The translations under genes were made by a program, and so were the position numbers. Below the pieces are notes generated by a model, which worked only from the letters and a program-made list of their open reading frames with translations, did no database searches and was not told where the DNA came from. Shown here piece after piece: positions 1-64,000 of a DNA stretch of 64,000 nt; the first letter of the stretch is position 1, and each line of letters starts with the position of its first letter. Source of the stretch: Amycolatopsis albispora (GTDB taxonomy: Bacteria; Actinomycetota; Actinomycetes; Mycobacteriales; Pseudonocardiaceae); the NCBI RefSeq assembly GCF_003312875.1, contig NZ_CP015163.1:1798001-1862000 (forward strand), given 5' to 3'.

Positions 1-1415
1 ATTCCCTGCGGGCGACGCGGCTGGTGGCGAGGGCCAACGAGCTGCTCGGCAGCCGGATCCTGTTGCGGGACCTGCTTTCCGGGCCGAACCCGCGGGCGCT
101 GGCGACCCACGTCGGTGACGACGCTGGCACCGCACCCGGACCGCGGCCGCGGCCGGAGCTGGTGCCGTTGTCGTTCGCCCAGCAGCGGCTGTGGTTCATG
201 GACCAGGTCGAGCCGGGCACCTCGCGGTACAACGTGCCGATCACCTTGTCGCTCAAGGGAAAACTGGACCGGCTGGCGCTGGCCGACGCGCTGGACGAGG
301 TGGTCGCCCGGCACGAGGCGCTGCGCACCACGTTCCCGTCACCGAAGGGCAGGCCGCGTCAGGTCGTGGCGGACGAACTCCACGTCGACCTGAACTGGAC
401 CGACCTCTCCGACGACCCCGGCGAGGCGGCGCGACTGACCATTGAGGACGGTAACGCGCCGTTCGACCTCGCCACCGGGCCGCTGGTGCGGGCCAGGCTG
501 ATCCGGCTCGGGGAGGACGAGCACCGCCTGCTGCTGGTCTTCCACCACATCGTGATCGACGCGTGGTCGCTCGACATCGTGCTCCGCGAACTCGGCGAGC
601 TGTATTCGGGCAAGTCGCTCGCCCCGGTGACCCTGCAGTGCGCGGATCATGCGATCTGGCAACGGGAATGGCTGCGCGGTGAGGTGCTCGACGACCTGCT
701 GCGGTACTGGCGCGCGGCCCTGGGCACCGAAGTACCCACGCTGGACCTGCCCTACGACAAGCCGGGTTCGCGTGAGGGTTTCCGCGGTGCCACCGCTGTG
801 CGGGGGATCGACGCCGCGCTGGTGCGTGAGCTGCGGGCGCTGAGCAGGCGGCACGGCGTCACGCTGTACATGACGCTGCTCGCCGCGTTCCAGCGGCAGC
901 TCGGGCGGTGGGCCGGAGCGGACGAGGTGGTGGTCGGCACGCCGATCGCCGGGCGGACCGCGCCCGAACTGCGGTCCGTGGTCGGCTGCCTGATCAACAT
1001 GGTGCCGGTGCGCGCGAACCTGGCTACCGCCCCGGATTTTGCCAGCCTGCTGTCAAATGTCCGCGCGGACACGCTGGGCGCGTTCGCCCACCAGGACCTG
1101 CCGTTCGACCGGCTGGTGGAGGAACTCGGCCCGCGGCGGCGGCCACGGGACTTCATGCCGCTGTTCCGCGTGATGTTCAGCTTTCTCGACGCGCGTGAGC
1201 TGCCCGAGTTCCCCGGTGTCGAGGTCGGTTACCGGCTGGGCTGGCCGCAGAACGCCGCCCAGTTCGCGTTGAGCCTGGTCGTCGAGGTGGCCGGGCCCGA
1301 GCTGAAGACCACCCTGCAGTACGACAGCGACCGGTTCACCCCGGAAACCGCGATGGCCGTGCTCGACGGCTTCGAGCGCACCCTGCGTGGCGTGACTGAG
1401 GAGGATTCCCGTTGA
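1..1415 (+). CDS. NRPS fragment: PCP (3' part) - condensation domain, truncated by window edge
   Basis: This is the 3' end of a nonribosomal peptide synthetase. The first complete codon (position 3, TCC) is the phosphopantetheine serine of a peptidyl carrier protein: it is preceded by AT, the end of an Asp or Asn codon, and followed by Leu-Arg-Ala-Thr as in the DSL core. A complete condensation domain follows from about position 160. It carries the HHxxxDxW motif (HHIVIDAWS), with the catalytic second His at 546-548. The protein ends right after the C domain, so the matching adenylation domain is in the next gene. The stop overlaps the next start (TTG at 1412). GTG at 24 is an internal codon, not the start. 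The C domain should join the upstream chain to the residue loaded by the next protein, predicted to be Thr. Confidence 0.93.
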   Translation, partial: SLRATRLVARANELLGSRILLRDLLSGPNPRALATHVGDDAGTAPGPRPRPELVPLSFAQQRLWFMDQVEPGTSRYNVPITLSLKGKLDRLALADALDEVVARHEALRTTFPSPKGRPRQVVADELHVDLNWTDLSDDPGEAARLTIEDGNAPFDLATGPLVRARLIRLGEDEHRLLLVFHHIVIDAWSLDIVLRELGELYSGKSLAPVTLQCADHAIWQREWLRGEVLDDLLRYWRAALGTEVPTLDLPYDKPGSREGFRGATAVRGIDAALVRELRALSRRHGVTLYMTLLAAFQRQLGRWAGADEVVVGTPIAGRTAPELRSVVGCLINMVPVRANLATAPDFASLLSNVRADTLGAFAHQDLPFDRLVEELGPRRRPRDFMPLFRVMFSFLDARELPEFPGVEVGYRLGWPQNAAQFALSLVVEVAGPELKTTLQYDSDRFTPETAMAVLDGFERTLRGVTEEDSR

Positions 1416-3160
1416 GTGGTGAGGAATGCGTTCACGAGTGGTTCGCGCGGCAGGCCGCGCGGCGCGGTGACGCGGTCGCGGTGAGCTGCGGCCGGGAGAC
1501 CCTGACCTACCGCGAACTCGACCAGCGCGCCAACCGGCTGGCCAGGCACCTGCGCTCGCTCGGCGTGGGCCCCGAGGTGCCGGCCGGGGTGTGTGCCGAA
1601 CGCTCGCCGGACCTGGTGGTGGCGCTGCTCGCGGTGCTCAAGGCCGGTGGCGCGTACCTGCCGCTCGACCCGGCCCATCCCGACGACCGGCTGTCCGGGC
1701 TGCTCGCCGACGCGGGGGCGCCGGTGCTGCTGACCGACCACGCCGACCGCTCGCTTGGCGCGCGGACCGTGGTGGACCTGGCCCACACCGACCTGGACGC
1801 CTATCCCGCGACCGCGCCGGAAACCGGGGTCGGGCCGGGGAACCTGGCGTATCTGATGTACACCAGCGGTTCGACCGGCACGCCCAAGGGGGTGCTGGTC
1901 GAGCACCGCAACGTGACGCGGTTGTTCAGCAGTACCAGCGAGTTGTTCCGGTTCGGCGCGGACGACGTGTGGACGTTGTTCCACTCGGTGGCCTTCGACT
2001 TCTCGGTGTGGGAGATGTGGGGCGCGCTGCTGCACGGCGGACGGCTGGTCGTGGTGCCGCGTGACGTGGCCCGCGCGCCGGAGCGGTTCGCCGCCCTGCT
2101 GTGCGAGGAAGGCGTCACCGTGCTGAACCAGACGCCGGGCGCGTTCCGCCAGCTGGTCGCCGAGGACGAGCGCGGCCTGCCGGGCGCGCTCGCGCTGCGG
2201 ATGGTGGTCTTCGGCGGGGACGTGCTGCCGTTCGAGCTACTGGAACCGTGGTTCGCGCGCCACCGGGACATCGCGCTGGTCAACATGTACGGCATCACCG
2301 AGACCACGGTGCACGTCACGCACCGGCCGCTCACCCCGGCGGACGCGGGCGCGCCGGGCAGCATGATCGGCCGCGCGCTGCCGGATCTGTCCGTGCGGTT
2401 GCTCGGCTCTGGCGAACGAGAGGGCGAGATCCTCGTGGGTGGCGCCGGGGTGACCCGGGGTTATCTCGGCAGGCCCGCGCTGACCGCGGAACGCTTCCTG
2501 CCCGATCCCCACGCGACGGTCCCGGGCGCGCGGCGGTACCGCACCGGTGATCTGGCCCGCGACCACGACGGTGACCTGCGGTTCCTCGGCCGGGCGGACA
2601 GCCAGGTCAAGATCCGCGGGCACCGGGTGGAGATCGGCGAGGTGGAGGCGGCGGTGAACGCGCACCCGTCGGTCAGCGCGGCCGCGGTGCTGGCACATCC
2701 CGACGAGACCGGCTCGCCGCGGCTGACCGCGTACTGGGTCAACGGCACCTCGGACAGCCTGAGCGCGGCCGAACTGCGCGGCCATCTCGCCGCGAAGCTG
2801 CCCGAGTACCTGCTGCCCAGCGGCTACGTGCGCCTGGACCGCCTGCCGCTGACCGCCAACGGCAAGGTCGACCGGCGGGCGCTGCCCGCGCCGGACACCG
2901 AGCGGCCCGAACTCGCCGAGCCCTATGCCGCGCCGACCACCGACCTGGAGGAGACGCTGACCCGGATCTGGGCGAGCGTGCTCGGGCTCGACCTGGTCGG
3001 CATCGACGACGACTTCTTCGAGCTGGGCGGGCATTCGCTGCTGGCCGCGCAGGTGGTCGCCGAGCTGAAGGACCGGCTGGGCATTCCGGCGTCGCTGCGG
3101 TTGCTGTTCGACCAGCCGACCGTCCGCACCTTCGCCGCCCGGATCAAGGAGGCATCGTGA
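1412..3160 (+). CDS. NRPS subunit A-PCP, threonine-type adenylation domain
   Basis: A 582-residue two-domain subunit that activates an amino acid as the adenylate and loads it on its own carrier protein. Adenylation motifs run in order: YTSGSTGTPKG near residue 150, FDFSVWEMW, MYGITETT, YRTGDL, and the A10 lysine in TANGKVDRR. Aligned by eye to GrsA, the ten pocket residues read DFWNVGMVHK. This differs from the classic threonine code DFWNIGMVHK only by Ile to Val, so Thr is a firm prediction. The PCP has LGGHSL with Ser542. The TTG start at 1412 has a strong upstream GAGGAG and overlaps the preceding stop, so translation is coupled to the C-domain protein. A subunit break between C and A is unusual; breaks normally follow the PCP. 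It depends on the MbtH-like protein of the cluster, by analogy. Confidence 0.94.
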   Translation: MSGEECVHEWFARQAARRGDAVAVSCGRETLTYRELDQRANRLARHLRSLGVGPEVPAGVCAERSPDLVVALLAVLKAGGAYLPLDPAHPDDRLSGLLADAGAPVLLTDHADRSLGARTVVDLAHTDLDAYPATAPETGVGPGNLAYLMYTSGSTGTPKGVLVEHRNVTRLFSSTSELFRFGADDVWTLFHSVAFDFSVWEMWGALLHGGRLVVVPRDVARAPERFAALLCEEGVTVLNQTPGAFRQLVAEDERGLPGALALRMVVFGGDVLPFELLEPWFARHRDIALVNMYGITETTVHVTHRPLTPADAGAPGSMIGRALPDLSVRLLGSGEREGEILVGGAGVTRGYLGRPALTAERFLPDPHATVPGARRYRTGDLARDHDGDLRFLGRADSQVKIRGHRVEIGEVEAAVNAHPSVSAAAVLAHPDETGSPRLTAYWVNGTSDSLSAAELRGHLAAKLPEYLLPSGYVRLDRLPLTANGKVDRRALPAPDTERPELAEPYAAPTTDLEETLTRIWASVLGLDLVGIDDDFFELGGHSLLAAQVVAELKDRLGIPASLRLLFDQPTVRTFAARIKEAS

Positions 3161-6087
3161 GCGAGCACGTGGCGGTCGTCGGGCTGAGCGCACGGTTCCC
3201 CGGGGCGGCGGACACCGAGGAGTACTGGCGGCTGCTGACCGAGGGCCGGGAGGGCATCAGGCACTTCACCACGGACGAACTGGCCGCCGCCGGGGTGTCC
3301 GCCGAGCGGCTGGCCGACCCGGCGTTCGTGCCCGCCGCGGGCACGCTGGAGCGGCCGGCCGAGTTCGACGCGGAGTTCTTCGGCTTCACCAGGGCCGAGG
3401 CCGAGCTGACCGATCCGCAGCAGCGGCTGTTCCTGGAGGGCGCCTGGCAAGCGCTGGAGGACGCCGGTTACGTGCCGTCGGCCTTTCCCGGCCGGATCGG
3501 CGTGTTCGCCGGTGCCTCGACCACGCGGTACCGGGCCGAGCGGATCGGGGACGGCGACCGGTTCCACCCGATGCAGGTGGCCATCGGCAACGACCTGGAC
3601 ATGCTGGCGCTGCGGGTGTCCTACCACCTGGACCTGCGTGGCCCGAGCATGACCGTGCAGACCACCTGCTCGTCGTCGGCGGTGGCCGTGCACCTGGCCG
3701 CGCAGAGCCTGCTGCTGCACGAATCCGATCTGGCGCTGGCCGGTGGGGCCGCGGTCCGGTTCCTCGAACCACAGGGGTACGCCCACGCCGAGGGGGACAT
3801 CGCCTCACCGGACGGGCACTGCCGCCCGTTCGACGCCGAGGCGGCGGGCACGGTCGCCTCGGACGGGGTCGGCGCGGTGGTGCTCAAGCGGCTCGACGAG
3901 GCGGTCGCCGACGGGGACCACATCTACGCCGTGCTGCTGGGTTCGGCGGTGAACAACGACGGGCGCGCCAAGGTCGGCATCACCGCGCCGTCACCGGACG
4001 GGCAGGCCGCGGTGATCGCCGACGCGCTCGCCGTCGCCGGTGCCGACCCCGCCACGATCCAGTACGTCGAGGCCCACGGCACCGCGACCAGGCTGGGCGA
4101 TCCGATCGAGGTCCGCGCGCTGACCACGGCGTTCGGGCCGGACACGAAGCGGTGCCTGCTGGGCTCGGTGAAGTCGAACATCGGGCACGCCGACGTGGCG
4201 GCGGGCGTGGCCGGGGTGATCAAGCTGGCGCTGGCGCTGGACCGGCGGTACCTGCCGCCGACGCGGAACTTCACCACGCCGAACCCCGAAATGGGGCTGG
4301 ACGCCACGCCGTTCCGGGTGGTGGACACCGGAATGCCGTGGCCGGAGGCGGAGCACCCGCCGCGGGCGGGGCTCAGCTCGTTCGGCATCGGCGGCACCAA
4401 CGCGCACCTGGTGTTCGAGGCGGCACCACAGGTGGAGCGGGCGGCGCGGCCGCGCCGGGACTGGCAGGTGCTGCCGTTGTCCGCGCGCACCCCGGCCGCG
4501 CTCGACGCCGCCACCGACCGGCTTGCGCGTCACCTCGAACAGCATCCCGACGCCGACCTCGCCGACGTGGCGCACACCCTCCAGGTCGGCCGGACCGCGT
4601 TCGCGCACCGGCGGACCATCGTCTGCCGCGACCGGGCCGGAGCGCTGACCGAGCAGGCGGCCACCACCTTCACCGAGCGCACGCCCAGGGTGGTGTTCCT
4701 GTTCCCCGGCCAGTCGAGCCAGTACCCGGGCATGGGCGCGCGGCTCTACCGCGCAGAGCCGGTGTTCCGGTCCACTCTGGACGAATGCGCGGACCTGCTC
4801 GGCTGGGACGTGCGGCAGGCGGCGTTCACCGGCACGGCCGAATCGCTGCGGCGAACCGAGCACACGCAGGCGACGGTGTTCTGCGTGGACTACGCGCTGG
4901 CGCGGCTGCTCATGTCGTGGGGTATCGAGCCGGACGCGATGATCGGGCACAGCCTCGGTGAGTACGTGGCCGCATGCCTGTCCGGCGTGTTCTCGCTGCC
5001 GGACGCGCTGGCCGTGGTGTCGGCGAGGAGCCGCCTGATGGCGGAGCTGCCCGCCGGGCGGATGCTGGCCGTGGCGGCCGGGGTGGACGCGCTCGCCGGC
5101 GACCTGAACGTGGCGGCGGTGAACGGCCCGGAGGCGACCGTGCTGTCCGGCACGGCCGAGGAAATCGAGCTGGCGCGGGAAAAGCTGGCTGCCGAGGGCC
5201 TGCTGGTCCGTGAGCTGCGGACCTCGCACGCGTTCCACTCGGCGATGATGGAGCCGGCGCTGCCCGGCATCCGGGAGGCCGTCGCCGCCGTCACGCGCGG
5301 GGAGCCGCGGATCCCGTTCCTGTCCAATGTGACCGGGGACTGGATCACCGCGGACCAGGCCGCCGATCCGGACTACTGGGCCAGGCACACGCGCCTGCCG
5401 GTCCGGTTCGCCGACGGGATCACCACCGCACTGGCCGACAGCGACCCGGTTTTCGCCGAGGTCGGGCCGGGCAACGCGCTGAGCGGGCTGGTGCAGGGCC
5501 GCGCCGAGGTGGTGACCCTGTTGCGGCGGGCCAGGAACGGCACCGTCGAGGAGACCCGCTCGGTCACCGAAGGCGTCGCCGCCCTGTGGCGGCACGGGGT
5601 TCCGGTCGACTGGACGGCCTTCGGCGGCGGCAGGCGGGTTTCCCTGCCCACCTACCCGTTCCAGCGCGAGCACCACCTGCTGCCGAAGCCGGGCGAGGCA
5701 CCGCGGCGGGAGGCCGAGCCGGAGCCGGTCGCGCCACCGGCGTGGGAACCCGGCCCGGCGTGGCCGGACGACGAGCTGATGCGTGAGGTGGCCGAGGTCT
5801 GGCACGAGGTGATCGGCGTGTCCGGCTTCGGCCCGGACGACGACTTCTTCGAGCTGGGCGGCAATTCGCTGAGCGCCATCCAGATCGTGTCCCGGCTGCG
5901 GCAGCGCTACGGCCAGCTGCCGATGAGCGTGATCTTCGAGGCGCCGACGGTGGCCGAGGTGTCGGTGGCGATCCGCGCGCACCAGGCCGCCGGGGTCGAC
6001 CCGGACACGCTCGAAGCCCTGCTGGGAGAAGTCGAAGGCGGCGTTGAAGTCGAAGGCACAGCCACGACCGGAGGTTCGCATGACTGA
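3157..6087 (+). CDS. Type I PKS module KS-AT-ACP, malonyl-specific
   Basis: A 976-residue single polyketide module. The ketosynthase (about 1-425) has active-site Cys171 in TTCSSS, His307 in EAHGT and His344 in KSNIGH. The acyltransferase (about 515-800) has Ser599 in GHSLGE and the HAFH signature at 691-694, which marks malonyl-CoA. The carrier domain (Ser904 in LGGNSL) looks more like a PCP than a classical ACP, typical for NRPS/PKS hybrids. There is no KR, DH or ER, so it should add one C2 unit to the Thr-type aminoacyl chain and leave a beta-keto group unless a trans enzyme acts. The acidic C-terminal helix with DTLEALL is the kind of tail used for docking. GTG start overlaps the previous stop by 4 nt. 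Confidence 0.94.
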   Translation: MSEHVAVVGLSARFPGAADTEEYWRLLTEGREGIRHFTTDELAAAGVSAERLADPAFVPAAGTLERPAEFDAEFFGFTRAEAELTDPQQRLFLEGAWQALEDAGYVPSAFPGRIGVFAGASTTRYRAERIGDGDRFHPMQVAIGNDLDMLALRVSYHLDLRGPSMTVQTTCSSSAVAVHLAAQSLLLHESDLALAGGAAVRFLEPQGYAHAEGDIASPDGHCRPFDAEAAGTVASDGVGAVVLKRLDEAVADGDHIYAVLLGSAVNNDGRAKVGITAPSPDGQAAVIADALAVAGADPATIQYVEAHGTATRLGDPIEVRALTTAFGPDTKRCLLGSVKSNIGHADVAAGVAGVIKLALALDRRYLPPTRNFTTPNPEMGLDATPFRVVDTGMPWPEAEHPPRAGLSSFGIGGTNAHLVFEAAPQVERAARPRRDWQVLPLSARTPAALDAATDRLARHLEQHPDADLADVAHTLQVGRTAFAHRRTIVCRDRAGALTEQAATTFTERTPRVVFLFPGQSSQYPGMGARLYRAEPVFRSTLDECADLLGWDVRQAAFTGTAESLRRTEHTQATVFCVDYALARLLMSWGIEPDAMIGHSLGEYVAACLSGVFSLPDALAVVSARSRLMAELPAGRMLAVAAGVDALAGDLNVAAVNGPEATVLSGTAEEIELAREKLAAEGLLVRELRTSHAFHSAMMEPALPGIREAVAAVTRGEPRIPFLSNVTGDWITADQAADPDYWARHTRLPVRFADGITTALADSDPVFAEVGPGNALSGLVQGRAEVVTLLRRARNGTVEETRSVTEGVAALWRHGVPVDWTAFGGGRRVSLPTYPFQREHHLLPKPGEAPRREAEPEPVAPPAWEPGPAWPDDELMREVAEVWHEVIGVSGFGPDDDFFELGGNSLSAIQIVSRLRQRYGQLPMSVIFEAPTVAEVSVAIRAHQAAGVDPDTLEALLGEVEGGVEVEGTATTGGSHD

Positions 6088-7186
6088 GACCACCCACCGG
6101 GCCAAGGCACGCGCACCGCGGTCCCGGCCGCGGCGGCCGACCAGCACGATGGACTTCACCCTGTTCTTCTTCTCCGGCGACGGCACGGGCAGCGGGCCCG
6201 GCAAGTACCAGCTGCTGCTGGACTGCGCCGAGTTCGCCGACGCGCACGAGTTCACCGCGATCTGGGTGCCGGAACGCCACTTCGTCGATTTCGGCGGCCT
6301 GTACCCGAATCCGTCGGTGCTGGCGGCGGCGCTGGCCACGCGGACCGAGCGGATCCAGCTCCGCGCCGGGAGCGTGGTGGTGCCGCTGCACCACCCGGTC
6401 CGGATCGCCGAGGAGTGGGCGGTGGTGGACAACCTCTCGGGTGGCCGGGTGGGGATCGCCTGCGCTTCGGGCTGGCATCCCAACGACTTCGTACTGGCAC
6501 CCGAGCGCTACAAGGGCCGCAAGGACGACATGTTCGCCGCCATCGAGACGATCCGGCGGCTGTGGGCCGGGGAGACGGTGGAGCTGGACGGCCCGGAGGG
6601 CAGCGTGGTCGGGGTGCGGACGCTGCCCCGGCCGCTGCAGGAGCGGCTGCCGATGTGGGTGTCCTCGCAGGGCAGCATCGACACCTTCCGGCGGGCGGGC
6701 GAGGTTGGCGCGCACGTGCTGACCGGGCTGGTCGCGCAGCGGCTGAGCGATCTCGGCGAGAAGATCACCGCGTACCGGACCGCGCTGGCCGAGGCCGGGC
6801 ACGATCCGGCGCTGGGCAAGGTTTCGGCGATGGCGCACACCTTTCTCGGCCCGTCCGACGACGAGGTCAAGGAGCTGGTGCGGGCACCGCTGATCGGCTA
6901 CCTGCGCAACTTCCTGTCCCAGCAGGACGGCACCGGCGGTGAGTTCAGCCCGCTCAACGAGGAGGAGCGGGAGGCCATGCTGGCCGCCAGCTTCGAGCGC
7001 TACTTCGCCACGATCGCCTTGCTGGGCACGCCGGACAAGTGCGAGACGCTGATCGAGGACCTGCTCGACATCGGGGTGGACGAGGTGGCGTGCCTGGTCG
7101 ACTTCGGCCTCGAACCGGACACCGTGCTGTCCGGGCTGCGCTACCTCGACGAGCTGCGGGCGCGTTACCGCGGGGAGCGGGCATGA
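6080..7186 (+). CDS. Free-standing luciferase-like monooxygenase of the NRPS/PKS-associated type
   Basis: A 368-residue FMN-dependent monooxygenase with a TIM-barrel fold. It starts MDFTLFFFSGDG after a basic leader and contains WVPERHF, NPSVLAAALA, LRAGSVVVPLHHP, EEWAVVDNLSGGRVG and ASGWHPNDF, which mark the luciferase-like family usually found as a domain inside NRPS or PKS modules. Here it is a separate protein between the PKS and the Gly-like module. Start ATG 6080 has GGAGG five bases upstream and overlaps the PKS stop; an in-frame ATG at 6044 lies inside the PKS gene without a better site. Related domains in myxothiazol and melithiazol assembly lines hydroxylate carrier-bound glycine so that the chain leaves as an amide. 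A similar act on the next module's residue, or alpha-oxidation of the beta-keto chain, is possible. Confidence 0.88.
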   Translation: MTETTHRAKARAPRSRPRRPTSTMDFTLFFFSGDGTGSGPGKYQLLLDCAEFADAHEFTAIWVPERHFVDFGGLYPNPSVLAAALATRTERIQLRAGSVVVPLHHPVRIAEEWAVVDNLSGGRVGIACASGWHPNDFVLAPERYKGRKDDMFAAIETIRRLWAGETVELDGPEGSVVGVRTLPRPLQERLPMWVSSQGSIDTFRRAGEVGAHVLTGLVAQRLSDLGEKITAYRTALAEAGHDPALGKVSAMAHTFLGPSDDEVKELVRAPLIGYLRNFLSQQDGTGGEFSPLNEEEREAMLAASFERYFATIALLGTPDKCETLIEDLLDIGVDEVACLVDFGLEPDTVLSGLRYLDELRARYRGERA

Positions 7187-10100
7187 CCGAGCTCGCCGCC
7201 CGCCTGGCCAAGCTGACCCCGGAGCAGCGCGCCCGGCTCGACGCCAAGCTGCGTGCCAAGGCCGGCCGGTCCGCGTTGCTGAACCGGGTGCCCAAGCGCC
7301 AGCGGGCGAACCGGGTGCCGCTGACGGTGGACCAGGAGCGGATCTGGCTGATCCACCAGTTCGACCCGGCGGATCCGGTCTACAACGTGCACTTCGGCAC
7401 GCACCTGACCGGCGAGCTGTCGGTGGAGGCGCTGGAGCGGGCGGTGAACGCCTTCGCCGCGCGGCACGAAGCCCTGCGCACCACCTTCGAAACCGACGGG
7501 CTGCGCCCGGTGCAGGTGATCCACGACGAACTGCCGATCAAGATCCGGCACGCGGTGGCGCGGGACCTGGCCGAGGCGCACCGGCTGGCCGGGGAAGAGG
7601 CGAGCGTGCCGATCGACATCGTGCGCGGGCCGCCGATGCGGGTGACCTTGTTCCGGCTGGGCGATGCCGAGCACGTGATGGTGGTGGTGGTCGACCACCT
7701 GGTGTGGGACCGCGGCGTCACCGGCATGTTCGAGGGCGACCTGGTGCGGTTGTACAACGCGTTCGCCACCGGGATGGAGCCGGACTACCCGCCGCTGGAG
7801 ATCCAGTACGCCGACTACGCCGAATGGCAGCCGTACTGGCTGCGCGAGGAACTGCACCGGCGGCAGATCCCGTACTGGACCGACCGGCTCGCCGGGGCGT
7901 CGATGGTGCTGGAGCTGCCGCCCGACCGCCCGCGCCCGCCGGTGCAGACCTTCAACGGCGCGCGCTACCGGTTCGAGATGAGCCGGGAGCTGACGCTGGG
8001 GCTGCGCGCGCTGGCCCGGCGCGAGGGCGTGACGGTGAACGTGACGCTGCTGGCCGCGTGGTACGCGCTGCTGCACCGGTACACCGGCGAGCAGGACATC
8101 ATCGTCGGCACCACCTCGTCCACGCGCAGCAGGCCCGAGCTGGAGCCGATCGCGGGGTACTTCCTGACCATGCTGCCGCTGCGCACCACGGTGACCCCGG
8201 AGCAGACCTTCCGCGAGCTGATCGCGGCCACGCGGGCGACCATGGTCGGCGCGTTCGCGCACCACGACACCCCGTTCGGCGCGCTGCTCGACGAGCTGGA
8301 CATCGAACGCGACCCCAGCCGGAACCCCGTGTACCAGGTGTCGTTCATCTTCGTCGACTTCAACGAGCCCGCGGTGCCCATGCACGGGCTCGAGGTCGAG
8401 CAGCTGACCTTCGACAACCACACGGCCAAGGACGACTGCATGCTGTGCGTCTGGGACGAGGAGGCGGTCGCCGACCACTTCTTCGGCCTGTTCGAGTACA
8501 ACACCGACCTGTTCACCGAGGACACCATCGCCCGCATGTGGCGGCACCTGGAACGGCTGCTGGAACAGGTGGCGGTGGACCCGGAGCCGCGGTTGCGGGA
8601 GCTGTCGCTGGCCGGTCCGGACGAGGTCGAGCTGGTGCTGCGCGACTGGAACCGGACCACAGTGGACGGTCTGACCGCGGCCGGGGTCGAAGAACTCGTG
8701 CGGCGGCGGGCACTGTCCACACCGGACGCGGTCGCGGTGGTCTGCGGCCAGGAATCGCTGACCTACGCGGAACTGGTGGATCGCGCGCTCCGGCTGGCCG
8801 GGTACCTGCGGCAGCGTGGCGCGCGGCCGGAGACGGTGGTCGCGGTCTGCCTGGACCGGTCACCGGAGCTGGTGGTCGCGTTGCTCGGCGTGCTGCTGAG
8901 CGGGGCCGCGTACCTGCCGCTCGACCCGGCGCACCCGGCGGAACGGCGCGCGGCGATGACCGCCGACGCCGGGGCGCTGCTGGTGGTCACCGAGGACACC
9001 GTGCGCGCGGCGGCCACCGCCGAGCTGCCCGCCGATCTTCCTCCGGTACCACCGGACTTCCTCGCCTACGTCATCTACACCTCGGGCTCGACGGGCAAGC
9101 CCAAGGGCGTCGAGGTGACCAGGGGCGGCCTGGTCAACCTGATCCGGTCGCTGGCCGGGGAGATCTCGCTGCGGCCGGACGACGTGCTGGTCGCGGTCAC
9201 CTCGGTGTCGTTCGACATCGCCGGGTTCGAGCTGTACGCGCCGCTGGTCACCGGCGGGCGCGTGGTGCTGGCCCGCACGCCCGAGATCCGCGACGGCCGG
9301 CGGCTGGCCGCGTTGCTCGACGACGCGGGCGCCACGGTCATGCAGGCCACGCCGAGCGCGTGGCAGCTGCTGCTGGAAGCGGGCTGGCGCAACGACCGCG
9401 GCCTGCGGGTGATCACCGGGGGCGAACCGCTGCCGCCCTCGCTCGCGGCCGAACTGGTCACCAGCCGGACGTGGAACGTCTACGGGCCGACGGAGACCAC
9501 CATCTGGTCCACGGCCAAGGCGATGGACACCGGCACCGAGCGGATCTCCATCGGCGGGCCGCTGGCCAACACCGAGGTCTACGTGCTCGACGAGGCGCTG
9601 CGGCCGGTGCCGATCGGCATGCCGGGTGAGCTGTACCTCGGCGGGGCCGGGGTGGCGCGGGGTTACCGGGGCCGTCCGGAGCTGACCGCCGGGCGGTTCG
9701 TGCCGGATCCGTTCTCCGGCAGGCCGGGCGCGCGGTTGTACCGCACCGGCGACCAGGTCCGGTTCGCCGCGGACGGGAACCTGTACTTCCTCGGGCGCGA
9801 CGACGGCCAGGTCAAGCTGCGCGGGTACCGGATCGAGCTGGGCGAGGTGGAAACGCGGCTGGCCGGGCACCCGCGGGTGCGCCAGGCGGTGGCGGTGATC
9901 CGGGAGGACCGGCCGGGGGACCGGCGCCTGGTCGCCTACGTCCGTTTTGTGCAAGGTGAGGCGACGCCGGAGGAACTGCGTGCGCACCTGAGCACCTTCC
10001 TGCCCGAGTACATGATCCCGTCGGCGTTCGTGCCGGTGACCGAGTTCGCGCTGACCACCAGCGGCAAGATCGACCGCCGCGCGCTGCCCGCCCCACCGGC

Positions 10101-11160
10101 CCGGCGCACCGGCGACTACACCCCGCCGCGTGATCCGGTCGAGCTGGAGGTCGCGCACGTGTGGGAGGAGGTGCTCGGGGTGCGCCCGGTCGGGCTGCGT
10201 GAGCGGTTCTTCGACCTCGGCGGCCATTCGCTGCTGGTGCTGCGGCTGATGGCCGAGATCGAGCGCCGCTTCGGCCAGGAGCTGCCGATGGCGGCGATCT
10301 TCCAGGGCGCCACGGTCGAGCGGTTCGCGCAGATGCTGCGTGAGGGCTACCGGCCGCGCGAGCGCGAGCACCTGGTGGAGATCAAGGCCGGAGGTGAGGG
10401 CACACCGTTGTTCTTCGCGCACCCGGCGGGCAGTGAGGTCGTCTGCTACATGCCGTTCGCGAAACTGCTGGCGGGGCGCCCGCTGTACGCGATCGCCGCG
10501 CCCGCGACGCCGGACGCGGGCTTCGCCGGCTTCGAGGAACGCGCCGCGGCCTACGCGAAGCTGATGCGCGAGGTCCAGCCGCGCGGGCCGTACGTGCTGG
10601 CGGGCTGGTGCTACGGCGGGATCAACGCCTTCGCCATCGCGCGGTCGCTGGAAGCCCAGGGAGAGCAGGTTTCCTTGCTGCTGCTGGACGCCTACGGCCC
10701 CGAGGAGATGGTGGACGGCGAGGATCCCGGCCGGGCGGCGATCGTCGAAGGGCTGGCGCTGAACCTGCAGTGGGACCGCACCGATGACCTGAAGTCGCTG
10801 GCCGAGCTCGGCGCGATGAGCGACGACGAGCAGCTCGACTACCTGCTCATGCTGGCGCGCCGCGGTGACTACCTGCCGCAGGACGCCGGGCGCGAGCAGA
10901 TGAACACCTTCCTCGGGCTGTGGACGGCGAACCTCCGGCTGTCCTGGCGGTACCGGCCGACCCCGATGCGCGGACCGATCACCCTGATCCAGGCCCGCGA
11001 AGAGGATCCGGAGCTGTTCACCAGCTGGCGCCCGCTGGCCGGTGGCGGGTTCGACGTCCGGCTGGTCGGCGGCAACCACTACACGATGATGCGTGAGCCG
11101 CGCATCGCCGAGGTCGCCGCGGCCATCGACGCCTGCCTGGCCGGAGCCGCGGATGCGTGA
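7183..11160 (+). CDS. NRPS module C-A-PCP-TE, Gly-like A domain, thioesterase with catalytic Cys
   Basis: A 1,325-residue terminating module. A helical N-terminal segment (LAKLTPEQRARLDAKL) resembles a docking helix. The C domain has a variant motif, DHLVWDR, with the catalytic His172 kept but the first His replaced by Asp and the final Gly by Arg. The A domain (about 505-985) has pocket residues DIFQIGVIWK, nearest the glycine code DILQLGLIWK with three changes, so Gly or another small residue is likely. PCP Ser1016 lies in LGGHSL. The thioesterase (about 1075-1320) has HPAG, Asp1169 and His1299, but its nucleophile motif reads GWCYGG with Cys1143 (codon at 10609) in place of Ser. ATG 7183 overlaps the monooxygenase stop (ATGA). 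It should accept the polyketide-extended chain, add the last residue, and release or cyclise it. Confidence 0.95.
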   Translation: MTELAARLAKLTPEQRARLDAKLRAKAGRSALLNRVPKRQRANRVPLTVDQERIWLIHQFDPADPVYNVHFGTHLTGELSVEALERAVNAFAARHEALRTTFETDGLRPVQVIHDELPIKIRHAVARDLAEAHRLAGEEASVPIDIVRGPPMRVTLFRLGDAEHVMVVVVDHLVWDRGVTGMFEGDLVRLYNAFATGMEPDYPPLEIQYADYAEWQPYWLREELHRRQIPYWTDRLAGASMVLELPPDRPRPPVQTFNGARYRFEMSRELTLGLRALARREGVTVNVTLLAAWYALLHRYTGEQDIIVGTTSSTRSRPELEPIAGYFLTMLPLRTTVTPEQTFRELIAATRATMVGAFAHHDTPFGALLDELDIERDPSRNPVYQVSFIFVDFNEPAVPMHGLEVEQLTFDNHTAKDDCMLCVWDEEAVADHFFGLFEYNTDLFTEDTIARMWRHLERLLEQVAVDPEPRLRELSLAGPDEVELVLRDWNRTTVDGLTAAGVEELVRRRALSTPDAVAVVCGQESLTYAELVDRALRLAGYLRQRGARPETVVAVCLDRSPELVVALLGVLLSGAAYLPLDPAHPAERRAAMTADAGALLVVTEDTVRAAATAELPADLPPVPPDFLAYVIYTSGSTGKPKGVEVTRGGLVNLIRSLAGEISLRPDDVLVAVTSVSFDIAGFELYAPLVTGGRVVLARTPEIRDGRRLAALLDDAGATVMQATPSAWQLLLEAGWRNDRGLRVITGGEPLPPSLAAELVTSRTWNVYGPTETTIWSTAKAMDTGTERISIGGPLANTEVYVLDEALRPVPIGMPGELYLGGAGVARGYRGRPELTAGRFVPDPFSGRPGARLYRTGDQVRFAADGNLYFLGRDDGQVKLRGYRIELGEVETRLAGHPRVRQAVAVIREDRPGDRRLVAYVRFVQGEATPEELRAHLSTFLPEYMIPSAFVPVTEFALTTSGKIDRRALPAPPARRTGDYTPPRDPVELEVAHVWEEVLGVRPVGLRERFFDLGGHSLLVLRLMAEIERRFGQELPMAAIFQGATVERFAQMLREGYRPREREHLVEIKAGGEGTPLFFAHPAGSEVVCYMPFAKLLAGRPLYAIAAPATPDAGFAGFEERAAAYAKLMREVQPRGPYVLAGWCYGGINAFAIARSLEAQGEQVSLLLLDAYGPEEMVDGEDPGRAAIVEGLALNLQWDRTDDLKSLAELGAMSDDEQLDYLLMLARRGDYLPQDAGREQMNTFLGLWTANLRLSWRYRPTPMRGPITLIQAREEDPELFTSWRPLAGGGFDVRLVGGNHYTMMREPRIAEVAAAIDACLAGAADA

Positions 11161-12376
11161 GCTGCTGCGCGATCCGGTCTACCTCCGCTACTGGCTCGCC
11201 GTGGTGGTGTCGTTCCTCGGCGACGCGATGACCCGGATCACGCTGATCTACCTGACCGCGCAGCTGACCGGCAGCCCGGCCATGATCGCGGTGGTGGTGT
11301 TCGCGCAGTTGCTGCCGCAGGGCGCGCTCGGGGCGTTCGCGGGCCCGCTGATCGACCGGCTGCCGAAGCGGGCCGTGCTGGTCACCGCCGATCTCACGCG
11401 GGCGCTCGTGGTCGGGTCGATGATCTTCTTCACCGAGTCGGTCTGGGCGCTGCTGGTGCTGATCCTGCTGTCCGGGGTGGGCACCGCGTTCTTCGAGACC
11501 GCGCGGATCGCGGCGGTGCCGACGATCGTGGCCGGCAAGAGCCTGCCGACCGCGATCGCGTTGTTCCAGAGCACCTACCAGACCCTGCAGCTGGCCGGGC
11601 CCGCGCTCGGCGGGCTGCTGCTCACCTTCGCCGGGACCGGGCTGGTGCTGGCCATCGACGCGGCCACCTTCGTGGTGTCCGCCCTGCTGCTGGGCAGCCT
11701 GGGCGTGCTGCGGCACGTGCCGTCGGCGACCGGTGAGCGTGAGCCGTACTGGCGTTCGCTGGCGGCCGGGGTCCGCGGGGTGCTGGCGATCCCGTCGCTG
11801 CGGTTCGTCTTTGTCGCGCTGATCCCGGCGACCGCGGTGTTCGGCCTGTTCACCACGAACTTCAACGCCGAGCTGCTGACCGTGTTCGACCTGCCCGCCG
11901 CGGCGTACGGGTTCGCGCAGGCGTGCCTGGCGGTGGGCTCGGTGCTCGGCGCGCTGCTCGGGCCCGCGCTGATCCGGCGGTACCGGGCACCCGCGACGCT
12001 GCTGGTGGTGGCGATCGCGCTGTTCGGGGTGTCGCTGGTGCTGCTCGCGCCCACGCAGTGGCTGTGGGGACACGTCGGCATCGCCGCGGTACTGCCGTGG
12101 TGCCTGATCGCCGGGCTGTTCACCAGCCTGTACCAGGTGCCCGCGGCCAACACGCTGCTCGGCGACCTGCCGGAGGACCTGCGCGGGCGGGGCGTCGGGC
12201 TGCTCAACACCGCGACCTACGGCCTGACCCTGGCCGGGGTGGCCATCGGCGGCGTGCTGGCCGCCGGGATCGGGGTGGCCGCGTCGGTGGTGGTCGCCGG
12301 GGCGGCCCTGGTGCTGGTCACCGGGCTGCTGCTGCCCTACGCCCGAGTCACCAGGCAAACCGAGGAGCCGGTATGA
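11153..12376 (+). CDS. MFS exporter of the biosynthetic cluster
   Basis: A 407-residue major facilitator with about twelve hydrophobic segments, beginning LRYWLAVVVSFLGDAMTRI and carrying the loop motif GPLIDRLPKR between helices 2 and 3. Its overall look is that of the EntS / drug-efflux group that exports nonribosomal products. It overlaps the TE module by 8 nt and the next NRPS gene by 4 nt (ATGA), so it is embedded in the operon and most likely exports the product and provides self-resistance. ATG 11153 has GGAG seven bases upstream; upstream in-frame ATG codons lie inside the NRPS gene. Confidence 0.9.
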   Translation: MRELLRDPVYLRYWLAVVVSFLGDAMTRITLIYLTAQLTGSPAMIAVVVFAQLLPQGALGAFAGPLIDRLPKRAVLVTADLTRALVVGSMIFFTESVWALLVLILLSGVGTAFFETARIAAVPTIVAGKSLPTAIALFQSTYQTLQLAGPALGGLLLTFAGTGLVLAIDAATFVVSALLLGSLGVLRHVPSATGEREPYWRSLAAGVRGVLAIPSLRFVFVALIPATAVFGLFTTNFNAELLTVFDLPAAAYGFAQACLAVGSVLGALLGPALIRRYRAPATLLVVAIALFGVSLVLLAPTQWLWGHVGIAAVLPWCLIAGLFTSLYQVPAANTLLGDLPEDLRGRGVGLLNTATYGLTLAGVAIGGVLAAGIGVAASVVVAGAALVLVTGLLLPYARVTRQTEEPV

Positions 12377-15300
12377 CGATTCCGCTTTCGGCCGCGCAAC
12401 GGCGCCTCTGGGTGCTCGCCGAGCTGCGGCCGGACGATCCCTTCTACAGCATCCCGTTCGCCGTGGACCTCAGCGGGGAACTCGACGTGCCCGCGCTGGA
12501 ACGGGCGGTCGCCGAGGTCGTGCGGCGGCATCCGCCGTTGCGCAGCAGCATCGAGCGTGACGCCACCGGGGAACTCGTGCACCGGGTCCACCCGGCGGGT
12601 CCGGTGTCCATCCCGGTGGTGGAGCCGGGCATCGAGGACCGGTTCGCCGCCGAGCCGTTCGACCTGGCCGACGGCCCGTTGTTCCGCACCGCGCTGGTGC
12701 GGTACGGCCCGCGTTCGCACCGGCTGCTGGTGAACGTGCACCACATCGTGTTCGACGGGCCGTCGCTGCACCTGTTCATGGCCGAGCTGACCGCGTCGTA
12801 CGAGGGCAAGCCGCTGCCCGAGCTGCCGCTGAGCTACGCGGACTGCCTGCGGTCGCAGCCGTCACCGTCGGTGCGGTACTGGACCGAGCGCCTGGCCGGG
12901 GCGCCGGAGACGGTGGACCTGCCGCTCGACCGGCCCCGCCCGGCGGCCAGCGAGCACCGGCTGGCGCGGCATTCCCGGTTGCTGCCGCAGGAGATCCTCG
13001 ATCCGCTCGCGGTGCTCGCCCGCCGCAACCGCGCGACCATGTTCATGGTCACCAAGGCCGCCTGCGACGTGCTGCTGCGTCAGCACGGCGCGACCGACGT
13101 GCTCATCGGCGTGCCGCTGGCCGGGCGGGACACCGCCGAGGCGGCCGGGCTGATCGGCTACCTGACGCGGCCGGTGGTGCTGCGGACCACGCTGTCCGAC
13201 GAGCACGCCTTCACCGATGTGCTGCGCCTGGTGCGGGAGGACGTGCTGGACGCGCACACCCACGGCGAGCTGCCCTTCGACGCGGTGCTGCCCGCGCTCG
13301 GCGTGGCCAGGGATCCCAGCTACGACCCGTTCCACCAGGTCATCTTCGGCTACGTCGGCCGGTTGCCGGTGACCGGCGCCGGTGGGGTCGAATTCCGCGC
13401 CTCCTACCTGACGGTGCCGACCACCGCGGTGGAGCTGGAGGTGACCGTGCACGAGACCGACGGCGGCCTGCGCGCGGACTTCGACTACCGGGCCGACCTG
13501 TTCGAGCCGGTGACCATCGAGCGGATGGCGGCCCGGCTGGAGACGATCCTGCGCCGGGCCGGGGCCGATCCGCTGACGCGCGTGGCGGAGCTGATCCTGC
13601 CGGACGGGGCCGAGTACGAGCAGGCGGTGGTGACCTGGAACGACACCCGCGCGGACTACCCGTCGGGGCGCGGCATCCACGAACTGGTCGAGGACCAGGC
13701 CGAGCGCACGCCGGACGCGGTCGCGGTGGAGGACGGCGGCCGGAAGTGGACCTACCGCGAACTCGAGGAGCGCGCGAACCAGGTGGCGCACCAGCTCCAC
13801 GCGCTCGGCATCGCACCGGAGACGCCGGTCGGGGTGAGCCTGCCTCGCACGGCGGAGTTGCTCGCCGTGCTGCTGGGCATCTTCAAGGCGGGCGGGGTGT
13901 ACCTGCCGCTGGAACGGTCGCTGCCGGTGAACCGGTTGCGGGCGATGGTCGAGGACGCGGCGCCGGCCGTGATCCTCGCGGACGATCCGTCCATTGAGTC
14001 CACTGTGGACTTCGGGGTGCCGGTGGTCCACCCGGCCGGGGGCGGGCCGGCCGAGCGCGTGCGGTATCCGGTCGAGGCGGGCAACGCGGCCTACATCCTG
14101 TACACCTCCGGGTCCACCGGTGGCCCGAAGGGCGTGGTGCTGGAGCACCGCAACCTGAACAACCTGCTGACCTGGGCGCACCGCGAACTCGGCACGGCGG
14201 CGTTCGCGTCGGTGCCGTTCATCAGCTCGCTGTCCTTCGACGTGTCGATGTGGGAGATCTTCACGACGCTGACCTGCGGTGGGACCGTGCTGATCGCCGA
14301 GGACGCGTTCGACCTGCGGGCGGGCACGCCGGTGAGCCTGCTGACCGCGGTGCCGTCGATCCACGCGGAGCTGCTGAAGCTGGGCGGGGTGCCGTCGTCC
14401 GCGCGCACGATCGTGTCGAACGGCGAGGTGCTGCCACCGTCCGTGCTCGCCGACCTGGCCGGGCTCGGTACCGCCGACACCATCTACAACATGTACGCCC
14501 CGACCGAGACCACCACGTTCTCGCTGTTCAACGTGGTGCGCCCGGGTGAGCCGATTCCGCTGGGGCGGCCGATGGCCAACACGATGGCCTACGTGCTGGA
14601 CGCGCGGCTGCGGCCGGTTCCGCCGGGTGTGGTCGGGCAGCTGCACCTCGGTGGTGCCGGGATCACCCGCGGTTACCTGAACAAGCCGTCGCTGACCGCG
14701 GACCGGTTCCTGCCCGATCCGTTCACCACCGAGCCGGGGCAGCGCATGTACGCCACCGGCGACCTGGTGCGGCACGGGCCGGACGGCCGGGTGCTGTTCG
14801 TCGGCCGCGTGGACCACCAGGTGAAGCTGCGGGGTGCCCGGATCGAACTCGGTGAGGTCGAAGCGGCGCTGCGCACGCATCCGGCGGTCGGCGAGGCGTG
14901 TGCGGTGGTGCTGCGCGGGAGCACCGATTCGCTGGCCGCGGCGGTGGTGGCACGCGGCGAGGTCGATCCGGCCGCGCTGCGCGACCACCTGCGGGAGCTG
15001 TTGCCCGGGTACATGGTGCCCGACCGGATCACGCTCGCCGGCGCGTTGCCGTTGCTGCCCAGCGGCAAGCTCGACCGCAAGCGGATCACGCAGGACCTCG
15101 CGGCCGAACCCGTTGCGGTGGACGAAGATCCACCCGCCGGTGAGGTCGAGCGGCGGGTGGCCGAGGCGTGGACGGCGGTGCTCGGGCAGCCGGTGGGCGC
15201 GAACCGCAACTTCTTCGAGGCGGGCGGCAACTCGCTGGCCCTGATCACGTTGCGGGAGCGGCTGCGGGCGGACCTGGGCAAGCCGGTGCGCACGGTGGAG

Positions 15301-15441
15301 CTGTTCCGCCACCCCACGATCCGCGCGATGGCGGCGTTCCTGGCCAACGGTGACGGTGAGACCGAGCGACCGGACCTCACCGGCCGGGTACGGGCTCGCC
15401 GGGCGGCCATCGCCCGGCGGCGGACCGCGGAGCGGCGCTGA
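12373..15441 (+). CDS. NRPS module C-A-PCP, substrate not predicted
   Basis: A 1,022-residue module that starts directly with its condensation domain (PLSAAQRRLWVLAEL), with no docking extension. The C motif is HHIVFDG with His124. The A domain (about 435-905) has YTSGSTGGPKG, FDVSMWEIF, MYAPTETT, YATGDL and the A10 lysine in PSGKLDRK. Eye-aligned pocket residues are DVWTVNMTFK, which match no common code; the Asp first residue says an alpha-amino acid. PCP Ser954 is in AGGNSL. The C-terminus ends in a basic tail rich in Arg. There is no TE, and it sits after the gene that has one, so gene order and assembly order differ. It could act first, as a module that acylates or feeds the others, or in the middle. 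MbtH dependence is likely. Confidence 0.93.
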   Translation: MTIPLSAAQRRLWVLAELRPDDPFYSIPFAVDLSGELDVPALERAVAEVVRRHPPLRSSIERDATGELVHRVHPAGPVSIPVVEPGIEDRFAAEPFDLADGPLFRTALVRYGPRSHRLLVNVHHIVFDGPSLHLFMAELTASYEGKPLPELPLSYADCLRSQPSPSVRYWTERLAGAPETVDLPLDRPRPAASEHRLARHSRLLPQEILDPLAVLARRNRATMFMVTKAACDVLLRQHGATDVLIGVPLAGRDTAEAAGLIGYLTRPVVLRTTLSDEHAFTDVLRLVREDVLDAHTHGELPFDAVLPALGVARDPSYDPFHQVIFGYVGRLPVTGAGGVEFRASYLTVPTTAVELEVTVHETDGGLRADFDYRADLFEPVTIERMAARLETILRRAGADPLTRVAELILPDGAEYEQAVVTWNDTRADYPSGRGIHELVEDQAERTPDAVAVEDGGRKWTYRELEERANQVAHQLHALGIAPETPVGVSLPRTAELLAVLLGIFKAGGVYLPLERSLPVNRLRAMVEDAAPAVILADDPSIESTVDFGVPVVHPAGGGPAERVRYPVEAGNAAYILYTSGSTGGPKGVVLEHRNLNNLLTWAHRELGTAAFASVPFISSLSFDVSMWEIFTTLTCGGTVLIAEDAFDLRAGTPVSLLTAVPSIHAELLKLGGVPSSARTIVSNGEVLPPSVLADLAGLGTADTIYNMYAPTETTTFSLFNVVRPGEPIPLGRPMANTMAYVLDARLRPVPPGVVGQLHLGGAGITRGYLNKPSLTADRFLPDPFTTEPGQRMYATGDLVRHGPDGRVLFVGRVDHQVKLRGARIELGEVEAALRTHPAVGEACAVVLRGSTDSLAAAVVARGEVDPAALRDHLRELLPGYMVPDRITLAGALPLLPSGKLDRKRITQDLAAEPVAVDEDPPAGEVERRVAEAWTAVLGQPVGANRNFFEAGGNSLALITLRERLRADLGKPVRTVELFRHPTIRAMAAFLANGDGETERPDLTGRVRARRAAIARRRTAERR

Positions 15442-16187
15442 TGGACATCGGCTCCTGCCGGGCCATCGTCACCGGCGCCGCGAGCGGACTGGGCCGGGCG
15501 TGCTGCCTCGGCCTGGCCGAAGCGGGCGCCGAGGTGGTGGCCGTGGACACCGACCGGAAAGGACTGGACGCGCTGGCCGGTGACCGGATCTTCCCGCGGG
15601 AAGCCGACGTCACCCGGGAACGGGACGTGGCCGGTGCGGTGGAGGCGGCCTTCGCGCGGTTCGGCCGGGTGGACGTGCTGGTGAACTTCGCCGGGATCTA
15701 CCGCGACGGCCTGCTGGTCAAGGACATCGGGGACGGCGACTTCGTCTCCATGCCGCTCGCGCAGTGGCGGGCGGTGCTCGACACCGATCTGACCGGGACC
15801 TTCCTGCCGGTGCGCGAAACCGCGGTGCGCATGGTGCGCGCGGGCGTCCGGCCGGGTGTGCTCATCACTGTCTCGTCGGTGTCGCGCGCGGGGAACGCGG
15901 GGCAGGGCAACTACGCCGCGGCCAAGGCGGGCGTGGTGGCGTTCACCCGATCGGTCGCACTGGAACTGGCGCCGCACGGCATCCGCGCGGCGGCCATCGC
16001 ACCCGGCTTCATCGACACGCCGATCCTGTCCGCGATGGACCCGGCCCGGCTCGCCGCGCGGGTGGACGAGATCCCGGTGCGGCGGCTGGGCACCCCGGCG
16101 GAGATCTTCGCCGGGGTCCGCTTCGCCATCGAATGCGAGTACTTCACCGGCCGCTGCCTGGACATCGACGGCGGCCTGGCACTGTGA
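15441..16187 (+). CDS. Short-chain dehydrogenase/reductase (FabG-like) of the cluster
   Basis: A 248-residue classical SDR. It has the cofactor motif TGAASGLGR near the N-terminus, NFAG, and the catalytic Ser (VSSVS) with YAAAK. The family uses NAD(P)H to reduce ketones or oxidise alcohols. The PKS module has no ketoreductase, so trans reduction of the beta-keto intermediate is a reasonable guess; oxidation of a side-chain hydroxyl is the alternative. The start ATG shares one base with the NRPS stop (TGATG), so it is translationally coupled within the operon. The C-terminal DIDGGLAL is typical of SDR ends. Confidence 0.9.
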   Translation: MDIGSCRAIVTGAASGLGRACCLGLAEAGAEVVAVDTDRKGLDALAGDRIFPREADVTRERDVAGAVEAAFARFGRVDVLVNFAGIYRDGLLVKDIGDGDFVSMPLAQWRAVLDTDLTGTFLPVRETAVRMVRAGVRPGVLITVSSVSRAGNAGQGNYAAAKAGVVAFTRSVALELAPHGIRAAAIAPGFIDTPILSAMDPARLAARVDEIPVRRLGTPAEIFAGVRFAIECEYFTGRCLDIDGGLAL

Positions 16188-17731
16188 CCACGTCAAGGGG
16201 GATGACGGTTTTGCCCGAAGACACCACGCGGTCCGCGACGGGGGTGCGCGCGCTGCGCGAGCAGACCCTGCACCGGCTGCGGACCGCGATGACCGAAGTG
16301 AACGGGGACGGCGCGCAGCGCTGCGCCGAGCGGCTGCTGGCCGTGCTGCCCAAGCGAAGACTCCAGGACAACGCCGTGCTCGTCGCCTACGGCGGCGGCA
16401 AGGACAGCTCGTACTCACTGGCGTTCTGCCGGGCCGTGCAGCTGATGGTGTACGCGGAAAAGGGCGAGACCTTCCGCCTGCGCACGGTCACCAACCGGCA
16501 CGCCGGCATGCCCAGGGCGGTGATGGAGAACATCGACCGCGCCTACCGGGCGCTGCGGATTCCCGAGGACCCGGACTGCGAAGCGCTGCTGGTCGACGGT
16601 GACGAGGTCAAGCCGTTCCGGGCGGGTGAGGCGCTGGCCCCGCAGGTGGTCGCGCGCAACCGGGTGGATCTGCTGATGACCGGGCACCGCACGTTCGCCG
16701 AACCGCGGCCCACCTTCTGCAACGCCTGCAACCTGAGCATGGTGAACTCGTTCGGGGCCGCGGCCGCGTACAACGGCGGCGTGGACGTGATCATCACCGG
16801 CGACTCCCCGGCCGAGCAGCGCTCCTACTACCTGTGGGTCAACCGGCTCGCGCGCAGCTACGGGGAAAACCTCGACAAGACCGGCGAATCCGGGTTCCGC
16901 CGGTTCCTGGAGAAAACCGACGACCTGGCGCGGGCGTACTTCACCGACATCTTCGGCCCGGACGCCGAAGCCGAGATCGACCGCCGCCGGGTCACCCACG
17001 ACGTGCCGCGCGAACTGCGGTTCTTCTCCATCTACGACGACACGCGGTATTCCGCGTCGGAGCACTGGAACCTGCTCAACGACTACCTCGGCTTCGTTTT
17101 CGACGACCTGGCGTTCAGCTTCACCGAATCGGACTGCGGCACGCCCACGATCATGGCGCACCTGCGCGGGCTCAAGTGCGAGCGGCTGTACCGGCGCAGC
17201 TACCGGGACGGGCTGGGGGAGTACGTCGAGTTCGCGCTGAACCTGATGCGCCGCAAGGAGTTCCCGGAACGGCTGATCGACACCATGCGTGAGCGGTACG
17301 CCGGCGACCACAGCGGCGAGCGGATGAGGGCGAAGGCGAACGCCTTCGCGCTGGACGCCTTCGGCCTGACCGAGCAGCAGCTGATCTGCATGGTGCACTC
17401 GCCGTTCCCCGGGCGCGGTGAGCGGCTCGAAGCGTATCTGGAGGCCGAGCAGCCGGACCTTCTGCCGCGGGTGGCGGACATCCACGAACTGCTCGGCGCG
17501 CCGGACGCCGAGCCCGGCGGTGAGCTGGCCGAGCGGCTGGAGCGGTGCAGCGGGCTCGGATTGGACTGGCTGCGCACCCTCTACCGCAGCCCCGCGCCGC
17601 GCCCGGCCGGGCTGACCGGGGGCAAGGACCTGATGGGCGAGATCCTCGCCGGGGATCCGCACAAGGCCGTCATCCCGACCCGGCACACCCCGGACGGCCC
17701 GGTGGTGCACGAGCTGATCAGCGGTCGCTGA
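16184..17731 (+). CDS. PP-loop ATPase of the adenine nucleotide alpha-hydrolase superfamily, with CxxC
   Basis: A 515-residue protein with an ATP-pyrophosphatase loop, AYGGGKDSS, at residues 68-76, and a CNAC pair at 179-182 followed by NSFGAAAA. Such enzymes adenylate a carbonyl and then attack it with sulfide, ammonia or an amine. Relatives include tRNA thiolases and sugar amidotransferases, and the superfamily has been tied to thioamide formation in closthioamide and 6-thioguanine. The residues after 190 are not recognised. GTG 16184 overlaps the SDR stop (GTGA); ATG 16202 is an alternative but has its G-rich site too close. Position in the operon suggests tailoring of the peptide, for example O-to-S exchange or amidation. 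The exact reaction cannot be told from sequence. Confidence 0.8.
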   Translation: MTTSRGMTVLPEDTTRSATGVRALREQTLHRLRTAMTEVNGDGAQRCAERLLAVLPKRRLQDNAVLVAYGGGKDSSYSLAFCRAVQLMVYAEKGETFRLRTVTNRHAGMPRAVMENIDRAYRALRIPEDPDCEALLVDGDEVKPFRAGEALAPQVVARNRVDLLMTGHRTFAEPRPTFCNACNLSMVNSFGAAAAYNGGVDVIITGDSPAEQRSYYLWVNRLARSYGENLDKTGESGFRRFLEKTDDLARAYFTDIFGPDAEAEIDRRRVTHDVPRELRFFSIYDDTRYSASEHWNLLNDYLGFVFDDLAFSFTESDCGTPTIMAHLRGLKCERLYRRSYRDGLGEYVEFALNLMRRKEFPERLIDTMRERYAGDHSGERMRAKANAFALDAFGLTEQQLICMVHSPFPGRGERLEAYLEAEQPDLLPRVADIHELLGAPDAEPGGELAERLERCSGLGLDWLRTLYRSPAPRPAGLTGGKDLMGEILAGDPHKAVIPTRHTPDGPVVHELISGR

Positions 17732-17748
17732 GCGGAAAGGAGCAGCAG

Positions 17749-17949
17749 ATGAGCGAGGACGAGACCACCTACGTCGTGGTGCTCAACGACGAGGAGCAGT
17801 ACTCGATCTGGCCGGCCGACCGGGAACTGCCCGCGGGCTGGCGCACCGACGGCACCCGGGGCACGAAGTCCGAATGCCTCGACCACATCGGTGAGGTCTG
17901 GACGGACATGCGGCCGCTGAGCGTGCGGAAGCAGCTGGAAAGCCTCTGA
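17749..17949 (+). CDS. MbtH-like protein
   Basis: A 66-residue MbtH-family protein, the small partner that binds A domains and keeps them soluble and active. The family signature is complete: NDEEQYSIWP, LPAGWR, GTKSECLDHI, VWTDMRPLS. It is the last gene of the biosynthetic operon, 17 nt after the PP-loop gene. GGAAAGGAG lies just upstream of ATG 17749, which settles the start. It should serve all three A domains of the cluster. Confidence 0.97.
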   Translation: MSEDETTYVVVLNDEEQYSIWPADRELPAGWRTDGTRGTKSECLDHIGEVWTDMRPLSVRKQLESL

Positions 17950-17953
17950 CGAC

Positions 17954-17990
17954 GTGGGGGTCCATCACCACAGTCGTGATGGACCCCCAC
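17954..17990. terminator. Bidirectional hairpin terminator
   Basis: Perfect 15-bp stem: GTGGGGGTCCATCAC (17954-17968) pairs with 17976-17990 around a 7-nt loop. It lies between the stop of the MbtH gene and the stop of the convergent aminomutase gene, so it can end both transcripts and marks the right border of the biosynthetic operon. Confidence 0.88.
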
Positions 17991-17997
17991 GCGGTCG

Positions 17998-19389
17998 TCA
18001 GGCGCCCTGGTCGGCCCACCAGCGGCGGCCCGCTTCGGGCAGGGTGTCGATCGGGTCGTAGTAGGGGTACCGGCGCTGCAAGGCTTCCGCGTCGTCGAGT
18101 TCGATGCCGGTGCGGTAGTTCTTGGTCCAGTACGAGATGCCCTTCTCGCGGTCGTAGTCGGCGAGCTGGTGCACCCAGCGCTTCCCGACGTAGGGCACGT
18201 CGCAGACGATGCGCGGGGTGGCGTAGCCGGGCAGGTAACCCATGATCGCGTGCTGCAGTTCCTGCGCCTGCGCCACGGAAACCCGCCAGTGCTCGGCGTT
18301 CGGGATCATGTCGCACATGTAGAAGTAGTACGGCAGGATGTTCGCCTCGCCCTGCAGCGCGAAGCACAGGTCGAGCAGCTGCGCCGGGGTCGCGTTGACC
18401 CCGCGCATCAGCACGCCCTGGTTGCGCACGTCCCGCACGCCGACGTCCAGCGCGGTGCGCGCGGCCTCGGCGACCAGCGGGGTGACCGACTGCGCGTGGT
18501 TGACGTGCGTGTGGATGGCCAGGTTGACCCCGCGCCGCTGCGCGGTCAGCGCCACGCGCTGCAGCCCTTCGACCACCTTCGGCGCGAGCCAGTGCTGCGG
18601 CAGCGCGGCCAGCGCCTTGGTGGCCAGCCGCACATCTCGCACCGTCTCGATGTCGAGCACGCGCATCAGGAACGACTCCAGCTGGTGCCACGGCACGTTC
18701 GCCACGTCACCGCCGGAGACCACCACGTCCCGCACCCCGGGGGTCCGCTTGAGGTAGTCGATCATCGCGTCCTGCCGGTCCACCGGCTTGAGCGTGAGCT
18801 TGTGCTTGTCGACCTGCTCGGTGGAGTTGCCGACCAGGTCCATCCGGGTGCAGTGGCCGCAGTACTGGGGGCAGGTGGACAGCAGCTCGGCGAGCACCTT
18901 GGTCGGGTAGCGGTGGGTCAGCCCCTCGACCACCCACATCTCGGCCTCGTGCAGCGAGTCGCGCTCGGAATGCGGGTGCGACGGCCAGACCGGGTGCCGG
19001 TCGCTGCGCACCGGGAGCATGTAGCGCCGGATCGGGTCGGCGTAGAAGGCCTCGGTGAACTTGGCCGGGTCCACCCCGGCGTGCGGGGCCATGGTGTTGA
19101 GCATCTGCGGTGGCAGCAGCATCGACATGGTGGCCATCTCGCGCTGGTCGGCCAGCAGGTCCTCGTAGAACCGGTCCTCGAGCAGGTCGCCCATCAGCAG
19201 CCGCAGCTGCTTGACGTTGCGCACGCACTTGACCCGCTGCCACTGCGGGTCGCGCCATTCGGCGTCGGTCACGTCCCGCCAGCCGGGGAAGCGCCGCCAA
19301 TCCGGCTCGACCAGCTCCTCGCGGGCGTAGGCGTAGGGCTGCTCGACAGCTGCATCGGCGGGGGCGACAGGTTCCTGGGTCGCAGTCAC
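17998..19389 (-). CDS. kamA: Lysine 2,3-aminomutase family radical SAM enzyme
   Basis: A 463-residue radical SAM, PLP-dependent aminomutase. The cluster-binding CxxxCxxC is at Cys173, Cys177 and Cys180 (CPQYCGHC). Asp360 (MCDMIPN) and Asp397 (VCDVP) match the two aspartates that hold the epsilon-amino group in clostridial lysine 2,3-aminomutase, and Lys403 fits the PLP lysine. This favours L-lysine to L-beta-lysine over glutamate as substrate. GTG 19389 has GAGGAG upstream. It converges on the biosynthetic operon and is separated by a terminator, so it may be housekeeping (beta-lysine as solute) or may supply beta-lysine to the peptide. No A domain here has a recognisable lysine code. No acetyltransferase partner is next to it. 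Confidence 0.87.
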   Translation of the reverse strand: MTATQEPVAPADAAVEQPYAYAREELVEPDWRRFPGWRDVTDAEWRDPQWQRVKCVRNVKQLRLLMGDLLEDRFYEDLLADQREMATMSMLLPPQMLNTMAPHAGVDPAKFTEAFYADPIRRYMLPVRSDRHPVWPSHPHSERDSLHEAEMWVVEGLTHRYPTKVLAELLSTCPQYCGHCTRMDLVGNSTEQVDKHKLTLKPVDRQDAMIDYLKRTPGVRDVVVSGGDVANVPWHQLESFLMRVLDIETVRDVRLATKALAALPQHWLAPKVVEGLQRVALTAQRRGVNLAIHTHVNHAQSVTPLVAEAARTALDVGVRDVRNQGVLMRGVNATPAQLLDLCFALQGEANILPYYFYMCDMIPNAEHWRVSVAQAQELQHAIMGYLPGYATPRIVCDVPYVGKRWVHQLADYDREKGISYWTKNYRTGIELDDAEALQRRYPYYDPIDTLPEAGRRWWADQGA

Positions 19390-19521
19390 TTGTACTCCTC
19401 GTCGTCGGGAACGCGTTAAATTATCCTGTCACATCATCAATCGAACGTAAAATCTTCTGCCGCTGCGTTAGTGCTTGCCTGCGTGTTCACCTGGTCGGAG
19501 CACCGGGCAGACTTGCTGTCC
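19390..19521. promoter_or_regulatory. Divergent promoter region of kamA and the amidohydrolase gene
   Basis: A 132-bp gap between two divergent genes. The part from about 19415 to 19460 is clearly AT-richer than its surroundings (it includes TTAAATTATCC and CGTAAAATC), as expected for the promoter of the leftward gene. No clear -35/-10 pair or palindrome could be fixed by eye. Confidence 0.4.
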
Positions 19522-21126
19522 GTGACGGAAAGCAGCACGACGCTCCTGCTCGGCGGACGGATCCACACGCCGGGCTCACCCGACGCCACCGCGATGGCGG
19601 TGACCGGCGGCACCGTGGTCTGGGTCGGCCAGGACGGCCCCGGCCGCGCGCTGCACCCCGGCGCCGAGGTGGTGCCGCTGGACGGCGCCTTCGTCGCCCC
19701 CGCCTTCGTCGACGCGCACGTGCACAGCACCGCCACCGGCCTGCACTTCGACGGCCTCGACCTGAGCGCCGTCCACGACGCCGGCGAGCTGCTCGCCGCG
19801 GTCCGCGACGCGGTGCGGCCGGGTGAGGTGCTCATCGCGCACGGCTGGGACGAGTCGGACTGGGTGAACCCGCGGCTGCCGAGCCGGGCCGAACTGGACG
19901 AGGCCGCCGGGGGCGCCCCGGTCTACCTCAGCCGGGTCGACGTGCACTCCGCGCTGGTCTCCAGCGCGCTGATCGACCTGGTGCCCGCGGCGAAGGAGGC
20001 CGACGGCTGGTCCGACGCCGGGCCGCTGACCCGCGCCGCGCACCACCACGCCCGCCAGGCCATGCGCGACAACATCACCGGCGAACAGCGCCGCCGCGCC
20101 CAGGAGGCGTTCCTGCGTGCCGCCGCCGCCCGCGGCATCGTCAGCGTGCACGAGTGCGCGGGCCCGGACATCTCCGGCGAACAGGACCTCGCCGACCTGC
20201 TCGCGCTCGCGGCCGACCCCGGACTGCCGGAGGTGGTCGGTTACTGGGGTGAACCGGGCGCGGTCGAGACCGCCACCCGCCTCGGCGCCCGCGGCCTGGC
20301 CGGGGACCTGTTCGTAGACGGCGCACTGGGCTCGCGCACCGCCGCCCTGCACGAGCCGTACGCCGACGACCCCGGCCGCGGCACGCTCTACCAGGACGCC
20401 GACAGCATCGCCGCGCACCTGGTCACCGCCACCGAAGCCGGGCTGCAGGCCGGTTTCCACGTGATCGGTGACGCGGGCGCCGCCGAGGTGGTGCGCGGCT
20501 TCGAGCTGGCCGAGCAGCGGGTCGGCCACCGCGCGCTCGCCGCCCGCAGGCACCGCCTGGAGCACCTGGAGATGGTCACCACCGAGCAGGCCGCCGCGCT
20601 CGCGAGCTGGGGTGTCGCCGCCTCGGTCCAGCCGCTGTTCGACGCCTACTGGGGCGGTGAGCACGGCATGTACTCCCAGCGACTCGGCGAACGGGCCGCC
20701 GCGCTCAACCCGTTCGCCATGCTCGCCGCGCAGGGGGTGCCGCTGGCGTTCGGCTCGGACTGCCCGGTCACCGCGGTGGACCCGTGGTCGGCGGTCCGCG
20801 CGGCCGTGCACCACCGCACCCCCGGCTCGGGGCTGTCGGCACGCGCGGCGTTCAACGCCCACACGCGCGGCGGTCACCGCGCGGCTGGGGTCGCCGACGG
20901 GGTCACCGGCACACTGCAGCCGGGCGCGCCCGCGCACTACGCGATCTGGGAGGCGGGCGAGCTGGTCGCCCCCGCGTCCGACTCCCGCGTGCAGCGCTGG
21001 TCCACCGACCCGCGGTCCGGCGTGCCCTCGCTGCCGTCACTGGAGCCGGAGGCGGCACTTCCCCGTTGCCTGCGGACCGTCCACGCGGGACGGATCATCT
21101 ACGACGACTTCACCTCGCGTGCCTAA
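19522..21126 (+). CDS. Amidohydrolase family protein (YtcJ/amidohydrolase-3 type)
   Basis: A 534-residue metal-dependent hydrolase. It has the beta-sandwich start LLLGGRIHTPG, the metal motif VDAHVHS, later GFHVIGD and HRLEHLEM, and FGSDCPV near the C-terminal end, as in the YtcJ group that hydrolyses amides or formamides of unknown nature. GTG 19522 gives the best start (VTESSTTLLLGGRI); an in-frame ATG at 19471 would add 17 residues unlike the family. No good ribosome site is seen, so a leaderless transcript is possible. The next gene starts 4 nt after its stop, so it is co-transcribed with lnt and ppm1. Confidence 0.85.
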   Translation: MTESSTTLLLGGRIHTPGSPDATAMAVTGGTVVWVGQDGPGRALHPGAEVVPLDGAFVAPAFVDAHVHSTATGLHFDGLDLSAVHDAGELLAAVRDAVRPGEVLIAHGWDESDWVNPRLPSRAELDEAAGGAPVYLSRVDVHSALVSSALIDLVPAAKEADGWSDAGPLTRAAHHHARQAMRDNITGEQRRRAQEAFLRAAAARGIVSVHECAGPDISGEQDLADLLALAADPGLPEVVGYWGEPGAVETATRLGARGLAGDLFVDGALGSRTAALHEPYADDPGRGTLYQDADSIAAHLVTATEAGLQAGFHVIGDAGAAEVVRGFELAEQRVGHRALAARRHRLEHLEMVTTEQAAALASWGVAASVQPLFDAYWGGEHGMYSQRLGERAAALNPFAMLAAQGVPLAFGSDCPVTAVDPWSAVRAAVHHRTPGSGLSARAAFNAHTRGGHRAAGVADGVTGTLQPGAPAHYAIWEAGELVAPASDSRVQRWSTDPRSGVPSLPSLEPEAALPRCLRTVHAGRIIYDDFTSRA

Positions 21127-21130
21127 GGTC

Positions 21131-22723
21131 ATGGCCGTGACCGCTACCGCCGCCGAGCCGGCGTCCGGCGAGGCACGCCGTGCGTGGCGGCCCTGGCTGC
21201 TGCGCCTGCTCGGCGCCGCCGCGTCCGGGGTGCTGCTCTACCTCAGCTTCGCGCCGCGCCCGCTGTGGTGGCTGGCGCCGCTGGCCTTCGCGGGCTGGGC
21301 GCTGGTCGCGCACGGCCGCCGCTTCTGGGGCGGGTTCGGCTACGGCTTCGTGTTCGGCCTCGGCTGGTTCACCCCGCTGTTCCGGTGGCTCAACGACTTC
21401 CTCGGCGCCGAGTTCGGCCTGCTGCCGTGGCTGGGGGTGTCCGCGGCGCTGGCCGCCTTCATCGGCCTGTGCGGCGGGCTGAACACCTGGGTGGCCCGGC
21501 TGCCGGGCGCGCCGGTGTGGATGGCGCTGGTGGTGGTCGCCATCGAGCTGCCGCGCTCGGTGTGGCCGCTGGGCGGGTTCGCCTGGGGCCGCGTCGGGTT
21601 CACCCAGCCCGAAGGCGCCTACCTGTCGCTGGCCTCGATCGGCGGGGCGCCACTGGTCGGCTTCGCGGTGGTGGTCACCGGGTTCGGCCTCGCCGCGCTC
21701 GTCCGGGCCCGCCGCCGCGGTGCGGTGCTGACCGCCGCCGTGGCCGCGGTGCTGCCGTTGGTCGCCGGGCTGGCGGTGTGGCCGTCGATCGGCACCGAAG
21801 CACAGCAGGGCACGCTGACCGTGGCCATCGTGCAGGGCAACGCGCCCGACGTCGGCCTGGCACTGCTGGGCCGCCGCGACGAACTGCGGGAGAACCACCT
21901 CGTGCAGAGCGAGCGCCTGCTCGCCGACATCCACGCAGGCCGCGTGCCCCAGCCCGACCTGGTGGTCTGGCCCGAAACCGCGACCGACGTCGTCGAAGGC
22001 CGCCGCGACCCCGAACTGGACCGGCTCTCCCGCGAGTTCGGCGTCCCGATGCTCATCGGCGCCATCCACCGCGACACCAACGGCAACGCGCAGAACTCGA
22101 TGATCGTCTGGGATCCGGAGACCGGCCCAGGGGAGCGGTACTCGAAGCAGCAGCTGGTGCCCTTCGGCGAGTACGTGCCCGCCCGCGACCTCGCCCGGCT
22201 GGTCACCCCGTTCGTCGACGACACCGGCGACATGCTGCCCGGCTCCGGCGAGCCGCCCGCGCTGCACAGCCGCGGCCTCGTCTTCGGCGCGACCATCTGC
22301 TACGAGGTGGCCTTCGACTACCCGGCCCGCGACGCCACGCTCGCCGGGGCGGAGGTGCTGTTCACCCCGACCAACAACGCCTGGTACGGGGTGAGCGAGA
22401 TGAGCTACCAGCAGCTGGCGATGTCGCGGTTGCGTGCCGTGGAACACGGTCGGGCGGTTGTGGTGCCCGCCACCAGCGGGGTGAGCGCTATCGTCGCACC
22501 CGACGGCAGCGTTACGCGCCCGACCAGCCTGTTCACCGCGGCCTCGCTGGTCGAAAGCGTGCCGCTGCGGCAGCAGACTACGCTGTCGGATCAACTCGGG
22601 GCGTGGACGGACGTCGGCGTGACCGGGCTGGCGGTGGCAGGGGTGCTGGCCGGCGGCATCGTCCGGATACGAACCCGGCGGGGCTCACCGCCGAGGGCAA
22701 GCGAACACACGATGGAGGACTAG
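21131..22723 (+). CDS. lnt: Apolipoprotein N-acyltransferase
   Basis: A 530-residue membrane enzyme that puts the third acyl chain on the N-terminal cysteine of lipoproteins. Several transmembrane helices (about residues 20-215) are followed by a nitrilase-type domain. The catalytic triad is visible: Glu in VWPETA, Lys in YSKQQLVPFGEY and Cys in ICYEVAF. ATG 21131 lies 4 nt after the amidohydrolase stop. The gene is followed after 3 nt by the mannose-phosphate synthase gene. In mycobacteria these two activities are fused or interacting (Ppm1), so the pairing is expected. It works at the outer face of the cytoplasmic membrane. Confidence 0.93.
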   Translation: MAVTATAAEPASGEARRAWRPWLLRLLGAAASGVLLYLSFAPRPLWWLAPLAFAGWALVAHGRRFWGGFGYGFVFGLGWFTPLFRWLNDFLGAEFGLLPWLGVSAALAAFIGLCGGLNTWVARLPGAPVWMALVVVAIELPRSVWPLGGFAWGRVGFTQPEGAYLSLASIGGAPLVGFAVVVTGFGLAALVRARRRGAVLTAAVAAVLPLVAGLAVWPSIGTEAQQGTLTVAIVQGNAPDVGLALLGRRDELRENHLVQSERLLADIHAGRVPQPDLVVWPETATDVVEGRRDPELDRLSREFGVPMLIGAIHRDTNGNAQNSMIVWDPETGPGERYSKQQLVPFGEYVPARDLARLVTPFVDDTGDMLPGSGEPPALHSRGLVFGATICYEVAFDYPARDATLAGAEVLFTPTNNAWYGVSEMSYQQLAMSRLRAVEHGRAVVVPATSGVSAIVAPDGSVTRPTSLFTAASLVESVPLRQQTTLSDQLGAWTDVGVTGLAVAGVLAGGIVRIRTRRGSPPRASEHTMED

Positions 22724-22726
22724 CGG

Positions 22727-23500
22727 ATGGCGCAGGCGCCGCGGGGGGCACAACCGATCGAGCCGGTGCTGGTGGTGATCCCGACCTACAACGAGCGGGA
22801 GAACCTCACGCCCATCCTGACCCGGTTGCACGAGGCCTTGCCCGAGGTACACGCGCTGGTCGTCGACGACGGCAGCCCCGACGGCACCGGTGAGCTGGCC
22901 GACGAGCTGGCCGCGAAGGACGACCGGGTGCACGTCATGCACCGGACCGAGAAGGCCGGGCTGGGCGCCGCGTACGTCGCCGGTTTCGGATGGGGCCTGG
23001 AGCGCGACTACAACACCATCGTGGAGATGGACGCCGACGGCTCGCACGCGCCCGAGGACCTCCCGCGGGTGCTCGAAGCGCTGAAGGACGCCGACTTGGT
23101 GCTCGGCTCGCGGTACGTGCCCGGCGGCAGCGTGGTCAACTGGCCGTTCCGTCGCCAGCTGCTGTCGAAGCTGGCCAACGTCTACGCCGGGATCTGCCTC
23201 GGCGCCGGGATCAAGGACATCACCGCCGGGTTCCGCGCCTACCGCCGCGAGGTGCTGCAGAAGCTGCCGCTGGACGACATCGCCTCGGCCGGGTACTGCT
23301 TCCAGATCGACCTGGCCTGGCGCACCGCCGAGCAGGGCTTCACCGTGACCGAGGTGCCGATCACCTTCACCGAGCGCGAGATCGGCGACTCGAAGATGAG
23401 CAGCTCGATCGTGTTCGAGGCGATCCTGCGCGTCGGCGTCTGGGGCGCGAAGCACCGCTGGCAGCAGGTCCGCGGGCTGTTCGGCCGCAAGCGCGCCTGA
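22727..23500 (+). CDS. ppm1: Polyprenol-phosphate mannose synthase (GT2)
   Basis: A 257-residue family 2 glycosyltransferase that makes polyprenyl-phosphate-mannose, the donor for lipoglycan and protein O-mannosylation. Features are [22 protein letters not shown], the metal motif [14 protein letters not shown] and GSRYVPGG, which together identify the dolichyl-phosphate-mannose synthase subgroup. There are no membrane helices, so its membrane partner would be Lnt, encoded just upstream. ATG 22727 comes 3 nt after the lnt stop, with GGAGG upstream inside the lnt 3' end. Confidence 0.94.
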
Positions 23501-23506
23501 CGCGCC

Positions 23507-23538
23507 AGGTGCCCGCCCGCGGCCGCGGACGGGCACTT
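23507..23538. terminator. Hairpin terminator between convergent genes
   Basis: AGGTGCCCG (23507-23515) pairs with CGGGCACTT (23530-23538) with one G-T pair. After a one-base mismatch the stem continues into the GC-only centre. It lies between the ends of ppm1 and the leftward repeat-protein gene. Confidence 0.75.
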
Positions 23539-23549
23539 GGACCTCGGCG

Positions 23550-24464
23550 TCAGCCGAAGTTGCCGGTCGCCACGGCCTGCCACTGGTTCGCGCAGCCCGG
23601 GCCGCACGTCCAGGACAGGCGCGGGTCGCCGGTCACCGAACCGCTGCCGTTCAACCTCCACGTCGCGACTTCACCCGTGGTGGCGTTGTGCCAGGCCACG
23701 TCGTTCTTGAAGTCGTTGTCGAAATCGTTGACGGCGACGATCTTCCACTGCGCCGCGCAGGCCGGCCCGCAGGTCCACGACAGCTTCAGGTCGCCGGTCA
23801 CGGTCTGCTTGCCGTTGGTGAGCCAGGCCGAGACCTCACCGCTGGTGGCGTTGTGCCACAGCAGGTCGTCGAGGTGGTCCTCGTTGAGGTCACCGGCCCC
23901 GGTCACCCGCCACTGGTTCGCGCAGCCGGGCCCGCACGTCCACGACAGCTCCGGACTGCCGGTCACGTGCCCCTTGCCGTCGAGCAGCCACGTGCCCACC
24001 ACGCCGGTGGTCGCGTTGTGCCAGACCACATCGGACTTGTTGTCGGCGTTGAAGTCGCCGATGGCCACGGCCCGCCACTGGTTCGCACAGCCCGGCCCGC
24101 ACTTCCAGTCCAGTGGCAGCGCGGTGGTGACGTTGCCCTTGCCGTCCAGGATCCACGCGGACAGCTCACCGGTGGTGGCGTTGTGCCAGAGCACGTCGGA
24201 GGTGAAGTCGTGGTTGAAGTCACCCCCGCCGACCACCCGCCACTGGGCCGCGCACTCCGGCCCGCAGGTCCACGACAGCCTCCTGTCGCCGACCACGGTG
24301 CCGTGCCCGTCGGTGAGCCAGGCGCTCAGCTCACCACTGGCCGGGTTGTGCCACAGCAGGTCCGCGTTGCCCGCGGCCGCCTGTGCGGGCGCGGCGGACA
24401 AGACCAGCGCCGCGGCGGCCGCGCAGACCGCCGCGAGCGCGGCACCGATTCTCGTTCCTGACAT
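23550..24464 (-). CDS. Secreted five-repeat WHN/CGP protein (FG-GAP/VCBS-like)
   Basis: A 304-residue protein with a clear signal peptide (hydrophobic residues 8-24, cleavage likely after AQA). It is then built almost wholly of five tandem repeats of about 54 residues. Each repeat has D(L/V)xWHN near its start, a TGExxxWxLxG strand, SWTCGPxCAxQW with two cysteines three residues apart, and GDFNxD, a calcium-loop-like end. The layout resembles FG-GAP/VCBS blades, so a beta-propeller or ligand-binding surface protein is likely. ATG 24464 has GGGGAAA upstream and gives the signal peptide; an upstream in-frame start does not. Function is unknown. It is monocistronic. Confidence 0.8.
   Translation of the reverse strand: MSGTRIGAALAAVCAAAAALVLSAAPAQAAAGNADLLWHNPASGELSAWLTDGHGTVVGDRRLSWTCGPECAAQWRVVGGGDFNHDFTSDVLWHNATTGELSAWILDGKGNVTTALPLDWKCGPGCANQWRAVAIGDFNADNKSDVVWHNATTGVVGTWLLDGKGHVTGSPELSWTCGPGCANQWRVTGAGDLNEDHLDDLLWHNATSGEVSAWLTNGKQTVTGDLKLSWTCGPACAAQWKIVAVNDFDNDFKNDVAWHNATTGEVATWRLNGSGSVTGDPRLSWTCGPGCANQWQAVATGNFG
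23553..24362 (-). repeat. Five coding tandem repeats of about 162 bp
   Basis: Five in-frame repeats, each 54 codons, encode the WHN...CGPxC...GDFN units. The DNA copies are similar but not identical, and the last lacks its end. Copies 2, 3 and 5 share CGPGCANQW exactly, while 1 and 4 have CAAQW. This suggests growth by duplication followed by drift. Confidence 0.85.
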
Positions 24465-24573
24465 GTTTTCCCCCTGCTGGCTCTCGATCCCTGTGCGTGC
24501 CTGGCCGGCACGCAGGTTCGAGGATCGTCCGGCGCCGGGGGAGCGGGTATCCCGAGCTTTGGGGGTTGACGCC

Positions 24574-25194
24574 TCAGCCGGTCTTGAGCCCACGGCTGGC
24601 GATCAGCCGCGCGTTGCCTTCGCTGAGCTGGTAGGACAACCCGGCCACCGCGCAGGTGCCGTCGGCCACGCGCTTGGCGATCGTGCTCGAGCGGTCCAGC
24701 AGCAGGTCCACCGTGTAGCGGGTGTGCTCCTCGACCGCCGAATCGGCCTTGGTCATGCCCTCCGGGGCGGCCAGCACGCTGAGCATCACGCGCTCCACCA
24801 CGTCACGGGTGAACCCCGGCGGCCGGGTGCCGGTGGCCATGGCGTTCTGGGCGGCGGCGATCGCGCCGCACGAGTCGTGCCCGAGCACCGCGATCAGCGG
24901 CGCGCCCAGCACCTCCACGCCGTACTCGATGCTGCCGAGCACCTCCGGCCCGAGCACGTGCCCCGCGGTGCGCACCACGAACAGGTCACCGAGGCCGCGG
25001 TCGAAAATGATCTCCGCGGCCAGCCGCGAGTCCGAGCAGCCGAACAGCACCGCGAACGGGTGCTGGGCGGGCGCCAGCGCGGCGCGGTAGTCGGCGTCCT
25101 GGTGCGGGTGCTCGCGCTCGCCGCGCACGAAGCGACGGTTGCCGTCGAGCAGCGTGGCCAGGGCTTCATCGGGGGTGAGGGCGTTCTCGGTCAT
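24574..25194 (-). CDS. Beta-carbonic anhydrase
   Basis: A 206-residue beta-class carbonic anhydrase that interconverts CO2 and bicarbonate in the cytoplasm. Zinc ligands are in CSDSR and HDSCGA, and the Asp-Arg pair of CSDSR is intact, so it should be active. The N-terminal LLDGNRRFV is typical. It is 109 nt upstream of the repeat-protein gene on the same strand and faces no obvious partner. Confidence 0.95.
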   Translation of the reverse strand: MTENALTPDEALATLLDGNRRFVRGEREHPHQDADYRAALAPAQHPFAVLFGCSDSRLAAEIIFDRGLGDLFVVRTAGHVLGPEVLGSIEYGVEVLGAPLIAVLGHDSCGAIAAAQNAMATGTRPPGFTRDVVERVMLSVLAAPEGMTKADSAVEEHTRYTVDLLLDRSSTIAKRVADGTCAVAGLSYQLSEGNARLIASRGLKTG

Positions 25195-25277
25195 GCGCTG
25201 GATTCTGCCGCAGGAGCCGGGGGAACCCCTGGTCGGGCGCGGGTGAAGTCACCCACACGGAATCGTCACAGACAGCG

Positions 25278-25312
25278 GAAAGCCCCCGTGACGGGAGGAC
25301 ACGGGGGCTTTC
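25278..25312 (-). terminator. Intrinsic terminator of rbpA
   Basis: A 13-bp stem: GAAAGCCCCCGTG (25278-25290) with its complement at 25300-25312, loop of 9 nt. It lies 28 nt past the rbpA stop; on the minus strand the stem ends in CTTTC, a short U tract. Confidence 0.88.
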
Positions 25313-25339
25313 GGTGGTGGGGGCAGCCAGTTGGCTCGA

Positions 25340-25687
25340 TCAGGCGGAACGGGTGGTCCGGCGACCCTTCAGCTCCTCGAGGCGCTCGTTGAGCAGGTCC
25401 TCCAGTTCCGGGATGGAGCGGCGCTCCAGGAGCATGTCCCAGTGCGTGCGCGGCGGCTTGACCTGCTTCTGCTCGGGCTGGCCGCCGTCGACGATCTCGG
25501 ATTCGCTGCCGTGCAGGCGGCACTCCCACACCGAGGGGATCTCGGCGTCATCGGAGAACGGGACCTCGAACTCGTGCCCCTTCGGGCAGGAGTAGCGCAC
25601 CGCGCGGCGGGGCGCCAGGTCGTGGTTCCGGTCGGTCTCGTAGCTGACGGCTCCCAGCCGGCTTCCTCGGAGTACACGGTCGGCCAT
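25340..25687 (-). CDS. rbpA: RNA polymerase-binding protein RbpA
   Basis: A 115-residue RbpA, the actinobacterial RNA polymerase accessory protein that binds group 1/2 sigma factors and stabilises the open complex. It starts MADRVLRGSRLGAVSYE, has the core domain with CPKGHEF and WECRLHG, and ends with the sigma-interaction segment RTHWDMLLERRSIPELEDLL. It is a single gene between its own terminator and a sigma-R-type promoter. This placement near ppm1 is a conserved actinomycete arrangement. Confidence 0.97.
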   Translation of the reverse strand: MADRVLRGSRLGAVSYETDRNHDLAPRRAVRYSCPKGHEFEVPFSDDAEIPSVWECRLHGSESEIVDGGQPEQKQVKPPRTHWDMLLERRSIPELEDLLNERLEELKGRRTTRSA

Positions 25688-25742
25688 GATGGGGTCCTTT
25701 CAGTCGGCTCCGGGTGGAGCCAGGGCGATGCTCACCCTATGC

Positions 25743-25769
25743 AACGACGGACCGGTCCGCAGGATTCCC
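25743..25769 (-). promoter_or_regulatory. Sigma-R-type promoter of rbpA
   Basis: On the minus strand GGGAAT (25769-25764) is followed by exactly 18 nt and then GTT (25745-25743). This matches the oxidative-stress sigma-R consensus GGAAT-N18-GTT. The start codon of rbpA is 55 nt downstream of the GTT. In Streptomyces coelicolor rbpA is known to be under sigma-R control, which supports the call. Confidence 0.85.
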
Positions 25770-25865
25770 GGACTGGCATGTCGTCGCTCACGATGAGGTG
25801 CGTCACCCGTCGTCAACGGCTTACCTACAAGGGAGTCGTCCAGCGCGCCGATGTGACGCGCATTC

Positions 25866-25910
25866 GGCCTTCTTTCTGGGGGAATCCCCCGATTGGGCTA
25901 GATGAAGGCC
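25866..25910 (-). terminator. Nested hairpin after the thymidine kinase gene
   Basis: GGCCTTC (25866-25872) pairs with GAAGGCC (25904-25910), and a second small hairpin GGGGG-AAT-CCCCC sits inside (25878-25890). It begins 3 nt past the kinase stop, so it is probably its terminator, though it lacks a strong U tract. Confidence 0.6.
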
Positions 25911-25912
25911 AT

Positions 25913-26677
25913 TCAGGTCAACCGTAGCTGACCCTGCTCTCCCGACTGGGGGCCCAGTTCCCCGCGGCGGAAGTGGCGGCGGCACAATACTTGGTAACGC
26001 ACAGTGATCGCGTCGGGATGATCGTGTGCCGAGGGTGAATTTTCAACTTTCGGCTGATCGGTATCCGCGACAAAAACGGTGTCACCCGCCCGCAGCACCT
26101 CACCGTCGGCCACCCGCGCGTTGAACCGCCCCGGCAGCCCGCACCAGCACAGCACCTCCACCTGCACCGGCTGCAGCTCGTCGGCCAGCTCGAACAACCG
26201 CCGCGCCCCCGGGAACAGCATGCTCCGGAAGTCCGTGGCGATGCCGAAGCAGTACACGTCCAGCTGCGCGTCGTCGGCCAGCTCGGCGAGCTGCTCCACC
26301 TGCTCGGGGGAGAGGAACTGGGCCTCGTCCACGATCAGGTAGTCCACGTGCTGCCCCCGCGCCCACCGGTCCCGCACCAGCAACCGCAGATCGGTGCCCT
26401 CACCGACCTCCACCGCCTGCCGGGTGATCCCGATCCGGCTGCTGATCTGCGGCGCCCCCGACCGGTCGTGCCGCACCAGCAGCACCCCGCGCCGACCCTG
26501 CCGCGCGTGGTTGTGGTCGATCTGCAGCGCCAGCGTGGACTTGCCGCAGTCCATCGGCCCGTAGCAGAACTTCAGCTTCCCCACGGCCGGGGTACCGCGG
26601 CGGAACCCGGCCACCGGCACCGACGACAGCGCGTCGGTCGGGTCGGGCACGGGCACCGGCGTTGATGACACAGTCAC
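25913..26677 (-). CDS. tdk: Thymidine kinase
   Basis: A 254-residue type II thymidine kinase that phosphorylates thymidine with ATP for salvage. It has Walker A GPMDCGKST, IVDEAQFL, CFGIATDF and the lasso region starting VLCWCGLPGRFNARV, whose CxC and a later Cys belong to the zinc site. The first 30 residues are an unconserved extension. GTG 26677 is the chosen start; no strong ribosome site is seen. It follows the UMF1 permease gene by 27 nt on the same strand and is probably co-transcribed. Confidence 0.92.
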   Translation of the reverse strand: MTVSSTPVPVPDPTDALSSVPVAGFRRGTPAVGKLKFCYGPMDCGKSTLALQIDHNHARQGRRGVLLVRHDRSGAPQISSRIGITRQAVEVGEGTDLRLLVRDRWARGQHVDYLIVDEAQFLSPEQVEQLAELADDAQLDVYCFGIATDFRSMLFPGARRLFELADELQPVQVEVLCWCGLPGRFNARVADGEVLRAGDTVFVADTDQPKVENSPSAHDHPDAITVRYQVLCRRHFRRGELGPQSGEQGQLRLT

Positions 26678-26704
26678 AAAATTCGACCCTATCGGTCGCG
26701 GTGA

Positions 26705-28129
26705 TCACACGATCGAGGGCTCACGGTTTCCCGCCGCCGCGATCGCCCGCCGCACCGGGATCAACCCCACCAGCACGATCCCCACCACGAAGAACGCCAC
26801 CAGCGCCAGCACCCCGAGCCGGAACGAACCCGTCGCCTGCCCGACCGCGGCGAACACCAGCGGCCCCAGCCACGACGTGCCCCGCTCACCGACCTCGTAC
26901 AACGCGTAGTACTGCGCCTCCTTGCCCGCCGGGATCATCTGGCTGTACAGCGAGCGCGACAACGCGTTCGTCCCGCCCAGCACCAGCCCGATCCCCACCG
27001 CCACCAGGTAGAACTGCAGCGCCTGCCCGGCCTCGACGAAGTACGCCCCGCCCAGCACCACGATCCACGCCGCCAGGCTGACCATGATCGTCTTCTTCGC
27101 CCCGATCCGCCGCGCCAGCAGCCCGTGCGCCATGCCGCCGAAGTACGCCACGAACTGGATCACCAGGATCGTCACGATCAGCACCTCGGTCGGGTGCTTG
27201 AGCTCCTCCTTGCCGTACTGCGCCGAGATCGTCACCACCGTGGAGATGCCGTCGGTGTAGATCAGGTAGCTGCCCAGGAACGCCAGCGTCAGCGGGAACG
27301 CCCTGGCCGAGCGGAAGGTGTCCCGCAGCTCCGCGAACCCCGCGGTCAGCACCGACCGGCCGTCCGGCTCCCGGTGCACCGGCGCCACCTCCCGCAACCG
27401 CAGCACCGGGATCAGCGTGAACCCCGCCCACCACAGGCCCGTGGTCAAAAAGCAGATCCGCACCGCCATCGACTGCTCGACACCCAGCGCCTCGTGGTTG
27501 AGGTAGAACGCCAGCTGCAACCCCAGCGCCACCCCGCCACCGAGGTAGCCGAACGCCCAGCCCTTCGTCGACACCGCGTCCCGCTCGTCCGGCGACGCGA
27601 TCGACGGCAGGAACGAGTAGTAGATCGCGATCGACGCCCCGTAGCCGATGTTGGCCAGGATGAAGAACACGATCCCGATCTGCCAGTTCGTGCCCGCCAT
27701 GAAGAACAGCAACGCCGAGGCCACCGCGCCCAGGAAGCCGAAGAACGCCAGGAACCGCTTCTTGTACCGGCTCCGGTCGGCGATCGCCCCCGACACCGGC
27801 AGCACCACCACCTGGATCACCGTGGCCACCGACAGCAGGTAACCCCACAGCGAACCCGCCGGAAACGTCAGCCCCAGCAGGCTGATGTCGCAGTTGACCA
27901 GCGTGGACTCCACCCCGTTCGCGTCCACGCACGGCGACGGCCCGTTCCGCGCCACATCCGCCTTGGCGTCCGCGGCGGCCACCGAACTCATGTAGATCGA
28001 CCCGAACACCGCCATCACCGTGGTGTAGAAGGCCGAGTTCGCCCAGTCGTAGAAGTACCAGCCGCGCTGCTGGCGGCGCCGGTCGCGGACCGGATCGGCC
28101 GGCGTGGTGTCCGGGGAGGTCGTGCTCAT
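26705..28129 (-). CDS. UMF1/Atg22-type MFS permease
   Basis: A 474-residue membrane protein with about twelve helices. WYFYDWANSAFYTTV at the N-terminus is the hallmark of the UMF1 (Atg22-like) group of the major facilitator superfamily, and ADRSRYKKRF is the loop 2-3 motif. Substrates of bacterial members are not known; yeast Atg22 effluxes amino acids from the vacuole. ATG 28129 gives MSTTSPDT. It probably forms an operon with thymidine kinase. Confidence 0.88.
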   Translation of the reverse strand: MSTTSPDTTPADPVRDRRRQQRGWYFYDWANSAFYTTVMAVFGSIYMSSVAAADAKADVARNGPSPCVDANGVESTLVNCDISLLGLTFPAGSLWGYLLSVATVIQVVVLPVSGAIADRSRYKKRFLAFFGFLGAVASALLFFMAGTNWQIGIVFFILANIGYGASIAIYYSFLPSIASPDERDAVSTKGWAFGYLGGGVALGLQLAFYLNHEALGVEQSMAVRICFLTTGLWWAGFTLIPVLRLREVAPVHREPDGRSVLTAGFAELRDTFRSARAFPLTLAFLGSYLIYTDGISTVVTISAQYGKEELKHPTEVLIVTILVIQFVAYFGGMAHGLLARRIGAKKTIMVSLAAWIVVLGGAYFVEAGQALQFYLVAVGIGLVLGGTNALSRSLYSQMIPAGKEAQYYALYEVGERGTSWLGPLVFAAVGQATGSFRLGVLALVAFFVVGIVLVGLIPVRRAIAAAGNREPSIV

Positions 28130-28316
28130 GGGATGCGGAAGCTCCAGGCGTGCGAAGGGCCGTTTCGCGGGCAGGCTATTGCCTCCGGCGCCCCGGTGCG
28201 GCCCGGATGCGCGAATGTGTCCTGATCGCGACGGGGTAACCCGTCTGGTGTAGGAGAGGCTGGTGTTTCTGCTGGGACTCTTGTGATTACGCGCCGTCGT
28301 TCTTACTGTTCAGCCC

Positions 28317-28973
28317 ATGGGCAGACCGATTCGCCGGATATGCGCACTGGCCGCCGCCGTGCTCGCGCTGCAACTCGCGCTGAGCCCGTCGGCCGCCGCC
28401 GACCCGCCCTCGAACTCCTGGGCGAAACTGCGGATGTGCGAGTCCAGCGGCCGCTACCACATCAACACCGGCAACGGCTACTACGGCGCCTACCAGTTCG
28501 ACCTGCCCACCTGGCGCAGCGTCGGGGGAGCGGGCCGCCCCGACCAGGCCAGCCCCCGCGAACAGGACTACCGCGCGCTCTACCTGTACCGCATGCGCGG
28601 CTGGCAGCCCTGGGAATGCGCCGGCAAGCTCGGCCTCAAGGGTGACGCCGACGCCAAGAGCAAGCGCAAGCCCAGCTACGCCGACTCCGCCTACATCGGC
28701 GGCTCCGGCACCCCGCCACCCGCGACGCCCGACCCCAACGTCAAGCCCCCGTGGCCCGGCGTCGTCTACGCCTACGGCGACTGCGCACCGCCGCTGAAGA
28801 CCTTCCAGCTGCGGATGAACGCCTTCGGCTACGGCTTCACCGGTACCGGCTGCTACCTGGACAAGACCAAGCAGGCCGTGCTCGACCTCCAGCGCGCCAA
28901 CGGCATCAACGACTCCGGCAGGCTCGGCCCCAAAACCTGGAACGCCGCCTGGGAAGGCAAAGCGCCCCGCTAG
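28317..28973 (+). CDS. Secreted Rpf-like muralytic protein with peptidoglycan-binding domain
   Basis: A 218-residue exported protein. The signal peptide is residues 1-28 (cleavage after ASAAA-type end). The resuscitation-promoting-factor domain (30-105) has the catalytic Glu in MCESSGRYHINTGNG, YYGAYQFDLPTW and WECAGKLGL, a lysozyme-like fold that cuts peptidoglycan. A Pro-rich linker leads to a C-terminal peptidoglycan-binding domain (about 150-216). ATG 28317 has no clear ribosome site. The 187-bp upstream gap holds a small GACGGG/CCCGTC hairpin at 28230-28245, but no c-di-AMP riboswitch that I can recognise. Confidence 0.9.
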   Translation: MGRPIRRICALAAAVLALQLALSPSAAADPPSNSWAKLRMCESSGRYHINTGNGYYGAYQFDLPTWRSVGGAGRPDQASPREQDYRALYLYRMRGWQPWECAGKLGLKGDADAKSKRKPSYADSAYIGGSGTPPPATPDPNVKPPWPGVVYAYGDCAPPLKTFQLRMNAFGYGFTGTGCYLDKTKQAVLDLQRANGINDSGRLGPKTWNAAWEGKAPR

Positions 28974-28988
28974 CCCGCTCCCGGGCTA
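28971..28988. terminator. Compact hairpin overlapping two convergent stops
   Basis: TAGCCCG (28971-28977) pairs with CGGGCTA (28982-28988) over a 4-nt loop. It contains the stop codon of the Rpf-like gene and of the convergent phosphodiesterase gene, so both ends share one short terminator. Confidence 0.7.
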
Positions 28989-29774
28989 GGCCGCTTCCCA
29001 CACGCCGCGCTCGATCAGCACCTCACGCAGCACGTCCGGCCGGTCCGTGACCAGGCCCTTCACCCCGAGGTCCAGCAACGCCCGCATCTCCGCCGCGTCG
29101 TTGATCGTCCAGCAGTGCACCTCGACCCCGGCATACCCCGCCGACCGCACGAACGACCGGTCCACCAGCTTCAACCGCCCCTGCCGCACCGGCACCTGCG
29201 CCATCGCCCCCCGGCTCAGGAACCCCAGCCGCAGGAACGGCAGCCACCCGTTCGCCCACAGCACCCCCGCCGACCGCGGCCCCAGCGCGGTCAGCAACCG
29301 CGGCCCCGCCAGCCGCCGCACCCTGGCCAGCCGCGCGTCCGAGAACGACGCCGCCGCCACCCGGTCGAACGCGTTCATCCGCTCCAGCACCCGCACGAAC
29401 GGCTCCACCACCGCGTCCGTCTTCAGGTCCACGTTGAACCGCGTCTCCGGCAGCTCCTCCAGCACGTCCTCCAGCCGCGAAACACCCTCACGCCCGCCGA
29501 TCTTCGCCTGCCGCACCCGCGACCACGGCAGCGAAGCCACCAGCCCCGACGCGTCGGTCGTGCGATCCAGCGTCGCGTCGTGCTGCGTCACCGCCACCCC
29601 GTCCGAGGTCGCGTGCACGTCCGTCTCCACGTACCGGTACCCCTCGGCCACCGCCCGCCGGAACGCCGACAGCGAGTTCTCCATGTCGGCCAGCTCGTCC
29701 AGATGCCACCCGCGGTGGGCGAGGGCACGGGGGAACGGCTCGGCGAGGTACGGATGACTGGTCTCCACCAGCAC
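28986..29774 (-). CDS. Glycerophosphodiester phosphodiesterase
   Basis: A 262-residue TIM-barrel phosphodiesterase that splits glycerophosphodiesters into glycerol-3-phosphate and an alcohol. It has the HRG start (ALAHRGWH), ENSLSAFRRAV, the metal motif VETDVHATSDGV, QHDATLDRTT and NVDLKTD. There is no signal peptide, so it acts in the cytoplasm. GTG at 29774 is the outermost start; a GTG two codons later is equally possible. Confidence 0.92.
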   Translation of the reverse strand: MLVETSHPYLAEPFPRALAHRGWHLDELADMENSLSAFRRAVAEGYRYVETDVHATSDGVAVTQHDATLDRTTDASGLVASLPWSRVRQAKIGGREGVSRLEDVLEELPETRFNVDLKTDAVVEPFVRVLERMNAFDRVAAASFSDARLARVRRLAGPRLLTALGPRSAGVLWANGWLPFLRLGFLSRGAMAQVPVRQGRLKLVDRSFVRSAGYAGVEVHCWTINDAAEMRALLDLGVKGLVTDRPDVLREVLIERGVWEAA

Positions 29775-29834
29775 AGTCTGCCTCCCCGGCGTGGCCTCGG
29801 CGTGAGCGGAGGATGGCCAGCTAGGGTCAACGCC

Positions 29835-30218
29835 GTGAGCGAGGTGGCCGAAAAACCCAGCGTGTCCCGGGAAGAACTACGCCGGATGCGCCGGCCGGGC
29901 GCGGCCACGCACTGCGGCTGGTGTGGCCGACGTCTCGAAGAAGGCGAGTCCCGCGGCCGCCGTCGCCGCTACTGCGGCCAGTCCTGCCGCCAGCGCGCCT
30001 ACGAACGCCGCACCGCGCTCCAGCGCAGCGGCCTGCCCGAAGACGCCGTCGTGCTCTCCAGCACCGAGATCGCCGACCTCCAGGACCGCCTCTTCCAGCT
30101 CCGCTGCGCCGCCGAAGACGTCGTCACCGCGGCCGAAGACGGCGCGTCGGCCACCGAGCTGCGCGAACTCGCCTTCGAAATCGCCCGCAGCGCGAAAGAC
30201 CTCGAACAACTCCGCTGA
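29835..30218 (+). CDS. Small zinc-ribbon-like protein
   Basis: A 127-residue protein of unknown function. The N-terminal third has HCGWCGRRL and RYCGQSCRQRAY, a Cx2C...Cx3C arrangement that probably binds zinc, in a very basic stretch. The rest is an acidic helical region. It resembles short actinobacterial proteins found beside core genes. GTG 29835 was chosen because it is the first start that leaves the divergent phosphodiesterase promoter free. It converges on the ArsR-type regulator gene with a 6-nt gap. Confidence 0.65.
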   Translation: MSEVAEKPSVSREELRRMRRPGAATHCGWCGRRLEEGESRGRRRRYCGQSCRQRAYERRTALQRSGLPEDAVVLSSTEIADLQDRLFQLRCAAEDVVTAAEDGASATELRELAFEIARSAKDLEQLR

Positions 30219-30224
30219 CCACGC

Positions 30225-30920
30225 TCAGAGCCGCAACCCCAGCAACTCCCACAGCGCCGCCGTCCCGGCCGGGGTCACCCGCACCGCCCGGCCCGAACCG
30301 ATCCGCTTGACCCAGCCCCGCTCCAGCACCGACCGGCACACCAGCGCGCCCGCCGAACCCGCCAGGTGCGACCGCCGCTCGGTCCAGTCCAGGCACGCCT
30401 TCACCAGCGGCCGCCGCGACGCCCGCAACTCCGCCAGATCCGCGCCCAGCTCACGCTCCAACCACGCCAGCCCCGCCTCGGTCAACGCGAACCCGTCCAC
30501 CTGGTTCAGCAGGCCACGCGCGGTCATCGCGTCACTGATCGCCACCCCCAGCTGCCCGGCCAGGTGGTCGTAACAGGTCCGCCCCCGCGCCAGCGCCGCC
30601 GACGCACTCGCCGCCCGCAACGTCCGCCCCCGATTCCGCGGCGGTCCCAGATAACCCACCAGATCCTCGATGAGCCGGGCCGTCTCCGGCCCCGCCAGCT
30701 GCACGTACCGATGCCGCCCCTGACGACGCTCCACCAGCAACCCACCGTCGATCAGCCGATGCAGGTGCTCACTCGCCGTGGACGGCGCCACCTCCGCGTG
30801 CGCCGCCAGCTCACCGGCCGTCCACGCCCGCCCGTCCAGCAACGCCAGGCAGAACGCCGCCCGCGTGCGATCGGCGAGCAGGCCCGCCAGCCCGGCCAGC
30901 TCGGCACCAGAAGCGGTCAT
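30225..30920 (-). CDS. ArsR-type winged-helix regulator
   Basis: A 231-residue DNA-binding protein. The N-terminal helix-turn-helix reads WTAGELAAHAEVAPSTASEHLHRL, followed by the wing LLVERRQGRHRYVQL, as in ArsR-type repressors; the C-terminal 120 residues are an extra domain seen in actinobacterial members and include no obvious metal-site cysteines. ATG 30920 has GGGGG upstream. It is divergent from the P450-like/PEP-mutase fusion gene with only 65 bp between starts, so it probably regulates that gene. Confidence 0.85.
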   Translation of the reverse strand: MTASGAELAGLAGLLADRTRAAFCLALLDGRAWTAGELAAHAEVAPSTASEHLHRLIDGGLLVERRQGRHRYVQLAGPETARLIEDLVGYLGPPRNRGRTLRAASASAALARGRTCYDHLAGQLGVAISDAMTARGLLNQVDGFALTEAGLAWLERELGADLAELRASRRPLVKACLDWTERRSHLAGSAGALVCRSVLERGWVKRIGSGRAVRVTPAGTAALWELLGLRL

Positions 30921-30985
30921 GCCCCCATCCTGCCCCCTCCACACTTCGGCGCCCACCGAAGCAACCACGTCCTAGCGTCAACCAC

Positions 30986-32260
30986 GTGGAGATCACCGAA
31001 GCACTCACCGTCCTGCCCATGCCCGCCAACCACCACCGCGGCCCCATCGGCTGGCTCCGCGACCACGTCGCCCGCTTCTCCAACGGCGAAGACCACCGGC
31101 GCCGCCGCGCCCTCGTCACCGACCTGCTCGCGGGCATCGACCCCGCCCGGCTGAACCACACCACCACACCGGTCGCCGCCCTCGCCGACGCGCTCGGCAT
31201 TCCCGCCGACCCGGCCGACGTCGCCGAAGTCGCCCGCGTCTACCACCCCCACCTCACCCCGGACCCCGCCGCCGAACAGGCACTGACCCGCCTCGTCGAC
31301 GCCTGCGGCGGCACCTGGGACGAACCCACCGCCGCCAAGATCTGCCTGCTCGTCCAGGCCCGCGCCGGGCTCGCCGGACCCGTCCGCGTCACCCGGCGCC
31401 AAGCCCTCGACGGCCGCGTCGTCGAACTCGACCTGCTCGAAGCAGGCCTGCCCTTCGGCGCCGGCCCCCACGAATGCCCTGGTCAAGCCCACGTCGCCGC
31501 GCTGACCGGATTCGCCGCCCTGCACCACGCCGAAACCCCGCTGCTGCTGCCCAACGCCTGGGACTACGCCTCCGCCGCCGCCCTCCACGACGCGGGCTTC
31601 CCGGCCATCGGCACCACCAGCCTCGGCGTCGCCGCCACCCACGGCCTGCCCGACGGAGGCGGCCACACCCGCGCCGAAACCGTCGCACTGGCCCGCTCAC
31701 TCAGCCGCCTGCCGTGCCCGATCACCGTCGACATCGAAGCCGGGTTCAGCGAAGACCCGGGGGAGGTGGCCGACCTCGCCGCCGAACTCGTCTCCATCGG
31801 CATCGCCGGGATCAACCTCGAAGACAGCCGCCCCGGCGGCCTCGCCGAACCCGACCAGCACGCGGCACTGGTCAAGGCCGTGAAAACCCGCGCGCCCAGC
31901 CTGTTCGTCAACGCCCGCACCGACACCCACTGGCTCACCAGCACGCCACCGCCGCTGAGCCACACCCTCGACCGCGCCCGCCGCTACGTCGAAGCGGGCG
32001 CCGACGGCATCTTCGTGCCCGGCCTCACCGACCCCGCCGACATCGCCGCCGTCGTCGGCGGCATCCCGGTGCCGATCAACGTCCTGTACAGCCCCGGGCT
32101 CGACTACACCGGCCTCGTCGTTGGCCGCGTCAGCCTCGGCTCACTGCTGTACCGAGCCGCCCTGCACGCGGCCACCGGCGTCGCCAGGTCCATCCGGAAC
32201 GGCGAGCCGATCCCCGACGGCATCCCCGGCTACCAGGACGTCACCCGGCTCATTCCGTGA
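30986..32260 (+). CDS. Fusion: compact P450-like domain + PEP mutase/isocitrate lyase barrel
   Basis: A 424-residue two-part protein. Residues 1-175 look like a shortened cytochrome P450: HVARFSNGEDHRRRRALV matches the C-helix, and LPFGAGPHECPG (157-166) is a full heme-ligand motif with Cys164. The usual I-helix and ExxR region is largely missing, and the piece is about 40% of normal P450 length. Residues 185-424 form a PEP mutase/isocitrate lyase-type barrel with LLPNAWDYASAAAL, VDIEAGFSEDP, INLEDSRPGG and VNARTD. Such barrels make or break C-C or C-P bonds in oxaloacetate- or phosphonate-like acids. GTG 30986 is the start. The joint is in frame without any stop, and the gene is divergent from an ArsR-type regulator. 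Confidence 0.8.
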   Translation: MEITEALTVLPMPANHHRGPIGWLRDHVARFSNGEDHRRRRALVTDLLAGIDPARLNHTTTPVAALADALGIPADPADVAEVARVYHPHLTPDPAAEQALTRLVDACGGTWDEPTAAKICLLVQARAGLAGPVRVTRRQALDGRVVELDLLEAGLPFGAGPHECPGQAHVAALTGFAALHHAETPLLLPNAWDYASAAALHDAGFPAIGTTSLGVAATHGLPDGGGHTRAETVALARSLSRLPCPITVDIEAGFSEDPGEVADLAAELVSIGIAGINLEDSRPGGLAEPDQHAALVKAVKTRAPSLFVNARTDTHWLTSTPPPLSHTLDRARRYVEAGADGIFVPGLTDPADIAAVVGGIPVPINVLYSPGLDYTGLVVGRVSLGSLLYRAALHAATGVARSIRNGEPIPDGIPGYQDVTRLIP

Positions 32261-33218
32261 GACTGGTGTTCAACGCCTGGTACGTCCGGTTGCTCGCCAC
32301 CGCCGCCCGCTGCTCGCGGCCCGTCGCCTCGATGTAGTTCTGGCTGGTCGCCAGGCTCGCGTGCCCGAGCAACGCCATGATCTCCGAGGCCGTGGCACCG
32401 TCCTCGGCGAGCCGCGTGGCGAAGGTGTGCCGCAGGGCGTGCAGGTTCGCGCCCGTTGGCACCCTGTCCTGCAACCCGGCCGCGCGGTAACAGGACTTCA
32501 CCAGGTAGTCGAGCGCACCCCGCCCGATCGGCTCGCCCGCGCGGTCCCGCAGCAGGGGAGCCGAGCGCGCGAACCGCTGGTGCGGGAACTTCCGGCGGCA
32601 CGAGGCCAGGTAGTCGTCGATGATCTTCTCCATCACCGGCTGCACCGGGATCGACCGGTCCCGGCTGCCCTTGCCCTGGACGTGCAGCCGCTTCTCGCCG
32701 GAGCGCCCGATCAGCGACTCCACGCTCAGCGACCGCATCTCGGCCGCCCGCAGCCCGGCGACCAGCCCGAGCGCGATCACCAGCACGTCCCGCTCCGGCC
32801 ACGGGTCACGGCCCTGCTTCACGCCCTCGGTGGCCGCGGCCAGCAGCTTCTCCGGCGTGTCCTCACCACGCAGCGGCTTCGGAACCAGGGGAGGGGTCTT
32901 GGGGCGGGCCACCGCGCCCATCGGATTGCCCGGCAGCAGGCCGTCGGACACGCAGAAGGTGAGGAACTGGTTCCAGGTGGACCAGGCCCGCAGCACCGAA
33001 CTCTTGGCGTGGCTGTCGGCGAACGCGCCGAACGCCGTTCGCAGCGATGTGGTGGTCAGGTCCTCGACACGCAGCTCCTCGACGGCCCGCCCGGCGGCCT
33101 CGGCCAGCAGGGAAGTGAGGCCGGCCAGATCCCGGCGGTAGGCCGCGGTGGTGTGCGGCGAATCCTTGCGCGGACGGCGAGCCGCGAAGAAGGCCTGCTG
33201 GGCGTCGAGCACTCGCAT
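32250..33218 (-). CDS. Tyrosine recombinase (XerC/XerD-like integrase)
   Basis: A site-specific recombinase of about 322 residues. An N-terminal SAM-like core-binding domain is followed by the catalytic domain with Arg in GLRAAEMRSL, Lys region VQGKGSRDRSIPV, HALRHTFATRL, LLGHASLATSQNY (His and nucleophile Tyr). All catalytic residues are present, so it should be active. ATG 33218 is the conservative start; ATG 33276-33278 would add 20 residues and lies inside a perfect palindrome. It overlaps the end of the convergent P450-like/PEP-mutase fusion by 11 nt. The dif-like palindrome at its 5' end suggests it acts there. No tRNA gene or integration cargo is seen. Confidence 0.88.
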   Translation of the reverse strand: MRVLDAQQAFFAARRPRKDSPHTTAAYRRDLAGLTSLLAEAAGRAVEELRVEDLTTTSLRTAFGAFADSHAKSSVLRAWSTWNQFLTFCVSDGLLPGNPMGAVARPKTPPLVPKPLRGEDTPEKLLAAATEGVKQGRDPWPERDVLVIALGLVAGLRAAEMRSLSVESLIGRSGEKRLHVQGKGSRDRSIPVQPVMEKIIDDYLASCRRKFPHQRFARSAPLLRDRAGEPIGRGALDYLVKSCYRAAGLQDRVPTGANLHALRHTFATRLAEDGATASEIMALLGHASLATSQNYIEATGREQRAAVASNRTYQALNTSLTE

Positions 33219-33266
33219 GTGGATCTTGTACCGCACGGCACCGACAGTTTGCGGCCGGTTGCGGTG

Positions 33267-33300
33267 CGTTTGATGCATAATGGCGATTATGCATCAAACG
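33267..33300. other. Perfect 15-bp inverted repeat with dif-like layout
   Basis: CGTTTGATGCATAAT (33267-33281) and its exact reverse complement (33286-33300) are separated by GGCG. Read as a Xer site it gives TTGATGCATAA, 6-nt centre TGGCGA, TTATGCATCAA. The inner ATAA/TTAT edges and 11-6-11 spacing are those of dif. It overlaps the 5' end of the recombinase gene. Confidence 0.75.
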
Positions 33301-33746
33301 GCGATCCGAGCGGGGTTGCCACCCTCCGGGGGACGGCACCGCTCTTGATCGGCTCCTGAGCGCCTTTGCCGCCTCGTTTGCCGGTGTTCGCACGTTGTGC
33401 GCACGCCATGACGCGGCTTGCTGGTCGCCTGGGCCTTGGGCTGCCTGGGTGGCTCGTCGGCGCCAGGAACTCGCAGAACTCGCGTATCCCGCCGCCCGCC
33501 GACGACCGTTCACTCGACCTCGTTTCGTCACTGTGACGTTTTGAGGTGGTGTCGCCGGACCTTCTCCAGCGGGGGCTAACCCGCCCAGTCGAGCCTGCGG
33601 ACTCAGCGGCGTCCAGCCAGCAGCGCACGGGGGCGACTCGCCGAGCGACCGGATCCGCGGGGCCGACCTCGCGTGTGCGCGTCGTTTCAACTGTTCAGAG
33701 CACCTTCGGAGACCTCCTCTCCAGGCGGCCTGTGCCAGGTTATCCA
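33301..33746. other. Gene-poor stretch between two Xer-like sites
   Basis: About 446 bp with no convincing gene: codon-position GC bias fades and frames are short. A small palindrome CGTCACTGTGACG lies near 33526-33538. The stretch is bounded by the palindromic site on the left and the dif-like site on the right. Confidence 0.6.
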
Positions 33747-33774
33747 AACGCCGATAAGCGACATTATGTTAAGT
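33747..33774. other. Candidate chromosomal dif site
   Basis: AACGCCGATAA (33747-33757), 6-nt centre GCGACA, then TTATGTTAAGT (33764-33774). The right half differs from the E. coli XerD half-site TTATGTTAAAT by one base, and the left half ends in the usual ATAA. Spacing and asymmetry are those of a true dif, the site where XerC/XerD resolve chromosome dimers at the replication terminus. Confidence 0.75.
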
Positions 33775-34344
33775 AAACTGTCCCCGGGCGTGGTTCGGCC
33801 TCCCCATGATCAGGTGTGGTTCGATGTCCCGGTGATTCCGACCGAAGCCGATCTCGCGGACGCCTTGACCACCGCGGTTCGCGCGGCTGTCACCGACCTG
33901 TTCCGCGACAACCCCGGCCACACGTTCTACTACGTCACGCTGACGACGCCCGGTGAGGCGTTCGGTCCGGCGCTGTCGGCGTGGTCGCACGAGGCGCTCG
34001 CGCAGCGGCCGGACGCTGGCGAGGTCCGCTACTCCTACGCCGATTCGCCGTTTTCGATCTGGGGTGAGGAACATCTGAAGCCGGTCCGCGACCTGTTCGC
34101 CGCCCGGCCGGAGGTGTTCGACATCGCCGACGAAGACGCGTCCGAGGCGGAGTTCGAGCTGCGGCTGCGGGCGATGGAGACGGCGCTGCGCAGGCTGTCC
34201 GACGAAGGGCTGTTCGGCGTCGGCGACGCTCGTGCGGGTGTGCTGGTCCTGGTTGAGGTTGTGCCCGGTGACGAGGAGAACGCCGCTCGGGCTCGGCGGC
34301 TCAACCCACCCGGTCCGGCGCTGGACGCTTGGCTGGCCGCGTGA
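33766..34344 (+). CDS. DUF4303-type protein
   Basis: A protein of up to 192 residues. FYYVTLTTPGEAFGPALSAWS and the helical ELRLRAMETALRRLSDEGLFG fit the DUF4303 family, soluble proteins of unknown role often found among contact-toxin immunity genes. ATG 33766 overlaps the right half of the candidate dif site; GTG 33790 is an equally reasonable start and would leave the site free. The next gene overlaps its stop (TGATG), so both are co-translated. Confidence 0.65.
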   Translation: MLSKLSPGVVRPPHDQVWFDVPVIPTEADLADALTTAVRAAVTDLFRDNPGHTFYYVTLTTPGEAFGPALSAWSHEALAQRPDAGEVRYSYADSPFSIWGEEHLKPVRDLFAARPEVFDIADEDASEAEFELRLRAMETALRRLSDEGLFGVGDARAGVLVLVEVVPGDEENAARARRLNPPGPALDAWLAA

Positions 34345-35174
34345 TGGCCCCCGAACCTCAGCTGGTGGATCCGGCCAATGCCGGGCAATCGACCGCGTGG
34401 AACGGTGACCAGGGTGCGTTCTGGGTGGATCGCGCCGACCGCTTCGACGCCGGTGTCGAGGCCTACCGGGAGCCGTTTTTCGCCGCAGCCCAGATCGAGC
34501 CCGCGTCCGTGGTGCTCGATGTGGGCTGCGGAACGGGTCAGACGACGCGGGAGGCCGCCCGGTTGGCGACGACGGGCCGGGCGCTCGGAGTCGACCTCTC
34601 CTCCCCCATGATCGAACAGGCGCGCGAACGGTCGCGGCAGGTGCCCAACGCCAAGTTCCTCCAGGCCGACGCACAGGTCCATCCGTTCCCGGCGGAGTCG
34701 TTCGATCGGGTGATCAGCCGCCACGGTGCGATGTTCTTCGGTGACGCCGCGGCCGCGTTCGCGAATCTGGCGCGTGCGATGCGGCCCGGTGGCCGGTTGG
34801 TGTTGCTGACCTGGCAGCCCGCGGCGCGCAACGAGTGGATGAGCACGTTCCGCCGCATCTTCACCGGAGGTGAGGAACCGGCCGCCTCTCCCCCGGATCC
34901 GGGCCGGTTGACCGAGCCGGACATGACCCGCGAACTGCTGGAGTCGGCCGGGTTCGCCGATGTGCGGATCACCGGTGTGGAGCGGCCGATGTTCTTCGGG
35001 CGGGACGTCGACGACGCGGCGGAGTTCGTCGAGGCGCAGTTCGGCTGGATGGCGCGGGAGCGGCCGGATCTGGCCGAGGTGCGCGCGGAACTCCGGGAGA
35101 ACATGGCGGCGCACCTGGGTGAGCACGGTGTGCGTTATGCGTCGGCGGCCTGGCTGGTGGAGGCGAGCAGGTAG
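34344..35174 (+). CDS. SAM-dependent methyltransferase (class I)
   Basis: A 276-residue class I methyltransferase. The SAM motif is VVLDVGCGTGQTTREAA, followed by VDLSSPMIEQAR, QADAQVHPF and RAMRPGGRLVLL. Substrate cannot be inferred; the group methylates small molecules such as quinones, sterols or polyketides. ATG 34344 overlaps the stop of the DUF4303-type gene. Its 3' end overlaps the convergent second methyltransferase by 40 bp, in different frames. Confidence 0.85.
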   Translation: MAPEPQLVDPANAGQSTAWNGDQGAFWVDRADRFDAGVEAYREPFFAAAQIEPASVVLDVGCGTGQTTREAARLATTGRALGVDLSSPMIEQARERSRQVPNAKFLQADAQVHPFPAESFDRVISRHGAMFFGDAAAAFANLARAMRPGGRLVLLTWQPAARNEWMSTFRRIFTGGEEPAASPPDPGRLTEPDMTRELLESAGFADVRITGVERPMFFGRDVDDAAEFVEAQFGWMARERPDLAEVRAELRENMAAHLGEHGVRYASAAWLVEASR

Positions 35175-35785
35175 GCCTGCGGCACCTTCTCCTGGGCGTT
35201 GGGTGCGCGGACCAGCTGTGCTTCCACGGCGAAGCCCGCTTCTTCGAGCTGGGTGGCGATGCGCTCGGGGCGCAGGCGGCGGAAGTCGAGGGAGATCTGG
35301 TGGCCGAAGCCTTCGCTGTGGTGGACGGTGTCGTCGCCGACCTGGAAGGCGAGCGCGAGGTGGCCGCCGGGCATCAGGACGCGGCGGAATTCGGCGAAGA
35401 CGGCGGGCAGGTCCTCGGCTCCGATGTGGATGATCGAGTACCAGGCGACGAGTCCGGCGAGTGAGTGGTCGGGCTGGTCGAGCGCGGTCATGCTGCCTTC
35501 TTCGAACCGCAGTCCCGGATAGGTTTCGCGCGCCAGCTGCAGCATGGAGGTGGACAGGTCGACGCCGGATACCTTGACCCCCAAGGAATCCAGGTACCAG
35601 GTGACCCAGCCTGGGCCGCTGCCGACGTCGAGGACCGGACCGTTGTCACGGGTGAGTTCGGCGAACGCGCCGAGCATGGCGCGGACGAGTGGGATTTCGT
35701 GCACGCCTTCGAAGCGTTCGGCGTAGCCGGTGGCGATGGCGTTGTAGCCGTGCCGGGTGTCGGTGAGGTAGGACGGTTCGGTCAT
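35135..35785 (-). CDS. SAM-dependent methyltransferase (class I), second
   Basis: A 216-residue class I methyltransferase with VLDVGSGPGWVTWYL, VDLSTSMLQLAR and FRRVLMPGGHLALAF. It is of the small-molecule type; its substrate is unknown. ATG 35785 starts MTEPSYLTDTRHGYN, typical of the group; sequence upstream in frame is low-complexity Arg-rich and not coding-like. It follows the HemK-like gene by 11 nt on the same strand. Confidence 0.85.
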   Translation of the reverse strand: MTEPSYLTDTRHGYNAIATGYAERFEGVHEIPLVRAMLGAFAELTRDNGPVLDVGSGPGWVTWYLDSLGVKVSGVDLSTSMLQLARETYPGLRFEEGSMTALDQPDHSLAGLVAWYSIIHIGAEDLPAVFAEFRRVLMPGGHLALAFQVGDDTVHHSEGFGHQISLDFRRLRPERIATQLEEAGFAVEAQLVRAPNAQEKVPQAYLLASTSQAADA

Positions 35786-35796
35786 GGGGCCGAAGG

Positions 35797-36570
35797 CTAG
35801 CGAAGGGCACCGACAATCACGGTGCCGCCGAGTTCTTCGTTGTGCACCACGCGTGGGTGCAGTCCCCCGGCGGTGAAGGCGGCGGCGGTGACGGGTGCCT
35901 GTGCTGCGCCGGTTTCGATCAGCAGGTGGCCGTCGGGGGCGAGCCATTCGGCGGCGGACGCGGTGATGCGGCGGTGGATGTCGACGCCGTCGGGGCCGCC
36001 GTCGAGTGCGACGCGGGGTTCGTGGTCGCGGGCTTCGGGCGGCATCATCGCGATGGCGTCGGTGGGCACGTAGGGTGCGTTGACCACGAGCAGGTCGATG
36101 CGGCCGCGCAGGTGTGCGGGCAGTGGGGCGAACAGGTCGCCTTCGTGGACCTCTCCCCCGGCCGGTTCGACGTTGCGGCGGGCGCAGCGGACGGCGGCGG
36201 GGTCGATGTCGGCGGCGTGCAGCTCGGTCTCCCCCAGTTCGGCGGCCAGTGCGACGCCGACCGCGCCGGAGCCGCAGCAGAGGTCGAGCACGACGTGTCC
36301 GCCGAGGGCGGCGGCCTGGTCGACGAGGTGTTCGGTGCGGCGTCGTGGGACGAAGACGCCGGGTTCGACGGTGATGCGGTGGCCGTGGAATTCGGCCCAG
36401 CCGAGCAGGTGCTCCAGTGGCAGGCCGGCGACGCGCCGGGTGACGAGGTCGTCGAGTTCGGCCGGGGTGCGGGCGGCTTCGGTGAGCAGGCGGGCTTCGT
36501 CCTCGGCGAAGACGCAGCCCGCCTGCCGGAGCCGGGTGATCACGGTGCCCAGCGTGTGCTCAGTGTCCAC
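35797..36570 (-). CDS. HemK/PrmC-like putative N5-glutamine methyltransferase
   Basis: A 257-residue relative of PrmC, which methylates the GGQ glutamine of release factors. It has the N-terminal helical domain, PLEHLLGWAEFHG, VFVPRRRTE, the SAM motif VLDLCCGSGAVGVAL and, in place of NPPY, NAPY (VVNAPYVP). NAPY is seen in a divergent actinobacterial subgroup, so this is probably not the housekeeping PrmC. GTG 36570 is the start. Downstream is a second methyltransferase on the same strand. Confidence 0.82.
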   Translation of the reverse strand: MDTEHTLGTVITRLRQAGCVFAEDEARLLTEAARTPAELDDLVTRRVAGLPLEHLLGWAEFHGHRITVEPGVFVPRRRTEHLVDQAAALGGHVVLDLCCGSGAVGVALAAELGETELHAADIDPAAVRCARRNVEPAGGEVHEGDLFAPLPAHLRGRIDLLVVNAPYVPTDAIAMMPPEARDHEPRVALDGGPDGVDIHRRITASAAEWLAPDGHLLIETGAAQAPVTAAAFTAGGLHPRVVHNEELGGTVIVGALR

Positions 36571-36594
36571 AGTGGCGTGACGCTACACCGGCGC

Positions 36595-37149
36595 TCACGG
36601 GTGGTTCGCGCGAATATTCGCGGCGGCGAGTTCGACGGTGCGGTTGATGCGGCGTTGCCGGGTTTCGGGGCGTTTGGCGGTGAGGATCCAGGCGAGGATG
36701 CGGCGCTGGGAGGACGGCGGGAAGGCCTGGTAGTGGGCGTAGGCGGTGGGTTCGTGGTCGAAGCGGGCCTGGAGGTCGGCGGGGATGATGCCGTTGTCGG
36801 CGTCGGCGAGCAGGGTCCAGGTGCCGGTGCGGCGGGCGTGGTCGATGAGGGCCTGGCCGTGGTGGGTCATTTTCCCCTGCTCGATGAGGCGTTCGGCGCG
36901 TTCGCGGTTGACGCGGCTCCAAGCGCTGTCCGGGTTGCGCGGGCTGAAGCGCTGGTAGCGGCTGTGGTCGTCGCGTTTGACCGATTTGCTGTCGATCCAG
37001 CCGAAGCAGAGTGCTTCTTCGACGGCTTCGGCGTGGCTGAGGCCTGCCGGTCCGCGGTGCAGGACGAGCTGGGCTTCGGTGGCGGTTTCGCAGTTGTTCG
37101 CGAGCCAGGCGCGCCAGTGGTTGCGGTCGGTGGCGTGGACGGTGGTCAC
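36595..37149 (-). CDS. YdeI/OmdA-like protein
   Basis: A 184-residue protein of the YdeI (OmpD-associated) family: WLANNCETATEAQLVLHR, ALCFGWIDSKSVKRDDHS, FSPRNPDSAWSRVN and the C-terminal SSQRRILAWILTAKRPETRQRR. Members are linked to cationic-peptide or bacteriocin tolerance in a few organisms; the molecular role is not known. Its ATG overlaps the stop of the upstream VOC gene (ATGA), so the two are co-translated. Confidence 0.85.
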   Translation of the reverse strand: MTTVHATDRNHWRAWLANNCETATEAQLVLHRGPAGLSHAEAVEEALCFGWIDSKSVKRDDHSRYQRFSPRNPDSAWSRVNRERAERLIEQGKMTHHGQALIDHARRTGTWTLLADADNGIIPADLQARFDHEPTAYAHYQAFPPSSQRRILAWILTAKRPETRQRRINRTVELAAANIRANHP

Positions 37150-37544
37150 TGCTCCCCCAGGATGTCGAGGTAGTGCTGGTTGAACATGACGCCGAGCACG
37201 TTGCCGAACGGGTCGGTGACCGAGGCGGTGACAAAGCCGGGGCCGCGTTCGGTGATGGGTTGGTACTCGGTGGCGCCGAGGGTGAGGAGGCGGTCGTAGG
37301 CGGCCTGGATGTCGTCGACGTGCCAGTAGACGATGGCGCCGCCGGGCTGGGGCTGGCGGGCGCCGGGCGGGGCGTAGGCGGCGTTGACGATGCCGAATTC
37401 GTGCTGGTAGTCGCCGATGCGGAACTCGAGGTAGCCGGGCATGCGGTCGAAGTACGGTTCGACGCCGAACAGTTCGGTGTACCAGGCCTTGGCGGCGTCG
37501 AGGTCATCGGCGAAGAAGCTGACGTTGGCGAGTCCACGAAGCAT
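37146..37544 (-). CDS. VOC (glyoxalase/bleomycin-resistance fold) protein
   Basis: A 132-residue vicinal oxygen chelate protein: LANVSFFADDLDAAKAWYTELFG opens the first betaalphabeta unit and TDPFGNVLGVM closes the second. The fold is used by glyoxalases, dioxygenases and drug-binding proteins; which one is not clear. It is divergent from the WYL regulator with a palindrome in the gap, so it is a probable target of that regulator. It is translationally coupled to the YdeI-like gene. Confidence 0.88.
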   Translation of the reverse strand: MLRGLANVSFFADDLDAAKAWYTELFGVEPYFDRMPGYLEFRIGDYQHEFGIVNAAYAPPGARQPQPGGAIVYWHVDDIQAAYDRLLTLGATEYQPITERGPGFVTASVTDPFGNVLGVMFNQHYLDILGEQ

Positions 37545-37587
37545 TTCGGGGTCCTTCCGGGTTGCTGTTGGGGATGAGTCTGCCGGT

Positions 37588-37614
37588 CAAAGTGCGCACC
37601 TCATGAGCACTTTG
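37588..37614. promoter_or_regulatory. Candidate operator of the WYL regulator
   Basis: CAAAGTGC (37588-37595) and GCACTTTG (37607-37614) form an 8-bp inverted repeat with 11-bp spacer, in the 87-bp gap between the VOC gene and the regulator gene, 18 bp before the regulator start. Confidence 0.65.
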
Positions 37615-37631
37615 TTTGCGAGACTTTCTCC

Positions 37632-38576
37632 ATGCGTGCCGACCGCCTTGTGGCCACCCTGTTGCTGATGCAGTCGCGTGGGCGGGTGACCGCGGCGGAG
37701 CTGGCCGGTGAGCTGGAGGTGTCGGTGGCCACGGCGCGGCGTGATCTGGAGGCGTTGTCGGCGGCGGGCGTGCCGGTGTATCCGCAGCCGGGCCGGGGTG
37801 GCGGGTGGTCGCTGGTGGGTGGGGCGCGGACCGATCTGAGCGGGCTGACCTCGGCGGAGGCGCGGGCGTTGTTCCTGCTGGCCGGTCCGGGCACGGCGGT
37901 GTCGCCGGAGGTGCGGTCGGCGTTGCGCAAGCTGGTGCGGGCGTTGCCGGACACGTTCCGGGCCGAGGCGGAGGCGGCGGCGAGCGCGGTGGTGGTCGAT
38001 TCGTCGCGGTGGGGTGAGGCGGATCGGGAGCGGCCGGCGCTGGTGGAGCTGCTGCAGGAGGCGACGGTGCGGCGGCGGAAGGTGCGGCTGGTCTACCAGC
38101 GCCGGGGGCAGGAGGCGGGTGAGCGGCTGGTGGACCCGTGGGGCCTGGTCGACAAGGACGATCTTTGGTACCTGATCGCGGGGACCGAGGCCGGGCAGCG
38201 GACGTTCCGGCTGGATCGGGTGGCCGAGGCAGTGGTGACCGAGGAGCCCGCGGTGCGGCCCGCGGATTTCGAGCTGGCCGAGGCGTGGCGGCGGGTGGTC
38301 GACGAGGTGGAGCGCAAGCGGGCGCTGGTTTCGGCGACGGTGCTGGTGGAGCCGCGGTTCGTGTTCGTGCTGCGGTCGCACTTCGGCAGGCACTGCACGG
38401 TGGAGGGCGAGACCGAGGACGGGCGGGCGCGGGTGCGGGTGGCCGCGCCGGCGCCGGTGATGATCGCGCAGCAGCTGGCCGGGTGGGGCGGGCAGCTGGA
38501 GGTCGTCGAGTCGGAGCCGGTGCGGGCGGAGCTGGCGCGGATCGGGGCGGAGCTGACCGAACGGTACGGGCGGTGA
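37632..38576 (+). CDS. HTH/WYL-domain transcriptional regulator
   Basis: A 314-residue regulator. The N-terminal DeoR-like helix-turn-helix is RVTAAELAGELEVSVATARRDLEAL; the middle WYL domain has VYQRRGQEAGERLVDPWGLV and WYLIAGTEAGQRTFRLDR. WYL domains sense small ligands or nucleic acids. ATG 37632 starts MRADRLVATLLLMQ, the usual start for the family. It likely controls itself and the divergent VOC/YdeI-like pair through the palindrome between them. Confidence 0.9.
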   Translation: MRADRLVATLLLMQSRGRVTAAELAGELEVSVATARRDLEALSAAGVPVYPQPGRGGGWSLVGGARTDLSGLTSAEARALFLLAGPGTAVSPEVRSALRKLVRALPDTFRAEAEAAASAVVVDSSRWGEADRERPALVELLQEATVRRRKVRLVYQRRGQEAGERLVDPWGLVDKDDLWYLIAGTEAGQRTFRLDRVAEAVVTEEPAVRPADFELAEAWRRVVDEVERKRALVSATVLVEPRFVFVLRSHFGRHCTVEGETEDGRARVRVAAPAPVMIAQQLAGWGGQLEVVESEPVRAELARIGAELTERYGR

Positions 38577-38585
38577 GCCAGGTGA

Positions 38586-39101
38586 TCAGACGACCCGGTG
38601 CCGCCGGTTCCAGACGTCGACGGCGTGCGCCAGCCCGGCCAGCATCAGCACGGGGCAGACCAGCGCGCTGACCACGCCGGCGGGTGCGAGTTCCACTGTT
38701 CCCGGCTGGATGTCCAGGTGTCCGGGGTCGATGCCCTGCTTGCCGAGCAGCAACACCAGCAACACGGCGGCGGCGATGGCGACCAGCGCCGGGGGCACGG
38801 CGCTGCGCCAGTTGACCGTCGCCCACGCCAGCAGCAGAACCAGCACGAAGGCGACCGCCGTGCCGCCGGATTCGGGGTGGCCCCACAGCATCTCCGTACG
38901 GGACACCTCGAGCGGGAGGCGCTGGCCTGGGAGGTGGATGGTGTCGGTCACCCTCGCGCGGTACACGGGCAGCACGGACAGTGCGATGAGCGCCGCTGCG
39001 ATGGCCGGATAGAACCGCACGTGCCGGTCGGTGACCGACCGGTCGGCGGCCTCGCGTTCCAAGGCCGCCAGCCGGGCACGGGCCAGGTCTGCTTCCTCCA
39101 C
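38586..39101 (-). CDS. Small four-helix membrane protein
   Basis: A 171-residue protein with an acidic/basic N-terminal helix (VEEADLARARLAALEREAADRS) and four hydrophobic segments (about 33-50, 87-106, 109-128 and 143-165). GTG 39101 is chosen for the GGGGGAGAGG site upstream; longer in-frame reading is Arg/Pro-rich and not coding-like. No family is recognised. It is divergent from the first DGPF/sigma operon and could be a target or membrane partner of it. Confidence 0.6.
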   Translation of the reverse strand: MEEADLARARLAALEREAADRSVTDRHVRFYPAIAAALIALSVLPVYRARVTDTIHLPGQRLPLEVSRTEMLWGHPESGGTAVAFVLVLLLAWATVNWRSAVPPALVAIAAAVLLVLLLGKQGIDPGHLDIQPGTVELAPAGVVSALVCPVLMLAGLAHAVDVWNRRHRVV

Positions 39102-39134
39102 GGTGAACCCCTCTCCCCCGATGCGATGGCCGAT

Positions 39135-39160
39135 TGTCACCGGCGTGGCTTTCACCCGTC
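39135..39160 (+). promoter_or_regulatory. Candidate ECF promoter of the first DGPF/sigma operon
   Basis: TGTCAC (39135-39140), 16 nt, then CGTC (39157-39160), 52 nt before the DGPF start. The second DGPF/sigma operon has the same two boxes with a 15-nt gap. ECF42 promoters are reported to use a TGTCGA-like -35 and CGTC-like -10, so autoregulation is likely. Confidence 0.5.
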
Positions 39161-39211
39161 TTTCGTGAGGATCTGCGCAATGATGTGGGCGAACGGGAAG
39201 GGAGGCGCGTG

Positions 39212-39565
39212 GTGAAGTACCTGCTGTTGATCGGGGGCCCGGCCGACGAGGCCGAGGATTCGGCCGAGGTGTGCGGGCGTGAGGACGTGCGCGCGTGGGT
39301 CGACGAGATGACGCGCCGCGGGGTGTTGCTGGACGGTGAGCTGCTGCATCCGGCCGAGGACGCGACGACGTTGCGGGTGCGCGACGGGCGGGTCCTGCTG
39401 TCGGACGGGCCGTTCGCGGAGACGAAGGAGCAGATCGGCGGGTACAACCTGATCGAGTGCGCGAGCCTGGACGAGGCGGTGGAGGTGGCTTCACGGCATC
39501 CGGTGGCGCGGACCGGCCTGGTCGAGGTGCGTCCGGTGCTCGATCCGGCGGATCTGCCGGGTTGA
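39212..39565 (+). CDS. DGPF/YCII-domain protein, partner of ECF42-type sigma
   Basis: A 117-residue YCII-related protein: VKYLLLIGGP, EMTRRGVLLDGELL and SDGPFAETKEQIGGYNLIE, the DGPF signature. Proteins of this type accompany ECF42 sigma factors almost always, but their biochemical role is unsettled. GTG 39212 has GGGAGG at a good distance; GTG 39209 is too near. The sigma gene starts inside its stop (TTGA). Confidence 0.85.
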   Translation: MKYLLLIGGPADEAEDSAEVCGREDVRAWVDEMTRRGVLLDGELLHPAEDATTLRVRDGRVLLSDGPFAETKEQIGGYNLIECASLDEAVEVASRHPVARTGLVEVRPVLDPADLPG

Positions 39566-40827
39566 CCGGGCGGGACGGCAACGGCGCCGTCGGTGCGGCC
39601 AGCGAGGTCGGCGCCGCGGTCGCGGCGGCGTTCCGGGAGGAGTGGGGCCAGGTGGTGGCCACGCTGATCCGGGTGACCGGCGACTGGGACCTGGCTGAGG
39701 AGTGTGCGCAGGAGGCGTTTTCCGCGGCGTTGCGCCGGTGGCCGCGGGACGGGGTGCCGCGCAAGCCGGGTGCGTGGCTGACCACGACCGCGCGGAACCG
39801 GGCGATCGACGTGTTGCGGCGGGAGGCCGTGGGGGCGGCGAAGTTGCGGGAGCTGGCGGTGACGCCGCCGCCGGAGGACGTGGAGCCGGACGAGAGCGGG
39901 GTGCCGGACGACAGGCTGCGGTTGATCTTCACCTGCTGTCATCCGGCGTTGCCGTTCGAGGCGCGGGTGGCGCTGACGTTGCGCACGCTGGCCGGGTTGA
40001 GCACGGCGGAGATCGGGCGGGCGTTCCTGGTGCCGGAGGCGACGATGTCGCAGCGGCTGGTGCGGGCGAAGCGGAAGATCCGCAACGCCGGGATCCCGTA
40101 CCGGGTGCCGCCGCCGCATTTGCTGCCGGAGCGCACGAGCGCCGTGCTCGGGGTGTTGTACCTGCTGTTCAACGAGGGTTATTCGGCGTCGGCGGGTGCG
40201 GATCTGGTGCGGCGGAACCTGTGCGCGGAGGCGATCCGGCTGGCGCGGGTGCTGGTGGGGTTGATGCCGGACGAGCCGGAGGCGGTGGGCTTGCTGGCGT
40301 TGCTGCTGCTGCACGATTCGCGGCGGGAGGCGCGGCTGGACGCGGCCGGTGATCTGGTGTTGCTGGAGGACCAGGACCGGTCGCGCTGGGATGCCGGGGA
40401 GATCGAGGAGGGCACGGCGCTGCTGGAGTCGGCGTTGCGGCGGCGGCAGCCGGGGCCGTACCAGTTGCAGGCGGCGATCGTGGCGTGTCACGCGACGGCG
40501 GTGCGGGCCGAGGACACCGACTGGCCGCAGATCGCGGCGTTGTACGAGCGGCTGGCGCGGGTGGCGCCCTCGCCGGTGGTGCGGTTGAACCGGGCGGTCG
40601 CGGTGGGCATGGCCGAGGGGCCGGCGGCCGGGTTGCTGCTGCTGGACGAGCTGGTCGAGGGCGGGGAGCTGGCGGGTTACCACTTGCTGCCCGCGGCGCG
40701 GGCGGATCTGCTGCGGCGGTTGGAGCGGGCCGGGGAGGCGGCGGTGGCTTACCGGGAGGCGCTGGAGCTGGCGTCGACCGACGCGGAGCGGCGTTATCTT
40801 CGGCGGCGGCTGGCCGAAGTTTCCTGA
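39562..40827 (+). CDS. ECF42-type RNA polymerase sigma factor with TPR-like C-terminus
   Basis: A 421-residue extracytoplasmic-function sigma factor. Sigma2 is around WDLAEECAQEAFSAALRRWP, and sigma4 around LSTAEIGRAFLVPEATMSQRLVRAKRKI. A 240-residue C-terminal helical extension (LYLLFNEGYSAS, RAEDTDWPQIAALYERL, PVVRLNRAVAVGMAEGP, YHLLPAARADLLRRL) is the TPR domain typical of ECF42. These sigmas have no anti-sigma factor; the extension is thought to control them. TTG 39562 overlaps the DGPF stop, giving coupled translation. Confidence 0.9.
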   Translation: MTGRDGNGAVGAASEVGAAVAAAFREEWGQVVATLIRVTGDWDLAEECAQEAFSAALRRWPRDGVPRKPGAWLTTTARNRAIDVLRREAVGAAKLRELAVTPPPEDVEPDESGVPDDRLRLIFTCCHPALPFEARVALTLRTLAGLSTAEIGRAFLVPEATMSQRLVRAKRKIRNAGIPYRVPPPHLLPERTSAVLGVLYLLFNEGYSASAGADLVRRNLCAEAIRLARVLVGLMPDEPEAVGLLALLLLHDSRREARLDAAGDLVLLEDQDRSRWDAGEIEEGTALLESALRRRQPGPYQLQAAIVACHATAVRAEDTDWPQIAALYERLARVAPSPVVRLNRAVAVGMAEGPAAGLLLLDELVEGGELAGYHLLPAARADLLRRLERAGEAAVAYREALELASTDAERRYLRRRLAEVS

Positions 40828-40896
40828 GCCGGGGTGTCGGTGCGGGCCGGGGTCGTTCGTCGGGGGTTCGCAACGCACCACGACCAGGAGGAAAAC

Positions 40897-41565
40897 ATGG
40901 CGACCTTTGTGCTGATCCACGGCGGCGGCAGCAGCGGCTGGGAGTACCACCTGCTGGAGGCGGAGCTGCGGGCGCTCGGGCACGACGTGGTGGCGCCGGA
41001 CCTGCCGATCGAGGACGGCGCGAACGGCGTGGCCGAGTACGCCGACGCGGTGGTGGCGGCGATCGGGCCGCGGGAGGACCTGGTGGTGGTCGGGCATTCG
41101 TTCGGCGGGCTGGTCGCTCCCCTGGTCTGCGACCGGCGGCCGTCGCGGTTGCTGGTGCTGCTGGCGGCGATGATCCCGCGGCCAGGTGAGCCGGCCTCGG
41201 ACTGGTGGGCGAACACCGGGCACGAGTCCGAAGTGGACATGGAGGCCGACCCGATCGGGGCGTTCCTGCACGACGTGCCGCGGGAGCTGGCCGAGGAGGC
41301 GCTGGCGAAGGGGCGGCCGCACGAGGGCGACTCGCTGGGCAAGCCGTGGCCGCTGGCGGCGTGGCCCGCGGTGCCGACGCGGGTGCTGGCGTGCCGGGAC
41401 GACCGGTTCTTCCCGCTGGAGTTCGCGCGGCGGGTGTCGCGGGAGCGGCTGGGCATCGAGCCGGACGTGATCGGCGGCAGCCACTGCGTCTCGCTGTCCA
41501 GGCCGAAGGAGCTGGCCGCCCGGCTCGACGCCTATCTAACGGCCGAGCAGCAGCCCGCTGGCTAG
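40897..41565 (+). CDS. Alpha/beta hydrolase
   Basis: A 222-residue serine hydrolase fold protein: FVLIHGGGSSGWEYHLLEAEL near the N-terminus, nucleophile elbow GHSFGG, and the C-terminal His in GGSHCVSLSRP. It resembles esterases of the plant MES/SABP2-like shape found in actinomycetes. The substrate is unknown. ATG 40897 has AGGAGG upstream, and the gene is 69 nt after the sigma gene, so it may be part of the same regulon. Its end overlaps the convergent MFS gene by 30 bp. Confidence 0.85.
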   Translation: MATFVLIHGGGSSGWEYHLLEAELRALGHDVVAPDLPIEDGANGVAEYADAVVAAIGPREDLVVVGHSFGGLVAPLVCDRRPSRLLVLLAAMIPRPGEPASDWWANTGHESEVDMEADPIGAFLHDVPRELAEEALAKGRPHEGDSLGKPWPLAAWPAVPTRVLACRDDRFFPLEFARRVSRERLGIEPDVIGGSHCVSLSRPKELAARLDAYLTAEQQPAG

Positions 41566-42873
41566 GGCGCCCGCGAGCATCAGCCCGGCGGCCACCGCGG
41601 CGGCGACGGTGTGGCCGTGCACCTGCGCGGCGAGGGTGGCTCCCCCGGCCGCGACCGCGTTCAGCACGGAGATGCCGATCGAGCCGCCGAGTTGCTGCGC
41701 CGTGCTGACCAGGGCGGAGACGAGGCCCGCGTCGCGGGGTGCGGCGCCGGTGAGCGCGGCGCTGATGCTGGGTGACATGACCAGCCCGGTGCCGGCGCCG
41801 AAGACGAGCTGGGCGGGCAGCATGCCGCCGAGGTAGGTGCTGTCCGGGGTGAGCTGGGTGAGCAGGCCGAGCCCGGCGGCGGTGAGCAGCATGCCGGGCA
41901 CGATCAGCCGCCGCGGGCTGAGCCGGGCCATCAGCCTGCCGGAGACCTGCGAGGCGATGAGCATGGTGGCCGCGGTGCCGGGCAGGATGGCCAGCCCGGT
42001 GCGCAGCGGGTCGAAGCCGAGCACCTCCTGCAGCTGGTAGGTGAGCACGAGCATGGTGCCGAACATCGCCGCCATCGTGGTGGCGACGGCGGTCAGCGCG
42101 CCGAGGCGGCGGCGGGTGGCGAGCAGGTGCGGTGGCAGCAGCGGTCGCGCGGCCTTGACCTGGCGCAGTGCGAACGCGCCGAGCAGCACGGCGGCCGGGA
42201 CGAGCCAGAGCGGGCGTCCGGTGGTGGCGTAGACGAGCGCGGCGGCGCCGGTGACGCCGAGCAGGGTGCTGAGCAGGTCCAGGTGCAGCGGGTGGCGGGG
42301 CGTTTCGGGCAGCAGGACCGGGGTGAGCACGGCGGTCAGCGCGGCGATGGGCACGTTGACGTAGAGGCACCAGCGCCAGTCGAGGGTGGCGGTGAGCAGC
42401 CCGCCGGCCAGCAGGCCCGCGGCTCCCCCGGCGCCGACGACCGCGCTGAACCGGCCCAGCGCGCGGCCGCGTTCGGCCGGTTCGGTGAACAACGCGGTGA
42501 GCAGGGCCATCGCGGTGGGGGCGAGCAGAGCGGCGAACGCGCCCTGGGCGGCGCGGGCGGCGATGAGCTGGGCGCCGTCGGCCGCCGCTCCCCCGGCCGC
42601 GGAGGCGAGGCCGAAGCCGAGCACGCCGATGAGCAGGGCGCGGCGGCGGCCGACGGCGTCGGAGATCCGTCCGGCGGGCAGCAGGAGCGCGCCGAAGGCG
42701 AGCAGGTAGGCGGTGACGATCCAGTGGCGGTCGGCGTCGGACAGGCCGAGGTCGTGCTGGGCCGGTGGCAGCGCGATGTTCACGATCGTGGTGTCGAGCA
42801 GGACCATCAGCTGGGCGGTGCAGAGCAGGGCGAAGCCGGGCCAGCGGGTGGTGCGGGCGGAGGTGGTGGTCAT
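41536..42873 (-). CDS. MFS drug-efflux transporter (DHA2/EmrB-like)
   Basis: A 445-residue transporter of the EmrB/QacA type. Motif D1 reads LDTTIVNIALP in helix 1, WIVTAYLLAFGALLLPAGRISDAVGRRR contains motif A, and motif C-like GGAAGLLAGGLL is in helix 5. It is expected to expel hydrophobic drugs with proton exchange. It is divergent from a TetR gene with an operator between them, the standard layout of a drug-inducible pump. Confidence 0.9.
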   Translation of the reverse strand: MTTTSARTTRWPGFALLCTAQLMVLLDTTIVNIALPPAQHDLGLSDADRHWIVTAYLLAFGALLLPAGRISDAVGRRRALLIGVLGFGLASAAGGAAADGAQLIAARAAQGAFAALLAPTAMALLTALFTEPAERGRALGRFSAVVGAGGAAGLLAGGLLTATLDWRWCLYVNVPIAALTAVLTPVLLPETPRHPLHLDLLSTLLGVTGAAALVYATTGRPLWLVPAAVLLGAFALRQVKAARPLLPPHLLATRRRLGALTAVATTMAAMFGTMLVLTYQLQEVLGFDPLRTGLAILPGTAATMLIASQVSGRLMARLSPRRLIVPGMLLTAAGLGLLTQLTPDSTYLGGMLPAQLVFGAGTGLVMSPSISAALTGAAPRDAGLVSALVSTAQQLGGSIGISVLNAVAAGGATLAAQVHGHTVAAAVAAGLMLAGALASGLLLGR

Positions 42874-42901
42874 GGCGGTGACCCTGACAGAGAAAAGTTA
42901 A

Positions 42902-42923
42902 CCGAGTCAAGTTTTAAACTCGG
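42902..42923. promoter_or_regulatory. Candidate TetR operator
   Basis: CCGAGT (42902-42907) and ACTCGG (42918-42923) flank AT-rich CAAGTTTTAA, itself nearly palindromic. It is in the 75-bp gap between the divergent pump and TetR genes. Confidence 0.65.
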
Positions 42924-42948
42924 ACAAGGTTGCGCTAGCATGCGTCCC

Positions 42949-43563
42949 ATGGGCCTTCGGGAGCGGAAGAAGCTGCGCACGCGCCAGGCGATCTCCGACG
43001 CGGCCATCGCGCTGTTCCTGGAATCCGGCTTCGACCGGGTCTCGGTGGCCGAAGTCGCCGCGGCCGCGGAGGTGTCCAAGCCGACGCTGTTCAAGTACTT
43101 CCCCGCCAAGGAGGACCTGGTGATCGACCGCCTGGCCGATCACCGCGAGGAAGCCGCCGAGGTGGTGCGCGCCGCGGCCGGGCAGCCGCCGCTGGCCGCG
43201 CTGCACGCCCACTTCCTGGCCGGGCTCGAGCGGCGCGACCCGATCACCGGGCTGTGCGACGAGCCCGAGGTGCTCGCGCTGAACTGCCTGATCTACGACA
43301 CCCCGGCGCTGGTGGCCGGCATGTCGCGGTTCACCGACCACTCGATCGACGCGCTCGCCGACGCCCTGCGTGAGGCCACCGGCCGCGACGACCTCGCGCC
43401 CCGGCTCGCCGCCGGCCAGATCGTCACCGTGCAGCGCCTGCTCGCACTGGAGAACCACCGGCACATCACCGCCGGTGAGGCGGCCGCGGCACGATTCCCC
43501 GCGGCCGCCGCCGAGGCGGACCAGGCGTTCGGCCTGCTCCGCTCAGGCCTGGACGGGCTGTGA
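42949..43563 (+). CDS. TetR-family repressor
   Basis: A 204-residue TetR regulator: RERKKLRTRQAISDAAIALF, then the helix-turn-helix VSVAEVAAAAEVSKPTLFKYFPAKEDL. The C-terminal ligand domain is unconserved. ATG 42949 is preferred; ATG 42940 would add three residues. It most likely represses the divergent DHA2 pump and itself. Its 3' end overlaps the convergent NmrA-like gene by 21 bp. Confidence 0.92.
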   Translation: MGLRERKKLRTRQAISDAAIALFLESGFDRVSVAEVAAAAEVSKPTLFKYFPAKEDLVIDRLADHREEAAEVVRAAAGQPPLAALHAHFLAGLERRDPITGLCDEPEVLALNCLIYDTPALVAGMSRFTDHSIDALADALREATGRDDLAPRLAAGQIVTVQRLLALENHRHITAGEAAAARFPAAAAEADQAFGLLRSGLDGL

Positions 43564-44340
43564 GCCGAAGGTCCTGGCCACGAAGTCCCCGAAGGACCGC
43601 GGTTCCCGGCCCAGCGCGCGGCGCACGCCGTCGCTGACGTAGTCGCCGTTGCCCTGGGCGATTCCGTCGAGCAGCGCGCCGAGCAGTTCGCCGAGTTCAC
43701 CGGGCACGGTGGCGGCGAACTCGGCGGGCGTGCGGTAGCCGAAGCTGATCGGGCGGCCGGTCGCCTCGGCGATCCGCGCGACCGCGTCCGGGAACGAGAT
43801 GGCTTCCGGTCCGGAGAGGTCGTAGGCCTGCCCGGCGTGCCCGTCCTCGGTCAGCGCCGCGACGGCGACATCGGCGATGTCCTCGGCGTCGATGAACGCG
43901 TCCCGGCCGTCGCGCGTGGGCAGCTTCAGCTCCCCCGCCTCGATCCCGGCGGCGAACACCCCCTCGCTGAAGTTCTGCGCGAACCACGACGGCCGCAGGA
44001 TCGTCCATTCCGGACTCCGTTCCCGCACCACGCGCTCGGGTACCGGTTCACCGGCGAAATCGGCGCCCCTGGCCGAAAGCAGCACCACCCGGCGCGCGCC
44101 CGCGCGGGCCAGCAGCGGGCCGATCGCCGCGGTGTCGAGGTGCTCGGCTGGCGGGACCAGGTAGATCGCCCCGGTCCCGGCCAGCGCGGTGTCCCAAGTG
44201 GACTCGTCGTCCCAGTCGAACCGGACCGGGGTGGACCGCGACGCGGCACGGAAGGGCACACCGCGGGCTTCGAGCCGGTCGGCGATCCGGCGGCCGGTTT
44301 TGCCGAGGCCGCCGAGCAGGAGAACAGGTGCGTTGGTCAT
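43543..44340 (-). CDS. NmrA-like NAD(P)-binding oxidoreductase
   Basis: A 265-residue atypical SDR: VLLLGGLGKTGRRIADRL binds the dinucleotide, then RVVLLSARGADF, WTILRPSWFAQNFSEGVF and the AEDIADVAVAAL segment. This is the NmrA/QOR2 type, either redox sensors or quinone reductases. ATG 44340 gives MTNAPVLL; an earlier ATG adds eight unlikely residues. It is divergent from an AraC-type activator whose probable operator lies between them, so it is a likely target. Confidence 0.88.
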   Translation of the reverse strand: MTNAPVLLLGGLGKTGRRIADRLEARGVPFRAASRSTPVRFDWDDESTWDTALAGTGAIYLVPPAEHLDTAAIGPLLARAGARRVVLLSARGADFAGEPVPERVVRERSPEWTILRPSWFAQNFSEGVFAAGIEAGELKLPTRDGRDAFIDAEDIADVAVAALTEDGHAGQAYDLSGPEAISFPDAVARIAEATGRPISFGYRTPAEFAATVPGELGELLGALLDGIAQGNGDYVSDGVRRALGREPRSFGDFVARTFGSQPVQA

Positions 44341-44363
44341 GGCGGTAAGCCAAGCAAGATCCA

Positions 44364-44413
44364 CTGAGACGGACCATGGTCGAAAAGCGCCGATCCCTGT
44401 GGAATCGTCTCAG
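44364..44413. promoter_or_regulatory. Paired half-sites for the AraC-type regulator
   Basis: CTGAGACG (44364-44371) and its complement CGTCTCAG (44406-44413) are spaced by 34 bp in the 75-bp divergent gap. The right arm ends 2 bp before the AraC-type start. Confidence 0.5.
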
Positions 44414-44415
44414 GC

Positions 44416-45348
44416 GTGGATCCCCTCGACGACTACCTCGCCACCGTCCGCGCCCGCGGCTCGGTTTTTGTCCAGTCGCTCTGCGCGCCGCCGTGGGGCC
44501 TGCGCTTCGAGGACCCGGGCCCGCTGATGCTGCTGGTGCTGGCCGACGGCGCGGCCTGGATCCGGCCCGGCCACGGCGAGCCGCTGCGATTCGAAGCCGG
44601 GCAGATCGCGCTGGTACGCGGTGGATTCACCGTCGGCGACCGCCGTGACACCACCGCCGGAGTGGTCATCGACAGCGAGAACCGGTGCTACCCCGCGAAC
44701 GAGGACCCGGCCACCGCCGGGGACCGGTTCAAGCTCGGCACCCGCACCTACGGCACCCCAGGCGGGTCTTCGGTGCTGGTCACCGCCGCCTACGCGGTTC
44801 GCGGCGGCACCGCCGACCGGGTGCTGGCCACGCTGCCGCCCGCGCTGGCCGTGCCCGCCGGCGACGACCCCGTGCTCGGGCTGCTCACCAGCGAGATCAG
44901 CCGCGACGAACCCGGCCAGCAGACCGTGCTCGACCGCCTGCTCGACCTGCTGCTGATCCGCGCCCTGCGCACCTGGTTCGCAACCCCCGGCACCCGCGCG
45001 CCCGCCGGCTACCGCGCACTGGCCGACCCCGCCATCGGCCACGCGCTGCGGCTGCTGCACCAGCGGCCCGCCGAAGCGTGGACGGTGGCCACTCTCGCCG
45101 CCGCGGCCGGGCTGTCCCGCGCCTCGTTCGCCCGGCGGTTCACCGCACTGGTCGGTGAACCGCCGCTGGCCTACCTGACCGGCTGGCGGATGACGCTCGC
45201 CGCCGACCTGCTCGCCGAAACCGGCGCGAGCGTCGGCTCGGTCGCGCGGCAGGTCGGCTACGCGGACGCGTTCACCTTCAGCACCGCGTTCAAGCGGATT
45301 CGCGGGGTACCGCCGAGCGCGGTGCGGGCCGGTAGTCCGGGAGCGTGA
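44416..45348 (+). CDS. AraC-family regulator with cupin domain
   Basis: A 310-residue regulator. The N-terminal cupin-type domain (LRFEDPGPLMLLVLADG, LRFEAGQIALVRGG) senses a ligand, and the C-terminal two helix-turn-helix units read WTVATLAAAAGLSRASFARRF and ASVGSVARQVGYADAFTFSTAFKR. GTG 44416 is the start. It likely controls the divergent NmrA-like gene. Its 3' end overlaps the convergent FAD monooxygenase gene by 59 bp. Confidence 0.92.
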   Translation: MDPLDDYLATVRARGSVFVQSLCAPPWGLRFEDPGPLMLLVLADGAAWIRPGHGEPLRFEAGQIALVRGGFTVGDRRDTTAGVVIDSENRCYPANEDPATAGDRFKLGTRTYGTPGGSSVLVTAAYAVRGGTADRVLATLPPALAVPAGDDPVLGLLTSEISRDEPGQQTVLDRLLDLLLIRALRTWFATPGTRAPAGYRALADPAIGHALRLLHQRPAEAWTVATLAAAAGLSRASFARRFTALVGEPPLAYLTGWRMTLAADLLAETGASVGSVARQVGYADAFTFSTAFKRIRGVPPSAVRAGSPGA

Positions 45349-46495
45349 TGTTCCTGGCGGCCTTGGTGGTCATCTTGTCGAACACCCCGGCCAGCCGCCG
45401 CCACGACAGCGCCTTGTACATCTGGTTGCGCTGCCAGATCTTGAACCGCGTCGGCGGCGCCAGGAACGGGCCCGCGCCCTCGGCCAGCTTCTGGCAGCCC
45501 TCGGCGTAACCGCGCATCCGCTCCTCGTAGCGCGGGAACGCCACGCGGTGATCCCCGTGCGCCACGGCGAGTTCGCCGGCCAGCACGTACGCACCGACCA
45601 TCGCGGTGCCCGTGCCCAGCCCGCCCAGCGTCGCGCCGTACCCCGCGTCCCCGACCAGGGCGACCCGGCCGCGCTGGAACGAGGGCATCCGCACCTGGCT
45701 GATCGAGTCGAAGTACATCTCCGGCGCGGCCCACATCGCCTCCAGCAGCCGCGGCACCTCCCAGCCCGCGCCCGCGCACCGCCGCGCGACCAGCTGCTTC
45801 TGCGCGTCGAGATCACGCCGGTCGTAGTCGAGCTCCTCGGACGGGAACACGAACCCGCCGTCGGTCTTGCCGCCCGCGCTGCCCACGTTCACCCCGAGCC
45901 CCGGCACGTTGTACATCAGCCCGGTGTGGTCCAGGCCCAGGAAGTTCGGCATCTCGAACCCGGCCACGTAGTAGCCGAGGAACCGGATGAACCGCGATTC
46001 CGGCCCGAACGCCAGCGCCCGCACGTTCGAGTGCAGCCCGTCGGCGCCGAGCACCAGGTCGAAGGTGCGCGGCTCACCGTGTTCGAAGCACACCCGCACC
46101 CCGTCGGCGTCCTCGGTCATCGAGGCGATCGAATCGCCGAACAGGTACTCGGTGTGGTCCCTGGTGCGCTCGTGGAGCAGGCGGCTCAGCTCGTCGCGCT
46201 CGATCTCGACGTCACCGCTCATGAACGACGCGGGCAGCTTCGCCAGCTGCCCGCCGTCGGCGTCGACGACCACCTGGTTGCCCATGTTGGTCTGCCGCCG
46301 CCGGACCTCGTCGAGAATGCCCATCTCACGCAGCACCCGCAGGTGCACGTCACCGCGGAAGTCCACGGCGAAACCCCCGCCGCGCAGCCCCGGCGCGCGT
46401 TCGACGACGGTCGGGGTAAAGCCGTAGCGGTGCAGCCAGTAAGCCAGCGCGGGCCCGGCGACGCTGGCGCCGGAGATCAGGATGTTCTTCGTCAT
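45290..46495 (-). CDS. FAD-dependent aromatic monooxygenase
   Basis: A 401-residue class A flavoprotein monooxygenase. ILISGASVAGPALAYWL binds the ADP part of FAD, VLGADGLHSNVR is the DG motif, and VALVGDAGYGATLGGLGT is the second FAD motif. These enzymes hydroxylate aromatic compounds, and some inactivate antibiotics such as tetracycline or rifampicin. Which applies here is not clear. ATG 46495 starts MTKNILISG; an upstream ATG adds ten unlike residues. Confidence 0.9.
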   Translation of the reverse strand: MTKNILISGASVAGPALAYWLHRYGFTPTVVERAPGLRGGGFAVDFRGDVHLRVLREMGILDEVRRRQTNMGNQVVVDADGGQLAKLPASFMSGDVEIERDELSRLLHERTRDHTEYLFGDSIASMTEDADGVRVCFEHGEPRTFDLVLGADGLHSNVRALAFGPESRFIRFLGYYVAGFEMPNFLGLDHTGLMYNVPGLGVNVGSAGGKTDGGFVFPSEELDYDRRDLDAQKQLVARRCAGAGWEVPRLLEAMWAAPEMYFDSISQVRMPSFQRGRVALVGDAGYGATLGGLGTGTAMVGAYVLAGELAVAHGDHRVAFPRYEERMRGYAEGCQKLAEGAGPFLAPPTRFKIWQRNQMYKALSWRRLAGVFDKMTTKAARNITLPDYRPAPRSAVPRESA

Positions 46496-46571
46496 GCGCC
46501 CAGGCTGCGCGGGCGCACTGACCAACCACGCACCACGCGCTGACGGTCGCTGACGAGGCTCACCGTGGCCG

Positions 46572-47264
46572 TCAGCCGGGTGCCGTCCGCCAGTACTGGC
46601 GCTTCTTCTCCTCGCGGACGAACACCCCGGCCTTCACCAGCTCCCGGCGCAGCTCCTTGACCTCGTCACCCCGGTCCTTGGCCAGCGCCTCCTGGCGCGC
46701 CCGCAGCAGCGCGTTGGCCCGGTCGGACAGCTCCGGCGTGCCCTCCACCCACAGCCGGTAGTTCTCGCGGTAGGGGTCGCCGTCGGCGTGCCAGGGATAA
46801 CCGTGCTGCTCGAACGCCGCGCGGACCCGCTGTTTGCCCAGGTCCGTGGACTCGCGTGCCAGCTCGTCCCCGCGCGTACCGAGCAGCACGAGCTTGCCGC
46901 CGTCGAAGAACACCGCCCCGACCGCGCCGCGGTCGAACCGCTGGGTCTCGCCAGCCCTGGTCAGCGCGACCCCGTCGGGGCCGACGTCCAAGCTGAGCAG
47001 GTCCAGGTCGCCGAGGAAGGCCAGCACCAGCCCGGCCACCGCGCCCAGGCCGAGCGCGCCGAACGTGGCGGCGGGTTCCGGGATCGACGCCACCAGCCGG
47101 AACGGTCCCTGGAACGGGAACCAGGCCAGCGTGGTCACCCAGCCGGCGGCGAGCTTGAGCCCCCAGCACAGCGCCGCACCCAGCACCGGGCAGAGCAGCC
47201 AGCCCAGCACCCGCCAGCCACGAGCGGTCGCGACCACGGTCGAGGTCGAGGAGGTGCGTGTCAT
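46572..47264 (-). CDS. YqeB-like membrane protein
   Basis: A 230-residue protein with two N-terminal membrane segments (about 18-40 and 64-84) and a soluble C-terminal part that includes a PH-like stretch (GVALTRAGETQRFDRGAVGAVFFDGGKLVLL). The whole resembles the poorly known YqeB family. Its ATG is one base after the stop of the upstream gene (TGACATG), so both are translated together. Function is unknown. Confidence 0.65.
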   Translation of the reverse strand: MTRTSSTSTVVATARGWRVLGWLLCPVLGAALCWGLKLAAGWVTTLAWFPFQGPFRLVASIPEPAATFGALGLGAVAGLVLAFLGDLDLLSLDVGPDGVALTRAGETQRFDRGAVGAVFFDGGKLVLLGTRGDELARESTDLGKQRVRAAFEQHGYPWHADGDPYRENYRLWVEGTPELSDRANALLRARQEALAKDRGDEVKELRRELVKAGVFVREEKKRQYWRTAPG

Positions 47265-47265
47265 G

Positions 47266-48177
47266 TCAGCGAATAATAGACCGCGTACTCGGTTTATCAA
47301 TGAGCAGGCCGCGTTCGATGGCGTCTTCGCAGGTGGCGAGCTCGTCGAGCACACCGGCCGCGTCCGCCCAGCGGTCCCGCAGGCCCAGTGCCTGGGCGCG
47401 GGCGAACAGGTGCGCCTGCGTGTTCTTCGCCGTGACCAGTTCGGTGTCGCCGCCCTGCTCGAACAGCACCGCGAAGTCCAGCGCCCGGCGTGCCCCGAGC
47501 GGCAGCGCGAACCCGGTGAGGAAGCCCGCCAGGTCGGGGGTCACCGGCCCGCGCAGGTCCGCGGCCAGCAGCCGGATCGTGTCACCGGCGCCGGGGTTCT
47601 CGCGGTAGATCTCGCCGAAGTACGCGCGGGCCTGGCTGTAGTCGACCTCCTTGGACGGGCCGATTTCGCGCCAGCGCTGGTAGACGCCGTGCTCGTACTC
47701 GACCCGTTCGCCGCGCCACGCCGCTTCGAGGTCGGCGAAACCGAGCTTGGCGCACGGGAACCCGGCCGGATCGTGCAGGAACACGCCCTCGTCGTCGATG
47801 TCGTAGGCGACGACGTAGTGATCGGCGCCGGGCACGTCGCGGTGGAAGGGCACGTAGGTCAGGTGGCCCATGTCCAGCGGGCCGAGCAACACCGGCCCGG
47901 TCGCCAGGTCCTTGCGGAGGATCTCCTCGGCCGAGGTGCCGTCGGGGCCGTGGGTGCCGGTGAACTCGCAGCCGAGCAACCCGAGGGCGGCGTCCAGGCC
48001 CTGGTTCGGGGTGATCGCGCTGAAGAAGACGCGGCCGTCCTCGGGAACCCGGAACGCCCCGAGCCCGACGCCGGTCAGCGCCTCGATCAGCCCGGGCCGC
48101 ACACGGTCGCCGTGCACGGACAGCATCATCGCCAGTGAGTTGGCGTAGCAGTAGGGAACATTGCCGTGGTAGTCCAT
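47266..48177 (-). CDS. BtrH_N/C39-like protein of unknown role
   Basis: A 303-residue protein with a cysteine-peptidase-like half: YHGNVPYCYANSLAMML holds a candidate Cys, and ADHYVVAYDIDDEGVFLHDPAGF a candidate His and Asp. This arrangement is seen in the BtrH N-terminal and C39-like families. The C-terminal half is helical. Whether it is a peptidase, acyltransferase or neither cannot be told. ATG 48177 lies 16 bp downstream of a perfect 17-bp palindrome on its strand. It is coupled to the YqeB-like gene. Confidence 0.6.
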   Translation of the reverse strand: MDYHGNVPYCYANSLAMMLSVHGDRVRPGLIEALTGVGLGAFRVPEDGRVFFSAITPNQGLDAALGLLGCEFTGTHGPDGTSAEEILRKDLATGPVLLGPLDMGHLTYVPFHRDVPGADHYVVAYDIDDEGVFLHDPAGFPCAKLGFADLEAAWRGERVEYEHGVYQRWREIGPSKEVDYSQARAYFGEIYRENPGAGDTIRLLAADLRGPVTPDLAGFLTGFALPLGARRALDFAVLFEQGGDTELVTAKNTQAHLFARAQALGLRDRWADAAGVLDELATCEDAIERGLLIDKPSTRSIIR

Positions 48178-48193
48178 GCCGCCCGGTCTACGA

Positions 48194-48210
48194 CCTGACA
48201 CCGTGTCAGG
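48194..48210. promoter_or_regulatory. Perfect 17-bp palindromic operator
   Basis: CCTGACAC-C-GTGTCAGG, 16 bp upstream of the leftward BtrH_N-like gene, where a repressor would block initiation. No regulator gene is adjacent. Confidence 0.65.
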
Positions 48211-48244
48211 GTCAATGTCTTCGGCCGCGCCTCCGGCGCGGCGG

Positions 48245-48338
48245 GCGAGGTCGCTTTTGAGCCGGTCATGGGAGCGGGCCACGCCAGGCCGCTGGGGCGA
48301 CCTGCCGCGTCCCACTCCCATGACCGGCGCGACCTCGC
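48245..48338. repeat. Large two-block inverted repeat
   Basis: GCGAGGTCGC (48245-48254) and GCCGGTCATGGGAG (48261-48274) pair with 48329-48338 and 48315-48328. Only TTTTGA (48255-48260) is unpaired on the left side, and about 40 nt form the loop. The folded RNA would be very stable. It lies between the BtrH_N-like gene and the second DGPF operon. Confidence 0.7.
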
Positions 48339-48363
48339 GGGTCGGCGGCGAACCATGGCCCCG

Positions 48364-48397
48364 ATGTGACAGGGAACGGGTACATTCCCTGTCACAT
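48364..48397. promoter_or_regulatory. 13-bp inverted repeat overlapping the second ECF-type promoter
   Basis: ATGTGACAGGGAA (48364-48376) and its exact complement (48385-48397), spacer 8 bp. The right arm contains the TGTCAC box (48390-48395), which is followed after 15 nt by CGTC (48411-48414), a candidate -35/-10 pair 30 bp before the DGPF start. A bound repressor would cover the promoter. Confidence 0.65.
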
Positions 48398-48444
48398 GGG
48401 TTGTCCGACGCGTCAGCGAAGGCAACCGAACAAGGGAGACGGCG

Positions 48445-48765
48445 ATGCGCTACCTGATGATGTCCCACCCGACCGGCGAACCCACCAACCCGAACCTCGA
48501 GGCCGAGATGGGCGCCTGGATCGAGGAGCTGACCGCGGCCGGCGTGCTGCTGTCCGCCGGCGGCATGGCGCCCACCGGCATCGAGGTCAGCGAGAGCGAC
48601 GGCGAGGTCACCGTGACCGACGGCCCGTTCGCCGAGGCCAAGGAGTCCGTGGCCGGGTTCGCGCTGGTCGAGGTCCGCAGCGAGGAGGAGGTCGTCGAGA
48701 TCGCCCGGCGCTTCGTCAAGATGGTCGGCAACAGCCGCAGCGTGATCCAGCGCGTGTTCACCTGA
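48445..48765 (+). CDS. DGPF/YCII-domain protein, second copy
   Basis: A 106-residue YCII-related protein: MRYLMMSHPTGEP, GVLLSAGGMAPTG, TDGPFAEAKESVAGFALVE (DGPF motif) and KMVGNSRSVIQRVF. It is a shorter relative of the DGPF protein at 39.2 kb and likewise sits just before an ECF42-type sigma gene, 10 nt away. GGGAGA lies upstream of ATG 48445. Confidence 0.9.
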   Translation: MRYLMMSHPTGEPTNPNLEAEMGAWIEELTAAGVLLSAGGMAPTGIEVSESDGEVTVTDGPFAEAKESVAGFALVEVRSEEEVVEIARRFVKMVGNSRSVIQRVFT

Positions 48766-48775
48766 TGCCCCGCTG

Positions 48776-50734
48776 ATGGACGCCCACCGCTCGATCGACG
48801 CGGTCTGGAAGCTGGAGTCGGCCCGGATCATCGCCGGGCTGACCCGGCTGGTCCACGACGTCGGCCTCGCCGAGGAACTGGCGCAGGACGCGCTCGTGGC
48901 CGCGCTCGAGCAGTGGCTCGAATCGGGCGTACCGGACAATCCGGGTGCCTGGCTGATGGCCGTGGCCAAGCGGCGGGCGATCGACCACCTCCGGCGGTCG
49001 CGGCGGCTCGAAGACCTCGACGAGAGCGAAGTAGCCGCCGCGCCCGAGGAGCCCGAGCAGGACGACGTGCTCCGGCTGATGTTCCTGTCCTGCCACCCGG
49101 TCCTGCCCGCCCCGGCCAGGGTGGCCCTGACCCTGCGCCTGCTCGGCGGCCTGACCACCGCCGAGATCGCCAGGGCCTTCCTGCTCACCGAACCGAAGAT
49201 CGCCCAGCGCGTGGCCGCCGCGAAACGCACCCTGGCCGAGGAACGCGTGCCGTTCGAACTGCCCGGCCGCGCCGAACTCGCCGGGCGCCTGTCGTCCGTG
49301 CTCGAAGTGATCTACCTGATCTTCAACGAGGGTTACTCCGCCACCTCGGGCGACGACCTGATGCGGCCGGGCCTGACCCTGGAGGCGCTGCGGCTGGGCC
49401 GCCTGCTCGCGCGGCTCGCGCCCGGCGAGGCCGAGGTCCACGGCCTGGTCGCGCTGATGGAGATCCAGCAGTCCCGTGCCGCCGCGCGCACCGGCCCCAG
49501 CGGTGAACCCATCCGGCTGCACGAGCAGAACCGCGGCCGCTGGGACCGCCTGCTCATCCGCCGCGGCTTCACCGCGATGCTGCGTGCCCGCGAAGCCGGC
49601 GGCAAACCCGGCCCGTACGTGCTCCAAGCCGCGATCGCGGTGTGTCACGCGCAGGCCCGCACCGCCGAGGACACCGACTGGGCGCAGATCGCCACCCTCT
49701 ACGACGCGCTCGTCCGGCTCCTGCCCACTCCGGTCGTGCAGCTCAACCGCGCCGTCGCCTACGGCAGGGCGCACGGCCCGGCGACCGGCCTGGCGATGGC
49801 CGACGCGCTGCTGTCCGACCCGGCCCTGCAGGACTACCACCTGCTGCCCGGCGTCCGCGCCGACCTGCTCACCGAACTCGGCCGCACCGCCGAAGCCCGC
49901 GTCGAGTTCCAGCGCGCCGCCGCGCTCACGCAGAACACCGCCGAACGTGCCTTCCTGCTGCGCCGGGCCGACGCCCTGCCCGCCGAGGACCACGCCGTCC
50001 GCACCCTCGCCGACGCCGCCGACGAATTCCTCACCCGCGACACCCTCGACCCGCAGACCGCCCGGTCCTACGGCCAGACCCTGCGACGCCTGCGCGCCGC
50101 CCTCGGCGACACGCGCCCGCTCGCCTCACTGACCGCCGACGAAGTCACCCGCGTGTGCACCACAGCCTGGGGACACGCGGCGGCCAAAACCTGGAACCGG
50201 CACCGCTCGGCGTTGCGCTCGTTCGCCGCCTGGGCCGAAATGGACGATCTCGCCGCCGGACTGGAACGCCGCGCCGAATCCACCACGCGCACCCCGTCGA
50301 TCGCACCGGCCCGCCTCGACGCGCTGTGGTCGAGCGACCTCCCGCTGCGCGAACACACCCTGTGGCGGATGCTGCACGAATCCGCGGCCGCCGCGCGGAC
50401 CGTGCTCTCGCTCAACGTCGAGCACCTCGACCTCGACGACCGCAGCGCCCAGATCGACGGCACCCTGGTCACCTGGCGCTCCGGCACCGCCCGCCTGCTC
50501 CCCCGGCTGCTCGACGGCCGCACCCACGGCCCGCTGTTCCTCGCCGACCGCCGCCCCGGCCCCGCCCGCACGCCGGCTCCGGCCGACCTGTGCCCGGAAA
50601 CCGGCCGCCGCAGGCTGTCCTACGAACGCGCCGAACACCTGTTCAAGCAGGCGACCCGGGCACTGGACCCGGCGGGCAACGGCTACACCCTGCGCCAGCT
50701 CAAACCAGCGGGTCAGACGCTCAGCCAGCAGTAG
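48776..50734 (+). CDS. Chimeric ECF42-type sigma factor fused to a dead tyrosine-recombinase remnant
   Basis: A 652-residue fusion. Residues 1-400 are a full ECF42 sigma factor: sigma2 (VGLAEELAQDALVAALEQWL), sigma4 (LTTAEIARAFLLTEPKIAQRVAAAKRTL) and the TPR extension (IYLIFNEGYSAT, AEDTDWAQIATLYDAL, QDYHLLPGVRADLL). From about 400 the sequence becomes a phage-type integrase: core-binding region TARSYGQTLRRLRAALGD and ATWNRH-like KTWNRHRSALRSF, then LREHTLWRMLHESAAAARTVLSLNVEHLDL and LSYERAEHLFKQATRALDP. The first catalytic Arg position is Ala, and the protein stops just where HxLRHS should be (YTLRQL, then KPAGQTLSQQ). The integrase His-x-x-Arg, second His and Tyr are all absent. The sigma half should work; the tail is probably a relic of a deletion. 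Confidence 0.85.
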   Translation: MDAHRSIDAVWKLESARIIAGLTRLVHDVGLAEELAQDALVAALEQWLESGVPDNPGAWLMAVAKRRAIDHLRRSRRLEDLDESEVAAAPEEPEQDDVLRLMFLSCHPVLPAPARVALTLRLLGGLTTAEIARAFLLTEPKIAQRVAAAKRTLAEERVPFELPGRAELAGRLSSVLEVIYLIFNEGYSATSGDDLMRPGLTLEALRLGRLLARLAPGEAEVHGLVALMEIQQSRAAARTGPSGEPIRLHEQNRGRWDRLLIRRGFTAMLRAREAGGKPGPYVLQAAIAVCHAQARTAEDTDWAQIATLYDALVRLLPTPVVQLNRAVAYGRAHGPATGLAMADALLSDPALQDYHLLPGVRADLLTELGRTAEARVEFQRAAALTQNTAERAFLLRRADALPAEDHAVRTLADAADEFLTRDTLDPQTARSYGQTLRRLRAALGDTRPLASLTADEVTRVCTTAWGHAAAKTWNRHRSALRSFAAWAEMDDLAAGLERRAESTTRTPSIAPARLDALWSSDLPLREHTLWRMLHESAAAARTVLSLNVEHLDLDDRSAQIDGTLVTWRSGTARLLPRLLDGRTHGPLFLADRRPGPARTPAPADLCPETGRRRLSYERAEHLFKQATRALDPAGNGYTLRQLKPAGQTLSQQ

Positions 50735-51165
50735 AGGCGATGGCCCGCCTGGTCGGCCCGGCGGGCGAGAGCCGCGAAATCACGAAGGAAATCGGCCAGT
50801 GCCACGGGGTCGCCCTGACCCCAGAACTCCTCGGTCTCGCTCCACGGCACGGCGACCTCGGCCAGCCGCTCGTCCGGCGCGGCCGCGAGGGCGGCCGCCA
50901 ACGAGTCCGTGACGGTCAGGACGAGGCGTTCACCGCCGCCGCGGGACGCCAGATCGCGACCGCTGCGGGGATCCGCGACGATGTCGGCGTAGGCACGACC
51001 GGTCAGCTGCGCTTCCAACGTGCCGAGCTGGACCACCGGATCGACGCCCTTCACCGGCAACGTGTCGAAGACCGGAGCCGGCGAGCCAGGGCCGCCGTCA
51101 CGATCGATCGTGGCTGCGGCGGCCTCATCGGACGGGGCCGCGAAGTAGTCGAAAAGCACACCCAT
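50713..51165 (-). CDS. Hypothetical protein, 150 aa
   Basis: A 150-residue soluble protein with MGVLFDYFAAPSDEAAAATI, LGTLEAQLTGRAYADIV and TEEFWGQGDPVALADFLRDFAALAR. It resembles small DUF1877-like proteins in layout, but I cannot place it firmly. It converges on the sigma/integrase chimera with a 22-bp overlap of ends, so the lost integrase 3' end was replaced by this gene's tail. Confidence 0.6.
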   Translation of the reverse strand: MGVLFDYFAAPSDEAAAATIDRDGGPGSPAPVFDTLPVKGVDPVVQLGTLEAQLTGRAYADIVADPRSGRDLASRGGGERLVLTVTDSLAAALAAAPDERLAEVAVPWSETEEFWGQGDPVALADFLRDFAALARRADQAGHRLYCWLSV

Positions 51166-51192
51166 CCGGCCATCGTGCCAGGACCCGCCGAG

Positions 51193-51579
51193 TCAGCGGC
51201 GGCCGCCACGCGCGTCGTAGGCGGCCCTCGCGCGTTCGACCTCGGGCAGGTGCACCGACCACTCCGACAGCGCGGCGAACAACGGCGCCAGGCTGCGGCC
51301 CAGCTCGCTGATCTCGTACTCCACCCTCGGCGGCACCTCCGGGTGGTAGGTGCGCACCACCAGCCCGTCGCGCTCGAGCTGGCGCAGCCGCTGGGTGAGC
51401 ACCTTGGGCGTGATCGTGCTGATGCGCCGCTCCAGCTCGACGAACCGCTGCCTGCCGAACTCGTGCAGTGCCCACAGGATCGGCGTGGTCCAGCGGCTGA
51501 ACACCACGTCGACCACCGGCGCGATCGGGCAGGCCTGCTCCGGCGTGGTGGTGCTCTCGATCACAAATCCGCCCTCCAC
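51193..51579 (-). CDS. HxlR-family regulator
   Basis: A 128-residue winged-helix regulator: CPIAPVVDVVFSRWTTPILWALHEFG, RFVELERRISTITPKVLTQRLRQLERDGLV and PRVEYEISELGRSL are the HxlR signature. Family members sense aldehydes, thiols or quinones through the Cys near the N-terminus (here ACPIAP). It is divergent from the NmrA-like/haloalkane dehalogenase operon and most likely represses it. Confidence 0.93.
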   Translation of the reverse strand: MEGGFVIESTTTPEQACPIAPVVDVVFSRWTTPILWALHEFGRQRFVELERRISTITPKVLTQRLRQLERDGLVVRTYHPEVPPRVEYEISELGRSLAPLFAALSEWSVHLPEVERARAAYDARGGRR

Positions 51580-51593
51580 CCAATACTTTCCTC

Positions 51594-51603
51594 TAGGTAC
51601 CTA
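51594..51603. promoter_or_regulatory. Candidate HxlR operator
   Basis: TAGGTACCTA, a 10-bp palindrome in an AT-rich 76-bp gap (also CTACTATAT) between the HxlR gene and its divergent operon. Confidence 0.55.
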
Positions 51604-51655
51604 CTATATCCACGCCGGTAGCTTCCTCGTGCCTAGCCGAACGAAGGAGCTGACC

Positions 51656-52468
51656 ATGATCGTGGTGACCGGAGCGACCGGCAACGTGGGGCGCCCGCTG
51701 GTGCGGGCGCTGGCCGACGCGGGCGAGCAGGTGGTCGCGGTGTCACGCGGCAGAACGGCCACGGACGCACCACCAGGAGTGCGCACCCGCCAGGCCGACG
51801 TCCTGCGACCGGAGACCCTGCGGCCCGCGCTCGACGGCGCCTCCGCGTTGTTCCTCCTGACCCCCGGCGGCGTCGAACTGCCCGAGGTCGCCGCGCTGGC
51901 GCGGGACGCCGGGATCCGGCGCGTCGTGCTGCTGTCTTCGCTGGGGGTAGCCACCGGACGGCACTCCCCCGCCACCGAAACCGCCGTCACCGGCACGAGT
52001 CCGGAATGGACGGTCCTGCGCCCGGGAGGCTTCCACAGCAACACCTTCGCCTGGGCCGAGGGCGTGCGCAGCCAGCGGGCGGTCGCCGCGCCCTTCGCCG
52101 AGGTCGCCCTGCCCACCGTCGACCCGGGCGACATCGCCGAGGTCGCCGCCGCGGCGCTCACCCGGCCGGGCCACCACGGCCGGACCTACCTGCTCACCGG
52201 CCCGGCACCGATCACGCCCCGGCAGCAGGCCGCCGCCATCGCGCACGCACTCGGCGAACCGGTGCGCTTCCACGAGCAGACCCGCGCCGAAGCCCGCGAA
52301 CAGCTGCTCGGGTTCATGCCCGAACCCGTCGCCGAGGCCACTTTGGACATTCTCGGCCACCCGCTGCCCGCCGAGCGCGAGGTCAGCCCGGACATCGAAC
52401 GCGTGCTCGGCAGGCCACCACGCGACTTCGCCGGCTGGGCCGCGCGGAACGTGGTGGCGTTCAAATGA
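51656..52468 (+). CDS. NmrA-like NAD(P)-binding oxidoreductase, second
   Basis: A 270-residue atypical SDR: MIVVTGATGNVGRPLVRAL, SALFLLTPGG, RVVLLSSLGVATG, WTVLRPGGFHSNTFAWAEG and DPGDIAEVAAAAL. It is likely a quinone- or NADPH-dependent reductase or redox sensor, as common with HxlR partners. ATG 51656 has AAGGAG upstream. The next gene starts within its stop (ATGA). Confidence 0.9.
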   Translation: MIVVTGATGNVGRPLVRALADAGEQVVAVSRGRTATDAPPGVRTRQADVLRPETLRPALDGASALFLLTPGGVELPEVAALARDAGIRRVVLLSSLGVATGRHSPATETAVTGTSPEWTVLRPGGFHSNTFAWAEGVRSQRAVAAPFAEVALPTVDPGDIAEVAAAALTRPGHHGRTYLLTGPAPITPRQQAAAIAHALGEPVRFHEQTRAEAREQLLGFMPEPVAEATLDILGHPLPAEREVSPDIERVLGRPPRDFAGWAARNVVAFK

Positions 52469-53292
52469 GCGAGATCCTGTTCCACCGCGAAACCGGCACC
52501 GGCGCCCCGATCGTGTTCCTCCACGGCAACCCCACGTCGTCCCACCTGTGGCGGCACGTGCTGCCCGCGGTCGGCGGCCCGGGGCGGCGGCTGGCCCCCG
52601 ACCTGATCGGCATGGGCGAATCCGGCAAGCCGCCCATCGACTACAGCTTCGACGACCACGCCCGCCACCTCGACGCCTGGTTCGACGCACTGCACCTCGA
52701 CGAGGTGGTGCTCGTCGGCCACGACTGGGGTGGCGCGCTGGCCTTCGACTGGGCCGCCCGCCACCCAGGGCGGGTGCGCGGCATCGCCTTCACCGAGACC
52801 ATCGTCAAGCCGATGACCTGGGCCGAATTCCCCGAAGCCGGCCGCGAACTGTTCCGCACCATCAAGGCCCCGGGCGCGGGCGAGGAACTGATGCTCGACC
52901 GGAACCTGTTCATCGAAAGCCTGTCCGGCCTCGCCGAAGCCGATTTCGACGCCTACCGCAGGCCGTACCCGACCCGCGAATCCCGTTTGCCGCTGCTGCA
53001 CTGGGCCCGGATGATGCCGCTGGACGGCGAGCCTGCCGACGTCGTCGCCCGGGTCGAGCGGTACGACGAGTGGCTCGCGACCACCCCGGAGGTGCCGAAG
53101 CTGCTGCTGACCTTCCAGCCCGGCTACGGCACCATGCTCACCCCGGAGCTGATCGCCTGGTGCGCCGAGCACATCGCCGGGCTCGACATCGTCGCGCACG
53201 ACCTCGTCGCCGGGCACCACACCCCGGAGGACCAGCCGGAGGCGGTCGCCGCCACCATCACGGCCTGGCTGGACAAGCACCAGCTCAGGTGA
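52465..53292 (+). CDS. Haloalkane dehalogenase-type alpha/beta hydrolase
   Basis: A 275-residue hydrolase with the layout of haloalkane dehalogenases (DhaA/LinB): HGNPTSSHLWR with Asn22 of the halide site, nucleophile Asp87 and Trp88 in GHDWGG, Glu111 in FTETIVKPMTW as acid, and His252 near AGHHTPEDQP. The family replaces halide by hydroxyl via an aspartyl ester. The full pentad is present, so activity on alkyl halides is plausible, though ester or epoxide substrates are not excluded. It is translationally coupled to the NmrA-like gene and probably induced through HxlR. Confidence 0.83.
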   Translation: MSEILFHRETGTGAPIVFLHGNPTSSHLWRHVLPAVGGPGRRLAPDLIGMGESGKPPIDYSFDDHARHLDAWFDALHLDEVVLVGHDWGGALAFDWAARHPGRVRGIAFTETIVKPMTWAEFPEAGRELFRTIKAPGAGEELMLDRNLFIESLSGLAEADFDAYRRPYPTRESRLPLLHWARMMPLDGEPADVVARVERYDEWLATTPEVPKLLLTFQPGYGTMLTPELIAWCAEHIAGLDIVAHDLVAGHHTPEDQPEAVAATITAWLDKHQLR

Positions 53293-53737
53293 GGAAGGAC
53301 CGGCCCAGCGGCGTGAGCGCGTAGTGCACCGTGCGGCCGGTGCGCTCGCGCTCGACCAGCCCGTTCTCCAGCAGGACCCGCAGGTGGTGCGACACCGCGC
53401 TCGGCGTCACCCCGAGCGCGGCCGCCAGGTCCGTGGTGGTCGCGGGCGTGTGCAAGGCGGCCAGCAGCCCGGCACGCGCCCGCCCCAGCAGGCGGACCGC
53501 ACCAGGGCCCGGCGGGGTCTCGGCCATGCCCAGCACACCGAGGCCCCGCGCCGGGTACCGGATCGTGGTCCGCGTGGCCGTGTTCCGCTTGACCAGCACG
53601 TTCGACGGCCCCAGCGCCAGCGGCATGAGCACCAGGCCGCCGGGCGCGAGGCGCACCTGCCCGGTCCCGGTGACGATCAACCGGCCACCCGAGAACCGCA
53701 GGCCGCGGTGCAACCCTGCCCTGCACCTCGACGCCAC
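53285..53737 (-). pseudogene. 5'-truncated ArsR-type regulator
   Basis: The 150 codons encode the C-terminal part of a longer actinobacterial winged-helix protein: RLIVTGTGQVRLAPGGLVLMPLALGPSNVLV, then the ArsR unit TTTDLAAALGVTPSAVSHHLRVLLENGLVERERTGRTVHYAL. Relatives have a much longer N-terminal domain. Here homology stops at about 53720, where a rightward gene remnant begins, so the 5' half has been deleted with its promoter. Confidence 0.65.
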
Positions 53738-53905
53738 CGGCTACGTCCTGCTGCTCACCGCCGCCGCGATTGGCGGCGTGCTCACCGCGATCGGACTCAG
53801 TCTGGACGCAACAAAGCACCAGGCGCTCGGCTGGGGACTGATGCCACTGGGCGCGCTGGCGGGCGGGTGCTCGCCCTGCCCGCGCTCAGGCGTCAGGACA
53901 CGTGA
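53724..53905 (+). pseudogene. 3' remnant of a small membrane protein gene
   Basis: About 60 codons: HLDATGYVLLLTAAAIGG, then another hydrophobic stretch (WGLMPLGALAG) and, after a shift of frame near 53870, VLALPALRRQDT and a stop at 53905. There is no start or promoter; it abuts the truncated ArsR-type gene head-on. Confidence 0.5.
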
Positions 53906-54855
53906 CGCAACCGCCGGAAGCAGAACCAGCCCAGCAGCCCCGAGCCCACCAGGAACAACGCGGTTTCCAGCCACTGCAACGGCCAGAACCGCGCCGCCGG
54001 CTGGTAGCGCAGCCGCTGCTGGTAGCCGAGTTCGGACAGCTGCGCGAAGCACGCGTGACTGCGTTCGAAATCGGGCAGCGCACCCGGGCGCGGCGCCGAC
54101 GGCACGCAACCCCGCACCAGCTCCGGCAGCGAACCGACCACGCCGCCCCGCGCGTCCACGGTCTCCTCGGACACCACCCACGCCCCAGCCGGGCGCACCA
54201 CCCGCAGCGCGATGGGGCCGTCGTGCTCGTCGACCCGCACCCCTTCGATGTTCTCCGCGCTCAGCGCCACGGCCTGCTCGGTCACCGGCAGCAGGTGCGG
54301 GCGCACCACCAGCGGCACCACCACCTGCACGGCCGCGAAAACCACCAAGGTCACCGCCATCGCCGCCACCGTCCGGCGCAGCACCAACCCCGCCGCGACG
54401 CCCAGCACGAACGCGAAAACGGCATAACCCACCGGCGTGATCCCGCGCGCGGCGAACATCGCCACGTCGATGCGCGCCACGACGGTGCTGTCCGGCGCCC
54501 CGGCCATGGCATCGACCGGCGCCGCCCACCAGCTGACCACCGCGCTGAGCAACCCCGCCGCCAGCGCCGCCGCCACCGCGCCCAGCCCCAGCTTGACCGC
54601 CAGCCACCGCCCCCGCGTCACGCCCTGGTTCCACACCAGCTTGTGCGTGCCCGCCTCCAGTTCCCGCGTGATCAGCGGAACGCCCCAGAACGCGCCGATC
54701 GCCGCGGGCAGCAGGTAGAGCGCGAACTGCCCGCCCCGGTAGAGCAGTTCGTCGTCGTTGCGGCCCGCGAACAGCAACACCGCCGCGATCGCCGCGAGCG
54801 CGACGTACAGCAGCGCCAGCGGCAGGCGGAACTGGCGCCAGGCCAGCCAGGTCAT
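53893..54855 (-). CDS. ABC transporter permease
   Basis: A 320-residue integral membrane protein with six hydrophobic segments (residues about 13-33, 42-60, 88-110, 138-158, 170-190 and 295-312), and ELEAGTHKLVWNQGVTRGRW after the second, typical of ABC-2-like export permeases found with a YtrA-type regulator. ATG 54855 starts MTWLAWRQFRLPLALLY and overlaps the ATPase stop by 4 nt. Confidence 0.88.
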   Translation of the reverse strand: MTWLAWRQFRLPLALLYVALAAIAAVLLFAGRNDDELLYRGGQFALYLLPAAIGAFWGVPLITRELEAGTHKLVWNQGVTRGRWLAVKLGLGAVAAALAAGLLSAVVSWWAAPVDAMAGAPDSTVVARIDVAMFAARGITPVGYAVFAFVLGVAAGLVLRRTVAAMAVTLVVFAAVQVVVPLVVRPHLLPVTEQAVALSAENIEGVRVDEHDGPIALRVVRPAGAWVVSEETVDARGGVVGSLPELVRGCVPSAPRPGALPDFERSHACFAQLSELGYQQRLRYQPAARFWPLQWLETALFLVGSGLLGWFCFRRLRHVS

Positions 54856-55727
54856 CGCACCACCCGCAACACCGGTCGGGCGGGCGCGCCCAGGTACGCC
54901 AGCACCAGATCCTCCAGGCCCGGCTTCCCGACCGTCCACACCGGATCGAGCACCGGCGCTTCGGTCCGCACCAGCACCGTGGTCTGGCGCTCGGTGTGGC
55001 TGGCCGAGATGACCTCCTGATCCGCGGGCAGCGTGCCGACGTCACGGCGCGGGCCGGTCAGCCGGTGATGCGTGGCGAGCAGTTCGTCCAGCTCCCCGGC
55101 CAGCCGGACCCGGCCGCCGACGAGCACCACCAGGTGGTCGCACACCCGCTCCAGATCCGAGACCAGGTGCGAGGACAGCACCACGCTGAGCCCGTGCTCG
55201 GCCACCGCCGCCATCAGGTCGCGCAGGAACTCACGCCGCGCCAGCGGATCGAGCGCGGCGACCGGCTCGTCGAGCAGCAGCAGCTCGGGCCGCTTCGCGA
55301 TGCCGAGGGTGAGCGCGAGCTGCGCCCGGTGACCAGCGGACAACCGTCCCGCCCGCTGCGCGGGATCCAGCCCGATCCGGCCGATCCGCTCCGCGGCCAG
55401 CGCGGCGTCCCAGCGCGGGTTCAGCTTCGCGCCGAGGCGCAGGTGCTCGTCAACGGTCAGCGTCGGGTAGACCGGCGCGTTCTGCGCGACGAACCCGACC
55501 TTCGCCAGCTGCTCCGGCCCGCTGCCCGGCACCCCGCCACACACCTCGATCGTGCCGGTGCTCGGCTCCAGCAGGCCCGCGGCGAGATTGAGCAGCGTGG
55601 ACTTGCCCGCCCCGTTCGGCCCGACCAGCCCGGTCACGTGCCCGGCCGGGATGTCCAGCTCGCACCCTTCCAGCGCCGGGCGCCCCCGGTACGCCTTGCC
55701 GAGACCGCGCGCCCGCAACACGGTCAC
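54852..55727 (-). CDS. ABC transporter ATPase
   Basis: A 291-residue ATPase: Walker A GPNGAGKST, Q-loop VAQNAPVYPTLT, signature LSAGHRAQLALTLGI (an AGHR variant of SGGQ), Walker B ELLLLDEPVAALDP and H-loop SSHLV. The signature lacks the usual Gly-Gly but keeps the Ser. It forms a GntR-ATPase-permease operon with 4-nt overlaps throughout; such YtrA-type operons respond to cell-wall antibiotics in Bacillus. Confidence 0.93.
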   Translation of the reverse strand: MTVLRARGLGKAYRGRPALEGCELDIPAGHVTGLVGPNGAGKSTLLNLAAGLLEPSTGTIEVCGGVPGSGPEQLAKVGFVAQNAPVYPTLTVDEHLRLGAKLNPRWDAALAAERIGRIGLDPAQRAGRLSAGHRAQLALTLGIAKRPELLLLDEPVAALDPLARREFLRDLMAAVAEHGLSVVLSSHLVSDLERVCDHLVVLVGGRVRLAGELDELLATHHRLTGPRRDVGTLPADQEVISASHTERQTTVLVRTEAPVLDPVWTVGKPGLEDLVLAYLGAPARPVLRVVR

Positions 55728-56116
55728 GCGATGTCCTCTGTGGACACCGCGTGGAAGGTGTCGGCGAACAGGGCTTCGATGCTCTCGTCGTCCAGCCCCG
55801 CCCGCCGCGCCTTGGCCAGCCAGCGCCGCAGGTCCTGCCGCAACGGGCCCAGCGCGGCGGGCGAAGCGCCGGACAGCGTGGCCGTGACGAACGTGCCCAC
55901 CCCGGGCCGCGCCGCGACCAGCCCGTCGTGCTCGAGTTCGCGGTAGGCCTTGAGCACCGTGTTCGGATTGATCGCCAGCGCCGCCACCACGTCCTTGACC
56001 TTCGGCAGCTGGTCACCCTCGGCCAGCAGGCCCAGGCGCAGCGCGTGCCGGACCTGCCGCACGATCTGCTGGTACGGCGACAGCCCCGACCGGCCGTCCA
56101 GGTGGAACTCCAGCAC
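55724..56116 (-). CDS. GntR-family (YtrA-type) regulator
   Basis: A 130-residue short GntR protein: LSPYQQIVRQVRHALRLGLLAEGDQLPKVKDVVAALAINPNTVLKAYRELEHDGLV, with a short C-terminal dimer arm. This size and sequence mark the YtrA subgroup, which represses the ABC operon it heads. A palindrome lies 17 bp before its start. Confidence 0.93.
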   Translation of the reverse strand: MLEFHLDGRSGLSPYQQIVRQVRHALRLGLLAEGDQLPKVKDVVAALAINPNTVLKAYRELEHDGLVAARPGVGTFVTATLSGASPAALGPLRQDLRRWLAKARRAGLDDESIEALFADTFHAVSTEDIA

Positions 56117-56132
56117 CCCGGGCCTCCATTCC

Positions 56133-56146
56133 GCTAGTTACCTAGC
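56133..56146. promoter_or_regulatory. Candidate YtrA-type operator
   Basis: GCTAG-TTAC-CTAGC, a 5-bp perfect inverted repeat just upstream of the GntR-ABC operon. It sits where it would overlap the promoter. Confidence 0.55.
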
Positions 56147-56172
56147 ACAATAGCGGCAGCGGGCCGGGCCGC

Positions 56173-56844
56173 TCAGCCGGTGACCGAGCTGATCCAGTCC
56201 CGGTAGGCGCCGACGTGGGTGTACTGGCAGCTGGTGCTGTTGCCGGTGGACAGCACCCCGACCTGGACGCCGTCGGCGGTGAACATCGGGCCACCGGAAT
56301 CCCCGCTGCCGCACACCCCGTTGACGCGCTCGCCGTTGATCGCGCGGCCGTCGTAGGCGTCGGCCGCGGCCACGTCGGTCACCTTCAGCTGCGCGTTCTT
56401 CAGCCGTGGCGACTGCTGGCCGCTACCGGTGTCACCCCAGCCGTGAATGGTCACCGTGTCCCCCTCGGCCACCGCGTCGAGATCGCCGAGGGAAACCGCG
56501 GGCGCCTGCACCGGCTCGGCGAGTTTCACCAGCGCCAGATCGGCATTCTCGTGCAGGGTCACCCCGTTCGGAGCGGCATCGACGTAGGTGCCTTTCGCGT
56601 GCTCGACATTTCCGACGCGGAAACCCCATTGGTGATTTCCGCCGATGCAGTGCCGTGCGGTGAGAATCCACTCGGGACCGAGCACGGTGGCGGTGCAGTA
56701 ACCGTCGGCACCGTCCTGGTAAAGGCGAGCCGACCACGGCGCCGACGCGGTGAACTCACCGTCGACGATCGCCTGTGCGGGCGTGGAAAGGCCGAGCAGC
56801 GCGGCCGGAACGAGCGCGGTGACCCGTGCGGTGACAGAACGCAT
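56173..56844 (-). CDS. Secreted trypsin-like serine protease
   Basis: A 223-residue S1 protease. A signal peptide (cleavage after AQA) is followed by a very short pro-region and IVDGEFT in the IVGG position. Catalytic residues are His in LTARHC, Asp in ENADLALV and Ser in GDSGGP; an Asp six residues before the Ser is absent (VCGSGDSGGP), so the specificity is not clearly tryptic. Two cysteine pairs are visible. ATG 56844 is preferred over an upstream TTG. Confidence 0.9.
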   Translation of the reverse strand: MRSVTARVTALVPAALLGLSTPAQAIVDGEFTASAPWSARLYQDGADGYCTATVLGPEWILTARHCIGGNHQWGFRVGNVEHAKGTYVDAAPNGVTLHENADLALVKLAEPVQAPAVSLGDLDAVAEGDTVTIHGWGDTGSGQQSPRLKNAQLKVTDVAAADAYDGRAINGERVNGVCGSGDSGGPMFTADGVQVGVLSTGNSTSCQYTHVGAYRDWISSVTG

Positions 56845-56940
56845 GGACGCCAACGCTAATGGCGGTCACCCGGAAGCGGCACCTGCGAAAGTCGGGTCCT
56901 GTTTCATCAGGAATTCATCGGTGCTCGCTACTTTCGGCCG

Positions 56941-57597
56941 ATGACAAAAAGACAAAAGGCAGCGATCGCGCTGGCCGGCCTGCTCGCGGCGACGGGACTT
57001 TCCGTGGCGAGCGGTCCGGTCGCGCAGGCCGAAGCCCCGTGCGAGGGCACTTACACGATCGTGGTCGGCGGCACCGGCAGCAGGCCGTGGAACGACGGTT
57101 TCACCGGCAACATCCAGCAGCACGTCGGCTACCCGACCGACATCCCCAACGGCGCCAGCGCGCGGGCCGGGGTCAACGAGCTGAACCGGCTGCTGCGCGA
57201 CCAGCGCAACCTCTGCCCCGGCCAGCACGCCAAGGCCGTCGGGTACTCGCTCGGCGCGGCCGTGGTGCACATCTGGGTGACCGAGAACTGGCAGACCTTC
57301 GGCAACGTCAACGCCGTGCTGATCGCCGACCCCAAGCGGCAGGCCCCGCCCGGCCTCAACGGCGGCAGCGTGCCCTTCGGCGGTATCGTCGGCTACCCGC
57401 TGGCCGGCGCCGACCGGTACTTCGGCAACGTGCCGGTGAAGTCGATCTGCCACTGGGACTACGTCTGCGACGAGTCCGCCGGGATCTGGACCTATCCGAA
57501 CAACCACATGTACAACTACCCGAACGACTGGAACGTCGACCACCACAACGACACCGCGCACGAGCAGTGGTTCAACGGGGCGTGGCACCCCTGGTGA
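56941..57597 (+). CDS. Secreted PE-PPE/cutinase-like hydrolase
   Basis: A 218-residue exported protein. The signal peptide ends after AQA (residue 30). The mature part has the elbow GYSLGAAVV, LIADPKRQAPPG and a C-terminal His region (NDTAHEQW), matching the PE-PPE and cutinase-like serine hydrolases of mycobacteria and relatives. Substrates are probably esters or lipids. It is divergent from the protease, with 96 bp between. Confidence 0.82.
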   Translation: MTKRQKAAIALAGLLAATGLSVASGPVAQAEAPCEGTYTIVVGGTGSRPWNDGFTGNIQQHVGYPTDIPNGASARAGVNELNRLLRDQRNLCPGQHAKAVGYSLGAAVVHIWVTENWQTFGNVNAVLIADPKRQAPPGLNGGSVPFGGIVGYPLAGADRYFGNVPVKSICHWDYVCDESAGIWTYPNNHMYNYPNDWNVDHHNDTAHEQWFNGAWHPW

Positions 57598-58174
57598 GTG
57601 CGCGCGCGCCGTTCTCCGCCTGCGCGGCCAGGTCCTCGAGCCGGTAGCGCCCGGCGGCGAACAGCCCGTTGCGATAGAGCGCCGCGTAACCGTGCGCGAG
57701 CGCGATGAGATTCCCCACGAGTTCAAGGGTTTCCGGCTTGCTCCGCGCGCCGGTCGCCTCCGCGAGCCCGGTGAACAGGTCCATCAGCTCCCGCCCGGCC
57801 GTGGCCAGTTCCTCGTCCCGCAGCGCGGCCAGTTCCGCCGCGTAGATGACGTCGAACCCGGCGCCGCGGCCGACCGCGAACCGCAGGTAGGCCGAGCCCG
57901 CCGCGGCGAACCGGTCGGCGGGATCGGCACCGGCGGCGTCGGTCGCGGCCCGGACGGCCTCGGTGAGTTCGCGGGCCGCGGCGGTGGCGACCGCGGCGAG
58001 CAGGTGGTCGCGGTCGCGGAAGTGCCGGTAGGGCGAGGCCGTGCTGATCCCGAGGCGCCGGGCGACCTGCGCCACGGAAAACGACGGCAGCCCCTGCTCG
58101 GCGAGCAGTTCGAAGCTGGTGCGGACCAGCGCGGCGGGCAGGTCACCGTGGTGGTACCCGCGCCTGCCAGCCAT
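57572..58174 (-). CDS. TetR-family repressor, second
   Basis: A 200-residue TetR regulator: GYHHGDLPAALVRTSFELLAEQGLPSFSVAQVARRLGISTASPYRHFRDRDHLLAAV, then a ligand domain with TetR_C-like YAALYRNGLF. ATG 58174 has GGAGG upstream. It is divergent from an SDR gene with a long perfect inverted repeat between them. Its 3' end overlaps the convergent hydrolase gene by 26 bp. Confidence 0.93.
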   Translation of the reverse strand: MAGRRGYHHGDLPAALVRTSFELLAEQGLPSFSVAQVARRLGISTASPYRHFRDRDHLLAAVATAAARELTEAVRAATDAAGADPADRFAAAGSAYLRFAVGRGAGFDVIYAAELAALRDEELATAGRELMDLFTGLAEATGARSKPETLELVGNLIALAHGYAALYRNGLFAAGRYRLEDLAAQAENGARALTRGATPR

Positions 58175-58190
58175 CCCGCCTCCTTGACCG

Positions 58191-58238
58191 CCATGTGATA
58201 GCCCTCGTACATTAGCAAGCGATAGGGCTATCACATGG
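58191..58238. promoter_or_regulatory. 15-bp inverted-repeat operator (TetR/SDR)
   Basis: CCATGTGATAGCCCT (58191-58205) and its exact complement (58224-58238) around 18 bp, filling the 73-bp divergent gap. Each arm sits close to one start codon, so one repressor could close both promoters. Confidence 0.8.
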
Positions 58239-58247
58239 AGGATTCGC

Positions 58248-58979
58248 ATGCTGGACGGCAAAGTTGTGGCGATCACCGGCGCGAGCAGCGGCATCGGAGC
58301 CGCGATCGCGGCGGTGCTGGCCGGACGCGGCGCGAAGGTGGTGCTCGGCGCGAGGCGGGCCGAACGCCTCGAAGCACTGGCGGCCCGCATCATCGCCGAC
58401 GGCGGTGACGTGGCCTGGACGGTGACCGACGTCCGGAGACGCGCCGACCTGCACGGGCTCGTCGACCTGGCACGCAGCCGCTACGGGCGGCTGGACGTGC
58501 TCGTCGGCAACGCCGGGATCATGCCCGTCTCACCGCTCGACGAACTGCGCGTCGACGAGTGGGACGACATGGTCGACGTCAACATCAAGGGCATCCTGCA
58601 CGGGATCGGCGCGGCGCTGCCGGTGTTCCGCGCGCAGGGGGCCGGGCAGTTCGTGCACATCGCCTCCACGTCCGGGCACCGGACCGTGCCGGGGCAGGCG
58701 GTCTACTCGGGCACCAAGTTCGCGGTGCGGGCCATCTCCGAGGGCCTGCGCCAGGAAGCCGGCCCCGACCTGCGGGTGACCATCGTTTCGCCGGGCATCA
58801 CGCACACCGAGTTCTCCCGGACGATGGAGAGCCCGGACCTGCGCGCGCGACTGGTCGAACTGCGGGACAGGATCGCGATGCCCCCGGAGGCGGTCGCCCG
58901 TGCTGTCGCCTACGCCATCGAGCAACCGGCCGACATCGACCTCAACGAGGTGATCATCCGCCCCACGGCTCAGGCCTGA
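58248..58979 (+). CDS. Short-chain dehydrogenase, TetR-controlled
   Basis: A 243-residue classical SDR: VAITGASSGIGAAIAAVL, NAGIMPVSPLDEL, catalytic Ser in IASTSGHRTV and YSGTKFAV, and a C-terminal IDLNEVIIRPT, which resembles the YdfG/serine-dehydrogenase-like group. Substrate is unknown. GGAGG precedes ATG 58248. It ends 10 bp inside the convergent epimerase gene. Confidence 0.92.
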   Translation: MLDGKVVAITGASSGIGAAIAAVLAGRGAKVVLGARRAERLEALAARIIADGGDVAWTVTDVRRRADLHGLVDLARSRYGRLDVLVGNAGIMPVSPLDELRVDEWDDMVDVNIKGILHGIGAALPVFRAQGAGQFVHIASTSGHRTVPGQAVYSGTKFAVRAISEGLRQEAGPDLRVTIVSPGITHTEFSRTMESPDLRARLVELRDRIAMPPEAVARAVAYAIEQPADIDLNEVIIRPTAQA

Positions 58980-59937
58980 GCGAGCCAGGCGTCCTCGGCC
59001 GTGTAGTCGAAATCGGGGAAGCGGTGTGGTGACGCCATGAGCCAGCGCAGTTCCTCCCGCACGGTGGCCGCGTAGTCGCCGACGGGCCGGTAGCCGAGTG
59101 CGTGCGCGGCGCTCATGTCGAGCACGATCGGCGGCACGCGATCCCACGGATGGCGGCCGAGTTCGGCGGCGCGTTGTCGTCCAGCAGCACCTCCCGCCAG
59201 CGGTGCCCGGCCTCGGCGGCGACGATCCGGGCGATAGCGAGCCCGTCCGGGGCGTCGGGGTCGGCGGCGTTGAGCACACGCGCGCCGGGCTGGTCCGCCA
59301 CCACGGCGACCAGCGCCGCGAGGTTCACCGCCGCCGACGGCTGGTCGGCGCCCCGGCCGCGGCGGGCCAGCAGCACCGCGGGCCGCCGGTCCAGCGCGCG
59401 CTTGACGAAGTACCACTCCCGCGGCGGCGACGCGCCTTCGCCGTGCACCTTCGACGGACGCAGCACGGTCACCGGCAGCCCGCTGTCCAGCAGCGTCCGC
59501 TCGGCGGCGACCTTGTTGGGCCCGTAGCCTTCCGCGGAGTCGTAGGGCATGGTGCCGGGCGGCAGCGTCGGCTGCCGCTCGGTGACCGGCCCGGCGAACC
59601 GGGGCGCCTCGGCGGAGTTCGCGTGGCGGCCCTCGTCGTCGCGGTAGACGGCCTTGCTGGAGATCATCACCGTCGAGGTCGCGTGGCGGGCCAGCGGCAG
59701 CAACGCCTCCGCGTGCGCGGCGGTGAAACACGTGCAGTCAACGAGCAAATCCACGCCGGTGCCCAGCGGATCACCGCGCCCCGCCTGGTGGAATCGAACC
59801 CCGGCCGCCGCCAACCCCGGCGGCATACGACCAGGGTCCCGGCCGGTGACGTCCACCCGCCAGCCATCGGCCACCAGCCGCCGCGCCACCGCCCGGCCGA
59901 GACAACCGGTACCGCCGAGGATCAGCGCCCGCCTCAT
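58970..59937 (-). pseudogene. NAD-dependent epimerase/dehydratase-like gene with a frameshift
   Basis: The first 258 codons (59937 to about 59165) encode LILGGTGCLGRAVARRLV, MISSKAVY, PYDSAEGYGPNKVAAER and LRPSKVHG, an extended SDR. The natural end (HPWDRVPPIVLDMSAAHALGYRPVGDYAATV, to TAEDAWLAQA) is in the next frame. One missing base, or two extra, in the GC run at about 59161-59175 explains this. Unrepaired, the protein would end with a 10-residue wrong tail near 59113. ATG 59937 follows a run of G (poly-C on +). It may be a true mutation or a sequencing error. Confidence 0.75.
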
Positions 59938-60055
59938 CACCACCCCCCCCCCGGCTCAGCCTAGGGGGTGCGCCGGTGGTTTTGCCGATGCCGCGGCGGT
60001 GGGCGCGCCTGCCACCATCGGCCGCAGCCCGTCACAGCGAGCACCTGGAGCACCG

Positions 60056-60724
60056 ATGCGCCTACGAATCGCGGCGACCTGCCTGGCCGCACTGGCCACC
60101 CTGCTCGGCGCGGCACCGTCGGCGGCCGAGCCCGCCGGGCGGGAGCCGATCGTGTTCGTGCACGGGTTGTTCGGCTCGCCCGCGAACTTCGACACGATGT
60201 CCCTGCGCTTCCGCCTCAGCGGCTACCCCGCCAGCGAACTGGTCGCCTTCTCCTACAACTCCACCGGTTCCCTCACCACCGCGGCGAACCAGCTCGCCAC
60301 CACCATCCAGCAAACCCTCGCCGCCACCGGTGCGCGGAAGGTCGACCTGGTCACCCACTCGCTCGGCGGCCTGCCGTCGCGCTGGTGCGTCAAGTTCCTC
60401 GGCGGCACGGCCACCGTGGACGACTGGATCTCACTCGGCGGCCCGAACCAGGGCGGCGCGCCCGGCACCTGCCCCGCGCCCGGCACCACCGCGTGCGACC
60501 AGGCCACCCAGGGCTCGGCGTTCCTGGCGCAGCTCAACGGCGGCGACCCCACCCCCGCCCCGGTCGCCCACACCACCTTCGCCTCGCCCTGCGACACCGT
60601 GGTCGACGAAGACTGGACCACTTTGGACGGTGCCACCCACGTAGACGTCGGCTGCGTCAGCCATTTCGACCTGGTCTCCGACCGCGGCGTGTTCACCGGC
60701 GTCCGTCAGGCGGTGACCGGCTGA
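60056..60724 (+). CDS. Secreted class I.7/2-type lipase
   Basis: A 222-residue exported lipase: signal peptide (cleavage after SAA), PIVFVHGLFGSPANFDTM, nucleophile Ser in THSLGG, LGGPNQGG, and catalytic Asp/His near CDTVVDED and CVSHFDLVSD. Four cysteines suggest two disulfides. It is of the compact alpha/beta lipase class typical of Streptomyces and Bacillus. ATG 60056 has CTGGAG upstream. It overlaps the next convergent gene by 19 bp. Confidence 0.9.
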   Translation: MRLRIAATCLAALATLLGAAPSAAEPAGREPIVFVHGLFGSPANFDTMSLRFRLSGYPASELVAFSYNSTGSLTTAANQLATTIQQTLAATGARKVDLVTHSLGGLPSRWCVKFLGGTATVDDWISLGGPNQGGAPGTCPAPGTTACDQATQGSAFLAQLNGGDPTPAPVAHTTFASPCDTVVDEDWTTLDGATHVDVGCVSHFDLVSDRGVFTGVRQAVTG

Positions 60725-61089
60725 GCGTCCCGCAGGAAGCCCGCGGTGCGCATCGCCAGCAACTCGGCGCGCGCCACCAGCTTCTCGATTTCCTTCCACC
60801 GCCGCAGATCGCGCTCGTCGTCGGGCACCAGGCGGTTGGACACCAGCAGCAGCAACGTGTCGATCTCGTAGGCCAGATCCGCCAGCCGCAGGAACGGCAG
60901 GTACTCCTCCGCCGAACCGGGGCCGTGCGAACGAGCCCACGCGCAGGCAGCGTGCCCGGTGGACCGGCACACCACGCGGAGGTGGTCGCGGATCGCCTCC
61001 GCGCGCGGGCAGTCGCGGGTGGGACTGCTCCGCATGTTCCAGGCCACCGACAGCAGGCAGCGCCCGGCGTCCTCCATCGACGTGTTCAT
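60706..61089 (-). CDS. Hypothetical helical protein, 127 aa
   Basis: A 127-residue mostly helical protein with three cysteines (DAGRCLLSV, RDCPRAE, RVVCRSTGHAACAW) and RRWKEIEKLVARAELLAMRT. No family is recognised. ATG 61089 is preferred over ATG 61077 only because it is longer; both lack a clear ribosome site. Confidence 0.5.
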   Translation of the reverse strand: MNTSMEDAGRCLLSVAWNMRSSPTRDCPRAEAIRDHLRVVCRSTGHAACAWARSHGPGSAEEYLPFLRLADLAYEIDTLLLLVSNRLVPDDERDLRRWKEIEKLVARAELLAMRTAGFLRDAQPVTA

Positions 61090-61397
61090 CACCGCCGCAG
61101 TGTCCGGGAGAAGTCGATCAACGCACGCACCGACACACCTCAACACCAGATCGAGCGAGCGTGACGGCATCGGAATGTGCGGTTCCGGCGTTCCTCAGTT
61201 GCCGAAACGTGGGGCCACTTCGCGGCGTCGGACGGGCTGTTCAGCTCGGCCGGGGTGAGTACCGAAGACCCCGGCAGCACCGCGGCCAGCACCGCCACCA
61301 GTTCAGGGGCGTCGATAAAGGTCAGCACCGCCGAGTCGCGTCCCGCGCCCGGCAGGCAACTGGCCGTCCACGGGAATTCCGGCCGGCCGCTGTTAGC
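61090..61397. other. Stretch without a confident gene
   Basis: About 308 bp. On the minus strand one frame reads VLTFIDAPELVAVLAAVLPGSS and onward to 61140 and looks protein-like, but it has only a GTG start near 61325 and no ribosome site. It may be a gene end left after a rearrangement. Otherwise nothing is seen. Confidence 0.35.
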
Positions 61398-61673
61398 ATG
61401 GGCTCCATGCTGGATCCCTGACTGCGCATCGAAGTGCGCGGCGCGCCGGCGTCCGGCTGGCGCCGCCGGTTCGGCCCGGCCTTTGTCAGCACCGCGCTCG
61501 CCGACCGGGCGATGTGGTGGTCCTGGCAGCGATGTGAAAACGGCTGGGCGTTCGAAATCGCCTTCCGCCACCCAGCCATCCGCGACGAGTTCACCGGCCA
61601 GCCCAGGATCAAAGCCGCTCTCGACGACGCCATCGCGGCCGGAGCGACCGTCAGCGTGACCGCCCGCGGCTGA
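61398..61673 (+). pseudogene. Small gene with an in-frame TGA after codon 7
   Basis: ATG 61398 opens MGSMLDP, then TGA (61419-61421), then the same frame continues LRIEVRGAPASGWRRRF and 70 more residues (WWSWQRCENGWAFEIAFRHPAIRDEF) to 61673. A TGG-to-TGA change would explain it. The part from GTG 61434 might still be translated as a 79-residue protein. Function is unknown. Confidence 0.5.
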
Positions 61674-61750
61674 CCGGATCAGCCCTGCGGGGGAAGCGGC
61701 TCCCACCCGAGCGGGAAGATCACCCCGGCACGACCGCCCAGGCTGGAGCC

Positions 61751-62743
61751 GTGATCGAGATGCTCCGGCGGTGGCCGGTTTGGGTGGGACGGGCGGCGGC
61801 GGGCTGGGCGGTGCTCAACGCGGCGGTCGCCGGGTACTGGGCGGCCGGTGGCGAGCGCGGTTACCTGTTCGAAGGACGTGCCGGCGCGCGGCTGCCCACG
61901 GCCGCCGAAGTGCTCATCGTGGTGCTGTCACTCGCCGGAGCGCTGGCCGCGCTACGACCCGGCCGATGGGCGCGGCTCCCCCTCCTCGGGCTATGCGGCG
62001 TGGCCTTCCTCGGCACCTTCGGACTGGCCATCGGCGCGGTCGGCGCCATCGCCGCGGGCGCGGTGCCGAGCCCGCTCGCGTTGCTGTACCAGCTTTTCTG
62101 CCTGGCGGGCGCGGTGACGGCGGTCGGCACCTACCTGACGTGGACCCGGCGTCGCCGCGGGCTGTGCGTGCGCTGCGGCGCGCCGGGCCATGTGCCGTCG
62201 CCGGGACCTCTCGTGCGACCGGCACCCACCTCCGCCGCCTGGCCGGTCCGCGTTGTCGCCTATCTGGGCATCTGCGGTTTCCTGCCGTGGGCCGCGGTGA
62301 AGATCGTCCTCGGGTTCGGGGGTGCGGCGCTCGGTGCCACCGGCGACGAGTGGGCGGCGACGTTCACCCACACCGCGATGTCCCCGCTGACCCGATGGCT
62401 GCACTCGTTCGGCATCGACATCACCGTCGCGGCCGCGCTCGTCGGCGCGCTGTTCCTGGCCGCGCTGGTGCACCGCTGGGGTTTCCGGCTGCCGAGGTGG
62501 CTGCTGCTCGGCGTCGCGTGGATCGGCGCCCCTTCGCTGGCCACCTACGGCCTCGGCCTGATGATCGCGGGCGGCCTGATGCTCACCGGTGTCCTCGCCC
62601 CGCCCGAGGTGCGGCCGTTCAGCGAACTGGGCGCGGCCTGGGTCACCCTGCTCGGCGGTCTCGCGTTCGGCCCGCTGGGCCTGGGTTTCCTCGTCGGCGC
62701 GGTGTCCCACGGCCGCCGGTCACGGCCGCACTGCGCTCGGTAA
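61751..62743 (+). CDS. Multi-pass membrane protein
   Basis: A 330-residue protein with about seven or eight hydrophobic segments and a cytoplasm-like CVRCGAPGH loop near residue 140 that could bind metal. Long Ala/Leu/Gly helices follow (LGICGFLPWAAVKIVLGF, LVGALFLAALVHRW). No transporter family is recognised; it looks like an actinobacterial hypothetical membrane protein. GTG 61751 has TGGAG close upstream. Confidence 0.7.
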   Translation: MIEMLRRWPVWVGRAAAGWAVLNAAVAGYWAAGGERGYLFEGRAGARLPTAAEVLIVVLSLAGALAALRPGRWARLPLLGLCGVAFLGTFGLAIGAVGAIAAGAVPSPLALLYQLFCLAGAVTAVGTYLTWTRRRRGLCVRCGAPGHVPSPGPLVRPAPTSAAWPVRVVAYLGICGFLPWAAVKIVLGFGGAALGATGDEWAATFTHTAMSPLTRWLHSFGIDITVAAALVGALFLAALVHRWGFRLPRWLLLGVAWIGAPSLATYGLGLMIAGGLMLTGVLAPPEVRPFSELGAAWVTLLGGLAFGPLGLGFLVGAVSHGRRSRPHCAR

Positions 62744-62786
62744 AAACGCGCAAAACCTGTTGCCCCGTACGGGATCATGGAGGGCA

Positions 62787-64000
62787 TGTCCGTTCAGCTG
62801 GCGTTCGGGGTGACCGCCGGAGCGGGGGTGTGCTGCTGGCTCCCCACCCCCGGCGGCCGAACCCTGCCCAAACCCGCCAGCGACCGGACCGGCGCCCACC
62901 CGCCCGGCGCCCCGGTTGCCATCGGACCGGCCGACGCGACGCCCGAAGCGTTGCGCGAAGCCATGCGGCGGCTCACCTTGCTCGTCGGCGACGGGACGGT
63001 GACCGCGGCCGCCGCGGGCGTCGATCTCGGCGGCGGCTTCACCTCCAGGCGGCTGGCCGGCGCCCCCGGTGATCGGCGCGACGCCGTGCTCGCCGCGCTC
63101 AAGGTCCTCGGCGCCGAGGGCGCGCACCGCCTCGGCGACCGGACCGCCACGCTGGTGGCGTTGTTCGGGCCCTCCGCGACCAAGCGGGTCGGCGCCGCCG
63201 CGAGCACCGCGATCGCCGAACGCCGCTGGGCTGCTCTGCAACTGGCCTCGGCCGCCTCGGATCTGCTCGGGCCCGAGCAGCTGGAACACGTACTCGCCCT
63301 GAACGCTCCCGACGGAATCGACCCGTTTCCGCGCGGTGCGGCCTCCACGCTGGCCGAACAGCTGACCCTCGTGCTCACGCGCTATCCCGGGCCGCGGCGG
63401 CTGACACTGGTCACCAGCCTCTGGCACCACGTGTGCGCGCACCTGGTCCAGCGGCAGCGCGTGAAACGGCGTGCCGCGGGCCAGGTCCGCGCCGACCGGA
63501 TCGGCAAGCTCCGCGAACGCCACCGCGAGCACCTCGACGCCCCGCTCCTGCAGCGGCTGACCTGGGCGGCGGGCGGTCAGGCGTCGCTGGCCGACGCGGC
63601 TCGCTGGCAGCCGCCGCCGGAATGGCCCGCCCGCGAACTCACCTGGCTGCTGCACGACGCCATCGCCGCCACCGCGCTACTCCGCTTCGCCAGGACGATG
63701 TCCGACGAAGGCCTCGCGCGAGCCGCCGAGCAGCACCGCGCCGAGCTGGCCGCCGCGGACGAATGCCTCACCGAAGAACAGCGGACCGCGGCCACACGCC
63801 GTCCCGAAGGCGCCTACAGCCATCCCGCGCGGCCGGGCCGCTACGTCCACGACCTGCTCAAGCCGCTGCGGCCGGGACGCACGATCACCGCGAAAACCGA
63901 GACTTACGTAAAGGAACGCGTCGCCATGGCCCGCAACTACGGCGTGGTCGTCTTCGACGCGGTCGCCGAGCTGATCCGGAACCTCGACGAGCGCCCGCTG
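62787..64000 (+). CDS. Large hypothetical protein, cut by the right edge
   Basis: An open frame of at least 404 codons from ATG 62787 (or ATG 62778) to the window end, with strong codon-position GC bias. It begins MSVQLAFGVTAGAGVCCWLPTPGGR and contains LRRLTLLVGDG-like and HHVCAHLVQRQRVKRR stretches; near the edge it reads TAKTETYVKERVAMARNYG. No motif or family is recognised. Its end and length are unknown. Confidence 0.7.

Follow-up and report, generated by a model that had tools for sequence, protein, structure and literature searches.

A fixed cysteine nucleophile in a position-I type I thioesterase at the end of a glycine-coded NRPS module in Amycolatopsis albispora

A hybrid gene cluster of Amycolatopsis albispora encodes a type I thioesterase (TE) with a cysteine nucleophile at the end of a glycine-coded nonribosomal peptide synthetase (NRPS) module; a sequence-only reading of this DNA had rightly recognised the arrangement, which Pfam, the DNA itself and the signature of the adenylation domain A4 bear out. 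By alignment the catalytic Asp takes position I, and we put at roughly one in two the chance that this enzyme frees the hybrid chain through attack by an amine or a hydroxyl and not by water, with no four-membered ring. The window to which all coordinates refer is the whole stretch of DNA that was analysed, 64,000 nucleotides of contig NZ_CP015163.1 (Table 1).

The TE domain scores 80.8 bits against PF00975, where the Pfam cut-off is 26.4, and the codon of its catalytic Cys is the TGC at 10609-10611 within GWCYGG; in having a Cys nucleophile the enzyme agrees with ObiF and SulM. The open frame that encodes it, P0001, extends over 7039-11160 on the + strand, and the ATG at 7183 (MTELAARL...), which overlaps the stop codon of the gene for a luciferase-like monooxygenase (LLM), is the likeliest start of the TE gene. 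Counted from this ATG the triad is Cys1143, Asp1169 and His1299, exactly the residues and numbers of the sequence-only reading; counted from the first GTG of P0001 the same residues are Cys 1191, Asp 1217 and His 1347.

Table 1. Features of the cluster and of the thioesterase in the window.
Feature	Position	Strand	Basis or remark
3' part of NRPS gene, A1-PCP1-C2	1..1415	+	A1 and PCP1 by eye and signature, C2 by Pfam
NRPS gene, A2-PCP2	1412..3160	+	signature DFWNVGMVH, Pfam
Type I PKS module, KS-AT-ACP without KR	3157..6087	+	Pfam
LLM, TIGR04020 (MupA/Atu3671 family)	6080..7186	+	NCBIfam; putative start
NRPS gene, C4-A4-PCP4-TE	7183..11160	+	Pfam; domain order C, A, PCP, TE
Type I thioesterase domain PF00975, Cys/Asp/His triad	10375..11157	+	Pfam
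GWCYGG nucleophile elbow	10603..10620	+	GGC TGG TGC TAC GGC GGG
Catalytic Asp, GAC	10687..10689	+	Cys+26; position I by alignment
Catalytic His, CAC	11077..11079	+	Cys+156, in GNHYT
MFS exporter	11153..12376	+	Pfam; overlaps TE stop codon
NRPS gene, C5-A5-PCP5 without TE	12373..15441	+	signature DVWTVNMTF
FabG-like SDR	15441..16187	+	Pfam/NCBIfam
PP-loop ATPase-like protein, 515 aa	16184..17731	+	GGGKDS by eye; cluster membership uncertain
MbtH-like protein	17749..17949	+	PF03621

The A1-PCP1-C2 gene starts 1614 bases before the window (L018:10386-13415), and upstream of it lie a P450 gene and a regulator-like gene, the latter having no Pfam match and a likeness to ParB/StrR by eye; measured from the P450 gene to MbtH, the cluster spans about 22 kb. 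We take the A2 signature to be a Thr-like code, and the HAFH motif of the PKS acyltransferase to be of the malonyl type. The order A2, KS, AT, LLM, C4-A4-TE, MFS is kept in ten of ten related loci. The PKS of both relatives scanned (2/2) has a KR domain, whereas that of the window has none; the FabG-like SDR is a candidate stand-in for it. Four wider regions of relatives all share the A2 signature DVWNVAMVH (4/4), a Gly-like A4 (4/4) and a degenerate A5 (4/4); in the four examined (L022-L030) the conserved signature Asp of A5 is gone, while the window retains it. The TE-less C5-A5-PCP5 module leaves the order of the chain ambiguous, and the module order is a putative one. For the PP-loop-like protein there was no match in Pfam (E 1e-4) or NCBIfam (1e-3).

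Several neighbouring features are recorded here in their own right. The condensation motif of the C4 domain (7309-8628) is DHLVWDR, compared with HHxxxDG, so that its first His and its Gly are replaced; P0039 reads DHLVWDR and P0040 DHMVWDR. A KamA-family radical SAM protein (17998-19389, - strand; TIGR03820 162.7 bits, below the cut-off of 525.4) adjoins the cluster, and might supply a beta-amino acid as a 2,3-aminomutase, or be unrelated. Some 31-51 kb upstream of the window there are two more very long frames on opposite strands, L006:3-8564 (2853 aa) and L007:6817-14115 (2432 aa), both of which coincide in part with DNA that matches the window's NRPS genes. In Streptomyces roseolus a gene for a DpgC-like oxygenase (L030:6733-8064; NF042432 521.6 bits, just below the cut-off of 530) is flanked by the degenerate A5 module and an A-domain gene, and further on in relatives there are an ATP-grasp gene (L009) and an HAD-family gene; together these genes suggest that the products of the relatives contain an oxidised acyl unit. 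NCBIfam names for whole NRPSs (SolG, EntF and others) scored far below their cut-offs and were set aside. Also rejected was the ichizinone cluster, which has LLM, NRPS, PKS and MFS genes: compared by description, its modules (a KS-ACP PKS, then Val, a beta-amino acid, Leu and Val; PMC12144821) do not fit.

The cysteine is a fixed character of the lineage. A search of the protein collection with the TE part returned 80 proteins at E <= 1e-10, the scored sequences being the 8000 candidates that shared most words with the query, a choice with a slight possible bias towards Cys-bearing sequences. Thirty-five of these proteins (P0006-P0040) are orthologues, with TE identities of 50-92% before the next match drops to 34%. 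The nucleophile is Cys in all 35, or 36/36 with the window, and a base or sequencing error as its source is therefore rejected. The catalytic His is likewise present in 35/35, and the Asp position is occupied by Asp in 32 orthologues and by Glu in 3. Among the 45 more distant TEs of the same search, 39 have Ser and 6 have Cys. A GWCYGG pattern helped to find the ten related loci, which carry no weight in the case for the Cys. The host genome has 19 PF00975 matches, 18 of them with a legible motif, and these divide into 17 Ser and one Cys, the window TE.

This lineage is rare. Of 249 genomes sampled from the taxonomic family, 3 have a match at E <= 1e-40, the host's own included; in a phylum sample of 396 genomes the host is the sole match at that level, and three weaker matches, at 33-35% identity, all have Ser. 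The GWCYGG DNA pattern matched 3 of 298 genomes of the order, a count that is uninformative because the reversed control pattern matches more genomes; the plasmid records gave 402 matches, all below 60% identity, and nothing of use. Two further residues mark the family: an Asn at Cys+5 and an Asn directly before the catalytic His, each present in 36/36 family TEs versus 0/50 others, and both may shape the active site. GNHYT is found also in one Ser TE (L050). The Cys is not tied to a Gly code in general, P0049 and P0054 combining it with a Val-like code. The open-licence literature, in its accessible text, yielded no description of the lineage or its product, most subscription-journal papers lying outside this scope; we are aware of no characterised activity or product in the family.

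What the cysteine is unlikely to do can be read from the substrate side. The A4 signature conforms to D-I-[LF]-Q-x-G-x-[IV]-W in 36/36 (DIFQIGVIW in the window), which we take to mean glycine; applied to other matches as a control, the same reading returned DLFNNALTY and DAFWLGGTF, which are Ala and Val codes. The last residue of the chain accordingly reads as glycine, a putative substrate from this code, and in all 36 it would offer no nucleophile on a beta-carbon of the kind that ObiF and SulM use; provided that the code holds, this excludes closure of a beta-lactone or beta-lactam at that residue.

The geometry of the triad points the same way. From Cys to Asp there are 26 residues in the window and 27 in AB3403; by published numbering there are 27 in BulbE and 108 in both ObiF1 and SulM. 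The accessible text of PMC11298585 and PMC6668435, whose strand numbering differs, gives the triads as Cys2818, Asp2926 and His2956 for SulM and Cys1146, Asp1254 and His1284 for ObiF1, with the Asp of both at position II, after strand 7 and at Cys+108. In the portion available, PMC11298585 presents AB3403 as the only other solved TE with a Cys, places its Asp at position I, and calls it uncharacterised; PMC11536411 likewise describes a Cys961/Asp988/His1097 triad for BulbE, with the Asp after strand 6. In the window the acidic residue of the triad, as aligned, stands at Cys+26, which gives the position-I layout and puts the enzyme among position-I Cys type I TEs, whose Asp follows some 26-27 residues after the Cys, although another acidic residue further along, the Glu of TE position 210 near QAREED (31 of the 36), might pair with His1299 instead. 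The sequence-only reading had named obafluorin and sulfazecin as the systems with Cys-TEs, which is true but incomplete, since AB3403 and BulbE have them as well; its further step, from likeness to ObiF and SulM to a strained ring, is not supported, given the Asp at Cys+26 and the Gly code, while the other kind of unusual ring closure that it allowed for may yet apply.

Comparison with solved structures also leads to AB3403, the best match for the TE alone (E 1.8e-27). For the terminal module AB3403 is best among solved terminal modules, aligned through the TE (E 4.5e-85; SrfA-C 2.8e-52, ObiF1 9.5e-43, EntF 1.1e-42); four LgrA chains score slightly better on A-PCP, in a match without the TE. 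The alignments to SrfA-C, ObiF1 and EntF stop 24-38 residues past the Cys (ObiF1: 24), and the early end of the ObiF1 alignment is no discriminator, because Ser position-I enzymes such as EntF end likewise.

In an 86-tip TE tree, made with the nucleophile column removed and without the ObiF1, SulM and BulbE TEs, and read unrooted, the 36 Cys TEs of the family form one split (UFBoot 100). A grouping with ordinary Ser hydrolases, which the sequence-only reading had held to count against its own view, appears weakly: eight Ser TEs come closest to the family, joining it at support 66. AB3403 lies within a split of 15 otherwise-Ser TEs (support 89), and no split of this tree joins the family with AB3403 alone, nor unites all 44 Cys TEs; common descent of the Cys with that of AB3403 is thus not seen there. 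As the Cys TEs form no joint split, the Cys probably arose more than once among TEs; and with AB3403 outside the family and Ser enzymes as nearest neighbours, function cannot be carried over.

In the reading that we give even odds, the chain on PCP4 would be a peptidyl-(2-hydroxy, perhaps 2,3-dihydroxy acyl)-glycine. This acyl-glycyl chain would be transferred from PCP4 to Cys1143, and the resulting acyl-Cys thioester would be resolved by an amine or a hydroxyl, either within the chain, giving a lactam or lactone of ordinary size, or on another molecule; a four-membered ring would not be closed. We propose that the Cys has been kept because a thioester favours aminolysis: compared with an oxoester it is more activated towards that reaction, whereas both hydrolyse alike, as is argued for BulbE in the accessible text of PMC11536411. 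There, BulbE C961S gave no detectable cyclic product and more hydrolysis than the wild type. Our case for a nucleophile other than water is an argument from likeness to that mutant and from the complete fixation of the Cys, and is not proof.

Hydrolysis is a common TE reaction, and the closest rival, doubtful but to be taken seriously, treats the Cys as a substitution that is neutral or lineage-fixed, with the TE freeing an N-acyl-glycine acid. The ordinary layout of the triad fits this, as do the Ser enzymes that are nearest in the tree (support 66); it is harder to square with a Cys fixed in 36/36 while the other legible TEs of the host are 17/17 Ser, and with BulbE, in which the Ser mutant is a better hydrolase than the Cys enzyme (PMC11536411, in the text available).

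A more specific proposal, which we consider rather unlikely, is that the lineage is an undescribed one whose chain, a 4-amino-2-hydroxy(or 2,3-dihydroxy)acyl-glycine, would be released in one of two ways: as a small lactone, for example a morpholine-2,5-dione, through attack by the hydroxyl that the LLM would install, or by transfer of the acyl group from the Cys onto whichever amino acid the TE-less C5-A5-PCP5 module carries. Neither release is so far a known TE reaction.

Both this proposal and the chain drawn for the preferred amine or hydroxyl release call on the LLM. The window LLM scores 461.1 bits against TIGR04020, well within the MupA/Atu3671 family by its curated cut-off of 244.45. 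We built a tree from the best 120 of 4846 matches together with the window LLM and ten from related loci, without MtaG and without stand-alone glycine hydroxylases such as skyllamycin's. Eighty-one LLMs, the window's among them, form one split (support 1.0), made up of the 11 LLMs of its own family and 70 others: 65 with an AT motif, the family's own fusion P0039, three proteins that list KS and AT domains (P0116, P0129, P0140) and one that lists KS only (P0136). Outside the split are all 43 LLMs that a motif rule places inside A domains, as in glycine oxidation of the myxothiazol type, and 7 others; finer placement of the window LLM beside single PKS types has weak support (0.72-0.77). In the available portions of PMC8739492 and PMC10204066, LLMs of PKS modules are alpha-hydroxylases, those of calyculin and mandelalide also performing a Baeyer-Villiger-type chain shortening, and the latter source gives LLM-type oxidation of glycine for myxothiazol and melithiazol. 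Since the window LLM groups with the PKS-type enzymes, alpha-hydroxylation of the PKS unit would be its likelier role, with glycine oxidation as the rival.

If glycine were the target, release could follow the MtaG pattern: the LLM would hydroxylate the Gly alpha-carbon, the carbinolamide would yield a C-terminal amide, and the Cys-TE would clear the glyoxyl thioester. Myxothiazol and melithiazol offer a published precedent (PMC10204066, in part), the Gly module has the LLM gene as its neighbour in the window and in 10/10 loci and is joined with it in one protein in P0039, and three LLM-in-A-domain proteins with a TE include one with Cys (P0143), one with Ser and one with Gln. We nevertheless regard it as improbable, given that the window LLM splits (1.0) with its family and 69 others, 68 of them with an AT motif or KS and AT and one with KS only, and that all 43 A-domain-inserted LLMs lie elsewhere; the window LLM is neither inserted in an A domain nor of that clade. 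The nucleophile motif of the terminal TE is GYCLGG in P0143, and GAQFGG, with Gln replacing the nucleophile, in P0184, which also has its LLM in the A domain.

Tetramates usually arise where a PKS unit directly precedes the last amino acid, and the window PKS lacks a KR domain by Pfam, both of which would suit a Dieckmann-type release in which a carbon nucleophile turns a keto-acyl-glycine into a tetramate or pyrrolidinedione; the KR in the relatives' PKS (2/2 scanned), the SDR gene adjoining the window cluster, and an LLM alpha-hydroxylation that would take away the acidic proton make this very improbable. Least credible is the strained four-membered ring closure of ObiF and SulM, which the Cys nucleophile in its GxCxG motif recalls, against an Asp that sits by alignment at position I, not II, and a terminal residue that is Gly-coded in 36/36 and would have no beta-carbon.

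These results suggest that a Cys in a TE is by itself an insufficient sign of a strained ring, and that one must also consider where the Asp lies and what the terminal residue is. In the 36 natural Cys-TEs on a Gly code, chemistry bars a four-membered ring at the last residue, and the benefit of the thiolate can therefore be tested in them without that confusion.

Among known systems, the C-A[LLM]-PCP-TE modules of the MtaG type resemble the window in bringing LLM, glycine and TE together in one release unit, but their LLM is inserted in the A domain, whereas that of the window is a separate gene of the PKS type. The TEs of ObiF1 (obafluorin) and SulM (sulfazecin) share the Cys nucleophile; they differ in their position-II Asp and are grouped with type II TEs (PMC11298585 and PMC6668435, in the text available), and the last residue of their chains bears the ring-closing beta-group where that of the window reads as Gly. 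The BulbE TE of the bulbiferamides, from Microbulbifer, has both the Cys and an Asp at Cys+27, as compared by published residue numbers, and its product is, by the available account, a 15-atom indolylamide macrolactam. AB3403 from Acinetobacter baumannii (the A1S_0115 orthologue; PDB 4ZXH/4ZXI) has the same C-A(Gly)-PCP-TE organisation, GWCxGG and a position-I Asp, and its A domain binds glycine (PMC5376624, in part). Its cluster differs, the accessible text of that paper listing an ACP and an acyl-CoA dehydrogenase among the genes and no LLM or PKS, as does its place in the tree, among Ser TEs at support 89.
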